Below the pieces are notes generated by a model that worked only from the letters and a program-made list of their open reading frames with translations, had not been told where the DNA came from and searched no databases. A DNA stretch of 44,083 nt from a virus, in IMG/VR virus record IMGVR_UViG_3300029319_000110, positions 1 to 44,083 of that record; one strand, written 5' to 3'. Made by a program: the position numbers and the translations under genes. Positions 1 through 44,083 of the stretch are shown here, piece after piece. Each line of letters opens with the position of its first letter. Position 1 is the stretch's first letter.

Positions 1-576
1 ACAGCAGATCAAAAAATCAGCTTATTTAAAGGATTTAATTTTAACGGTACTTCAGAGGTTAGTGCAAAAGTTATAATTGGAAATGCAGATCAAAGAGAAA
101 TAACACAAAACAATCTAATGTGGCTTTATGGGGTAGGGACTGGAATATCAGGGTCTTTAAACGGTTCAAATGTTAATAGTAATTCTGATTACGTTGTTGT
201 TGAGAGACCTAGAGGCTACAAGTATGGTGTCCTTAGCGTTCTCGAGCAAGGTAGGAGCAACGTATTTAGGTATGACAAATATGGTAACTTCGCTGACATG
301 TTAGAACAATCAATTGATGCTAGGATGTTCAAGCCTGAAACATACACACTTGAAGAAGGACCTATTAAGATAAATTTTGTTTCTGATGATGGGGAGAATT
401 ATAAAGTTTTAACGCCGGCGGAGATACATGATAATACTTTTAATTCATCAAACCTAGATTTGCACGCAACTTCTTCACTACCATTTTTTGATGATGATAT
501 TGCTAGAAATAGAGTCTATAAATCAACAGATGGATCAGAATTGACAATATCAGTTGTTTCTGATACAATAACATAA
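1..576 (+). CDS. C-terminal part of a virion structural protein (5' truncated)
   Basis: The reading frame is open from the first base of the window and reads through the ATG at 118, so this is the 3' end of a longer gene. The visible 191 residues contain no motif I recognise. They are polar, rich in Asn, Ser and Asp, and probably beta-structured, like the structural proteins that follow. It ends 16 bases before the next gene in the same orientation. A virion, tail or neck role is inferred only from position. Confidence 0.6.
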   Translation, partial: TADQKISLFKGFNFNGTSEVSAKVIIGNADQREITQNNLMWLYGVGTGISGSLNGSNVNSNSDYVVVERPRGYKYGVLSVLEQGRSNVFRYDKYGNFADMLEQSIDARMFKPETYTLEEGPIKINFVSDDGENYKVLTPAEIHDNTFNSSNLDLHATSSLPFFDDDIARNRVYKSTDGSELTISVVSDTIT

Positions 577-592
577 AGCTAGGTAGGTATAG

Positions 593-1534
593 ATGTCAAA
601 TGGTGATAGCAATACAGGAACAAATACAACAACAAATACTAGTCGCCCTACTGAGGAGATAAATAGAACAACACACTATGTTCAAAAGAATGATGGTGTT
701 AATATCGATGCTGTAATATTCCCACACACAATGCAGATAGGATTGAGTAGTGATGAATATTTAAGTAGTCTAGCTGTAAAGGGCGACTTGGTTGTGAGCG
801 GTGCAATAAGAGGCCACGTCAATAAGTTATCAGATGGTAATTCTTATATAGTGGCCGGTAGCAATATTACTATCACATCTGGTTCTAATGGTCAAATAAC
901 AATAGCATCAACTGGTGGTGGCGGTGATACCTTCAAAACAATATCTGTCGCAGGACAAAGTGATGTCGTCGCAGATTCAAGTACAGATACTTTGACGCTT
1001 GTTGCCGGAAGCAATATGACAATAACGACCACTGCCGGGACAGATACAATTACTTTTGCATCATCAGGAGGATCCGGGGGAGGTAGTGTAACAGGCAGTT
1101 TTAATGTTCCATCTCCTTCTGAATTAGTTACAACAGGATCTGTCTCTGTCGCAGGAGGCTTGGGCTTCAATTACACTGCAGACACAATAGGTACAGACAC
1201 ATACTTTTTCGTCTCCGGATCAATTGGATCAAGTAATAAAAATAAGAATACAGACAAAGGGGCATCTGTTTTTGGAGGAGATGTAATGATTAGTGGTTCT
1301 TTGAGGGCTACAAGTAATATTCTATCAGGGTCAACTCCGTCTGATGGTCAGGTGGTTGCATGGGATGCAACTAATGGTCGTCTAGTGTGGAAGACAATAG
1401 TGATTGGTTTTGCATTTGCTACGTCCCTCACGAGCTTTAATAACGCTTACAACGCTGGTGGGTTTGTTGTTTACGACAATTATGATCCTAGAACAACATC
1501 CCCGCTGGCAAGTGGGACAATAGACAACAGTTAG
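593..1534 (+). CDS. Gly/Ser/Thr-rich fibre-like structural protein
   Basis: This 313-residue protein is rich in Gly, Ser and Thr. It carries two copies of a short beta repeat of the form VAGSN-(I/M)-TIT...ITxAS-GGG, at about residues 86-107 and 136-163, each followed by a glycine-rich linker. Such repeats are typical of trimeric fibre or whisker proteins of T4-like phages. A further motif near residues 225-245 (GASVFGGDVMISGSLRA) resembles the phage fibre pattern in which a silent or active feature is laid down as repeated G-x-hydrophobic strands. The start has a modest AGGTAGG ribosome site. The exact structure (tail fibre, neck fibre or baseplate decoration) is not known. Confidence 0.65.
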   Translation: MSNGDSNTGTNTTTNTSRPTEEINRTTHYVQKNDGVNIDAVIFPHTMQIGLSSDEYLSSLAVKGDLVVSGAIRGHVNKLSDGNSYIVAGSNITITSGSNGQITIASTGGGGDTFKTISVAGQSDVVADSSTDTLTLVAGSNMTITTTAGTDTITFASSGGSGGGSVTGSFNVPSPSELVTTGSVSVAGGLGFNYTADTIGTDTYFFVSGSIGSSNKNKNTDKGASVFGGDVMISGSLRATSNILSGSTPSDGQVVAWDATNGRLVWKTIVIGFAFATSLTSFNNAYNAGGFVVYDNYDPRTTSPLASGTIDNS

Positions 1535-1545
1535 GAGGATAAAAA

Positions 1546-2604
1546 ATGGCAGTCGCAGCTTCAACTTGGAAATTTATAGGTAAAACAACACTAGGCGGAT
1601 CAGCAGCAATTTCTGATACTTTAGACGCAATACACGCGTTGTTTGATGCTAATGCATATGATGATGGAACAGCAAGAACTCCTGGGAGTGGTATAGCATG
1701 GGATTCGACAAAAATCACAGACTCGGGGACAAAAGGTTGTTACTTGACACCTTCGTCTGCTGCATCTTCAACAGGAGACAATATTCGAGTAATTTTTGCT
1801 GGTCATACTTCAACGATATCTAATTTTCCTTTATATAATCATAGTAATTTTCCGACTCATACTGGTGACGGATCAACGCAGCACACATGGTCAAATTCAT
1901 ATTTGTTTGGGGGTATGGCAAAAAATGCAGGATCATTCAGTTCTCTTTCTCCCGGTGCAGATACAACTCCATTTTCATCTGGGGGATTTACTGGATTTGT
2001 AAGGATCGCAGACGAAAATTGTCATGCCAACGGTATACTGTACGCTTACGAGTGTCTAGATGGGATATTTTTGGTTTTTCAAGATGGCAGTTCTGGCACC
2101 GGTGAGGTTCAAGTTTTTTGCGCAGGAGGATTGTTAGACCCTGGGTCGGATGATTCATTGGACTCAGAAGCTGATGAACTGTTATATTCAATGCACTCTT
2201 CAGGAAATGCGGGCATTGATGTTCTTGCCAATGCAAGCGCAACAGTTTTTCCAAGTCATTCAACAGGAAATAATATAGAAATAGCAGTTGCTTTTTCGCC
2301 TGGAGCATCTACTTACACGCTTATACCCCTTACGATTAATTCTGCTGCAGAAAATAATGGGTCAGGAGGTCAAACAGCAATGCACACTAGGTCAGGAAAA
2401 TATGCTCTCGAAGCTATAACGTTTACACACTTTTACGACATAGGGGGAACTAGACACTTTATGGGTAGATGGAGAGAGATCTTCATGGGCGCAAGAGGCA
2501 ATGCAGGTCAAGAAATTAATTCAGGCGGATCTGTTGTAGCATACCTTGTAGCATACAGAGGGCCAGGACAGGGATTAGGTAGATCATTTTTATTAAAAGC
2601 TTAA
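1546..2604 (+). CDS. Hypothetical virion structural protein
   Basis: A 352-residue protein with an excellent ribosome site (TTAGGAGG) overlapping the stop of the previous gene. It is rich in Gly, Ser, Ala and aromatic residues and has no charged clusters, signal peptide or membrane helix. The composition suits an extracellular beta-sandwich or fibre component. It follows the fibre-like gene by 11 bases, so the two are probably co-translated and may work together. I do not recognise a family; a tail-associated or adhesin role is inference from composition and position. Confidence 0.55.
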   Translation: MAVAASTWKFIGKTTLGGSAAISDTLDAIHALFDANAYDDGTARTPGSGIAWDSTKITDSGTKGCYLTPSSAASSTGDNIRVIFAGHTSTISNFPLYNHSNFPTHTGDGSTQHTWSNSYLFGGMAKNAGSFSSLSPGADTTPFSSGGFTGFVRIADENCHANGILYAYECLDGIFLVFQDGSSGTGEVQVFCAGGLLDPGSDDSLDSEADELLYSMHSSGNAGIDVLANASATVFPSHSTGNNIEIAVAFSPGASTYTLIPLTINSAAENNGSGGQTAMHTRSGKYALEAITFTHFYDIGGTRHFMGRWREIFMGARGNAGQEINSGGSVVAYLVAYRGPGQGLGRSFLLKA

Positions 2605-2644
2605 ATAGCTTAAGAATATTTTTAAGAGAGATAATTATAGTATT

Positions 2645-3751
2645 ATGGCAGGAATATTAGATAAGAAAAGTAGAATAATGGATGTAATTGTTACGAGGGA
2701 AGGTCGTCGACAAATTGCTGACGGTAACCTAAGAGCCACATTTGCTTCATTTACAGACAGTCAATCTTTTTATGAGCATGATGCAGTAAGTGGATCAACT
2801 GATCCAACTGATCGAATTTATTTTGAAGCTTTTAGTTCTCCGATCGATCAAATAATATTTGAAAAAGACGATAGCGGAAGATTAATAGGCGATATTCCAG
2901 TTTCAGATGGAACTATATTTGGAGATCAAATATTCAAGCATGATGGTGATAGTCAGTTTTTGTTGGTAACTGGTTCTACATTTGCTTCAGATGCTGAGGG
3001 GTTTGTCACAGCTTCAATTAATAATTTTAAAAACCAGCAGTTAATTGGATCTGAGAAGGGTAATGATTTAAATCCTTTGACTTTTGATGTGTCTGAAAAT
3101 AAAATAGCTTTTACTTTGGATAATTCAAAGCCTTTTAATGGTAACCCTAACGATTTCAGTATTGATATTCAGTCAGCAAAACCTTTATTTTTTGATGATA
3201 GACTAGCACATTTACCCCAGTTTGCATTTTTACCTCCGGTAACAACTAAGGGATTACCGACAGCAAATTTTACAAATGTAAGAACGAGCAACAGGCAAAC
3301 GTTAACTAACGTTGTTGATAGAATTGGTGGGAGCAGTAATTTACCCCATGACGACACAAGCACGGAGGAATTACCTCTTTACACAGAGTACGATGTCGGA
3401 GAAGCTTTTTTGGCTGCTTACAGAGCGGAACGTGATAGAATTAATTCTATAAATGCTGCATCATCCAATTTAATTGAGCGAAGGACTATTAGGTTTAAAA
3501 ATACATCATTTAATAATAATATTATGTGTCAGATATTTGAAATTAATGCGCAAGGTAACGACAAGAGATTGATTAAATTAGATGTTGTAGATCAAGGAGA
3601 ATTCGATTTTATCAATGATAACACATCAGATTTTCAAAATGAAACAAACAAGGGTCATGAGAAAAAACAATTTTTCTATGCAGGTAAAGTGTTCAAAGAT
3701 GACTTCGGTGTACCTTGTTTTTTAAATATTTTTACAATTGTTTTTGACTAG
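2645..3751 (+). CDS. Virion structural protein with shared N-terminal 'TREGRR' module
   Basis: 368 residues. The N-terminus (about residues 1-40: MAGILDKKSRIMDVIVTREG..., then a Gly-Arg-Arg and an Asp-containing turn) closely resembles the N-terminus of the protein at 14572-15309 (MGYLDHSTNNIIVDAVLTKKG...). The two are therefore paralogous over this module. The pattern is (I/Y)LD-x-S...(I/V)xDxx(L/V)Tx(E/K)GR followed by an alternating beta segment. I recall similar N-termini in uncharacterised structural proteins of large T4-like phages. The rest is beta-rich without known motifs. A tail or neck component is likely. Confidence 0.6.
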   Translation: MAGILDKKSRIMDVIVTREGRRQIADGNLRATFASFTDSQSFYEHDAVSGSTDPTDRIYFEAFSSPIDQIIFEKDDSGRLIGDIPVSDGTIFGDQIFKHDGDSQFLLVTGSTFASDAEGFVTASINNFKNQQLIGSEKGNDLNPLTFDVSENKIAFTLDNSKPFNGNPNDFSIDIQSAKPLFFDDRLAHLPQFAFLPPVTTKGLPTANFTNVRTSNRQTLTNVVDRIGGSSNLPHDDTSTEELPLYTEYDVGEAFLAAYRAERDRINSINAASSNLIERRTIRFKNTSFNNNIMCQIFEINAQGNDKRLIKLDVVDQGEFDFINDNTSDFQNETNKGHEKKQFFYAGKVFKDDFGVPCFLNIFTIVFD

Positions 3752-3762
3752 GGTGTCTAAAA

Positions 3763-6654
3763 ATGGCTTCAATTAATTATAGTTTTGACAAGACGAAGGA
3801 TGAGTTTAGAAAAAAGTTATCGGGATTAAAACTTCCATCAAAATTTCCTGATAGCAAAATATCTTTTGAAAAAAAGATTGAGAATGATCCTACACAAAGA
3901 AGAAACGATATTGTGTCAAAGTATACTTTGGTAATTCCTTTTGAAATAGACCAAAAATACTTTTTACTAAATGAGGCAAAAATTTTATTAGGCGTTGTTA
4001 ATAATCAAGCTAAGAGCGAAATAGGTCCCTTATCACCTTCTTATGGAAAAGCCAATGCAAATAAGCTTCTAAAATTAAATCCTGATCATGTAATCAACAA
4101 AAACAACAAAGACTTTTTAATAAGAACACAAAATGAAGTTCAAGAGATAAAGGCAAGAAATAGTAATAAGAAAAATGTCAATGCAATTGTAGATACCTAT
4201 ATGCACAGAACTTATGTTGATAATGCAAAATTAATCAAAAGCTTAGCTGAAGAAATTAACAGCAAGTTTATAAAAAAGTCAATTCAAATAGACTTGTCTG
4301 ACTGTTTAGATTACAAGGTCGCTGGTCAAAGAAAACTAGCATCAAAAAATACAGATGAACAAAATTTTGGTACTAAATTACATTTTAAGATTAAAACTGT
4401 TGGAAAGGGAAAGACGGTTGATGTAGCCAAAGATGGCGCTCCAAGTTTTAAAATACCGGGCAGGTATGAAAAATTTGAAGAGGGAAATGAATCTAGCTTT
4501 ACTTTTAAAAGTATTGCTAGTAATTTGTACGAACAGGGCTTGGATCCTGCTCAAGCTTTCACAGGAGAAGAAAGTCACATAGACATGAAAAGTCTTATGA
4601 CGGGTAATAGTTTTTCAACAAAAGAACCAGTCACTATTTCTAAAAAATCAGGTATGAATACAGACTTAGATGTATTGCAAAATATTGTGTATTCAACTGG
4701 GTATGACGACAAGCCCGTCAATCAATTAGAAAATTATGAAAATTATGCTTTAGATACTTTTGGAGATTCGGCAGAGTCTGAAGTTAAAACAAGCGCTAAT
4801 AAAGTTCAATACACAGTGATTCCGGTTAAGAAAAGCCGGCGATTTAAAAAAATAAATGTAAAATTAAACATTGATAAGCGAGACTTAGATCACAAAGGAA
4901 ACATAAGACTTTCTGTAGTCCAGAAGAATTCAAAAGGTTTGATTGTTGGATCACAATATTTCTCAATAAATGTTTTATTTCATTTAGAGCGGTATTTATT
5001 AACACAATTTAATCCTGAAAAAGTAGTTGTAGTAACATCAAACGTTAAAAACACAAATAAAGCAAATTTAACAATAGAAAATTTTCATGATTTTGATATA
5101 ACGTACAAGATTTTTACAAAATCAATAACCGGCCTTAAAAGCATTGACGACGACACGTTTTATGAAGCAAAGTCAGGTGTAGTTCGTAAAAATTCTTCTA
5201 TAAATACACAAATTTTGAATAACGATGCTAACAATACTACATTAAGAGCTTCTTTTGGTGTAGTATTTAACAATAAAAATATAAATTTAGATAACATATA
5301 CTCGTATTCGATAAAGACACAAAATACAAAAAAAGACCCTAGAAGCTTTACGTTTGCAAAGCTTATACAAAGTGATAAGAGCGGTGCAACAGAAGACTTT
5401 AAAAACAAGGGAATCCTTGTAGAGTTAATAGACGAAAATTTAGAGTTCCATTCTGTAAAGTTTTTTAGAAGAGACATAACTCATTCAAACAACTCTGTCT
5501 ATGAAGAACTTTATGATAATGTCAATAATAATTCAGTAAGCTTTATTACAGCGAAAAGTTACTTTGATAATTACAATTTACTCGAAGGGCACGTATACGA
5601 GTATATTGCTTTAGTTCGAACAAAGAAGGGGTATACATACTACACTCAGCCATTTAGAGAAAAATTTGTCGCTAAAACAAACACAGTTAACGTATACTTG
5701 GAGGAAGCCTCTAATGCACTCCTTGAAGTTAGAGAGATAACTAGAGATGTTAAGACCTTATATTATGCTTTGAGAGTAAATAGGGTCTTTGATGATAACA
5801 ATCCGTTTGATACATTAACAGCTCAGTTAAAAGAGACGGGAAAATTTACAGAATTTGAGGATGATCTAAAGCAAATTAATTTAGCTTCAGAAAATTTATA
5901 TACAGTTGATGTTGAAAAACTTTCAGTCGTTAACAATACATTGGTGTACAAAAAAATTGGAAATTTTAAAAGTGGCAACATTATCAAAGTTTCTAGAGAA
6001 TCTAGGGGAAGAACTGTTCCAACGATTTTCAAAATGACTCCTTACCAAAAGTCGCCAGCCCAGTTTATTGAAAGAATTAATCGATTAATTACAAGCATAG
6101 ACACAGAAATCACCTCACAAAATCCAGATGCGATAGAACGAATAAGTGCCTTAAACAAAGCTAAAGATACTTTAGCCTTCATTGAAAAACAAAAATCAAA
6201 ATTTTTCAATAGGGAGTTTTTAAAGACAGGAAGGTTACCTCCGAGTAATGAATTTGGTAGTTTATCACAAAAACTCTTTGAATTAGAGCGGTCAAATTCG
6301 ACAGATGACATAAGCTATCATTCTTACGAAGGCCAGTTGGCATCATTAAATCTTGCTGTTAATTCTTCTTCTCATTACATAAGTAACGAAGGTCAGGTTC
6401 TTTTAAAAATTGATGTTGCTTACACCGGTGCATATAACGTTGATTTTTATATACTAAGTGTCGATAGGGAAGGTATTTTATTCCCAGTAAGTGCTATTCA
6501 TGGACAAAATACAAATCTTACAATTTTAGACGATACTAACTTAAATTATTTTGGAAAATTAAAATATTACATTCGACCGGTTTACGAAAGTTGTGATATA
6601 GGTGAAAATGTTTATGTAAGGACTGTTGCAATGATTGACAAGAAGGGGTTATGA
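3763..6654 (+). CDS. Large structural protein with FN3-like segments
   Basis: 963 residues, lysine- and asparagine-rich in the first third, then beta-rich. A segment around residues 585-645 has the look of a fibronectin type III fold: paired strands ending in LLEGHVYEYIALVRTKKG, with the conserved Tyr-x-Tyr strand. Another beta domain lies near residues 360-410. No enzyme motif, signal peptide or membrane helix is visible. The gene sits between other virion proteins and its stop overlaps the start region of the next gene (ATGA-type junction). A neck or baseplate role is possible; the FN3 call is by eye only. Confidence 0.55.
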   Translation: MASINYSFDKTKDEFRKKLSGLKLPSKFPDSKISFEKKIENDPTQRRNDIVSKYTLVIPFEIDQKYFLLNEAKILLGVVNNQAKSEIGPLSPSYGKANANKLLKLNPDHVINKNNKDFLIRTQNEVQEIKARNSNKKNVNAIVDTYMHRTYVDNAKLIKSLAEEINSKFIKKSIQIDLSDCLDYKVAGQRKLASKNTDEQNFGTKLHFKIKTVGKGKTVDVAKDGAPSFKIPGRYEKFEEGNESSFTFKSIASNLYEQGLDPAQAFTGEESHIDMKSLMTGNSFSTKEPVTISKKSGMNTDLDVLQNIVYSTGYDDKPVNQLENYENYALDTFGDSAESEVKTSANKVQYTVIPVKKSRRFKKINVKLNIDKRDLDHKGNIRLSVVQKNSKGLIVGSQYFSINVLFHLERYLLTQFNPEKVVVVTSNVKNTNKANLTIENFHDFDITYKIFTKSITGLKSIDDDTFYEAKSGVVRKNSSINTQILNNDANNTTLRASFGVVFNNKNINLDNIYSYSIKTQNTKKDPRSFTFAKLIQSDKSGATEDFKNKGILVELIDENLEFHSVKFFRRDITHSNNSVYEELYDNVNNNSVSFITAKSYFDNYNLLEGHVYEYIALVRTKKGYTYYTQPFREKFVAKTNTVNVYLEEASNALLEVREITRDVKTLYYALRVNRVFDDNNPFDTLTAQLKETGKFTEFEDDLKQINLASENLYTVDVEKLSVVNNTLVYKKIGNFKSGNIIKVSRESRGRTVPTIFKMTPYQKSPAQFIERINRLITSIDTEITSQNPDAIERISALNKAKDTLAFIEKQKSKFFNREFLKTGRLPPSNEFGSLSQKLFELERSNSTDDISYHSYEGQLASLNLAVNSSSHYISNEGQVLLKIDVAYTGAYNVDFYILSVDREGILFPVSAIHGQNTNLTILDDTNLNYFGKLKYYIRPVYESCDIGENVYVRTVAMIDKKGL

Positions 6655-6655
6655 A

Positions 6656-9600
6656 ATGGCTGATTTAGAAATAGGGCAACAAGCACAAGGATACAGTAAC
6701 GGGACATCAGACATGGTTGTCTACGGAGAAGATGCTAAGAAAGTTGATGGAGAAAAGGCGCCACTACCAGATCAGACTTCAAGCTCAGCAGATGATCAAT
6801 ATGAAAAGAAAGAAGAGAAAGAAGTCGATGAAGACCCAGAGGATACTTGTGTACTCGATGCAGCCGGCGTACTTAAGCTTAAGAATGAACACCGTGCCTT
6901 GGAGGTGATTTATAGAGAACTACACGAAAAGGTAGACATAAATTCATATGCAAATGAAACTGCCTCGACTATATTTCATCGATACGCTGAACATATTCCC
7001 ATAAAGCTTAACAATCTAGAAGATCAGATTGCATCTGAAAACATATGTAATCCTCCAACTTACGATATACCGAAAGAACATGTTCCGACTGAAGCTGATT
7101 TCACTGCACTGTATGATATGGTAAGCCCACCGCCTGGTGAAAAAGAAGAAACAGAACCAGAAGAAGCAGTAGTCTTAACTGACGCAGAAAAGAAAGAATT
7201 GGCTGAAAAAGAGGACGCTCTTCTTGCCGGTGAAATGGACATGTCCGCAGAAGAGAAAGATGCAGTTTACGGAGGAAACCCCGTATTTACTCCTCCACTC
7301 GATGATGAGTCAAACCCTGATAACGCAGAAGATTTATATTTAGAAGCACCAGCTTCAGATGCTACATCCGGAGATGAACTTAAAGATGATACAGCAAGTG
7401 ATAATACTGCAGCACAAGATAATGGAGATCCTGCAATATTAGGTGCTGAATCTGAAGAGGAAGACCCAGAAGACGATGATTCAATCATTGCAACAGATTT
7501 AGACGATGATCCAGAATCACCTGACACTGAAGATTTTCCTGAAGAAGATGTTTTAGAGCCGCTTCCTGACGAACCTGAGCCTGAGCCTGAACCCGCGCCG
7601 CCGCCTGTTGTTGATTTACAAAGAAGTTTTGAAGCAATGACTAGTGAGGCTAATGTTGACATGACATCACCAGAAATATTATCTTCTGTTGAGTTTAAAC
7701 CACTTATGGGAACTGGTTTTGAATCGCCTTTCAAAACGGGAATTATTAATAACGGAAAAGAGTTACAAGTCACACCAGCCGCCCGTCTTTTAGAAATGCA
7801 AACAGAAGTTAAACAGCAAACAGGGCTGAATGTTGCTAATTTAATGAACGAAATTAATAGAAAGAGCCTAGACTCTGCGTTTAGCAAGCTGTATTCTGCG
7901 TATGCATCGTCCGGAGGAGAAATATTCAAATCTTTCGGTAAGCCTGATTCTGTTAGCGAGGTAAAAGATAATTTAGATACGTATTTAACAGAAATATATA
8001 ATCACATGTCTGAGAACGATGGTGATTGGTTTGATGATTTTATTGATGGGTCAAACACCCAGAGAAGTTACATAGCAGCAGTGCTTTATTACTTTGTCAA
8101 TTTCGTATTTAGTCAAAAATTTATTGCAATGATGACAGATTCAAATATAGCTGCTAGTCAGACTATTTTTGAACAATCAGCTGGAGGTATTGGAGTTCAA
8201 AATTTTGTGGGTGAAGAAATATATAATAATAACTTATCAAGTGAGATTACCAATCGTTTTTCTGAATTAGATGCAGATGAATGTAACAGGATACTAAGCG
8301 ATAAGTTCATTGTTGACCCAGGAATATCTGTTTCTGAAAATATTTGTCGAGTTTTAAAAGCAGCCTTTATAACAGGCTACGGGATGAATGTTGAGTACAG
8401 AAGCAGCACACAAACTGGATTCTCGACAATGGCTGCAAAAGCTAACGTTTCTATACCCCAGTTCCTCAAAGATGATTACGGGTTATTTAAAATAATTAAC
8501 GCTAATCAAAGGACCCAGGCGTTTTTTAATGGTCATGCTTTTTCAACACAAGGGTTTAGTATTTTAGATACGTCTAAGAGGTTTTACGGTTCAGGTCAAG
8601 GGGGATTGTATGATTCTTTCAAAACGACTATCTGTGAACTAAGAGATCCGGATAATATGTCAAAACTTTTAAATATTGTTTTGGCAGATCGTTCAAACTA
8701 TCAAGGGATTGTGATGGGTAGAGCTCATCCTTCCATTAAAACAGAGATTGGAGGTGAGGATGAACCTCTTAGTGTTAACAGTATAGCCATGACTTTTACT
8801 GCCTATAGTCAGATGAACGGTTCTGCTCTTGGGTCTGATAACGATGACTACTCCCCTGGAAGCTCTGGGATGGGCTTAGCTTCAGAACATGGAGGTCAAA
8901 ACGGTAATCACGCTCTTTACAAAATGTCTGAATTCATTGGTCATGGTCATTATGTTTTTCATCCTTTCGAGGATGATGCTGATGCTAAGCATAAACTACA
9001 ATCAGGAATTCAAAGTAATCCGCTTGCGTCTGTCTTACCTAAGAATCAATTGACTTTCGGCGTACCAGTAAATGGTATGTGTTTTGATACGAATTCAGGT
9101 TTAACTATGCCAGAGTCTAGCAATATCCCGGGTGGAGATTCTTTGGTCATTGGCGGGTCAAATGATCATGCGATTGTTAATATATTCGATATTGGATCTA
9201 ATTTACCGGGTGCAGACATGTTTGGTACGACTGTGATATCTGAATATGTCGATCCAAATAATACCCTTGCCCTGAATCCTAATAATTTACCTTTTGCCTT
9301 CGCATCTGATTATGCTAATGCATATCACACTTTAGGTGTTGAGTCCTATCAGGACAGCATGAGAGCTGTTAGAGATATAACAGATAGCATCGTGTCTGCA
9401 GGTGATAAAATATTCACACAGAAGCACTACTCTGGCGCCACACTATCAGGTTTTCAGGGGCAAAGAGAATGGCTTGAAAACTTTCTTGAAGAATTGGCAG
9501 ATGTTTTCATAGACTATTTAGGTGATTCCGATGAAGATTCTTCTTATCGACCACTGGCATGCAATGCTGCTGTTACAGCACTGGTGTTGAATCACGTAGG

Positions 9601-12373
9601 GGGTAATAATAGGACATCCGACTGGCAAGAAGATTTGTATATGCGTTACTTTCTAATGATGTGTAGTGTCGGAATGGCCGAATTGAGAAGCCTAGCAGAA
9701 GGTGGGACATCATCAAGCGCAAGCACAGATACAAGTTTCTCTGATCTCTTTGATGATAACAATACTGAACCTTTACCAGCTGATGATTCTGAAAGCATAC
9801 ATGCGTCTGAGTCCAGAATAGACCTGGCCGCTCGAGTTAGCAATGCAATTCTTGCTTACTGCTGGTCGGGTGTAAATATGAAAGATTACAGGGTCAATGG
9901 CGACGCAGACGCGCACAGGAATGATATATGTATCGAGGACTATCTTTACGATGAAGATGATAATTTGTTTGGTGGAGGCATGTCTCATGGTTCACTGGTT
10001 GCATACCTTTATCGACCGGGTAAAAACAGTAACCGATCAGTAATGAACCCACTGGAAAACGGTTGGTGTCGAGGTGATTTATTTGATGACGTAGAAACAG
10101 GAGATCAATTCACCGAGGTCGCGTATGATTCTCGATTGGAATTTTTAGGTGCAAACAACGTTAATACACAATCTACTCGGGACGGTTCTTCTTTGCAAAG
10201 CTATTTCAACACAGAAAATATATTACATCAACTTGGAGCTCATTTAGGCGTAGACTATTATGATTATGGTCCTATGTATATTGGTAACCCGCTTGTGAAA
10301 GTGCTTTTAAGATATTCAGATTTGTACGCGGGAGCTGGTGCTAAATCTACTCCTGCCGGAGCGTATGATGCTGAAAATTATAACCCGTATGGTAGTACGT
10401 TGGGCTCTTCTGGGACTGGTGTTTCTTACGAAACTTCCAATTCAAAACCCATGGGCCTTGGTACAAACAAGTTTGCGCTCTTATTATGTTTGTACAATAT
10501 TTTAGGTTTTGCGTGTGATAGAATGGCAATTGGAACTGTTTTAGGCGCAGGTGACAGTTCTGCAAATAATGATGCAGGTGATCCAAGACCTGTTACGATC
10601 AGATGGAACACAAATGTTGCACGTGTAATAGGATTTGCTTTAAAAGGAACATCTTACACTAGCTATGGGACAAAGGACTATGACTACTTGTATGATGAAG
10701 TTCTAGAATTTAGAAATTTGTTGTTAGGGAATCAAAAAGATGTGCACAAAGAACATCTAGCGTGCATGCGCTTTATTGATACACTTTCATCACGATTTGA
10801 CACGATTGCTGATGAGTTGAGTTCAGCAGGGTCAGGGCAAGCCTCTGAAGAATTATCGGAAATTTATGAGTATACATCTGAAAATCAGACCTTGTATAGT
10901 GACTTTTTCAATGAACAGCAAGAGATCTTAACACAAGCTTTGAATATAAAGCTGCTCTCTCCGAGTAGAAATAACTGGTATTTACCTTCATCAAAAGACG
11001 TTACCAGAATTCAGATAGCAAAAATGGTGAAATACTTTAGTCAACAAGGGCGTGGGTATTTATTTGATGAAAGTTCCGTCGGAGATCTACCCGGTAATAA
11101 GGCTAACAAGATGATATTGACTGTAGGTATTCCTAACGGTTTGATATCAACTTTAAACCAGTCAGCTGAATTTACAACAGGTGATACGTCAGTAGCAAAA
11201 CCCCAAAAAACAGTTATAGAGTTAACTGTGATGAAAAAGAACGTTTTGAATGATGCAGAAATTTATTACATTCCCAAGAAGTTTACGTTTGATTGCAGTA
11301 AATTTATATTTGAAAATGCTAGATTAATACCCGCTGAAACAGGAACGTCAGACCCTACTGCGTTGTTGATAGGTGATATTAATGAACAATTGTTTAAGCA
11401 TCAGAGACTGTATCATATTGGTCGAAGCAAAGTGTTGAATAACTTAAAAGTATCATTTTTAAATGGCTCAGCTATTGATGATTTGGCCGGCCATTTATCA
11501 GATTATGAGGCAGGAACAGAACCAGGTTTTGATTCAAATGCTTCTACTGATTTGACACAAATGACATTAACTCAAGAAGAATATGATGATCTAAGAAATG
11601 TGTTTTCAAATCACATGACTGATTATTATGCGAAAATGTATGCTAGAATTATGGTAGGAATTGATGTTGATGAGGATGTATTTCAATTTCCTCAAATTAA
11701 GCCAACCACTTTGTATAATGGTAATGACCCTTCTTTGGAAGGGATATTTGATCAATATTTTTATAAAAAAATGTTAAATTTAACAGACTTATTACCAGAT
11801 GATCCAGCATTTACATATGAGTTCAATCGGCTAGTTAAAGAAGCAAGAAGATCTTTGATATTTTCTCCGGATAAATATATTGAGAGGGTTTTGAAACCTA
11901 GAGTTTTTGACAGGGTTTTTAGTATGGTAATTGACGAGGGGGACTTTATTCCAATAGAAGTAAAACCATTCGATCAGTGGTCATTTTCAGGAACAACAAC
12001 TATTGATTCTCCGTCAAAAATTATTGAAATTGCAGCAACTTGTATAGATGCAATCCCTGATTACCCGCCTGTAGATGGTACAGGACACACGACAAATATG
12101 AGTAAAACTGAATTGCAAGAATTTATACTAGAACAAGCTGTGACTTCAACAGCTTCTTTGCAAATAGCAAGAGAAAGTGATATTGGTAATAGCACAATAT
12201 ACCAATATCATTGCACAGTAGCGCTTAAGGATTCAGACTTGGATTTTAATCAAATACTAGAAGAAGAAATACTTCAAACAGAATTTGCTGATTCCAATTC
12301 TGAATCACGTGGAGGTGTTGTTTTACCCGCTCCTGAGTCTGTATACTTTACTGCCGAGGTACTTACTCTGTAA
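6656..12373 (+). CDS. Giant (about 1905 aa) virion structural protein with acidic N-terminus
   Basis: The largest gene in the window. I place the start at ATG 6656 (MADLEIGQQ), because GAAGGGG lies about 8 bases upstream. An in-frame ATG at 6635 lies within the preceding gene and has no better site. The first 330 residues are extremely acidic and Pro-rich, with Glu-Pro repeats near residue 305-320, and are probably disordered. The remainder is a mixed alpha/beta globular protein of about 1550 residues with many Asn, Asp and Ser. There is no coiled-coil run of the kind expected of a tape measure and no glycosidase or protease motif that I recognise. It may be a baseplate, neck or large head-associated protein; its function is unknown. 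Confidence 0.6.
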   Translation: MADLEIGQQAQGYSNGTSDMVVYGEDAKKVDGEKAPLPDQTSSSADDQYEKKEEKEVDEDPEDTCVLDAAGVLKLKNEHRALEVIYRELHEKVDINSYANETASTIFHRYAEHIPIKLNNLEDQIASENICNPPTYDIPKEHVPTEADFTALYDMVSPPPGEKEETEPEEAVVLTDAEKKELAEKEDALLAGEMDMSAEEKDAVYGGNPVFTPPLDDESNPDNAEDLYLEAPASDATSGDELKDDTASDNTAAQDNGDPAILGAESEEEDPEDDDSIIATDLDDDPESPDTEDFPEEDVLEPLPDEPEPEPEPAPPPVVDLQRSFEAMTSEANVDMTSPEILSSVEFKPLMGTGFESPFKTGIINNGKELQVTPAARLLEMQTEVKQQTGLNVANLMNEINRKSLDSAFSKLYSAYASSGGEIFKSFGKPDSVSEVKDNLDTYLTEIYNHMSENDGDWFDDFIDGSNTQRSYIAAVLYYFVNFVFSQKFIAMMTDSNIAASQTIFEQSAGGIGVQNFVGEEIYNNNLSSEITNRFSELDADECNRILSDKFIVDPGISVSENICRVLKAAFITGYGMNVEYRSSTQTGFSTMAAKANVSIPQFLKDDYGLFKIINANQRTQAFFNGHAFSTQGFSILDTSKRFYGSGQGGLYDSFKTTICELRDPDNMSKLLNIVLADRSNYQGIVMGRAHPSIKTEIGGEDEPLSVNSIAMTFTAYSQMNGSALGSDNDDYSPGSSGMGLASEHGGQNGNHALYKMSEFIGHGHYVFHPFEDDADAKHKLQSGIQSNPLASVLPKNQLTFGVPVNGMCFDTNSGLTMPESSNIPGGDSLVIGGSNDHAIVNIFDIGSNLPGADMFGTTVISEYVDPNNTLALNPNNLPFAFASDYANAYHTLGVESYQDSMRAVRDITDSIVSAGDKIFTQKHYSGATLSGFQGQREWLENFLEELADVFIDYLGDSDEDSSYRPLACNAAVTALVLNHVGGNNRTSDWQEDLYMRYFLMMCSVGMAELRSLAEGGTSSSASTDTSFSDLFDDNNTEPLPADDSESIHASESRIDLAARVSNAILAYCWSGVNMKDYRVNGDADAHRNDICIEDYLYDEDDNLFGGGMSHGSLVAYLYRPGKNSNRSVMNPLENGWCRGDLFDDVETGDQFTEVAYDSRLEFLGANNVNTQSTRDGSSLQSYFNTENILHQLGAHLGVDYYDYGPMYIGNPLVKVLLRYSDLYAGAGAKSTPAGAYDAENYNPYGSTLGSSGTGVSYETSNSKPMGLGTNKFALLLCLYNILGFACDRMAIGTVLGAGDSSANNDAGDPRPVTIRWNTNVARVIGFALKGTSYTSYGTKDYDYLYDEVLEFRNLLLGNQKDVHKEHLACMRFIDTLSSRFDTIADELSSAGSGQASEELSEIYEYTSENQTLYSDFFNEQQEILTQALNIKLLSPSRNNWYLPSSKDVTRIQIAKMVKYFSQQGRGYLFDESSVGDLPGNKANKMILTVGIPNGLISTLNQSAEFTTGDTSVAKPQKTVIELTVMKKNVLNDAEIYYIPKKFTFDCSKFIFENARLIPAETGTSDPTALLIGDINEQLFKHQRLYHIGRSKVLNNLKVSFLNGSAIDDLAGHLSDYEAGTEPGFDSNASTDLTQMTLTQEEYDDLRNVFSNHMTDYYAKMYARIMVGIDVDEDVFQFPQIKPTTLYNGNDPSLEGIFDQYFYKKMLNLTDLLPDDPAFTYEFNRLVKEARRSLIFSPDKYIERVLKPRVFDRVFSMVIDEGDFIPIEVKPFDQWSFSGTTTIDSPSKIIEIAATCIDAIPDYPPVDGTGHTTNMSKTELQEFILEQAVTSTASLQIARESDIGNSTIYQYHCTVALKDSDLDFNQILEEEILQTEFADSNSESRGGVVLPAPESVYFTAEVLTL

Positions 12374-12447
12374 TTTTGATTTTTCTAAACATTTGAAATG
12401 CATGTATATAAAATTTTATGTTGATATATATCTAAAAAGGAATTAAA

Positions 12448-14517
12448 ATGTCTGATTTTTTCGCAAATGACGGTACAAACAGTTACGTATCTAGACCCTA
12501 CACAACAGTCAATGTTCCTGAACCTACCATTGATCAATCTGCATCTCAATTTGTGTATAATTATTACACTAGAGACGAGAGGGTTCCGTCAAGCGAGCAA
12601 GACAGTTTTTCTACTCAAAACTTTGTATCTTTACAAACTTTTAGAGAAAATTTTAGGTCACCCGATACAGCACCGCCCCGCTATAATGTAATTATCTTTA
12701 GTTTTAGAGATCCTAGCGTTGGTGACGAGTCTTTAGGTAGTTCACAGCTTATTGATAATTTTATTGCTAGCGCTACTACGAGCGCGGGAACAATTAATCT
12801 AAGACCCGATCGAATATTATCAGAGGGAGCTTTTTCAAACTTTTATTTTAGTAGTTCAAATCTAATAGACACAAACTTAGATAAACGTTTTTATTACTTT
12901 CTTAATAATTCTATATATTTTAATGAGCAAGTCACACAAACTGATACCGACCAATCATCAGCTGCTTTATTAGATAGAGCTGAAAAATACTTAGATAGAA
13001 ACAGCCACAATGGAAACAATAGACAATTAGTCCGTCAGTTTGTTGGTCAAATTAATAGATCTGGGCAAAATATTATCAATAGCGATACTGGTGTGTCTCT
13101 TGAAGATGAATTTATGCTTTCTGTTAGACAACAAAGTTTTTTGCTAGGATTTAACAATTTGTTTTTTGATGATATCATTCTAGCTAGCACAGATGACAGT
13201 GCTTCTTTATTTGAAGATGAGTTGAGGGCGTTTAGGCCACACTCGACGACAGTTCAACAGAAAACAGAAGAACACATATCACCCGGTTTGATCGATTCAG
13301 AAACTTTTAGAGATATATTGGGTTTAGGTGCACTATATGATTATAAAATAGACGAGACTCCTGAATTGATTCAAGCAAATTCAACACAGGATGCTCCTCA
13401 TCGAAGACACATTGGGTTTGTAATACAAAAGACTGAACTAACAAAGTCTGGCGATATTATAAACCACCCAGCAGTTTTTGTTGGTCGTCCTGGAGCGACT
13501 AGCTTTGTTGATATGAATGTTACTTATGGGCATAAGTTTACTTACAAACTAAGGTCAGTGTTTGCTATTGAATATGACTTTATTATAAGAGTGGAAGCAT
13601 CGGGCAATAACGGAACTGGGAATACAACTCAATCATTAAGAGGGTTATTTTTTGTTGGGTCTAGGGTTGATACAGTAAAACTAAATGCTTTTGAAAATGT
13701 TCCTCCTAAACCTCCTAATGCCTTGAGGTTTAATTATCAACGCAATCTCGGCCTTTTGATTGACTGGGATCCACCACACAACCCACAAAGAGATATAGTG
13801 GGGTATCATATTTACAGAAGGGGTGATGTTGTAAATAGCGATGGTAATTTAATACCTGCAATTGATCAACCTTTTACATTAATAAAGGAAATCAATTTTG
13901 ATCGATCAATAATTAAAACTTCAAAATTTGAAACCCCAATGTTGAAAGATGTAGAAAGAGTTTTAGCACATACACCCTACTATTTAGATGAAGAATTTAA
14001 CAATGATTCTAGTTATATATATGCTATTTCAACTTTCGATGCACACGGAATGACTTCAAATTACTCACCCCAGTATATTGTTAGTTATGATAGGCCTACA
14101 AATAAGATAGTTGTTGGGACAGTATCAAAAGAATTTGCACCCAAGGCATATCCAAACATGTTTCTAAATATGTCAAGTAAAATAACAGATGTTATGCAGG
14201 ATAATATAAAAGTATCTGGGAAGAAAAGAATGTCTGTCTATTTTAATCCAGATTATTATCATGTTTTCAAAAAGTTAACTGCAACAGAACAGGATCCCAA
14301 TGTGACTGGAACAGAGAATTTAAAGATGTTGCAGGCATCGACAAAAAACGAAGAAGCAGTATACAAAATTCACATTATAAATACAGATCTCCAGAAAGAT
14401 CAAGTAGTAGATATATGTATTGCTGATGAATCTACAATACATTTAGACATACCCAAAGCTTTAATAGAAGAAAATAATTTTAGTTTTGAGCTTTTACATC
14501 CCAATAAATATGAATAA
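12448..14517 (+). CDS. Virion structural protein with C-terminal FN3 domain
   Basis: 689 residues. A clear FN3-type domain spans roughly residues 415-555: it opens with PPKPPNALRF, then LLIDWDPP, then VGYHIYRR, and closes with YIYAISTFDAHGMTSNYSP. These are the characteristic Pro-rich entry, Trp strand, Tyr strand and Tyr-x-(V/I)-xAxD strand. A second FN3-like segment precedes it at about residues 345-400 (GHKFTYKLRSVFAIEYDF). FN3 domains are common on phage tail and neck proteins. The N-terminal 300 residues are polar and unrecognised. The gene is preceded by a 74-base AT-rich gap. Confidence 0.65.
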   Translation: MSDFFANDGTNSYVSRPYTTVNVPEPTIDQSASQFVYNYYTRDERVPSSEQDSFSTQNFVSLQTFRENFRSPDTAPPRYNVIIFSFRDPSVGDESLGSSQLIDNFIASATTSAGTINLRPDRILSEGAFSNFYFSSSNLIDTNLDKRFYYFLNNSIYFNEQVTQTDTDQSSAALLDRAEKYLDRNSHNGNNRQLVRQFVGQINRSGQNIINSDTGVSLEDEFMLSVRQQSFLLGFNNLFFDDIILASTDDSASLFEDELRAFRPHSTTVQQKTEEHISPGLIDSETFRDILGLGALYDYKIDETPELIQANSTQDAPHRRHIGFVIQKTELTKSGDIINHPAVFVGRPGATSFVDMNVTYGHKFTYKLRSVFAIEYDFIIRVEASGNNGTGNTTQSLRGLFFVGSRVDTVKLNAFENVPPKPPNALRFNYQRNLGLLIDWDPPHNPQRDIVGYHIYRRGDVVNSDGNLIPAIDQPFTLIKEINFDRSIIKTSKFETPMLKDVERVLAHTPYYLDEEFNNDSSYIYAISTFDAHGMTSNYSPQYIVSYDRPTNKIVVGTVSKEFAPKAYPNMFLNMSSKITDVMQDNIKVSGKKRMSVYFNPDYYHVFKKLTATEQDPNVTGTENLKMLQASTKNEEAVYKIHIINTDLQKDQVVDICIADESTIHLDIPKALIEENNFSFELLHPNKYE

Positions 14518-14520
14518 AAT

Positions 14521-14549
14521 TTTACAATTTATTTTTTATGGTAGATAAT
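14521..14549 (+). promoter_or_regulatory. Putative sigma70-type promoter
   Basis: TTTACA at 14521-14526 and GATAAT at 14544-14549 are separated by 17 bases; each matches five of six bases of the bacterial -35 and -10 consensus. It lies in the 54-base gap before the gene at 14572, just upstream of its AGGAG ribosome site. AT-rich DNA produces such matches by chance, so the call is tentative. Confidence 0.35.
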
Positions 14550-14571
14550 TATAAACAATTAGGAGAATTTC

Positions 14572-15309
14572 ATGGGTTATTTAGATCATAGCACAAATAA
14601 TATTATTGTTGACGCTGTCTTAACTAAAAAAGGGCGTGAATATCTCGCGCAAAATAACGGCGACTTTAATATTACACACTTTAGTTTAGGCGACGATGAA
14701 GTTGATTATAACATTATCAAGCAATACGGAAGAACTGTTGGTAAGGAAAAAATAGAAAAAAATACACCCGTTTTGGAGGCAGTTACAACAGCAGATTCTG
14801 CTTTAAGATATAGATTGTTAACGATCAACGAATCGATTCTTTACTATCCACAAATTAATGTTTCTTCAAATAATTTAACAGCTGATGTACTAAGTTTAAG
14901 AACAACAACGAACACTGATACTTCAACTTATAACACGCAAGAAGAAGTCATATTCAAGATAAAAACATCTGATAGCCGAAGGACAGCAGCTAGTTTTGTC
15001 AATAACGTGTACAGAGTTGAAATTGATTCCAATCTATTAGCAATTACATCGAATGCAACAGCAGAGAAAACAGATAATTTTGATAAAAGAACAACGTATA
15101 CTGTTATTTCTAGAGCGGTTGGAACAAATAATGAGTCTGAATTAAGCTTCACATTATCAGTTAAGTCAGGAATATCGACATCGACAACAGAGTTTAACAA
15201 ATATAAGACAGCAAACCAGACCTTCGTAAGGACTTTTGTTAGAATGACAAGTAATCAAACAGGATTGACAAAAATCTTTGAAGTAAAAATATACGGACCT
15301 TCGTCGTAG
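14572..15309 (+). CDS. Virion structural protein, paralogue of the 'TREGRR' N-terminal module
   Basis: 245 residues with a strong AGGAG site 7 bases before the ATG. The N-terminus (MGYLDHSTNNIIVDAVLTKKG, then Arg-Glu and a conserved Gly-Asp-Asp turn near residue 40) matches the first 40 residues of the protein at 2645-3751. The remainder, about residues 80-240, is Thr/Ser-rich and beta-stranded and resembles an immunoglobulin-like fold with a long loop. This may be the short version of the same structural building block, without the extended C-terminal domain. The precise position in the virion is unknown. Confidence 0.6.
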   Translation: MGYLDHSTNNIIVDAVLTKKGREYLAQNNGDFNITHFSLGDDEVDYNIIKQYGRTVGKEKIEKNTPVLEAVTTADSALRYRLLTINESILYYPQINVSSNNLTADVLSLRTTTNTDTSTYNTQEEVIFKIKTSDSRRTAASFVNNVYRVEIDSNLLAITSNATAEKTDNFDKRTTYTVISRAVGTNNESELSFTLSVKSGISTSTTEFNKYKTANQTFVRTFVRMTSNQTGLTKIFEVKIYGPSS

Positions 15310-15333
15310 AGGAATTATAAATAAGGAATACTA

Positions 15334-16572
15334 ATGTCAACAAAAACATTAACATCACAAAATAAAAAAACAACAACATCGTTTTTAAATCAATTAATTG
15401 ATGTCATAGCGCAAGATATATCATCATCAGCAACATCAGCAACTAGAAAATCTTATCAAGTGTTTGTCACTGGAGGTGTTGGTCCAGGTGTAACATCATC
15501 ACTTTTTCAAACTGTTTTTGATCAAGATCACAGTCTACAAACTGCAAATCCAATGTTTGATTTAACCGTCGGCTTGTTTTCTGGGTCTGATACCGTGTCA
15601 GTTGCTACAACCGGGCAAGATTCTAATGGCAAGATTTTGTTTTCATCTTCTTCTATGATGATGCGAGAGAAAATAAATGTTTACAGACAATATGCCCAAT
15701 TATTATTAGGTAACTCAGATTCACAATTTGCTGCACCTTTTGGTGATTCAACAGCTACCAATAAAATCAATGAAGCTTTGTTTTTATCTTTTAAAAGACT
15801 TTTTGTTAGAGATGGAATAAAAAGAGAAACATTTGCGATGAAGATGTTTCAAACAGGTGTGCACTCAGCTCGAGGTGGAGCCTCACAACCTGAGCGGTAT
15901 ACATTTAATTTGACATCAGACAGTGGTTCAGCAATTTTTACTGACGTTGGAGCTTCTTCTAATTTAGAAAGATCACAAACCGGCGGAGATGTTGGAAATC
16001 TAGTTGATTCAGCTAATACTAGTCGAAACGTAGGAACAATTTTTTACAAGCAGGGTATCGTTGTCTTAGACTTGGCAAAAGTTATATCAGGCTCTCAGCA
16101 TATATCAGGCACTTTGCGTGGTATGAGGTCAGGGGTAGCCCACACAATTCCTGATGGTTTTGTTGGGATTGGAACTGACATGGAAGAAGCAGATGCAACG
16201 TACATACCGGACTTTATGGTGTCAGGATCTATAGATGAAATCATAGAACACATCGGTTCGTGCAGATTTGGAAGCGATTCATCTGTAGTCGCGACATTTC
16301 AGAACGAAACAGTTATTAATTCAACGCTTTTCTTTTGTCGAGCTGGCCCTGATGAATTTAATTATTCATCAAACCCGACGTATACAGACTCTGATGGCCG
16401 AATAAATGTTATTGATATAAATCAGGAAAATAGTCAAAAACCATTTTCTTTTGTTACGACAATTGCATTGCACAACGCAAGAGATGAAATTATGGCTGTT
16501 GCTAAATTATCGCGACCAGTAGAGAAAAACGAAGAAAAGGATATTACATTTAGAGTAAGGCTTGACTTCTAG
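15334..16572 (+). CDS. Virion structural protein sharing a C-terminal module with the LamG protein
   Basis: 412 residues with a GGAA-type site. The segment near residues 230-245 (VGTIFYKQGIVVLDLAK) and the extreme C-terminus (MAVAKLSRPVEKNE...FRVRLDF) align by eye with the corresponding parts of the next gene (VGNVFYDEGICFI and MKANLAQPVVKRS...FKIKMDF). Two adjacent genes therefore share a C-terminal structural module of about 180 residues. The N-terminal half, with a conserved fold of Ser/Thr-rich strands, is not recognised. A role in the same neck, tail or fibre assembly as its neighbour is likely. Confidence 0.6.
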   Translation: MSTKTLTSQNKKTTTSFLNQLIDVIAQDISSSATSATRKSYQVFVTGGVGPGVTSSLFQTVFDQDHSLQTANPMFDLTVGLFSGSDTVSVATTGQDSNGKILFSSSSMMMREKINVYRQYAQLLLGNSDSQFAAPFGDSTATNKINEALFLSFKRLFVRDGIKRETFAMKMFQTGVHSARGGASQPERYTFNLTSDSGSAIFTDVGASSNLERSQTGGDVGNLVDSANTSRNVGTIFYKQGIVVLDLAKVISGSQHISGTLRGMRSGVAHTIPDGFVGIGTDMEEADATYIPDFMVSGSIDEIIEHIGSCRFGSDSSVVATFQNETVINSTLFFCRAGPDEFNYSSNPTYTDSDGRINVIDINQENSQKPFSFVTTIALHNARDEIMAVAKLSRPVEKNEEKDITFRVRLDF

Positions 16573-16583
16573 AGGAGACTTTT

Positions 16584-19500
16584 ATGTCTTTTATAAGACT
16601 TAATAATATTCTCTTTGAAAAATCATCTGCTACATTTAGAAAAGAGCAAACTTACGTATCACAGTCTTCAGGTATTACGGGTAACCTTACAGTTGCTTCG
16701 AGACCTAGTAAAAGAATTAGAGGTGACACTAAGGATTTCATGCCTAGAAACGACGTCAATTTCAGTGCTGGTCATTCCGGCATTGATATGCGAAATTTTT
16801 TTAGAGAGCATGATACCGGATACAACCTGTCCGACCAAGGGATTAGCACTGAAGATTCTATTGATCTTGTCTTCACACTTCTTGATCATGTCAATAGTGT
16901 TAATGATCCTGCTGCTAGAGCTAAACGTGATTTGAAAGTCATGAATATTTCTGCTAGTTACGGTATTTACGGAGCAGATCTTGTCAATAGATCTACTGTT
17001 GATGCAGGCAACGTCTTTAGTTGGCCCGGAGCTATTTTTGACTTTGAAACTTCTAATCAAAGAGTAGATCCTTTTGTGTTTAAACAGATGGCAATTCCAT
17101 CAGATCCACTTTATGAAACATGGCCCACTTATGCTGAAAACTTGCTTACTATAGAGACGTTTGTTTTAAACGACAATCCTGGACTAGCTAGTCCTGTTAA
17201 CGCTTTTTTTTACATGGATTATCGAGACGAACTTAACGAGTTTAATGTACTAGGTTTGCACACTAACGCACCAAATTCTGCTAGGAATCTCTTAAGACAA
17301 GCTGGTTCAAAAAAACAGATAACAAACGTTCTGATGCCATCATACGCTGGAAAATATAACAATTGTGAATTTACTTATCACAACTATAATACTTTGAATT
17401 TTCTACATACAGATGACTATCCAGAAGATGCATGTCTGGTTTATTCTTCGTCATTTTTTCCAAAGTATGATAGTGATGGTGATTCTTTTAGCGACTTTAC
17501 TTTTTCTTTTTGGATTAATCCAAGATACACCAACGATACACCCGGAGGAGAATTTAAGACAGGCACAATAATGCACATAAGCTCTTCCATGGCACTTTCG
17601 CTCGTTAGCGGTTCTTCAACTGATAAAAACGGTTATGTGGACGGTTACAGGATAATGCTACAGCTAAGTCAATCAGCTGACATATTGCCTTCTGAAGTTG
17701 ATGTTAGTTCTGTCAATAGCAGTAACGGCAATGCATCACTCACGTATCCTAAAGATTTGATATACTTGTCTGATGATAATTCTCTAAAGCGAAATAATTG
17801 GCATTACGTTAGCGTTAAATGGTCTCCAAATTACAACAATAGTTCTGGTAGTTTAAAGGTTGATGATAAGACTAAGCATTTTTACATACCTAGTGCTTCC
17901 TTTGGAGAAGCGAATAGTTTGTTGTCTAAAGACAAACTATTCATAGGGAATTTTTATGACGGAGTTTCGACAGAAATTAATAAGTTCTTCAATCCAGAAG
18001 ATGCGAAATTAGACAGTACTGTTAATCATGAACAACATGGTGTTACTTTAACAGAAGCAGCTGCAACGGCGACTGTTACTGTCACGGATGGTGATGCAGC
18101 AAGCGGAATGACTGAAAAACAGCACATTACGTTGACGTCTACTGACGGAACGACTAGACGTTACGTTTTGACAAATGCTGCTAGCGATGGATCTACTGCT
18201 ACAGGAACTGTATTAAGTGATGCATCAAATACAGACACAGGGGCAGGAACCGCCGGGGCAGATGAGGATGGTGGTATAGCAGTTAGTATTAATTTATCAT
18301 CTGCAACCCAAAATACTTTCCTTGTACAACTAAAGGCTGCCATTGAACATGCAAATGGTCACAATGGAAAAATAACTGTATCAGCTGTTCCTGGAGCAGC
18401 AAATGGAAATCAATCAATAACGTTAACGCAGGCATCAAAAGGCCAGGGTGGTAATACAACAATAACAGAAAATTTAGCAAATGTTACCGCAGTAAATTTC
18501 TCAGGAGGATTAGATAGACTAAATCCAAGGTTTAATAAAGTTAAAAGTCATCCACTGAATGCTGAAATACACGAATTGAGAGGATTCTCACAGTGCTTAA
18601 CTGACTATAGAGAAGCTCAAATTAGAGACAAGGGATTGCAAGACTATGTGACTGATGATGTTGTTTTTCATGTACCAGTAGCATTTTCTAGATTTATTAG
18701 AGGCGGAAATAATTATGACGGTATTGGGACAACCGATAACGGCCGAAGGTTGTTGTCTCCGTTTTTGACATCGTCGGTAGCAACAATAGACACAGTCAGC
18801 TCTAGATTCGCACTAAATAATCGATATTTTGGAATGTCCACGCCCTTCAATCCTTGTTTTTCTTTAGGATCGGGAGGCAAATACATAAACTTAGAAAACT
18901 TTGTTAAAAATTTTGCAGCTGTTGATACAGTCCCAGATAACTCTGAAGCTTATTTTCCCATGGCAAGAAATGGATACGAGTCTCCTCGCTTGTATAATTT
19001 ATCTGGGTCTTTAATTAAAGCCAATAATTTAGGTACAGTCACAAATACAGCTGCGTATAGTTATTCTCAAGGAAGTATTAAGAAAAGAAACTTAATGATA
19101 TTACCAAATGATAACGGTTTGTACTCACCAAACTATTTTTTCTTAAAAAAAGAAGAAGATAGTCAGAATAAATTTTCTGACAGATATAAGTCGGATTTCG
19201 GTGGAACAGACTATGGTATAATTTCTTTAAGAAACATCATTCATTCTGGTAGTTCTGTAATAGGCGATGGATCTGGTTTATATGCTTTAGGCGACCCTAA
19301 GTATTTTGATTCTCTAAGACGAAACTTTTTCATAAGTTATATTACGCAAGATGTAGATTCAAACGACGTGTCTATGTTTAGCATACCTAGTGCATACTAT
19401 GGAGAGCAGATTCACCCTGGAACTTTTCAAATCAAGGATTTAAAAGTGACGGGATCAAATGAAAAGATAAGTCTTAAGTTTAAAGATGATTTAAGAGGGA

Positions 19501-19895
19501 GTTTGTACAGGGCAGATGCGGAAACAAAACATGCGACTTGGGCATCTGTTGGTAATGTATTTTATGACGAAGGAATTTGTTTTATTAAGTCGCCACACCC
19601 GCCTTGTTTTGGAAAGGGTGGCCATGAATTGAAATTTAATGGTGAGCATACAGCGCAGATATTAACTATTAACGTTCCGGCTAGTCGTGATATGTTTAAT
19701 TCATCTTCAAATGCTTCATTTAAACCAGTATCTGCATCTTTAAATGAGTCTGATTTAGGGAATGATCTGGTTTATATAACAGGTGTTAACATACATGACG
19801 AAAATTTAAATGTCATTATGAAAGCAAACTTAGCTCAGCCCGTTGTCAAAAGAAGTACTGATGAGTTTATGTTTAAAATTAAGATGGATTTTTAA
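16584..19895 (+). CDS. LamG-like virion protein with an inserted Ig-like domain
   Basis: 1103 residues. A concanavalin/LamG-type jelly roll lies at about residues 305-465: FSFWINP, then NWHYVSVKWSP, then KLFIGNFYDG are the usual LamG strands. Its closing strand (NAEIHELRGFSQCLTDYREAQ) appears only at about residues 655-675. Between them, at residues 485-642, sits a Thr/Ala/Gly-rich domain of different composition, described separately. The C-terminus carries the VGNVFYDEG...KMDF module shared with the preceding gene. LamG folds bind carbohydrate or protein, so host-surface attachment is plausible but inferred. The stop overlaps the next start by one base (TAATG). Confidence 0.65.
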   Translation: MSFIRLNNILFEKSSATFRKEQTYVSQSSGITGNLTVASRPSKRIRGDTKDFMPRNDVNFSAGHSGIDMRNFFREHDTGYNLSDQGISTEDSIDLVFTLLDHVNSVNDPAARAKRDLKVMNISASYGIYGADLVNRSTVDAGNVFSWPGAIFDFETSNQRVDPFVFKQMAIPSDPLYETWPTYAENLLTIETFVLNDNPGLASPVNAFFYMDYRDELNEFNVLGLHTNAPNSARNLLRQAGSKKQITNVLMPSYAGKYNNCEFTYHNYNTLNFLHTDDYPEDACLVYSSSFFPKYDSDGDSFSDFTFSFWINPRYTNDTPGGEFKTGTIMHISSSMALSLVSGSSTDKNGYVDGYRIMLQLSQSADILPSEVDVSSVNSSNGNASLTYPKDLIYLSDDNSLKRNNWHYVSVKWSPNYNNSSGSLKVDDKTKHFYIPSASFGEANSLLSKDKLFIGNFYDGVSTEINKFFNPEDAKLDSTVNHEQHGVTLTEAAATATVTVTDGDAASGMTEKQHITLTSTDGTTRRYVLTNAASDGSTATGTVLSDASNTDTGAGTAGADEDGGIAVSINLSSATQNTFLVQLKAAIEHANGHNGKITVSAVPGAANGNQSITLTQASKGQGGNTTITENLANVTAVNFSGGLDRLNPRFNKVKSHPLNAEIHELRGFSQCLTDYREAQIRDKGLQDYVTDDVVFHVPVAFSRFIRGGNNYDGIGTTDNGRRLLSPFLTSSVATIDTVSSRFALNNRYFGMSTPFNPCFSLGSGGKYINLENFVKNFAAVDTVPDNSEAYFPMARNGYESPRLYNLSGSLIKANNLGTVTNTAAYSYSQGSIKKRNLMILPNDNGLYSPNYFFLKKEEDSQNKFSDRYKSDFGGTDYGIISLRNIIHSGSSVIGDGSGLYALGDPKYFDSLRRNFFISYITQDVDSNDVSMFSIPSAYYGEQIHPGTFQIKDLKVTGSNEKISLKFKDDLRGSLYRADAETKHATWASVGNVFYDEGICFIKSPHPPCFGKGGHELKFNGEHTAQILTINVPASRDMFNSSSNASFKPVSASLNESDLGNDLVYITGVNIHDENLNVIMKANLAQPVVKRSTDEFMFKIKMDF
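17912..17942 (+). repeat. Perfect 11-bp inverted repeat inside the LamG gene
   Basis: GAATAGTTTGT at 17912-17922 is followed nine bases later by its exact reverse complement ACAAACTATTC at 17932-17942. It lies within coding sequence and no T-run follows, so it is not an intrinsic terminator. It falls about 95 bases upstream of the inserted Ig-like domain. Confidence 0.6.
18037..18510 (+). other. Inserted Ig-like/adhesin-type domain within the LamG gene
   Basis: Residues about 485-642 of the LamG protein form a separate unit: ITLTSTDGTTRRYVLT, a GTV...GGIAVSINLSS stretch, FLVQLKAAIEHANGHNGKI, then SITLTQASKGQGGNTTITEN and a closing NFSGG. The order of elements (TLTDxxGTxxxY, an Ala-Ile helix, ITLTQxxxGxxGNT, FSGG) matches a repeat-like domain I recall from many tail and structural proteins of aquatic phages. 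It interrupts the LamG fold before its last strand and is richer in Ala, Gly and Thr than its surroundings. That suggests a domain acquired as a cassette. Confidence 0.5.
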
Positions 19896-20446
19896 TGATA
19901 CTTGCACTTGACATCTCGACTTCTTGCACTGGTTGGTGCGTGTTTGACGAGAATGGCCTTAGAGGATCAGGATACATTGATCTTAGCAAACATAAAGGTA
20001 TGTATGAAAAAGCTGGTAGAGTTAAAGCAGAGCTGCTTAATTTAATGATATTGTACCCGTTTGAAAAGGTTGTTGTTGAAGAAAATTTGCAAGCTTTCCG
20101 GCCTGGGTTATCATCAGCAAAAACCCTCATGACTCTAGCACAGTTTAATGGTGTCGTTAGGTGGATATGTCATGATGTTTGCAATTTAGAAGTTAATTCT
20201 ATTAACGTAAATACTGCTAGAAAAACCGTTGGTTTGAAAATTGATAGAAAATCAAAAAAGAAAACAAAAGAGCAAGTTTGGGAATGGGTAAAGGCTGAAA
20301 ATACAAAAGACAAGAAATTAATTCAATGGCCGATGAAAACTTTGAAAAGTGGGCCTAATAAAGGTACAGTAAGGCTTTGCAACGAGGCATATGATGTGGC
20401 TGATGCTTACATTATAGGAAAAGCTCATTTTAAAATGAAAATTTAA
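19895..20446 (+). CDS. RuvC-like Holliday junction resolvase
   Basis: 183 residues with an RNase H-like RuvC fold. The first strand MILALDISTSCTGWCVFD carries the first catalytic Asp (D5). VVVEENL near residue 60 supplies the Glu, and AYDVADAYIIG near residues 168-178 supplies the C-terminal acidic pair. The length is typical of RuvC-like enzymes (170-190). It should cut branched DNA, resolving recombination and replication intermediates before packaging, the job that T4 endonuclease VII (gp49) does with an unrelated fold. It overlaps the LamG gene by one base and precedes the primase. I am confident of the superfamily; the substrate is inferred. Confidence 0.8.
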   Translation: MILALDISTSCTGWCVFDENGLRGSGYIDLSKHKGMYEKAGRVKAELLNLMILYPFEKVVVEENLQAFRPGLSSAKTLMTLAQFNGVVRWICHDVCNLEVNSINVNTARKTVGLKIDRKSKKKTKEQVWEWVKAENTKDKKLIQWPMKTLKSGPNKGTVRLCNEAYDVADAYIIGKAHFKMKI

Positions 20447-20469
20447 TTTTTTTTGTGTATTATAATTTT

Positions 20470-21432
20470 ATGCAAACTGTTACACAAAAAATTGATTTTT
20501 TATCAACTTGTTTTGGAGAAGATTACGCGTTAGCTAGAGATGGGGTTAACGTAAGTTATCAGTGTCCTAACTGTGGAAAAGGAACGAACAAGAAAAAATT
20601 AAGTATTAATTTAGATACTTGGGCATGTCATTGCTGGGTTTGTAATATTAAGGGTAGGACGCCGTATTACATTATCAAAGAATTTGTCTCAAAGCATCAT
20701 GCTCAAAAATTTAAAGAATTATTTGGAATTAATTTAGGAAAGAAAGAAGAAACATTAGTAAAAGAAGTATTGAAATTTCCTTCTGAATATAAAATGTTTG
20801 CTTCGATTGATAAGGTTTATGATCCTGACATTAGAGATTGCATCAAGTATTTAAAAAGCAGAGGTATAACTGAAGAGTTAATGTGGTATCATAAAATTGG
20901 TACATTCGTTGGACGACGTTGGTCACGGAGAGTTGTTTTTCCTTCTTTTGATATAAACCAAAACTTAACTTTTTATGTTTCTAGATCAATCGATGAGGAC
21001 GCATTCATCAAATATCAAAATTGTAAAGCTGATAAGACAAAAATAATATTTGACGAAATAAGACTAAATTTTAAAAAAGAATTAATGATTGTTGAGGGTG
21101 TTTTTGACATGATCAAGTGTCAAAAGAATACTACATGTCTATTGGGTAGTAGTTTAAGAAACGACCATTACTTGTTTCAGAAGATTGTAGAGAATCAAAC
21201 TCCTGTATTGCTGGGGTTAGATTCTGACATGATAGATAAATCTTACAAGATCGCAAGTGATTTAGCATCATATGGAGTTCAAGTTAGAATATTAGACACA
21301 ACAGGCTATCATGACGTTGGAAGTATGTCAAGAGAAATAGTAAGGCAAAAATCCAAAGAGGCTCCTATTTATTCAAGAGAAAGTCGCTTGCAACATTTAA
21401 TTGGCACAATAAGCAGCGGCTCTATTTTTTAG
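20470..21432 (+). CDS. DNA primase (zinc ribbon + Toprim)
   Basis: About 320 residues. The N-terminal zinc-binding motif has CPNC near residue 27 and CHCWVC near residue 52, as in DnaG- and T7-type primases. The Toprim core shows the Glu in ELMIVEGVFDMIKC and the Asp-x-Asp in LLGLDSDMIDKSYKIA. It should make RNA primers for lagging-strand synthesis with the phage helicase. Start choice is uncertain: an in-frame GTG lies at 20455 and the ATG at 20470, and neither has a visible Shine-Dalgarno sequence in this T-rich leader. A TATAAT at 20461-20466 could be a promoter element. Position beside the resolvase fits a replication/recombination pair. Confidence 0.8.
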   Translation: MQTVTQKIDFLSTCFGEDYALARDGVNVSYQCPNCGKGTNKKKLSINLDTWACHCWVCNIKGRTPYYIIKEFVSKHHAQKFKELFGINLGKKEETLVKEVLKFPSEYKMFASIDKVYDPDIRDCIKYLKSRGITEELMWYHKIGTFVGRRWSRRVVFPSFDINQNLTFYVSRSIDEDAFIKYQNCKADKTKIIFDEIRLNFKKELMIVEGVFDMIKCQKNTTCLLGSSLRNDHYLFQKIVENQTPVLLGLDSDMIDKSYKIASDLASYGVQVRILDTTGYHDVGSMSREIVRQKSKEAPIYSRESRLQHLIGTISSGSIF

Positions 21433-21441
21433 GAGATATTA

Positions 21442-22095
21442 ATGGCTCGCTTCAATAGAAAAGATTTAAAGAAAATAATTCAACTTGAAATTAAAAAATT
21501 AATGGATGAGGATGCACTTTTTATGACTCGCACTGTTCCGGGTGACTACGACTCCGACGTTTCAAATTTCAGATCTAATGACCTATCCGTTCTTTACCCT
21601 TTTGGTGACGATCATGATGATCACGATCATGAGTGCGAAGATTGTGCAAAAAAGAGAAGGAAGCATAGTTATCCATACGGTACCGCTGTTCACACTAAGA
21701 AACATGGAATGCATGAAAACTGTGGTTGCGGGGGTGCAGATCATGATGATGAAAGCATGTATGTCACACCAATTGGTGATTTTTCTGACTTAGACGATAC
21801 GAACATAACACCAGGTCAAGCATTTTCTGCTGGACTTGTAGCGGACGATCAACATCACAAATCTAGCAGTTACATGGCACGACCACAATTATATAAAATT
21901 GCTAAATATGCGGTAGAATTGCTTGATATGGTTGAAGAAAATGAGCAGCTCGACGACTGGCAGGAGTCTAAAATAGCCCAGATATCACAGATGATTGGTA
22001 GTGTTTATCATTCTTTAGATTATGATGAAATGCAGCATCACGATAATCTAGATGTTGATGATCTTATAGGGATGATTAGGTCGGATAATATTTAA
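21442..22095 (+). CDS. His-rich protein with N-terminal capsid-targeting-like tag
   Basis: 217 residues with an AGGAGAT site. The first 24 residues (RKDLKKIIQLEIKKLMDE) form an amphipathic helix of the type repeated on four other genes here and end in an acidic, LMDE|D-like site. Residues 50-105 contain a dense His/Asp stretch (GDDHDDHDHE), a CEDC pair and a CGCGG motif that could bind metal. The C-terminal 70 residues look helical (YKIAKYAVELLDMVEENEQLDD). I infer an internal head protein because of the tag and its neighbours; the metal-binding idea rests on composition only. No known family recognised. Confidence 0.6.
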   Translation: MARFNRKDLKKIIQLEIKKLMDEDALFMTRTVPGDYDSDVSNFRSNDLSVLYPFGDDHDDHDHECEDCAKKRRKHSYPYGTAVHTKKHGMHENCGCGGADHDDESMYVTPIGDFSDLDDTNITPGQAFSAGLVADDQHHKSSSYMARPQLYKIAKYAVELLDMVEENEQLDDWQESKIAQISQMIGSVYHSLDYDEMQHHDNLDVDDLIGMIRSDNI

Positions 22096-22117
22096 TAATA
22101 AAATTTAAGGAAGAATT

Positions 22118-23431
22118 GTGCCAATTCCTATTAATAACTTGTTTGATGATGAAAATAGCATAGAGATACATTGTCTACCAAGTGTGGAAGATATCTCTGA
22201 CATGTCAAAAAGATGGAATAGTATTCCTGTTAATATCTCTGATATTCCTGTACTAGATTATCCGTTGTTTGGAACAAGAGAATTTAGTGAAGACTTGGAT
22301 CTGTTGCAAAAGTATTTTATTTCACCTATAAATAATAGACATTTTTTAGAATTGTCTGACAAGAAACCTTATGATATTTTAAAAGATTATTGTCAAAAAA
22401 ACAACTTGGATTTAGATTTTGACAAACTATATGATTTAAATGATGAACTTTCTAGGCTTGTTTTAACTTTAAAATTTAAGTATAATAGACCACGTCCTAA
22501 AAAATTTATGCAACAGATGAATGATTCTTTTCCGCACGAAAGAATAACAAGTAACAAATCCCCCTCTTATCCAAGTGGTCACACAGCACATGCTTTTTTC
22601 AATTGCGTAATAATCGCAGCAATGCACCCAGACCATGAAATGAGACTTCGATCTCTAGCAGAACAAATTGGTCAATCTCGAATTGATTTAGGCAAACATT
22701 ATCCTTCCGATGTCAGCTATGGTCGTTTTATTGGCGAATTTGTGGGTAAAAAATATTTAAACGGAGGAGCAGTTGATAATAAGAAAGATGTAAAGGAAAC
22801 AGTCATGACTAGAGAAAACAGAAAAATTGCAAGAAATCTATTAAGAGAGGCAGCTTCAAATCATGACACAAAATCATTAGGTACAACATACACGGATGAG
22901 TTGTGTGAATTTATTATAAGGTCAAATGCTATAGAAAGATATCATTTTCCGATTAGTGATGCATATGAAGCTGCTAAATCATTTATGCATGGGCTTCCTG
23001 TCGAATATTGTACAGATAATAAATATATCAGGTCACACCTAGCGGGACTTGAAACTGCTAGTTTGTTAAAATCAATAGATGACCCTGTGAAAGTTCAGAC
23101 ATTACACGCTGCACTTGGACCTGACGTGCTTGAAAGGGGAGAACCAGGTGTTTATCGACCTTTTGAGCACTATGCTAGAACAACAGGACATAAGTATACA
23201 CACCCGAATGATATACTGGGTGAATTAAATCTTTGGTGTGAAAAAACTAAGTCAATTGATCCATTTTCTAGACATGTTTTATACGAGTGCATTCACCCGT
23301 TCAGTGACGGTAATGGAAGAAGTGGAAGGTTGATTTTGGCTGCTGACTTAAATTTTGACTTAGCAAATCTTAACGATATGATTGGTGACGATTATATTGA
23401 TAAAATTGTTGATTATCAAATGAGAAATTGA
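22118..23431 (+). CDS. PAP2 phosphatase-Fic domain fusion protein
   Basis: 437 residues from GTG 22118 (AAGGAAG upstream). The N-terminal PAP2 acid-phosphatase domain has all three motifs: K-x6-RP at K119-P127, PSGH at 152-155, and SR-x5-H-x3-D at S187-D198. There are no membrane helices, so it resembles soluble acid phosphatases. The C-terminal Fic domain has the complete HPFSDGNGRSGR motif (393-404), expected to transfer AMP or a related nucleotide to a protein hydroxyl. SNAIE at 269-273 resembles the inhibitory (S/T)xxxE helix, with Arg instead of the usual Gly/Asn after it. Between the domains, residues 230-245 form a tag ending LRE|A, led by an in-frame ATG with its own ribosome site. 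The joining of these two activities is unfamiliar to me. Confidence 0.85.
   Translation: MPIPINNLFDDENSIEIHCLPSVEDISDMSKRWNSIPVNISDIPVLDYPLFGTREFSEDLDLLQKYFISPINNRHFLELSDKKPYDILKDYCQKNNLDLDFDKLYDLNDELSRLVLTLKFKYNRPRPKKFMQQMNDSFPHERITSNKSPSYPSGHTAHAFFNCVIIAAMHPDHEMRLRSLAEQIGQSRIDLGKHYPSDVSYGRFIGEFVGKKYLNGGAVDNKKDVKETVMTRENRKIARNLLREAASNHDTKSLGTTYTDELCEFIIRSNAIERYHFPISDAYEAAKSFMHGLPVEYCTDNKYIRSHLAGLETASLLKSIDDPVKVQTLHAALGPDVLERGEPGVYRPFEHYARTTGHKYTHPNDILGELNLWCEKTKSIDPFSRHVLYECIHPFSDGNGRSGRLILAADLNFDLANLNDMIGDDYIDKIVDYQMRN
22792..22807 (+). promoter_or_regulatory. Internal ribosome site and ATG for a Fic-only product
   Basis: AAAGGA at 22792-22797 stands seven bases before an in-frame ATG at 22805, codon 230 of the PAP2-Fic gene. 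Translation from here would give a 208-residue Fic protein starting with the tag MTRENRKIARNLLREAA. TGA TAA TAA in the -1 frame at 22774-22782 sits just upstream, as expected at a former gene boundary. Confidence 0.5.
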
Positions 23432-23467
23432 TAGATATATATAGAATAAGATTGTAGTGAGGTTATA

Positions 23468-26230
23468 ATGCTAATTAATGAAGAATTGCTCAAAGCGATT
23501 ATTAAATCAAAAATTGAAAAAAAATATTTAAAAGAAGCTCCGGAAGATAGAGCTCGGCGTCAGCAGCGACGTCAAAAAAGAAGAGAGCGAAGACAAGAAA
23601 AGCGCGCTGATGTTCAACAGGCAGATACACGAGCTGAAAAAAGAGCAGTAAGGCAGAGTTACCGGGCTGAAAGAAGGGCAGCAAGAGATGCTGATCGCTT
23701 TGAACGAGATGATGCTGGGGTTGATCTTTCTAGCATGTTAGCTCCTGATTATTCCAATGATGCTATTTATCAATTAATTGTTGAAATGGTTAATGAAGTC
23801 ATACCAGGTATAGAAAAATTTGAAAATCGTCACAAGGGTGTAAGGTTTATAAAAAGAATTCGTGGACGAAGAGAACAGAAAGTAACAATCGGTCAAGTTA
23901 AAAGATTTATTAAAAATGGATTAACGCTTACATTAGAAAAAAATTACCCTAAAGCCGCAGACGCTTTTTGCGCAGCATCAGTATTTCTAGAAAATCCAAA
24001 GACTCCTGATGAACAACCGCTTAACGTCGAGAAATATATTATTGATAAGTTAGAAGACATATGCAAAATGTTAGGATCAGGTGATTTTGGCCAAAAGTCT
24101 GCAAAGGTTGCTAGCAAGAAAGGTAAAGGTACAGGAGGCGGAGGCAGCACTATAGCTTGCGTTAAAGAAATACAAGAATCTCTCAATGAAATTGCTGTAG
24201 AACTTACTGACTTAGTAATCGATGGAAAGTGGGGTAGTTTAACAACAGCTAGTTGGAATCACGTTATTAAAACTTACTTTCTAGCTGGCGATGAATATAA
24301 CGGTGTAACTGTTGATGATACAATTATTAATGCAGTTTTAAAAACTTGGCCAAGTGGTGGTCCGATGATAGGATTTGAAGGAAATCCTTGCGGGGCTAGA
24401 GACTTTTTATTAGTAATGATAGAAAAGTTAGGTGAAGGTGGTGGGGAAGAAGTGGTCCCTTCTAAAAAAGACGTTAATGATTGTCAGTGGTATACGAGAA
24501 GAAAACCTCTTGAAGGCGCTCAAGATATTAACCTGGGTGCCCTGCTAGCAGGAGATGGTTTGACGATTGATTTGGTCTACGATATGAAAGAATTTGAAAA
24601 GTACAACCCAGGGGAAACATTTGACGATTTCACTCAGGTTGGTCACTATATATCCATTGGCGATGTGAAGGGATTTGGATCACAAGAGGCACAGAGAGAC
24701 GCTTCCGGAGGCCCAGATGCTCATAGCGGGATGGTCTTTAGTGCAGATGCATATTACTACAATTGTGAAACACGAGAACTTTTAATTGATACTTCTACAG
24801 GAGATGGAGTGCTTCAGCATGTTTGGGTTGACGGAAATGTATTAAAGTATGATTCAGCGAGAAGCGATGCAGCAGAAGCTGCAGAAACTACAACTGAGTC
24901 TAAATTGCACCTTAACAAGAAAAAAATAAGAGAAATCATAAGGTCAGAGTTATTAAATGAAGCTCTTGGCGAAGAAGACGTCCGGACTTTACTTACTTCT
25001 TTGGTAGGCAAAATAGTTGAAATGGATAAAGATGGTTTAGAAGCTGTTACGATTAATCAAAGCCAAAAAGCTGGATTTTCAGCACTTCAAGATGGAAATA
25101 TAGAACGTGCTACTCAGCAGTTTAAAGCTGCTGCTGCAGCAGCTGATAGATACAAGGGGACATCAATATCTAAGGAAGATATAGCAAATATTAAAAATAC
25201 GTTTTTAGCAATCGCAGATGGTATCCAGCCTGATTCCAAAAAAGAAAAAGAAGAAGTAGAAAAAGTAGTTGATAAAATCGAAGGTGAAGGTGATGGGAAG
25301 GGTTCAGCTAAAAAAGCATCGAAAAAGCCGAAAACTAGAGCTAGCAACCCAAAAACTAAACAAGTTCAAGAGCTACTAAATTATCTTAATGATAATAACC
25401 CGCAGCTTGAAACGGACGGAATTTGGGGTAAAGGTACGACAAGTGGATACAACACTTTTGTAGACAGTTTAACAGATAAAGGCGACGATGCTAAAGCGTC
25501 AATGAAGAAATCTTGGGCTGAATATGCTAAAACAGCTGGATACACACCCAACGTCGATGGGCTTATTGATTTCTTAGAAAAGCAAAAAGCCAATAAAATT
25601 GAGGCGGAGACTTCTGAACAAACAGAAGAAGATTTAAAGACAACAGATGAAAAAGCTGCAGAAGAGAAGCAGGCTTCTTTGAAAACAGTTTTTAGAGATT
25701 TAAGAAGCCTGCTTCGACCGATTCTTGAAGCTGATAACGATGGTAGGTTATGGGATCATGTAATTGCCACCTCAGAAAATTCTAAGGTCAATTCTTCAAA
25801 TTATACTGCTTCTCACGAAGTTAATAATAGGGGGGATTATGGCACTCGTGACTATACTTTGAATTTTGATTTTGATGGCGTCGACGATCCTGGCGGTACG
25901 GGTACTATTGTTAAGCTTTCTGCTAAGTTGGGTACGTCGAAACCATTGACAACTGCAAGGGGTCGTGAGGCTAACTACAACTCCGCCAAAACCATAAGGT
26001 TTGAGAATCAAGACATACAGGTTGAAGGTATCACACTCGGTGAATTAGCTGAAATGCCTGCTGATCAACCCATCTTTAAAGTATTTGAATCATCAACCGC
26101 AGTTACAGGACAACAGGCAGCAATGTTCGCGACGAGCGGAGTTCCACATGATAGATGGTCTGGGCCAGAAATAGCATACTTGGCAGCACAATTACTCCCT
26201 TCAATGCTTAAATTAAAAGTACAAAAGTAA
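23468..26230 (+). CDS. Duplicated tagged protein with two peptidoglycan-binding-like repeats
   Basis: 920 residues made of two similar halves. Each half has a tag helix (residues 1-23 ending YLKE|A; residues 479-498 ending LLNE|A), a helical region (KNYPKAADAFCAA near 160; DGNIERATQQFKAAAA near 540), a Lys/Gly linker, and a peptidoglycan-binding-like repeat (VIDGKWGSLTT near 250; ETDGIWGKGTT near 648). After tag 1, residues 25-80 are strikingly Arg-rich (RRQQRRQKRRERRQEKR), suiting a DNA-bound internal head protein. No lytic catalytic domain is visible. I infer packaged cargo that may act on the cell wall or bind DNA during injection; the function is unproven. Confidence 0.65.
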   Translation: MLINEELLKAIIKSKIEKKYLKEAPEDRARRQQRRQKRRERRQEKRADVQQADTRAEKRAVRQSYRAERRAARDADRFERDDAGVDLSSMLAPDYSNDAIYQLIVEMVNEVIPGIEKFENRHKGVRFIKRIRGRREQKVTIGQVKRFIKNGLTLTLEKNYPKAADAFCAASVFLENPKTPDEQPLNVEKYIIDKLEDICKMLGSGDFGQKSAKVASKKGKGTGGGGSTIACVKEIQESLNEIAVELTDLVIDGKWGSLTTASWNHVIKTYFLAGDEYNGVTVDDTIINAVLKTWPSGGPMIGFEGNPCGARDFLLVMIEKLGEGGGEEVVPSKKDVNDCQWYTRRKPLEGAQDINLGALLAGDGLTIDLVYDMKEFEKYNPGETFDDFTQVGHYISIGDVKGFGSQEAQRDASGGPDAHSGMVFSADAYYYNCETRELLIDTSTGDGVLQHVWVDGNVLKYDSARSDAAEAAETTTESKLHLNKKKIREIIRSELLNEALGEEDVRTLLTSLVGKIVEMDKDGLEAVTINQSQKAGFSALQDGNIERATQQFKAAAAAADRYKGTSISKEDIANIKNTFLAIADGIQPDSKKEKEEVEKVVDKIEGEGDGKGSAKKASKKPKTRASNPKTKQVQELLNYLNDNNPQLETDGIWGKGTTSGYNTFVDSLTDKGDDAKASMKKSWAEYAKTAGYTPNVDGLIDFLEKQKANKIEAETSEQTEEDLKTTDEKAAEEKQASLKTVFRDLRSLLRPILEADNDGRLWDHVIATSENSKVNSSNYTASHEVNNRGDYGTRDYTLNFDFDGVDDPGGTGTIVKLSAKLGTSKPLTTARGREANYNSAKTIRFENQDIQVEGITLGELAEMPADQPIFKVFESSTAVTGQQAAMFATSGVPHDRWSGPEIAYLAAQLLPSMLKLKVQK

Positions 26231-26245
26231 GTATTTTTGAAAGCG

Positions 26246-26273
26246 TGCAAATGTAAACTTCCTATGTTATAAT
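26246..26273 (+). promoter_or_regulatory. Promoter-like motif TGCAAA-N16-TATAAT (copy 1)
   Basis: TGCAAA at 26246-26251 and TATAAT at 26268-26273 are 16 bases apart, in the gap before the basic protein gene. The same two hexamers with the same spacing recur before the next two genes, which makes a phage promoter class more likely than chance. Confidence 0.5.
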
Positions 26274-26301
26274 TATAATATAACAAAGGAGGTTTTTTGC
26301 T

Positions 26302-26673
26302 ATGCCAAAAAGGTTAATTCCAAAAAATATTAAAAAAGAGTTGAAAAAGAGTATAAAGCGTGGTGGCGGTCAACTTGCACAGTCGACGACAAAAGAAAAA
26401 CAAAATTTAAAGCGCAAGATAAGACGGCAGCAGCAGACTGGTGAAACAAAAAGATCTAAAATCACCTGGAGTATTGCTCCGGGAGATCTAGTAGTGATTA
26501 AGAATAAGAATAAAGATCAGCAAACAGTTGTGGGGATTATTCTGAACAAGAAAGCAAGAATTAATTATAACAATCAAGAAGAAGAGTACGTGATTATGAT
26601 GACCCCCAATCATTCTAATTTTAAAATTTCCCCTAAACGTTTAAAATTATTGCAGGGTATTAAAGATTGCTAA
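26302..26673 (+). CDS. Small basic hypothetical protein
   Basis: 123 residues with the strongest ribosome site in this stretch (AAAGGAGG, nine bases before ATG). The N-terminal half is very Lys/Arg-rich and helical (NIKKELKKSIKRGGG, LKRKIRRQQQTGETKRSK). The C-terminal half looks like a small SH3-like beta barrel (APGDLVVIKNKNKDQQTVVGIIL). The combination suggests nucleic-acid binding, perhaps a small regulator or nucleoid-like protein. It is a single-gene unit between two copies of the promoter motif. No family recognised. Confidence 0.55.
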   Translation: MPKRLIPKNIKKELKKSIKRGGGQLAQSTTKEKQNLKRKIRRQQQTGETKRSKITWSIAPGDLVVIKNKNKDQQTVVGIILNKKARINYNNQEEEYVIMMTPNHSNFKISPKRLKLLQGIKDC

Positions 26674-26678
26674 ACTCA

Positions 26679-26706
26679 TGCAAAATTTTCAAAAGCTCAT
26701 TATAAT
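26679..26706 (+). promoter_or_regulatory. Promoter-like motif TGCAAA-N16-TATAAT (copy 2)
   Basis: CATGCAAA (core 26679-26684) and TATAAT (26701-26706) are 16 bases apart, starting five bases after the stop of the basic protein and upstream of the MoxR-type gene. Confidence 0.5.
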
Positions 26707-26754
26707 AATAACATATTAAAAATTTAAAATTTAAAACAACAATAGGAGTCCAAT

Positions 26755-27816
26755 ATGGATATCAAAACCTTTACAACAATCGTACCAAAACTACCATCAA
26801 ATATTTCTGTTCTCGTAAGCGGAGGTACAGGAATTGGAAAATCTGACTTGTTTCACCAGATTGGATCAGACTTAGGATTGCCTGTTATTGATAGAAGGCT
26901 TTCTCAGATGACTGAGGGTGATATTATTGGCTTGCCATCCCTTGAAGATGGAACAACTAAATTTATTCCTGTTGACTGGATCATGAAAGCATCTCGCGAA
27001 CCGGTTTGCCTTTTCTTGGATGAGATTAATAGAGCAACAGTTGAAGTCCAGCAATGTGCATTCCAGCTTGTCTTGGATCGTGAAATTAATGGTGTTAAAT
27101 TGCACCCTGAAACTCGGATTTATGCGGCAATTAATGAAGGATCCAACTATCAGGTTAATGATATGGGCCCAGCGTTACTTCGTCGTTTTTGGGCTGTTAA
27201 GCTTGAACCAACTGTTGATGATTGGGTTAACTGGGCTCGACACCGTGATGATATTGATTCGGTTATTGTTGATTTTATCGATAACAACCCACAGCAACTT
27301 AATCATACAACTGAATTTGAACCGGGTAAAGTTTATCCGAATCCTGCTAGCTGGCATCGTCTAGCAAGAAGCTTGAAGCACTGCGGTTGGGATCCTAGTA
27401 AATTTTGCGGGGGAGAAGTCCCGGAAGGTTTCTATAGTCTGTGCTTGGGTTTTGTAGGTATTGAACCATCTAGCGCTTTTTCTTCTTTTATTAAAAAGTA
27501 CGACTATCAGTTCTCTGCTGATGATATCTTGATCAATTACGCAGAGAAGAAGCCCGCATTGATGAGCTTGACAAATGATAAGGTAAATGATTTGATTGAA
27601 AAGCTTGAGTATCATGCTAAAACCAATGATGTTTGGACTGTTGAGCAGGCACATAATGCTTGTGATTTTGTTAGAAACTTTTCTGGTGAAATGCAAGTAA
27701 GTTTTTTCAACAAGATGATGGATTGCGGTAATCTGGACACTGTTATGCGTGTACACAAATTGATTGGACGTGAAATTGTTGATTTGGTGAATGCTTCAAA
27801 TGATTTAAATAGATAA
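26755..27816 (+). CDS. MoxR-type AAA+ ATPase
   Basis: 353 residues. Walker A is GGTGIGKS (23-30), Walker B is CLFLDE (85-90) followed by INRA, the sensor segment reads YAAINEG near 121-127, and an arginine-finger-like LLRRFW follows near 138. These are the marks of the MoxR branch of AAA+ ATPases, which act as chaperone-like partners of VWA-domain proteins. The next gene is exactly such a partner, so the two should form a functional pair. Its role in a phage is not established; remodelling or metal loading of a protein complex is inferred from cellular relatives. Confidence 0.8.
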   Translation: MDIKTFTTIVPKLPSNISVLVSGGTGIGKSDLFHQIGSDLGLPVIDRRLSQMTEGDIIGLPSLEDGTTKFIPVDWIMKASREPVCLFLDEINRATVEVQQCAFQLVLDREINGVKLHPETRIYAAINEGSNYQVNDMGPALLRRFWAVKLEPTVDDWVNWARHRDDIDSVIVDFIDNNPQQLNHTTEFEPGKVYPNPASWHRLARSLKHCGWDPSKFCGGEVPEGFYSLCLGFVGIEPSSAFSSFIKKYDYQFSADDILINYAEKKPALMSLTNDKVNDLIEKLEYHAKTNDVWTVEQAHNACDFVRNFSGEMQVSFFNKMMDCGNLDTVMRVHKLIGREIVDLVNASNDLNR

Positions 27817-27824
27817 ACAATTCA

Positions 27825-27852
27825 TGCAAATAACAAATTGTATAATTATAAT
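27825..27852 (+). promoter_or_regulatory. Promoter-like motif TGCAAA-N16-TATAAT (copy 3)
   Basis: CATGCAAA (core 27825-27830) and the second of two tandem TATAAT hexamers (27847-27852) are 16 bases apart, upstream of the metallopeptidase/VWA gene. The first TATAAT at 27841-27846 gives a spacing of 10 and is less likely to be the one used. Confidence 0.5.
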
Positions 27853-27875
27853 AAAATTATAAATAGGAGAAAGTT

Positions 27876-29156
27876 ATGAGCAAAGAAGAAAAAGTTCAAA
27901 AATCAGATTATATTTTCGACGAAGCGACCCCTGAACAAATCAAAAAATTTAGATTAGATTATCATATGATTAATCTTATTCATAATGAACCATTTTTTAG
28001 TTCGATGTTGCGCAGGATTAAGCGGGTAAAAACAGAGGAGATTCCCACTGCAGGAGTATCTGTTCAAGATGGTTCTTTAACATTGTACTGGAATCCCAAG
28101 TTTTTGGCGGGATTAGATTCTAAAAAACTTCTAGGGCTTCTTAAGCATGAATGTTACCATCTGATTTTTAAGCATTGCACAGCAAGAAAACAGAAGCCTC
28201 ATCAAATGTGGAATATCGCAACAGATTTGGCAATTAATTCAATTATTCCAGAAAGTGAATTACCTGATGGCGGTTTGATTCCCGGGAAAGCTTTTAAAGG
28301 TATGAATAATATTTCAGATCCAAATCAGCTAGCTGCATGGAAAAGATTGTCAGCTCTAGTTGTATCTTTCCCCAAAAATAAAACGTCAGAGTGGTACATG
28401 AAAAGGCTTATGGAGGATGAAGAACTGCAGTCTGCGTTTGATAAACTGCCTAAAGAATACGTTGTGGGCTTTGATGATCATGATGGTTGGGGTGATTTGA
28501 CAGATGAAGAAAGAGCTAAACTAGAAGGTGAACTAAAAGACATTGTAGGGAAAGCGACAAAAGAAGCAGATGCAAGTGATACTTGGGGATCTGTTAGTCA
28601 AAGTGTCCGGCGCCAGATAAGAAAAATTTATGAAAATAAGGTTAATTGGAAAGTTGTTCTAAGTAGCTTTATTGGAATGCGTCAGCGCGCTAAGAAGGCT
28701 TCAACCCACAGGAGGATTAATAGAAAATATCCCTATATTCACCCAGGTAAGAAAATTGGACACACAGCAAATCTTGCAGTTTATATTGATCAATCAGGAA
28801 GTATTTCTGATAAGGATATCACTGCTTTTACCGGTGCACTGACCGGTCTGGCCAAGTCAACAACTTTTACATTTTATAATTTTGATACCCGAGTTGATGA
28901 AAAGTCTAAGAAAACTTGGAAGAAGGGCAAAAAGAATGTCCAGATTGAAAGAACAGTATCAGGTGGTACTTGTTTTAATTGTGTTGAAAATCACTTTAGA
29001 GATAGCAAAGATGTATACGATGGGTACATTGTTTTAACTGATGGTTGCGCTAGCAAACCAATACCATGCAAGAAGAGAAGGTGTTGGGTAGTTCTGCCTA
29101 ATTATAAGCTGTTTTTTACACCCGATAATACAGACGTTGTTGTTCAAATGGATTAA
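27876..29156 (+). CDS. DUF2201-type putative metallopeptidase with VWA-like domain
   Basis: 426 residues. The N-terminal domain has the zinc-peptidase motif HECYH (91-95) followed by WNIATDLAINSII, the usual pattern of the DUF2201 N-terminal domain. The C-terminal VWA-like domain has the metal-site motif DQSGS (305-309), a downstream GGT near residue 365 and a TDG near 388. In cells such proteins are encoded with MoxR ATPases, as here. Predicted role: substrate recognition or peptidase partner of the upstream ATPase. Whether the HExxH is active, and what it acts on, cannot be seen from the sequence. Confidence 0.8.
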   Translation: MSKEEKVQKSDYIFDEATPEQIKKFRLDYHMINLIHNEPFFSSMLRRIKRVKTEEIPTAGVSVQDGSLTLYWNPKFLAGLDSKKLLGLLKHECYHLIFKHCTARKQKPHQMWNIATDLAINSIIPESELPDGGLIPGKAFKGMNNISDPNQLAAWKRLSALVVSFPKNKTSEWYMKRLMEDEELQSAFDKLPKEYVVGFDDHDGWGDLTDEERAKLEGELKDIVGKATKEADASDTWGSVSQSVRRQIRKIYENKVNWKVVLSSFIGMRQRAKKASTHRRINRKYPYIHPGKKIGHTANLAVYIDQSGSISDKDITAFTGALTGLAKSTTFTFYNFDTRVDEKSKKTWKKGKKNVQIERTVSGGTCFNCVENHFRDSKDVYDGYIVLTDGCASKPIPCKKRRCWVVLPNYKLFFTPDNTDVVVQMD

Positions 29157-29165
29157 AAAAGAAAT

Positions 29166-29194
29166 TTGTATATATTCAGTTGATACTGTATTAT
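29166..29194 (+). promoter_or_regulatory. Putative promoter before the Mre11/Rad50-like gene
   Basis: TTGTAT at 29166-29171 and TATTAT at 29189-29194 are 17 bases apart in the 66-base gap. Both match the bacterial consensus imperfectly. The upstream hexamer is a poor match to the TGCAAA motif of the three preceding genes, so this may be a weaker variant. Confidence 0.3.
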
Positions 29195-29222
29195 TATTAA
29201 TGCAACTATCAAACGAGGTATT

Positions 29223-32200
29223 ATGCGAATAGCACATATAGCTGACGTTCACTGGCGTGGATTGTCAAGACACAAAGAATATCGTGAATCATTTGAAGAC
29301 TTCTTTAGACAGTGCAGGCAGTTAAAACCCGATGTAATATACATTGGTGGAGATATTGTTCATAGTAAAACACAAGGAATATCTCCGGAGTTAATTGACA
29401 ACCTGCGCTGGTGGTTTAGTGGTCTGGCTAAAATAGCACCAACGCATGTTATTCTAGGTAATCATGATGGCCTTATCTTGAACAAGGATAGACAAGATGC
29501 CATTAGTCCGATTATCACACTTTTAGATAATCCAAATATCTACTTGTATAAGAAATCAGGCGTTTATCCGATTGGCACATCAGGTTTCAACTGGTGTGTC
29601 TTTTCTTGTTTTGATGAAGAAAACTTTGATAAAGTTATTCCTGTCGAAGGTGATATCAATATTGCTTGTTATCACGGTGCTGTTAGAGGATCTTTAACAG
29701 ATACAGATTGGCAACTTGAAGGAGAAATTAATCTCAAAACATTTGAAAATTTTGAATTTGGAATGTTTGGAGACATACACAAGCGTCAATTTCTAAATGA
29801 AAGCAACACTATTGCTTATTGTGGTAGCACGATACAACAAAATTATGGTGAGAGCGGGGACAAGGGTTTTTTACTTTGGGATATTAGGTCTGCTGACGAT
29901 TTTAATGTAGAATTCCACAAGGTCAGGCATAGTCACCCTTTTATTACTGTTGCTTGGCAGGGAAGCGTTCAGCAGACTTTAGATAAGTGTAACCTATATC
30001 CTAAGGGCGTGCGATTTAGAGTACGCACAGATTCATCTGTGACACATGTTGAGTGTAAAAGATTGCAAGGCGAATTGATTAAGTATCATAATGCTAAAGA
30101 AGTTGTATTTAAATCAGAGTCAGTTTTTGATCCAAGAAAAGTAATGGTTTCTAACGGGACGTTAAATCAAAATAATTTACGCGAGCCTAGCACGCATAAA
30201 AAAATGTTTAGAGACTTTTATAAAGAGAGCAATATAACGGATAATACGTGGAAATCCTTAGATACAATGATTGAATTGTATGTTGATCGATTGTCGGGAA
30301 AGGATGAAACACTTAGAAATATACAGTGGGAGATCAATAAAATTGAGTTTGACAATTTGTTTTCTTATGGAGAATCAAATTTAATTAATTTTGATAAACT
30401 GCCAGGAATAACAGGTATTTTTGGGACAAATGCAAGGGGAAAGTCTTCTATAATTGGATCGATCGTGTACGGTTTATTTAATTCAACTGATCGCGGTACG
30501 ATTAAGAACTTGCATGTCATTAATACAAGAAAAAATATGTGTAATGCATCCTTGACAATTACTATAAACGGACAGCGATACCGTATAGATCGAAAGTCAG
30601 TTAAGAAAAATGCAAAAGCAGGCGTTTGGGCACCAACCAGCCTTAGCTTTTACAAGGTCGATAAAGACGGAAATGAATTAGAAGATTTAACTGAAGAACA
30701 GCGAAGAGAGACAGAGAAAATTATAAGAAATTTAATCGGTAATTCAGATGATTTTCTATTAACATCATTAGCGTCCCAAGGTGAAATGAATGCCTTTATA
30801 AAAGAAAAAGCAACGGCTAGAAAGCAGATATTGACAAATTTTTTAGATTTGGAAGTTTTTGATAAATTGTATGAATTGGTTAGAAAAGATGCGCAAGAAG
30901 TAAAGTTGCAGTTTAGATCCCTTGGGGATAATAATTGGGACTTGCGAATAGAAGAATCATCAAATAATATCAAAGAGAAGACAAAAAAAATCGGAGTTAT
31001 TAAAAAGCAAATGATTGTTTTAAAAGATGAAATTGACACGTTGAAAGACGATCTAAGATCATCTAATGATTCTTTTATATTGAAGTCTGATGTTGACAAT
31101 GCGTATAATCAGTGTTTGTCCTTGGAAATATTAATACAAAAAGACGAAGATAGAATTGATGAGCTGACTGATACTATTCAATCTAGAAAAGAAAAATTAG
31201 AAAATTTAAATTTATTTTTAGACAATTACGATATCAACACTATGAAAGAGAAAAGACAGACACAAATAAATTTAGAACTTTCATTAAAAGACATGAAGCA
31301 TAAAATTGATTTAATCAAAAGAGACATTAAGCAAAGCAAAAAGTCTGTAGCTATTTTAGATCAAGTCCCTTGTGGTGATCAATTTCCTACTTGTAAGTTT
31401 ATTAAAGATTCACACAAAAATAAGAAATTATTAGTAAATCAAGAAGCAAATTTAATAAGCTTGAATACGAATTTAAGAGATTTAAGGTCGCTTTATAATA
31501 AAGTTAAAGATAGTGAATTAGAGGACACGATTAGCAAGTATGAAAAAATGGTTGAGCGTAAAAGTGATTTAGTTAATCAAACATCTGCTCTCAATTTAGA
31601 ACTAGCTAAATTACAGGAAAATATGAAATGGCATATTGAGGCTTTAACAAAGAAACAAAATGATCATGAACGTTTAGAGACAATATATAAAAATCAGAAT
31701 AACGAAAATGATTTAGAGTTGTCTAATCTTTGTGATCAAAAAATAAAAAAGTTAAAAGAGTTAGAATTTCAAAAAGAAAAAATAATCAACAAACTAGCTG
31801 AGAAAAAAGCTGAAATTAAACGGTTGAAACGTGATAAAAAACTATATTTAGAATTAAAAGAAAAAAATAGATGCTATGATATATTTAGCACAGCTGTTTC
31901 TAAAAAAGGGATCCCGCTTCACATTATAAATAAGATGTTACCATCAATCAATGTTGAAATTCAAAAAATATTATCAGGTGTCGTGCCATTCACGGTAGAG
32001 ATTGAATCTGATTTAGAAACAAATTCTCTAGATGTTTATATTAACTATGGTGATTCAAAGCGTATTATTGAGTTAGCATCTGGTATGGAAAAAATGATGG
32101 CATCACTTGCGATTAGAGTCGCTTTGATTAATGTTTCTACATTATCAAAAACAACAATGTTAATGATTGATGAAGGCTTTGGTAGTCTCGATGAGACAAA

Positions 32201-32351
32201 CTTGGAGGCTTGCAATCGATTGCTTGTCTCTCTAAAAAAATGGTTTAAAAATATTATTGTTATTTCACACGTTGATGCTATTAAAGATTGTGTTGATAAT
32301 AATTTAGAAATATTAAAAAGAGGTAAAGATTCATATGTCTACCAACCCTAA
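29223..32351 (+). CDS. gp47/gp46: Fused Mre11-like nuclease and Rad50-like ATPase (T4 gp47 + gp46)
   Basis: A 1042-residue single chain. The N-terminal third is an Mre11/SbcD-type phosphoesterase: ADVHW (8-12), GGDIVH near 40, GNHDG near 80, a lone CYHGAV near 150 and GDIHKRQ near 180. From about residue 365 it becomes a Rad50/SbcC-type ATPase: Walker A GTNARGKS (401-408), a long coiled coil (about 560-900), a signature-like LASGMEKM near 957 and Walker B MLMIDEG near 979-985. The coil apex has PCGDQFPTC (C717, C724), a CX6C variant of the usual CxxC zinc hook. It should process double-strand ends for recombination-dependent replication. In T4 the two parts are separate genes. Confidence 0.88.
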   Translation: MRIAHIADVHWRGLSRHKEYRESFEDFFRQCRQLKPDVIYIGGDIVHSKTQGISPELIDNLRWWFSGLAKIAPTHVILGNHDGLILNKDRQDAISPIITLLDNPNIYLYKKSGVYPIGTSGFNWCVFSCFDEENFDKVIPVEGDINIACYHGAVRGSLTDTDWQLEGEINLKTFENFEFGMFGDIHKRQFLNESNTIAYCGSTIQQNYGESGDKGFLLWDIRSADDFNVEFHKVRHSHPFITVAWQGSVQQTLDKCNLYPKGVRFRVRTDSSVTHVECKRLQGELIKYHNAKEVVFKSESVFDPRKVMVSNGTLNQNNLREPSTHKKMFRDFYKESNITDNTWKSLDTMIELYVDRLSGKDETLRNIQWEINKIEFDNLFSYGESNLINFDKLPGITGIFGTNARGKSSIIGSIVYGLFNSTDRGTIKNLHVINTRKNMCNASLTITINGQRYRIDRKSVKKNAKAGVWAPTSLSFYKVDKDGNELEDLTEEQRRETEKIIRNLIGNSDDFLLTSLASQGEMNAFIKEKATARKQILTNFLDLEVFDKLYELVRKDAQEVKLQFRSLGDNNWDLRIEESSNNIKEKTKKIGVIKKQMIVLKDEIDTLKDDLRSSNDSFILKSDVDNAYNQCLSLEILIQKDEDRIDELTDTIQSRKEKLENLNLFLDNYDINTMKEKRQTQINLELSLKDMKHKIDLIKRDIKQSKKSVAILDQVPCGDQFPTCKFIKDSHKNKKLLVNQEANLISLNTNLRDLRSLYNKVKDSELEDTISKYEKMVERKSDLVNQTSALNLELAKLQENMKWHIEALTKKQNDHERLETIYKNQNNENDLELSNLCDQKIKKLKELEFQKEKIINKLAEKKAEIKRLKRDKKLYLELKEKNRCYDIFSTAVSKKGIPLHIINKMLPSINVEIQKILSGVVPFTVEIESDLETNSLDVYINYGDSKRIIELASGMEKMMASLAIRVALINVSTLSKTTMLMIDEGFGSLDETNLEACNRLLVSLKKWFKNIIVISHVDAIKDCVDNNLEILKRGKDSYVYQP

Positions 32352-32613
32352 TGTTGTATTTATAGATGATACACCAAAAAATGAAAAGAAAATTAAGATG
32401 TGGTGTCCAATCTGTACGTATGTTTTAGTGACTGCTGCTGATGTCGAGCGTGTTAAAGCTAGCAATTGTTGTGATGATTGTTGGATGACGTTTGGGCAGA
32501 TGCGTCAAGAAGCTTGGAAAAATGGGTGGAGACCTGATAAGGAAACTCTTAAAAGATATAAACAGCAGAAGAGAATACTTAGTATAGATGTAAAAAAATA
32601 TTTAGGAGAATAG
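32335..32613 (+). CDS. Small zinc-ribbon protein
   Basis: 92 residues, overlapping the end of the fusion gene by 17 bases. CPIC near residue 24 and CCDDC near residue 45 form a four-cysteine zinc ribbon; the C-terminal half is a Lys/Arg-rich helix (DKETLKRYKQQKRIL). Small zinc proteins near T4-like replication genes often bind DNA or the transcription machinery, but I cannot assign this one. Co-translation with the recombination protein is likely. Confidence 0.6.
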   Translation: MSTNPNVVFIDDTPKNEKKIKMWCPICTYVLVTAADVERVKASNCCDDCWMTFGQMRQEAWKNGWRPDKETLKRYKQQKRILSIDVKKYLGE

Positions 32614-32615
32614 TC

Positions 32616-33002
32616 ATGGGTTTGAATTTTAATGAAGTTAATGTACTTGGACAAATCATTAATGATAGCTGGGGTGGAGCATCGACAGCAGCAGATAATA
32701 ATACTTCTGTTGTCAAGGTATCATTGCAGGGAGAAATAATGTTAGTAACTGCCTTGTGCATAGTAAATTTATTAGATCCGGGTCAGCAACATAAGCAAAT
32801 TGCATCGGTTGAAAATGATCATGATCAGCTAATTAAAAAGCGTATTGCTGAAATTAAAAAAGAATTTAAAAGCGCTGCTGGTCGAGCACTAAAGTGTAAG
32901 CAAGTAAAGAACAGCGAAGATACAAATGTAGAAATAATCAATCATTACGCTGCAACTAGATCATCTTACGTGAGAAGAACGATAAAATTTGAGATTGGTT
33001 AA
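32616..33002 (+). CDS. Hypothetical protein before the terminase
   Basis: 128 residues with a GGAGA site. It is the gene directly upstream of the large terminase and overlaps its start by one base (TAATG). The first half is beta-rich (VVKVSLQGEIMLVTALCIV); the second half is a charged helix (DQLIKKRIAEIKKEFKSAAGRALKCKQ) with a short basic C-terminus. In T4 the small terminase gp16 occupies this place, but the sequence shows no helix-turn-helix or coiled-coil pattern that would justify that name. Confidence 0.5.
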   Translation: MGLNFNEVNVLGQIINDSWGGASTAADNNTSVVKVSLQGEIMLVTALCIVNLLDPGQQHKQIASVENDHDQLIKKRIAEIKKEFKSAAGRALKCKQVKNSEDTNVEIINHYAATRSSYVRRTIKFEIG

Positions 33003-34609
33003 TGGCAAAAATTAGCAAGCAAAAGCAAGTAAGTGAGATTATTAAATGCGGTAAAGATCCTAGCTATTTTTTTAATACTTACTTAAAAATACAGCATCCT
33101 GTTAAGGGTTTGATACCATTCAATACATACCCTTTTCAGGATGATTGTGTTGACGATTTTTTAAATCATCGTTTTAACATTGTATTAAAGTCTAGACAGT
33201 TAGGTCTATCAACTTTAGTGTCAGCTTACTCAGTTTGGCTAGCAATTTTTCAACGTGAAAAAAATATTTTAATTATTGCAACTAAATTAGCAGTTGCACA
33301 AAATTTTATTTCAAAAGTAAAGACCATGATTAAGTCTTTACCTAACTGGCTACTTTTACCAGAAATTGTATCTAACAACAAGCAACAAATACAATTCAGT
33401 CACGGGTCTTCAATAAAGGCAATACCAACATCAGAAGACGCCGGTCGATCTGAATCATTATCTCTTTTAATTGTAGACGAGGCTGCTTTTGTAAGAAACT
33501 TTGATACTATCTGGACAGGTATCTACCCAACAATTTCAACAGGTGGACGTGTTATCTTGTTATCGACTCCAAACGGAGTGGGAGGTCAGTACTACAAATT
33601 GTACACTGAAGCTGAATCTAATTTAAATGAATTTAATCCAATAAAATTACCTTGGACAGTTCACCCAGAATGTGATCAAGAATGGTTTGAACAGGTTACC
33701 TCTAATATGTCTAAGCGACAAATTGCTCAAGAGTATCTGTGCGACTTTACAACGTCAGGAGATACATTTTTGGGTGGCGAAGATTTGGAATGGATTAGGA
33801 ATTGTGTTACTGATCCAGTTGCCAGAGAAGGCGAAGATAGAAATGTGTGGATATGGCAACACCCATTATCAGAAAAGGACTATATAATGTCTGCTGATGT
33901 TGCTAGAGGCGACGCTAAGGATTACTCAACATTTCACATTATTGATGTAGAGGCAGGTGAGGTTGTTGTTGAGTACAAAGGTAAAATAAGGCCGGATAAT
34001 TTTGCTGAATTGTTAAATAAGTGGGGTTTAAAGTACAACAAGGCTTTACTGTGCCCTGAAAATAATTCTTTTGGTTATGCGACAATATTAAAGTTGCAAG
34101 AAATGCAGTACCCTAGACTCTATTATAGAAAAAGAAAAGGAACTTATATCGGAGGCTACATACCGAAAGCTAGTGCGGATATTGCTGGTTTTACTACAAA
34201 TGGAAAAACCCGAAGTATGATACTCGGAAAGTTAGAAGAAATTCTTAGAAATAAGCAGCTAATAACTAGATCGTCTAGAACTTATCAAGAATTAAAGACA
34301 TTTACTTGGAATACCGGGCGAGCTCAGGCAAAAAGAGGTTTTCACGATGATTTAGTTATGAGTTTAGCAATTGGAACATGGTTGTACGATGCATCATCAG
34401 ACTACAGCAAGGATTCAAGAGCACTAAATAATGCCATGCTTTCTGCTATGTCCATAAGAACAAATGAATATTCAGAGGGTAATTACAACAACGTTGAAAG
34501 TAAAACTGACTATTCGTCCAAAAATTCAGAAAAAAAATCAAAAGGCCCACAATCTATAAATAATAGTAAAAATAAAATAGCTGAAGAGTATATGTGGGTA
34601 ATTAAATAG
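33002..34609 (+). CDS. gp17: Terminase large subunit (T4 gp17-like)
   Basis: 535 residues (T4 gp17 is 610). The packaging ATPase has Walker A SRQLGLST (about 63-70), Walker B LLIVDEAAFV near 158 and the coupling motif LLSTPNGVGG near 183. The RNase H-like nuclease domain follows with ADVARGDAKDYSTFHIID near 300, LLCPENNS near 345 and the acidic FHDDLVMS near 450. It cuts concatemeric DNA and pumps it into the prohead through the portal encoded by the next gene, 8 bases downstream. Identity is secure. Confidence 0.93.
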   Translation: MAKISKQKQVSEIIKCGKDPSYFFNTYLKIQHPVKGLIPFNTYPFQDDCVDDFLNHRFNIVLKSRQLGLSTLVSAYSVWLAIFQREKNILIIATKLAVAQNFISKVKTMIKSLPNWLLLPEIVSNNKQQIQFSHGSSIKAIPTSEDAGRSESLSLLIVDEAAFVRNFDTIWTGIYPTISTGGRVILLSTPNGVGGQYYKLYTEAESNLNEFNPIKLPWTVHPECDQEWFEQVTSNMSKRQIAQEYLCDFTTSGDTFLGGEDLEWIRNCVTDPVAREGEDRNVWIWQHPLSEKDYIMSADVARGDAKDYSTFHIIDVEAGEVVVEYKGKIRPDNFAELLNKWGLKYNKALLCPENNSFGYATILKLQEMQYPRLYYRKRKGTYIGGYIPKASADIAGFTTNGKTRSMILGKLEEILRNKQLITRSSRTYQELKTFTWNTGRAQAKRGFHDDLVMSLAIGTWLYDASSDYSKDSRALNNAMLSAMSIRTNEYSEGNYNNVESKTDYSSKNSEKKSKGPQSINNSKNKIAEEYMWVIK

Positions 34610-34617
34610 GAGATATT

Positions 34618-36654
34618 ATGGCAAAAGAAAGTCCCGCAAATTTATTTAGAAGACTAACAAAGCTTTTTAGAAGCGGCCCTGTCATCAAAAGAAAAATTAA
34701 AAACTTTGATAAAGGAAACACACCGTCGTCAGCCTTTGAGGCTTTTAAACGAAATCAAAGTCAGGCTTATAGTGCCGCAATGAGTGCTTATGGCGCATAT
34801 GATAGAATGGCAAGATATAGTGATTTTTCAGAAATGGAATACACCCCTGAGATTGCAGGAGCTTTGGACATTTATGCGGAAGAGACTGTTGCTGCTGATG
34901 AACAAGGTAAAGTTTTGCACATATATTCAGAGAATTCTCAAATAAGAAAAGTTCTAGAAGAAATGTTTTATGATACTTTAAATATTGAATTCAATTTAAC
35001 TTCTTGGGCCCGAAATCTTGTTAAATATGGTGATTTCTTTTTATTTAACGACATAAGTCCTGAATTCGGTGTTATCAACGCGTACCCTTTACCAATATCA
35101 GAAATTGAAAGAGAAGAAGGATACGACCCGAAAGATCCCATGGCAGTAAGATTTAGATGGGTGACACAAGGTAATCAAGTCTTAGAAAATTGGCAAGTAT
35201 CACATATGAGATTGTTAGGTAATGATGCTTTTTTACCCTATGGATCATCAATACTTGAGCCGGCACGTAGAATATGGCGTCAATTAATTCTTCTAGAAGA
35301 TGCAATGATGGTATTTAGAATAGTTAGAGCACCTGCAAGAAGAGCATTTTATATTGACGTAGGTAACGTCCCACCAGAGGAAATACCTAATTATATGGAA
35401 CAAGCGCAAGCTTCTTTGAAAAAATCATCGATTGTCGATAGAAGTACAGGCCGCGTTGATTTAAGATATAACCCGCTATCGATTGATGAAGACTACTTTA
35501 TTCCAGTTAGAGGTGGAGAAAGTGGTACAAAAATTGATCCAATTGAAGGTCAACAGATATCAGGTGAGACAACTGATGTTGAGTATATTCAGAAAAAATT
35601 ATTTGCTGCGTTAAAGGTTCCAAAAGCTTACTTAGGATACGAAGAAGGGCTGGGCAGTAAAGCCACTCTATCTCAGCAGGATATAAGATTTGCGCGATCA
35701 ATTGCAAGAGTTCAAAGAACTGTTTTGGCAGAGTTAAACAAACTGGCAATCATTCATCTATACTGCAATGGATTTTCTGGCGAGGATTTATTGGATTTTA
35801 CATTAAATCTATCAACACCTTCAACGATATCACAGCTTCAAAAATTAGAGTTAATAAAGACAAGGTTCGAAACAGCAACAGTTGTTGCTGGTCTACCGGC
35901 AGGTGTTGATAGACGATGGATACAAAAAAACGTCTTAAGGTTAACGGATGAAGAAATAAGTAATATTCAAAGAGGCTTGAAAGACGACAAACTACAAGAT
36001 TTAACAATTGAATCAGTTCAATTAGAAGCACCTGAACCTGAAGCTGCCGCCCCCGCTGGGGATGCTGGGGGTGAACCCATGGGAGACTTTGGAGGATTTG
36101 GAGACGAAGCTGAACCTGCAGCAGAAGCTGAACCTGCAGCAGAAGCTGAACCGATAGCAGAGTTAAATCTAGATGATGAAGATGCACCCATTAAAGTTGA
36201 TAACGTCGTCAAAAAAATAACAGCATTATTATCGGAGGATGAAAAGCTTTCCAAAACATTAATTGAAGATGAAGATGAAGAAGATACTAACGATAAAAAA
36301 AGAAAAGAAGCTCATCACAAAGTTAAAGAAAAAAATAGAAAAGCTCAAGTTAAAGAAAAAAGAGGTTTGACCGGAGCGACAAATTATGCTGCATATACAA
36401 CAAAAGATAAAGATTTCACAGGAATGAAAAAAGAATTGACAGATATTAAGAAATCTTGGAAGTCTCCTGATATTAATGAGGAACATTATAGGGAGGATTT
36501 CAATTTAGATGAATACTTAGATAATAAGATACAACAAAATGCAACCATGACAGGAAGAATAAAGTCAGCATTAAATTCATTGGATGACCACATTAACTCA
36601 AAACCTCGCGTAATCTCTGAGAGCGATAATTCATCAGGGGAGAAAGATGACTAA
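34618..36654 (+). CDS. gp20: Portal protein (T4 gp20-like) with long charged C-terminal extension
   Basis: 678 residues against 524 in T4. The core shows typical T4-type portal sequence: ARYSDFSEMEYTPEIAGALD, YAEETVAADEQG, a WQVSHMRLLG segment and ARRAFYIDVGNVPP, with the LFAALKVPKAYLGYEEGLGSKA stretch near 330-350. After about residue 460 comes an extra 200-residue tail: a Pro/Gly/Ala/Glu-rich region with three six-residue AEPAAE repeats, then a highly charged Lys/Glu segment and a helical end. The core forms the dodecameric packaging channel. The extension could sit inside the capsid and contact scaffold or DNA; that is inference. Confidence 0.9.
   Translation: MAKESPANLFRRLTKLFRSGPVIKRKIKNFDKGNTPSSAFEAFKRNQSQAYSAAMSAYGAYDRMARYSDFSEMEYTPEIAGALDIYAEETVAADEQGKVLHIYSENSQIRKVLEEMFYDTLNIEFNLTSWARNLVKYGDFFLFNDISPEFGVINAYPLPISEIEREEGYDPKDPMAVRFRWVTQGNQVLENWQVSHMRLLGNDAFLPYGSSILEPARRIWRQLILLEDAMMVFRIVRAPARRAFYIDVGNVPPEEIPNYMEQAQASLKKSSIVDRSTGRVDLRYNPLSIDEDYFIPVRGGESGTKIDPIEGQQISGETTDVEYIQKKLFAALKVPKAYLGYEEGLGSKATLSQQDIRFARSIARVQRTVLAELNKLAIIHLYCNGFSGEDLLDFTLNLSTPSTISQLQKLELIKTRFETATVVAGLPAGVDRRWIQKNVLRLTDEEISNIQRGLKDDKLQDLTIESVQLEAPEPEAAAPAGDAGGEPMGDFGGFGDEAEPAAEAEPAAEAEPIAELNLDDEDAPIKVDNVVKKITALLSEDEKLSKTLIEDEDEEDTNDKKRKEAHHKVKEKNRKAQVKEKRGLTGATNYAAYTTKDKDFTGMKKELTDIKKSWKSPDINEEHYREDFNLDEYLDNKIQQNATMTGRIKSALNSLDDHINSKPRVISESDNSSGEKDD
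36109..36162 (+). repeat. Three tandem 18-base repeats in the portal gene
   Basis: GCTGAACCTGCAGCAGAA occurs twice in exact tandem at 36109-36126 and 36127-36144, with a diverged third copy at 36145-36162. In protein the array reads AEPAAE, AEPAAE, AEPIAE within the C-terminal extension. Exact copies suggest recent slippage and likely length variation between relatives. Confidence 0.8.
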
Positions 36655-37489
36655 ACACAACAAAAAAAGAAATGTAGGACTCGTTTACGAACAACTACTC
36701 AGGTACATATCAGAAAATATCATCAATGATAATCTAGGTAATTCAAAAAAAGCTGTTAAAATCTTAGAGAGAAGATTTAAAAAGGATACAGAACTTTATA
36801 AAGAATTTAGGCTTTTTAATGCCTTGGCAAAGTCATCTGTTAGCGGTACACATATTGCTGCAGGTATTCTTGCTGAAGCGAAGAATGCAATTAAGCGAAT
36901 TGATTCTAAACAACTCCAAAAAGAAAAATCATTACTTATAAAAGATATAAACTACGAATTGAACGAATCTAATTTTTACCACAGAAAGATTGAAGATTAT
37001 AAGACGTATGCGACAATACAAACACTCTTTAACGAGTGGAGAAAAGGTGATTTATCTAATCTAAAAAAAGTTGTTGAATTTGAAAGAGCCGTTGTTGAAC
37101 ATCTAATGGAAAATAAAATTTCAAATACTGATATCGTTTTAGATGAAAGGTCTGATCATCTTGTTTTTAAAGTTTTATCTGAAAAAATTAATCAAAAGTA
37201 CAATTCAAGCTTGTCCCCAGAACAGAAAGACATTATAAGAAATTATGCAATTTATAATAATGATCCCCAAGCATTAGGAGTTTTCTTAGAAAACTTAAAA
37301 GTTAAATCAATGGGAATATTAGAAAATTTTAGAAAAGACTCTGATAATCAAGTTTTATTATCAAAGATTGATATGGTTTATGAAAATATTAATATTTTGC
37401 CTACGCAAGGTATTGATGACGAAATTATTAAAAAGTTTTTAGTTGTTTCAAATTTAAAAGACCAATTACTAAGGAAAGAAAATGAGTAA
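36647..37489 (+). CDS. Hypothetical protein between portal and prohead protease
   Basis: 280 residues, overlapping both neighbours by eight bases (ATGACTAA and ATGAGTAA), so it is translationally coupled to portal and protease. Mostly helical and basic (NSKKAVKILERRFKKDTELYKEF, HIAAGILAEAKNAIKRI), without signal peptide. T4 keeps the small prohead core proteins gp67 and gp68 in this position. This protein is larger and I see no similarity to them, but a role in prohead core or vertex assembly is suggested by place. Confidence 0.6.
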   Translation: MTKHNKKRNVGLVYEQLLRYISENIINDNLGNSKKAVKILERRFKKDTELYKEFRLFNALAKSSVSGTHIAAGILAEAKNAIKRIDSKQLQKEKSLLIKDINYELNESNFYHRKIEDYKTYATIQTLFNEWRKGDLSNLKKVVEFERAVVEHLMENKISNTDIVLDERSDHLVFKVLSEKINQKYNSSLSPEQKDIIRNYAIYNNDPQALGVFLENLKVKSMGILENFRKDSDNQVLLSKIDMVYENINILPTQGIDDEIIKKFLVVSNLKDQLLRKENE

Positions 37490-38084
37490 AAAAATGAAAC
37501 TATTAACAGAATGGACTCCTTTTTCTTATGACAAACAAGTGTTAAAAGAACAAAAGGATAAATATGGCAAAATGATGTTAAAAGGAATCATACAAAGAGC
37601 CAATACACTAAATCAGAATGGAAGAATATACCCGCAATCAATACTTTCTAGAGAAATAATGAATTACCAAAAATTAATTCAAGAGAATAGAGCGCTTGGT
37701 GAGTGTGATCATCCGGATAGTTCTGTCGTAGAATTAAAAAATGCTTCTCATATTGTTCGCGAAGCAAAAATGGAAGGTGACAATGTCTATGGCGTCATTG
37801 AAATACTAGACACACCATCAGGAAAAATTATTCAAAGTCTTATAGAGAGCGGAGTAACTTTAGGAATATCTTCTAGAGGCGTAGGCTCAACAAAAAGACA
37901 AGGTGATACACAGGTTGTGCAAGATGATTTTCAACTAATTTGTTTTGACATGGTTTCTGAGCCTAGCACACCTGGTGCCTTTATGTTAAGTGAAGGTAAA
38001 GAGATATCTCAAAAAGAGGTTGATAGATGTTTTAACAAGACCGACAAAATCGATAGAATATTTAATGATATTTTAAGGTGGTAG
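37482..38084 (+). CDS. gp21: Prohead core protease (T4 gp21-like)
   Basis: 200 residues (T4 gp21 is 212). Conserved blocks are NGRIYPQSIL near 47, ALGECDHPDSS near 74 with the catalytic His, GDNVYGVIE near 101, and LGISSRGVGS near 127 with the catalytic Ser. These are the marks of the T4-type serine prohead protease, which matures the capsid by cutting after (L/I)xE in the coat precursor, scaffold and internal proteins. The capsid precursor here has such a site (LRE|A at 61/62), and several tagged proteins have similar ones. A second in-frame ATG at 37494 is possible. Confidence 0.9.
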   Translation: MSKKMKLLTEWTPFSYDKQVLKEQKDKYGKMMLKGIIQRANTLNQNGRIYPQSILSREIMNYQKLIQENRALGECDHPDSSVVELKNASHIVREAKMEGDNVYGVIEILDTPSGKIIQSLIESGVTLGISSRGVGSTKRQGDTQVVQDDFQLICFDMVSEPSTPGAFMLSEGKEISQKEVDRCFNKTDKIDRIFNDILRW

Positions 38085-38088
38085 TAAT

Positions 38089-38601
38089 ATGCAAAAATTG
38101 AGTAGAAATATTTTAAAAGAAATTGTAAAGGAATGTATTGTAGAAATATTTGAAGAAAGCTTTTTTGGTGGTCCAGGTGAATTAATGAATGAAAATGTAC
38201 AACACTATCAAAGTGATCGCAATCAAACAAGCGCTAGAAGGACGTCAAGGAGACCCCAGCGCAGTAATCAACAAAACATTTCAAGGAGAAAAGGCCTGGA
38301 TAATATTTCCTATGCTAGCGAAGAAAAAAGTCGGCCAGTTCAAAACGAAGCATTTAATAGAAAGATTAATAATATAACTTCTAACATGACTTCTGACCCT
38401 GTGATGACAGATATATTTAAAGATACGGCTGCAACAACTTTACAGTCACAAATTGGTGCAGAAACCAACAAAGGAATGCATGTGCTGGCCGGTGGAGACT
38501 CGGCCGCTAAACAAGCATATCATTCTGATCCAACTGAATTATTTGCTGAATCTGCTTCTAAGTGGGCCTCATTAGCTTTTGCTGATCCTATTAAGAAATA
38601 G
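38089..38601 (+). CDS. Tagged putative internal head protein
   Basis: 170 residues. The N-terminus (QKLSRNILKEIVKECIVEIF, then EES) is another copy of the tag helix and contains IFE|E as a possible protease site. It is followed by a basic Arg/Gln/Asn-rich, probably disordered stretch near residues 45-70 (SARRTSRRPQRSNQQ) that suits DNA contact. The C-terminal third is helical and ends with FAESASKWASLAFADP, reminiscent of the scaffold C-terminus nearby. Location directly behind the protease gene fits a prohead core or packaged protein. Function inferred only. Confidence 0.6.
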   Translation: MQKLSRNILKEIVKECIVEIFEESFFGGPGELMNENVQHYQSDRNQTSARRTSRRPQRSNQQNISRRKGLDNISYASEEKSRPVQNEAFNRKINNITSNMTSDPVMTDIFKDTAATTLQSQIGAETNKGMHVLAGGDSAAKQAYHSDPTELFAESASKWASLAFADPIKK

Positions 38602-38672
38602 TTGGGATAATTTTTATTAGTGTGGATATTTAGTATTGACATGATAAAACATTTGTATCCGGAGGTATCAAA

Positions 38673-38891
38673 ATGTCAAACATTAAAAAATTAACCCCTA
38701 AACTCCTTCAAAAACTTATACGCGAAGAGAAACAAAGACTTTTTGAAGAAAAAAAAGAATCAATTGCTCAAAAAGAAGCTAATAAAGATGAAACGATAGC
38801 TAGTTTAGCGATACAAGAAGTTCGTCATTTGCTTAAAATTAAAAAGATTAGAGAACAAAGACGCATTTTGAGAAATAAAAGAAAGAAATAA
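38673..38891 (+). CDS. Small charged tagged protein, possible prohead core component
   Basis: 72 residues with a strong CGGAGG site. The N-terminus LTPKLLQKLIREEKQRLFEE is a tag-like helix and the whole protein is a continuous Lys/Glu/Arg-rich helix. T4 gp67 is a similarly small (80-residue) charged prohead core protein in the same neighbourhood, so this could be a functional counterpart, although there is no sequence identity I can point to. Confidence 0.5.
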   Translation: MSNIKKLTPKLLQKLIREEKQRLFEEKKESIAQKEANKDETIASLAIQEVRHLLKIKKIREQRRILRNKRKK

Positions 38892-38916
38892 TTTTTAAAA
38901 CAACCAGGAGATTGAT

Positions 38917-39441
38917 ATGTCTACTAATAAACAAACGCTTGTTGAATATTCAACTGTTTTAGCAAAAGATAAAGGGACTAGCAAAACAGCTAATTTGCAA
39001 AGCATGTTTCCTGGATCTCCAATTCACGCTGGTGAACTAACTGATGTTGAACGTTTAGAATTTTTTCAAAATCTTTTGGATTTAGATAATATAGATTCAG
39101 ACCCACTACACGCTGCAGGCGGATACTATGGTCTTCCAAATATTGATATGAATTATATTGAAAATGGCATGCCTAATATGGCTGACGTTCAAACTGGAGG
39201 CGGCGGATTACCTGCTTCACCTTACGCTCCAAACCCAACATCACCAGGACCTGGCAGTACATCAGCTGCTAATCAACCTGCTTATGATGGTGAGATTAAA
39301 AATATAAATACGATTAATAATTTTGGAACAGGACAAGGCGGGTTAGTTGAGCCAAACGTAACATCTAAGAATATTGCTAGCCAAAAAATTGGGGAATATG
39401 TTTCAGGCCGTTCTTATCAAGGATCTGATGGATTAAGCTAA
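38917..39441 (+). CDS. Hypothetical protein in the head gene cluster
   Basis: 174 residues with a CAGGAG site. The first 70 residues are helical and polar (DVERLEFFQNLLDLDN); the rest is Gly/Pro/Asn-rich and probably extended (GGGGLPASPYAPNPTSPGPG). There is no recognisable motif. Its stop overlaps the start of the next gene by one base. Its place between protease and scaffold suggests a head-assembly role. Confidence 0.5.
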   Translation: MSTNKQTLVEYSTVLAKDKGTSKTANLQSMFPGSPIHAGELTDVERLEFFQNLLDLDNIDSDPLHAAGGYYGLPNIDMNYIENGMPNMADVQTGGGGLPASPYAPNPTSPGPGSTSAANQPAYDGEIKNINTINNFGTGQGGLVEPNVTSKNIASQKIGEYVSGRSYQGSDGLS

Positions 39442-40055
39442 TGTTTGACTGGCTTTTTGAAACTTACAATATTTCTAATTATGATACCCGCCCTGGTGCG
39501 GGTATTACGCTAATACCTAATAAAACTTTAGGTTTAACAGTTGGGTCAGAGCGACCGCTTTATCCTAAAGAAGAAATCATTGATGAAGATGACGATGAGA
39601 GCGAAGAGTTTTCTGAAGATGCTTCAACAAATGATGCAATCGCTAAGAAGTTGAATATGAATCCAGCACAAAATATTGATCCGCAAAGGTCAACTGTTGG
39701 TTTGGGTAGTACAAGGTTCCACCTAGAAGAAGAAGCAGATCATACAAACATGGTTGTTAAAGGATTAAGCCCAAGGTTGACTTACCGAGGAGCTTCAAGT
39801 AAAGGAACAGAGTATGGCACGACTTTTATTCGTAGTCGACCTGGTAGAAAAACTGGGACACAATACGGGACTAGTCGTGCGCCTATTGATTTAGAAATGG
39901 ATGATCCTTTAATGTTCGGAGAAGAGCCTAAAGATAAGTTTGAATTATCTTTTTTGAAACAACAAAGAAATTTAGAAAAAATACGCAAATTATCTGATTC
40001 TTTAGAAAACGATAAAAAAAGTGGTTATTTAAGAAAAGCAAAGAATATGTATTAA
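39441..40055 (+). CDS. Hypothetical protein upstream of the scaffold
   Basis: 204 residues, coupled to the previous gene through TAATG. It has an acidic patch near residues 47-61 (EEIIDEDDDESEEFSED), a central stretch rich in Gly, Arg and Thr (YRGASSKGTEYGTTFIRSR) and a helical, charged C-terminus (LKQQRNLEKIRKLSDSLEN). I recognise no family. A prohead core or head-decoration component is possible from position only. Confidence 0.5.
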   Translation: MFDWLFETYNISNYDTRPGAGITLIPNKTLGLTVGSERPLYPKEEIIDEDDDESEEFSEDASTNDAIAKKLNMNPAQNIDPQRSTVGLGSTRFHLEEEADHTNMVVKGLSPRLTYRGASSKGTEYGTTFIRSRPGRKTGTQYGTSRAPIDLEMDDPLMFGEEPKDKFELSFLKQQRNLEKIRKLSDSLENDKKSGYLRKAKNMY

Positions 40056-40081
40056 GGAACAAAAAAACGGAGATTGTCATA

Positions 40082-41503
40082 ATGACTAATGGTTTATTTG
40101 AAGAAGCTATAGCGGATGCAAAAAAAATTCGTGAAGTCGCTGAAGAAAATGCTAAGAAAGCAATTTTGGAAGCTGTAACACCGAAGATTAGAGATTTTAT
40201 TGAATCTCAGATATTAGAACAAGATTCTAATTCCGACGATAGCTTAAATGAAGAAAAAGATTTAAAAAGCACACAAGAGGATACAGAAGATTTTTCAAAC
40301 TCAATTGATGAGACTGTTGAATTAGATGAGTCTGCTATTAGTGCTTTATTAAAATTGATTGGTGAAGATTCATCAGCAATTAAAAATGGGTCTCGGGACG
40401 TAATGGCTCTTGCTCTTAGTGAAGCTGTCTCTAGACTTTCTGCCTCTGAACAGAGGAAATTATACAACATGACTCAAAAAATTGATGAACGTGTTGAGAA
40501 TTTAAATTCTAGAGACCTATATAATAACAAGGAGAACAATATGACGTCTAGAGAAAAATACTATGAAGTAGATCTTGAAGCTTTGAGAGAGGCTTTAAAT
40601 GAGGATTATAATAACCCCATGGGTGAAATGGGTGGTCCAATGTACGAGGGAGAACACGAAGATGAGGAAGGGGAAGGTGATGATTTAGATCTTCCTGATA
40701 TGCCCGATGAAGCAGATCCAGCTGACGATTTAGTTGGTGAAGCTGAGGGTGACATGATTCCTCGTGAAGAAGTTGAAAGGCAGATCGCAGAACTGATCGC
40801 AGATTTAGATCTAGATCTTGAAGGGGATGCTGGTGGTGATGAACCCCCACCTTTAGATCTTGGAGAAGAAGAGCCTGAAGCCCTTGAAGAGGTTTTTGAG
40901 ATTGATCCTGCAATGCTTAGAAGCGAACTAAGGAGAATCAGAGCAAATCTTAGCGAAGGTGAGCTAGGATTAGCAGGAGAAAAAGGTTTATCAAAGGATA
41001 TGGAACATCACTTTGGAGGAAAAGGTCACAAGAACGCTGGTAAAGGCGGACAATTTGGTGGCGGTAAGCCCGGGAAAGATGTTTTGGCAGAGTTTAGAAA
41101 TACTTTGCGTAATCAGAGACGCCAAAATGGCGCTTTGCAAAATAAGCTGACAAAATACAGAAGTGCCGTTCAAACACTTCGTGAGCAGTTAGAGGAGCTT
41201 AATCTTTTTAATGCTAAGCTACTCTATGTTAATAAGTTGCTTCAAAACAAGAATATCAATGAATCGCAAAAGCGATCAATTGTTCAAGCTTTAGATGAAG
41301 CTAAAGATCTTAGAGAAGCAAAAGTTCTTTATAAGAGCTTAACTGAGTCCTTTTCAAGTGGATCACGTTCAAGCAAGAACACTCTTAACGAATCTATTCG
41401 AATGGGTGCATCTTCTAGAACAACAAAGTCTGGTAGTTCAGTATCTAACTCCGCTTCTGGCGAAGTTGATAGATGGGCTAAATTGGCTGGACTCAAAAGA
41501 TAA
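40082..41503 (+). CDS. gp22: Prohead scaffold/core protein (T4 gp22-like), possibly two fused units
   Basis: 473 residues (T4 gp22 is 269), very acidic. The C-terminal part has the scaffold pattern: a coiled coil (NGALQNKLTKYRSAVQTL), then LNLFNAKLLYVNKLLQNKN, ESQKRSIVQALDEAKDLREA and the terminal WAKLAGLKR. This resembles T4 gp22, where a coiled coil is followed by a STKDLTESQKEKVSALVEG-like segment. It should form the core around which the coat assembles and be degraded by the protease. Residues 1-153 look like a separate helical unit (LFEEAIADAKKIREVAEEN), and an in-frame ATG at 40541 has AAGGAG six bases upstream. A 320-residue product is therefore likely. Confidence 0.8.
   Translation: MTNGLFEEAIADAKKIREVAEENAKKAILEAVTPKIRDFIESQILEQDSNSDDSLNEEKDLKSTQEDTEDFSNSIDETVELDESAISALLKLIGEDSSAIKNGSRDVMALALSEAVSRLSASEQRKLYNMTQKIDERVENLNSRDLYNNKENNMTSREKYYEVDLEALREALNEDYNNPMGEMGGPMYEGEHEDEEGEGDDLDLPDMPDEADPADDLVGEAEGDMIPREEVERQIAELIADLDLDLEGDAGGDEPPPLDLGEEEPEALEEVFEIDPAMLRSELRRIRANLSEGELGLAGEKGLSKDMEHHFGGKGHKNAGKGGQFGGGKPGKDVLAEFRNTLRNQRRQNGALQNKLTKYRSAVQTLREQLEELNLFNAKLLYVNKLLQNKNINESQKRSIVQALDEAKDLREAKVLYKSLTESFSSGSRSSKNTLNESIRMGASSRTTKSGSSVSNSASGEVDRWAKLAGLKR
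40529..40543 (+). promoter_or_regulatory. Internal ribosome site and ATG in the scaffold gene
   Basis: AAGGAG at 40529-40534, six bases before an in-frame ATG at 40541 (codon 154), is as good as the sites of most annotated starts here. TAATAA in the -1 frame lies just upstream at 40522-40527. Confidence 0.55.
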
Positions 41504-41536
41504 ATTAAACTGCTATTACAATAAGGAGAAAATAAA

Positions 41537-43453
41537 ATGGCACGTAATATTACAATGAATCAGCTTACAGAAGGCATCAGAGATCGCCATCTCGGAGCTG
41601 AAAGAAATCGCTTGGTTGAAAAGTGGACCCGAACAGGTCTTCTTAGAGGAATGGATGATCAGAATAGAGAAACCATGTCTCAACTTCTTGAAAACCAGGC
41701 TGCACAATTGCTTAGAGAAGCAAACGTACTTGGATCTAGCACCGGTGCTGATTCTGGCAAGGTTGATGGATTTTCTAATATCGCATTCCCAATTGTTCGT
41801 CGTGTATTCGGTGGATTAATTGCTAATGATCTAGTTTCCATTCAGCCCATGAGTCTTCCAAGTGGACTTCTTTTCTATCTTGATTACACTTACGGAACAG
41901 ACGTAGGTGGAGACACAAACGCTGATACAGGCTCAAAATCTTTCGCAGCAACTTACGCTTCGGGCGATTCGCTTTATAACGGACCTTCTGGCGCTGGTGT
42001 AAGAACCGGTTCGAATGCAACAGGTGGACAATACGACTTAGTTGGAACTGCTTACAGTAAAGTCCATGGTCGTGACAGTGTTCTTCCTGCTGATATTTTA
42101 GCTACAGGATCTTTTGGTGGAGGTTCTTCACAGTCCTTCTCTGAAGGTGGTGTTCTTTGTACTAGTGGGGCAGACGGAAAGTTAATTCAATTTGACCCAC
42201 AAATTTCTAATCTTATCGACAACGAATCTGGTCGATTCTCTTTAGTTCTTATTGGAACTGATGGACTTCAGAGTTTGATTGCAAAGCAGAATTCTGCTAG
42301 ACCTGATCCTACTCAAGTTAAGTCAATTGGCCTTTATACTGCAGTAAGTGAAAGATCTTCTTCTGGACCTTTTGATTTGGTTACATCGATTCAGGAAGGT
42401 GATTCTCTTAACGTTAGAAGGCTTAATACCTTAGGTACATGGGATTCTACCGCTAATAAATTTACAGTTGATCCTTTTGCTGCTATTGATGGTTCAACTA
42501 CAGCGCTTCTTACCGTTGTTTCTGGTGCATGGGCTCCAGTTGGTGATCAGTGTCTACTTTCTGCGTCTTTCGCAATTGGTGACTCTGTAGCAACTGCTGG
42601 TGGAGTTGGTGGTTCTCTTACCATTCCAAGTTTCGAATCTGATTTCGATTCAACACCTCAACCTGTAATCCCTGAGATCGACATTAAGATTGAAAGTATC
42701 GCGGTAACAGCTCAGACACGTAAGTTAAGAGCTCGTTGGTCGCCAGAACTTGCACAAGATCTTAATGCTTACCACAGCTTGGATGCTGAGGTTGAGCTTA
42801 CTCAGATTCTTTCTGAGCAGATCGCTCTTGAAATTGATCGTGAGATCCTTAATGATCTTCTCGTTGAAGCAAGAGGTGCTAATTACTACTGGTCTCGTAT
42901 GCCTGGTAAGTTTGTTAACAAGAAGAACGGTGCTTCTCAAGAGCTTGCATCTTCCTTGGCAACTGGTCCTCAGTTTACTGGTACAGTTCGCGAATGGTAC
43001 GAGACTCTTGTTGAGACAATCATTGATGTTGCTAACGAGATTCACAGAAAGACACTTCGTGGTTCTGCAAACTTCTTAGTTTGCTCTCCTGAAGTTGCAA
43101 CGATCTTCGAAGCTTCTGTTCTTTATAAGCCAAGCATCAAGCTTGACGGACAAGGACAAGCAGGACCTGAATTCTCGATTGGAGCTTCTGCAATCGGTAG
43201 TTTGAGTAATCGTTTCACTGTTTACAAGGACCCATACTTCCCACGCAACAAGATTCTTGTTGGGTACAAAGGTGGATCTTATCTTGAAACAGGATACGTA
43301 TACGCTCCTTACGTTCCGCTGATCGTTACTCCTACAATCTTCGCGCCTGAGGACTTCACACCTCGTAAGGGTGTAATGACCCGTTACGGTAAGAAGATGG
43401 TTAGAGCTGACTTCTACGGTACAGTTACATGCATGGACATGGACGTTATCTAA
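41537..43453 (+). CDS. gp23: Major capsid protein precursor (T4 gp23-like)
   Basis: 638 residues (T4 gp23 is 521) with an AAGGAG site. The N-terminal prodomain (residues 1-61) is charged and helical and ends QLLRE|ANVLG, matching the T4 cleavage context FLTE|AEIG. The mature part has IAFPIVRRVFGGLIANDLVSIQPM near 76, a YGTDVGGDTNADTG glycine-rich loop, IAVTAQTRKLRARWSPELAQDL, ILSEQIALEIDREIL near 430 and the conserved C-terminal FTPRKGVMTRYGKKMV, all typical of T4-like coats. It uses CTT for Leu far more than its neighbours, fitting very high expression. A strong terminator follows. Confidence 0.95.
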   Translation: MARNITMNQLTEGIRDRHLGAERNRLVEKWTRTGLLRGMDDQNRETMSQLLENQAAQLLREANVLGSSTGADSGKVDGFSNIAFPIVRRVFGGLIANDLVSIQPMSLPSGLLFYLDYTYGTDVGGDTNADTGSKSFAATYASGDSLYNGPSGAGVRTGSNATGGQYDLVGTAYSKVHGRDSVLPADILATGSFGGGSSQSFSEGGVLCTSGADGKLIQFDPQISNLIDNESGRFSLVLIGTDGLQSLIAKQNSARPDPTQVKSIGLYTAVSERSSSGPFDLVTSIQEGDSLNVRRLNTLGTWDSTANKFTVDPFAAIDGSTTALLTVVSGAWAPVGDQCLLSASFAIGDSVATAGGVGGSLTIPSFESDFDSTPQPVIPEIDIKIESIAVTAQTRKLRARWSPELAQDLNAYHSLDAEVELTQILSEQIALEIDREILNDLLVEARGANYYWSRMPGKFVNKKNGASQELASSLATGPQFTGTVREWYETLVETIIDVANEIHRKTLRGSANFLVCSPEVATIFEASVLYKPSIKLDGQGQAGPEFSIGASAIGSLSNRFTVYKDPYFPRNKILVGYKGGSYLETGYVYAPYVPLIVTPTIFAPEDFTPRKGVMTRYGKKMVRADFYGTVTCMDMDVI

Positions 43454-43475
43454 GATAAGTTTAAGTTTAAAATCT

Positions 43476-43509
43476 AAGGCGGTTCGTAAGAACCGCCTTT
43501 TTTATTTTT
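43476..43509 (+). terminator. Rho-independent terminator after the capsid gene
   Basis: A ten-base perfect stem (AAGGCGGTTC / GAACCGCCTT) with a GTAA loop is followed by a T-rich run. It is the clearest terminator in the window and closes the head gene cluster. Confidence 0.92.
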
Positions 43510-43523
43510 ATCTTTTTTGATTT

Positions 43524-43532
43524 TGCTATAGA
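43524..43532 (+). promoter_or_regulatory. Possible extended -10 promoter
   Basis: TGCTATAGA just after the terminator matches an extended -10 element (TGnTATAnT-like), with no good -35. If used, transcription would begin near 43540, upstream of the start chosen for the next gene. Confidence 0.25.
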
Positions 43533-43559
43533 ATGACAATAAAAATGAGAGAGGTAAAG

Positions 43560-43760
43560 ATGAAAGAAGGTGACAACAAAGACAACGAGTTAAAATTCGC
43601 AAGAGAAGATTTGAAAATGCAAATATTGCACTTAGCAAAAGAAATACTGCAAAATAAAGCTGCTATGAAATGGGAAACTCACAAGCAGTGTGAAGATATA
43701 TCTGTCGATGTTCTAATATCAGAAGCGGAAAAAATATATCAGTTTATTCAAAAGGACTAA
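43560..43760 (+). CDS. Small helical hypothetical protein
   Basis: 66 residues from ATG 43560, chosen because GAGAGG stands five bases upstream. An in-frame ATG at 43533 would lie within the putative promoter and has no ribosome site. The protein is charged and helical (FAREDLKMQILHLAKEIL, ISEAEKIYQFIQKD) with no motif. It opens a new transcription unit after the terminator and runs one base short of the next gene. Confidence 0.55.
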   Translation: MKEGDNKDNELKFAREDLKMQILHLAKEILQNKAAMKWETHKQCEDISVDVLISEAEKIYQFIQKD

Positions 43761-43761
43761 A

Positions 43762-44083
43762 ATGTTTATTTTAATTTTTATGTTTAGTATGCTATCTAGT
43801 GCTTACGCTGAAAGTAAGCCTGCACTTGTCAACAAGGTGTTAAAAAACAACCCGGCAAATTATCAAGTTGTTAATATTTATGTCGACCTGTCTGTGGTGA
43901 TAGCTCCTGACGGTAGCAAAGGTACCTCAAACTCTTTAAATCAGCTTGTATCTCATTATGCTCAGATTGATTCAATGCTTATCTGGAAAATGAATCGACA
44001 CACCGGCGCTAGTACATGGGATGGAGAAGTAAACGTTTATGACTGGACCAATGTAACATATATGCCAGGATTTAAAAGATGCG
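43762..44083 (+). CDS. Secreted/periplasmic protein with signal peptide (3' truncated)
   Basis: 107 codons are visible and the frame is open to the end of the window. Residues 1-16 (MFILIFMFSMLSSAYA) form a short hydrophobic stretch ending in AYA, followed by ES, a classic signal peptidase I site, though the usual positive charge at the N-terminus is missing. The mature part begins ESKPALVNKVLKNNPANY and continues as alternating beta segments. An exported protein made in infected cells is suggested. The ATG is one base after the previous stop. Confidence 0.55.
   Translation, partial: MFILIFMFSMLSSAYAESKPALVNKVLKNNPANYQVVNIYVDLSVVIAPDGSKGTSNSLNQLVSHYAQIDSMLIWKMNRHTGASTWDGEVNVYDWTNVTYMPGFKRC

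Follow-up and report, generated by a model that had tools for sequence, protein, structure and literature searches.

A fused PAP2 phosphatase-Fic gene in T4-like phages and its possible role as an Alt-like, head-packaged enzyme

The PAP2-Fic gene and its domains

The DNA analyzed here (the window) is a 44,083-nucleotide stretch, positions 1 to 44,083 of IMG/VR record IMGVR_UViG_3300029319_000110. It is a T4-like phage fragment, with genes for Portal_T4, a T4-type terminase, a gp21-type protease, and gp23; the terminase of the nearest isolates is only ∼41% identical to that of the window. Window features detailed below are on the plus strand. The gene at 22118 to 23431 begins with a GTG codon downstream of a Shine-Dalgarno-like AAGGAAG, lacks internal stops, and encodes 437 residues in which Pfam identifies a PAP2 domain (residues 116 to 210, E = 6.5e-15) and a Fic domain (residues 325 to 408, E = 6.6e-9), both exceeding the curated cutoffs. 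An initial annotation had placed all three PAP2 motifs and a full Fic motif in one open frame, and each is present: Kx6RP at 22472 to 22498 (KFKYNRPRP, residues 119 to 127), PSGH at 22571 to 22582 (residues 152 to 155), SRx5Hx3D at 22676 to 22711 (SRIDLGKHYPSD, residues 187 to 198, with H194 the expected nucleophile), and the Fic active-site motif HPFxDGNGRxxR at 23294 to 23329 (HPFSDGNGRSGR, residues 393 to 404). The interpretation as a single, bifunctional-looking gene of a T4-like phage is supported.

The PAP2 domain spans 22247 to 22759 (residues 44 to 214), and its catalytic residues K119, R126, H155, R188, H194, and D198 are invariant in an alignment of 17 diverse members. The Fic domain, delimited by Pfam and the structure model, spans 22880 to 23428 (residues 255 to 437), and includes SNAIE (22922 to 22936, residues 269 to 273), which matches a class II inhibitory-helix motif, [S/T]xxxE, in both position and sequence. 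Between the domains is a variable linker (22760 to 22879, residues 215 to 254) with the highest dN and with pLDDT below 50 at residues 217 to 230. We considered a separate internal start for Fic (ATG at 22805, with AAGGAA upstream) and rejected it; it is not conserved, and because several members (L005, L007, L019, L023, L024, L099, and L100) have no start codon anywhere in the linker, there is no conserved second gene start.

An AlphaFold2 model of the whole protein, built from a 17-sequence alignment, has a mean pLDDT of 85.4 with a disordered N terminus and linker, and a pTM of 0.51, such that the arrangement of the PAP2 domain relative to Fic is uncertain; the Fic part modeled alone reaches a pTM of 0.86. 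Foldseek matches to the whole model are FICD-type Fic proteins and acid phosphatases, and every significant match to the Fic part alone is a Fic protein. Sequence searches of the PDB give class A acid phosphatases (PhoN, the Escherichia blattae enzyme, and others) as closest to the PAP2 half, and a Clostridioides difficile Fic protein as closest to the Fic half. Membrane lipid phosphatase was considered as an identity for the PAP2 domain and rejected, as the maximum 19-residue Kyte-Doolittle values in four members are 0.62 to 1.14 and there is no hydrophobic segment. From the motifs, the class A-like fold, and the lack of hydrophobic segments, we predict a soluble, class A acid phosphatase-like PAP2 domain of cytosolic type. 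The canonical HPFxDGNGRxxR motif similarly predicts AMP transfer by the Fic domain, with nucleotides other than AMP as possible transferred groups. Pfam reports PAP2 and Fic only, and an ADP-ribosyltransferase domain is absent from its matches to the protein, which rules out an Alt homologue.

Conservation, selection, and origins of the fusion

Scans of viral contigs, of neighboring genes, and for the Fic domain yielded 24 other IMG/VR contigs in which a single frame covers both domains at the same locus, encoding proteins 29 to 56% identical to that of the window. The PAP2 catalytic residues are retained in every one of them. Among 17 members searched with Pfam, PAP2 is recognized in all and Fic in 16. 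Of the two objections named in the initial annotation, relatives consistently encoding two genes with a stop between them and a one-base error near 22748 to 22773, neither holds, as the same continuous frame is found in the 24 other contigs. Given this frame and the lack of a conserved internal start, we attach a negligible probability to an assembly or annotation artifact in which a sequencing error joined two adjacent genes, for which no evidence was found. The further suggestion that two genes were recently joined does not hold either, because members diverge down to ∼29% identity and their fused Fic domains form one clade; by these sequence comparisons the fusion is old within its phage group.

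The locus has a shared order of a LamG-type gene, RuvC, primase, (g217), PAP2-Fic, usually an AAA/VWA pair, SbcCD, and terminase. In the window, the conserved upstream genes encode a RuvC-like resolvase (19895 to 20446) and a DNA primase (20455 to 21432), and the immediate upstream neighbor, g217 (21442 to 22095), begins with a leader, MxxxxxLKKIIxxEI, like those of head genes. Downstream is a 920-residue protein (23468 to 26230), weakly leader-like at its N terminus, that is missing or replaced in many relatives, followed by the AAA ATPase and VWA (DUF2201) pair (26755 to 29156), conserved in most relatives, and a conserved SbcCD-like fused nuclease (Metallophos plus SMC_N; 29223 to 32351). 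We also note a 123-residue neighbor (26302 to 26673) with a weak NlpC/P60 match below the cutoff, found near PAP2-Fic in several relatives. Phages outside the carrier set have RuvC, primase, and SbcCD without the PAP2-Fic gene, and because these noncarriers share the synteny, the gene is accessory. Carriers form two groups in a primase tree, and the nearest noncarriers (L163 to L167) adjoin the group of the window; this split may reflect loss or transfer.

The fusion was not found in the phage-isolate records or plasmids searched, nor among the matches listed in a search of GTDB. No cellular fusion is present among the best 80 matches listed in a scan of genome contigs, the top ones being single-domain PAP2 proteins of Bacteroidota or separate Fic proteins. 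The pairing is also absent from the open literature searched, in agreement with the initial annotation, which knew of no described protein with both domains.

Both domains are under purifying selection, with dN/dS of ∼0.05 to 0.13 in each among pairs with usable dS. The full Fic motif and the inhibitory helix are kept in 18 of 22 distinct proteins, and every member whose Fic motif is intact has [S/T]xxIE ahead of the Fic core. The class II inhibitory motif has been defined as (S/T)xxxE(G/N) (PMC3667792), and in PAP2-Fic members the inhibitory Glu is mostly followed by residues other than G or N. The remaining proteins (L029, L102, L104, and L105) constitute one monophyletic clade in the Fic tree, in which the Fic motif is degenerate (APFxxGN(K/R)KITN), the helix is deleted, and PAP2 is intact. 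Loss of the helix together with the motif is as expected if the helix restrains Fic, and we infer auto-inhibition of the Fic domain by [S/T]xxIE on the basis of the motif and this joint loss. The same clade raises the question as to whether PAP2 is the functional part of the family, with Fic a decaying or scaffold domain. We consider this very improbable, as most members keep both motif and helix and Fic has dN/dS values as low as those of PAP2; even in the dead-Fic clade the Fic value is 0.09 (L104/L105), suggesting that the Fic fold is still used for something. These four proteins appear to be natural pseudoenzymes, with a constrained, degenerate Fic domain fused to an intact PAP2.

The fused Fic domains group as a single clade (SH-aLRT 98) in the Fic tree. 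That clade connects (99) with other phage Fic domains, and both lie apart from every bacterial Fic sequence. Some of these other phage domains stand alone (L365, L381, and L382), whereas others have a fusion partner, which is NUDIX in L380, a poly(A)-polymerase head domain in L377, and LRV repeats in L359. In the PAP2 tree, the fused, other phage, and bacterial (mostly Bacteroidota) sequences lie apart, the fused group being less well supported (72). The trees support a single fusion event, with a Fic domain drawn from a phage-only Fic clade.

Both modules look like exchangeable parts, in that each is present in other multidomain phage proteins. Three very large phage proteins (L112:1643-6262, L118:5512-8394, and L154:3649-8919) combine PAP2 with a eukaryotic-type topoisomerase I, and those of L112 and L154 also contain a 2H/LigT phosphoesterase, with a poly(A)-polymerase head domain in L154 only. 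A 1,166-residue phage protein (L377:2819-6316) has a poly(A)-polymerase head domain plus Fic and, by eye, an HELQHS metallopeptidase-like stretch and a kinase-like C terminus, neither of which is matched by Pfam. Phage protein L380:3938-4924 joins Fic to a NUDIX hydrolase, a transferase-plus-hydrolase pairing recalling PAP2-Fic. Separately, the gene product adjoining a stand-alone phage PAP2 gene (L107:2382-3071) appears ADP-ribosyltransferase-like by eye (GTGYYFLGDLNDAL), with no Pfam match.

The N-terminal leader and a possible role in the phage head

The protein begins with a candidate capsid-targeting leader (22118 to 22159; VPIPINNLFDDENS) with the family consensus MxS[IL]xxLFxET, resembling the T4 Alt N terminus, MELITELFDED. 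The LF pair is invariant in all fused proteins and a variable stretch follows the leader; hydrophobic residues occupy positions 4, 7, and 8, and Glu is at position 9 or 10 in nearly all members. The closest likeness is in L017, where MRSIQELFDET is identical to Alt at 7 of 11 positions. For the internal proteins of T4, the residues important for targeting are 4 and 7, and those important for processing are 8 and 10 (PMC9026906), and Alt is cleaved at ITE-6 by gp21 (PMC5694885). The window leader, with LFDDE, has no clear (L/I)xE cleavage pattern, and therefore may be targeted and not trimmed. When T4 start candidates were scored with a profile of the family leader, Alt ranked third of 1,531 with a low score (3.9 bits), below UvsY, and the ranking is thus suggestive only. 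In two large related contigs, no convincing second protein with the exact family leader was found.

Head genes lie further downstream. A gp21-type prohead protease (37482 to 38084; Pfam S77, E = 1.6e-26; PHROG head maturation protease) is encoded in the window, and the S77 profile finds one in nine of nine other fusion contigs tested. Next to it is a head-operon protein (38089 to 38601) with the leader MQKLSRNILKEIVKECIVEIFEE, related in type to MKITRxxLRKLIxE leaders. A probable scaffold (40082 to 41503; MTNGLFEEAIADAKK), which is gp22-like by its position between the protease and the major capsid protein, has no family match, and the major capsid protein gp23 is at 41537 to 43453 (Pfam Gp23, E = 1.4e-77). 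A relative of the Fic domain (LRV-Fic) is encoded in L359 between the gp21 protease and gp23, inside the head operon; its N terminus, MLTLNNIFNE, looked by eye like a similar leader, and profile scoring gave this no support. Most contigs with stand-alone relatives lack a gp21 or gp23 match and are possibly fragments.

A second type of leader recurs in related contigs. In two related contigs of 202 and 236 kb (L251 to L272), MKITRxxLRKLIxE-type leaders are found on many otherwise different proteins, at 15 of 289 and 15 of 272 open reading frames, compared with ∼0.1 expected after shuffling and 0 of 242 in T4. Pfam assigned no function to ten proteins with the MKITRxxLRKL leader. Related leaders are present in the window at 21442 (g217), 38089, and 38673, and on the stand-alone phage Fic relatives L381 and L382, whose leader (MRITKxxLRKII) differs from that of PAP2-Fic; some of these are head-operon genes. 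The MKITRxxLRKLIxE type is possibly a general head-targeting leader of the phage group, and such shared leaders could serve as a sequence handle with which to list candidate proteins inside the heads of uncultivated phages, a class that is difficult to identify by other means.

The Alt-like leader lends support to the proposal of the initial annotation that the protein is comparable in purpose to T4 Alt. The interpretation we favor, and think somewhat probable, is that PAP2-Fic is an Alt-like, head-packaged, and injected enzyme that modifies the host, combining an auto-inhibited AMPylase with a cytosolic phosphatase. The protein would be made late and sorted by its short N-terminal leader into the prohead core, where a gp21-type protease would trim the leader in most relatives; it would then be packaged into the head and be injected along with the DNA. 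Fic would be kept inactive by its own [S/T]xxIE helix before delivery and would then put AMP, or a related nucleotide group, on a host protein, and the soluble PAP2 would dephosphorylate a cytosolic small molecule or nucleotide. Packaging and injection are proposed from the leader, the protease, and the gene context, and the activities and timing are likewise predictions. More speculatively, Fic could be the writer of a nucleotide modification and PAP2 the means of removing a by-product, a counter-signal, or the modification itself, both delivered with the DNA; we regard this as unlikely, and if true, such a writer plus eraser or clearing device would be new both as a biochemical pairing and as a class of injected effector.

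The replication genes RuvC, primase, and SbcCD among the neighbors are consistent with a different role, that of an early-expressed, unpackaged takeover or counterdefense enzyme, in which PAP2 destroys a defense nucleotide signal or removes pyrophosphate, a host protein is modified by Fic, and the LF helix serves folding or dimerization only. The soluble PAP2 does resemble broad-specificity phosphatases, and for pyrophosphatase-like domains in phage proteins that are injected, action against nucleotide signals or pyrophosphate has been proposed (PMC5512222), although for PAP2 such activities are a reasonable analogy and no more. The similarity of the leader to T4 Alt, the related Fic gene within a head operon (L359), and the position of the locus between a structural LamG-type gene and the terminase and portal genes all argue against it, and we consider an early enzyme possible but not likely. 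The head-type leaders of neighboring proteins and the Fic relative in a head operon would also fit an enzyme of virion or prohead assembly, modifying phage head proteins or acting in the particle and not on the host. This we find improbable, since the gene is accessory and the closest noncarriers, with the same synteny, presumably build heads; moreover, Fic enzymes mostly modify signaling or cellular proteins.

If the head-packaged, injected reading is correct, AMPylation joins ADP-ribosylation as a modification delivered with DNA by T4-like phages. The family provides a compact, conserved model in which some members are naturally catalytically dead, an inhibitor appears to be built in, and the leader is short.

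Comparison with known systems

A close known counterpart is T4 Alt, a head-packaged and injected ADP-ribosyltransferase. Both are protein-modifying enzymes, that of PAP2-Fic by prediction, of T4-like phages that encode a gp21-type protease, and both have a short N-terminal leader whose spacing is the same and whose core (LFDE) is similar. They differ in that Alt has an ADP-ribosyltransferase fold, whereas the folds here are Fic and PAP2 and packaging is a prediction; C-terminal processing has been reported for Alt. With class II and other solved Fic proteins (SoFic, human FICD/HYPE, Coxiella 8cil, and C. difficile 4x2c), the phage domain shares the Fic fold, HPFxDGNGRxxR, and an N-terminal [S/T]xxxE helix, but it belongs to a separate phage-only clade, usually lacks G or N after the Glu, and has a PAP2 partner.

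Class A acid phosphatases (PhoN, PhoC, and the E. blattae enzyme) are the closest solved relatives of the PAP2 half and share its three motifs. These nonspecific phosphatases are exported enzymes with signal peptides, whereas the phage PAP2 is predicted to be of cytosolic type, is ∼20% identical by structure match, and is fused to Fic. A similar architecture, with several unrelated enzymatic domains within a single phage protein, is that of polyvalent proteins (Iyer et al. 2017, PMC5512222), for which injection has been proposed; relatives of both modules are in proteins of this kind (PolyA_pol with Fic; PolyA_pol, 2H, PAP2, and topoisomerase). PAP2-Fic differs in having just two domains, without a processing metallopeptidase, and neither Fic nor PAP2 is named as such a domain in the polyvalent-protein survey (PMC5512222) or a jumbo-phage survey. 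An injected modifying enzyme is thus a known strategy, and the PAP2-Fic pairing, together with an AMPylase in that role, is new as far as we have checked.
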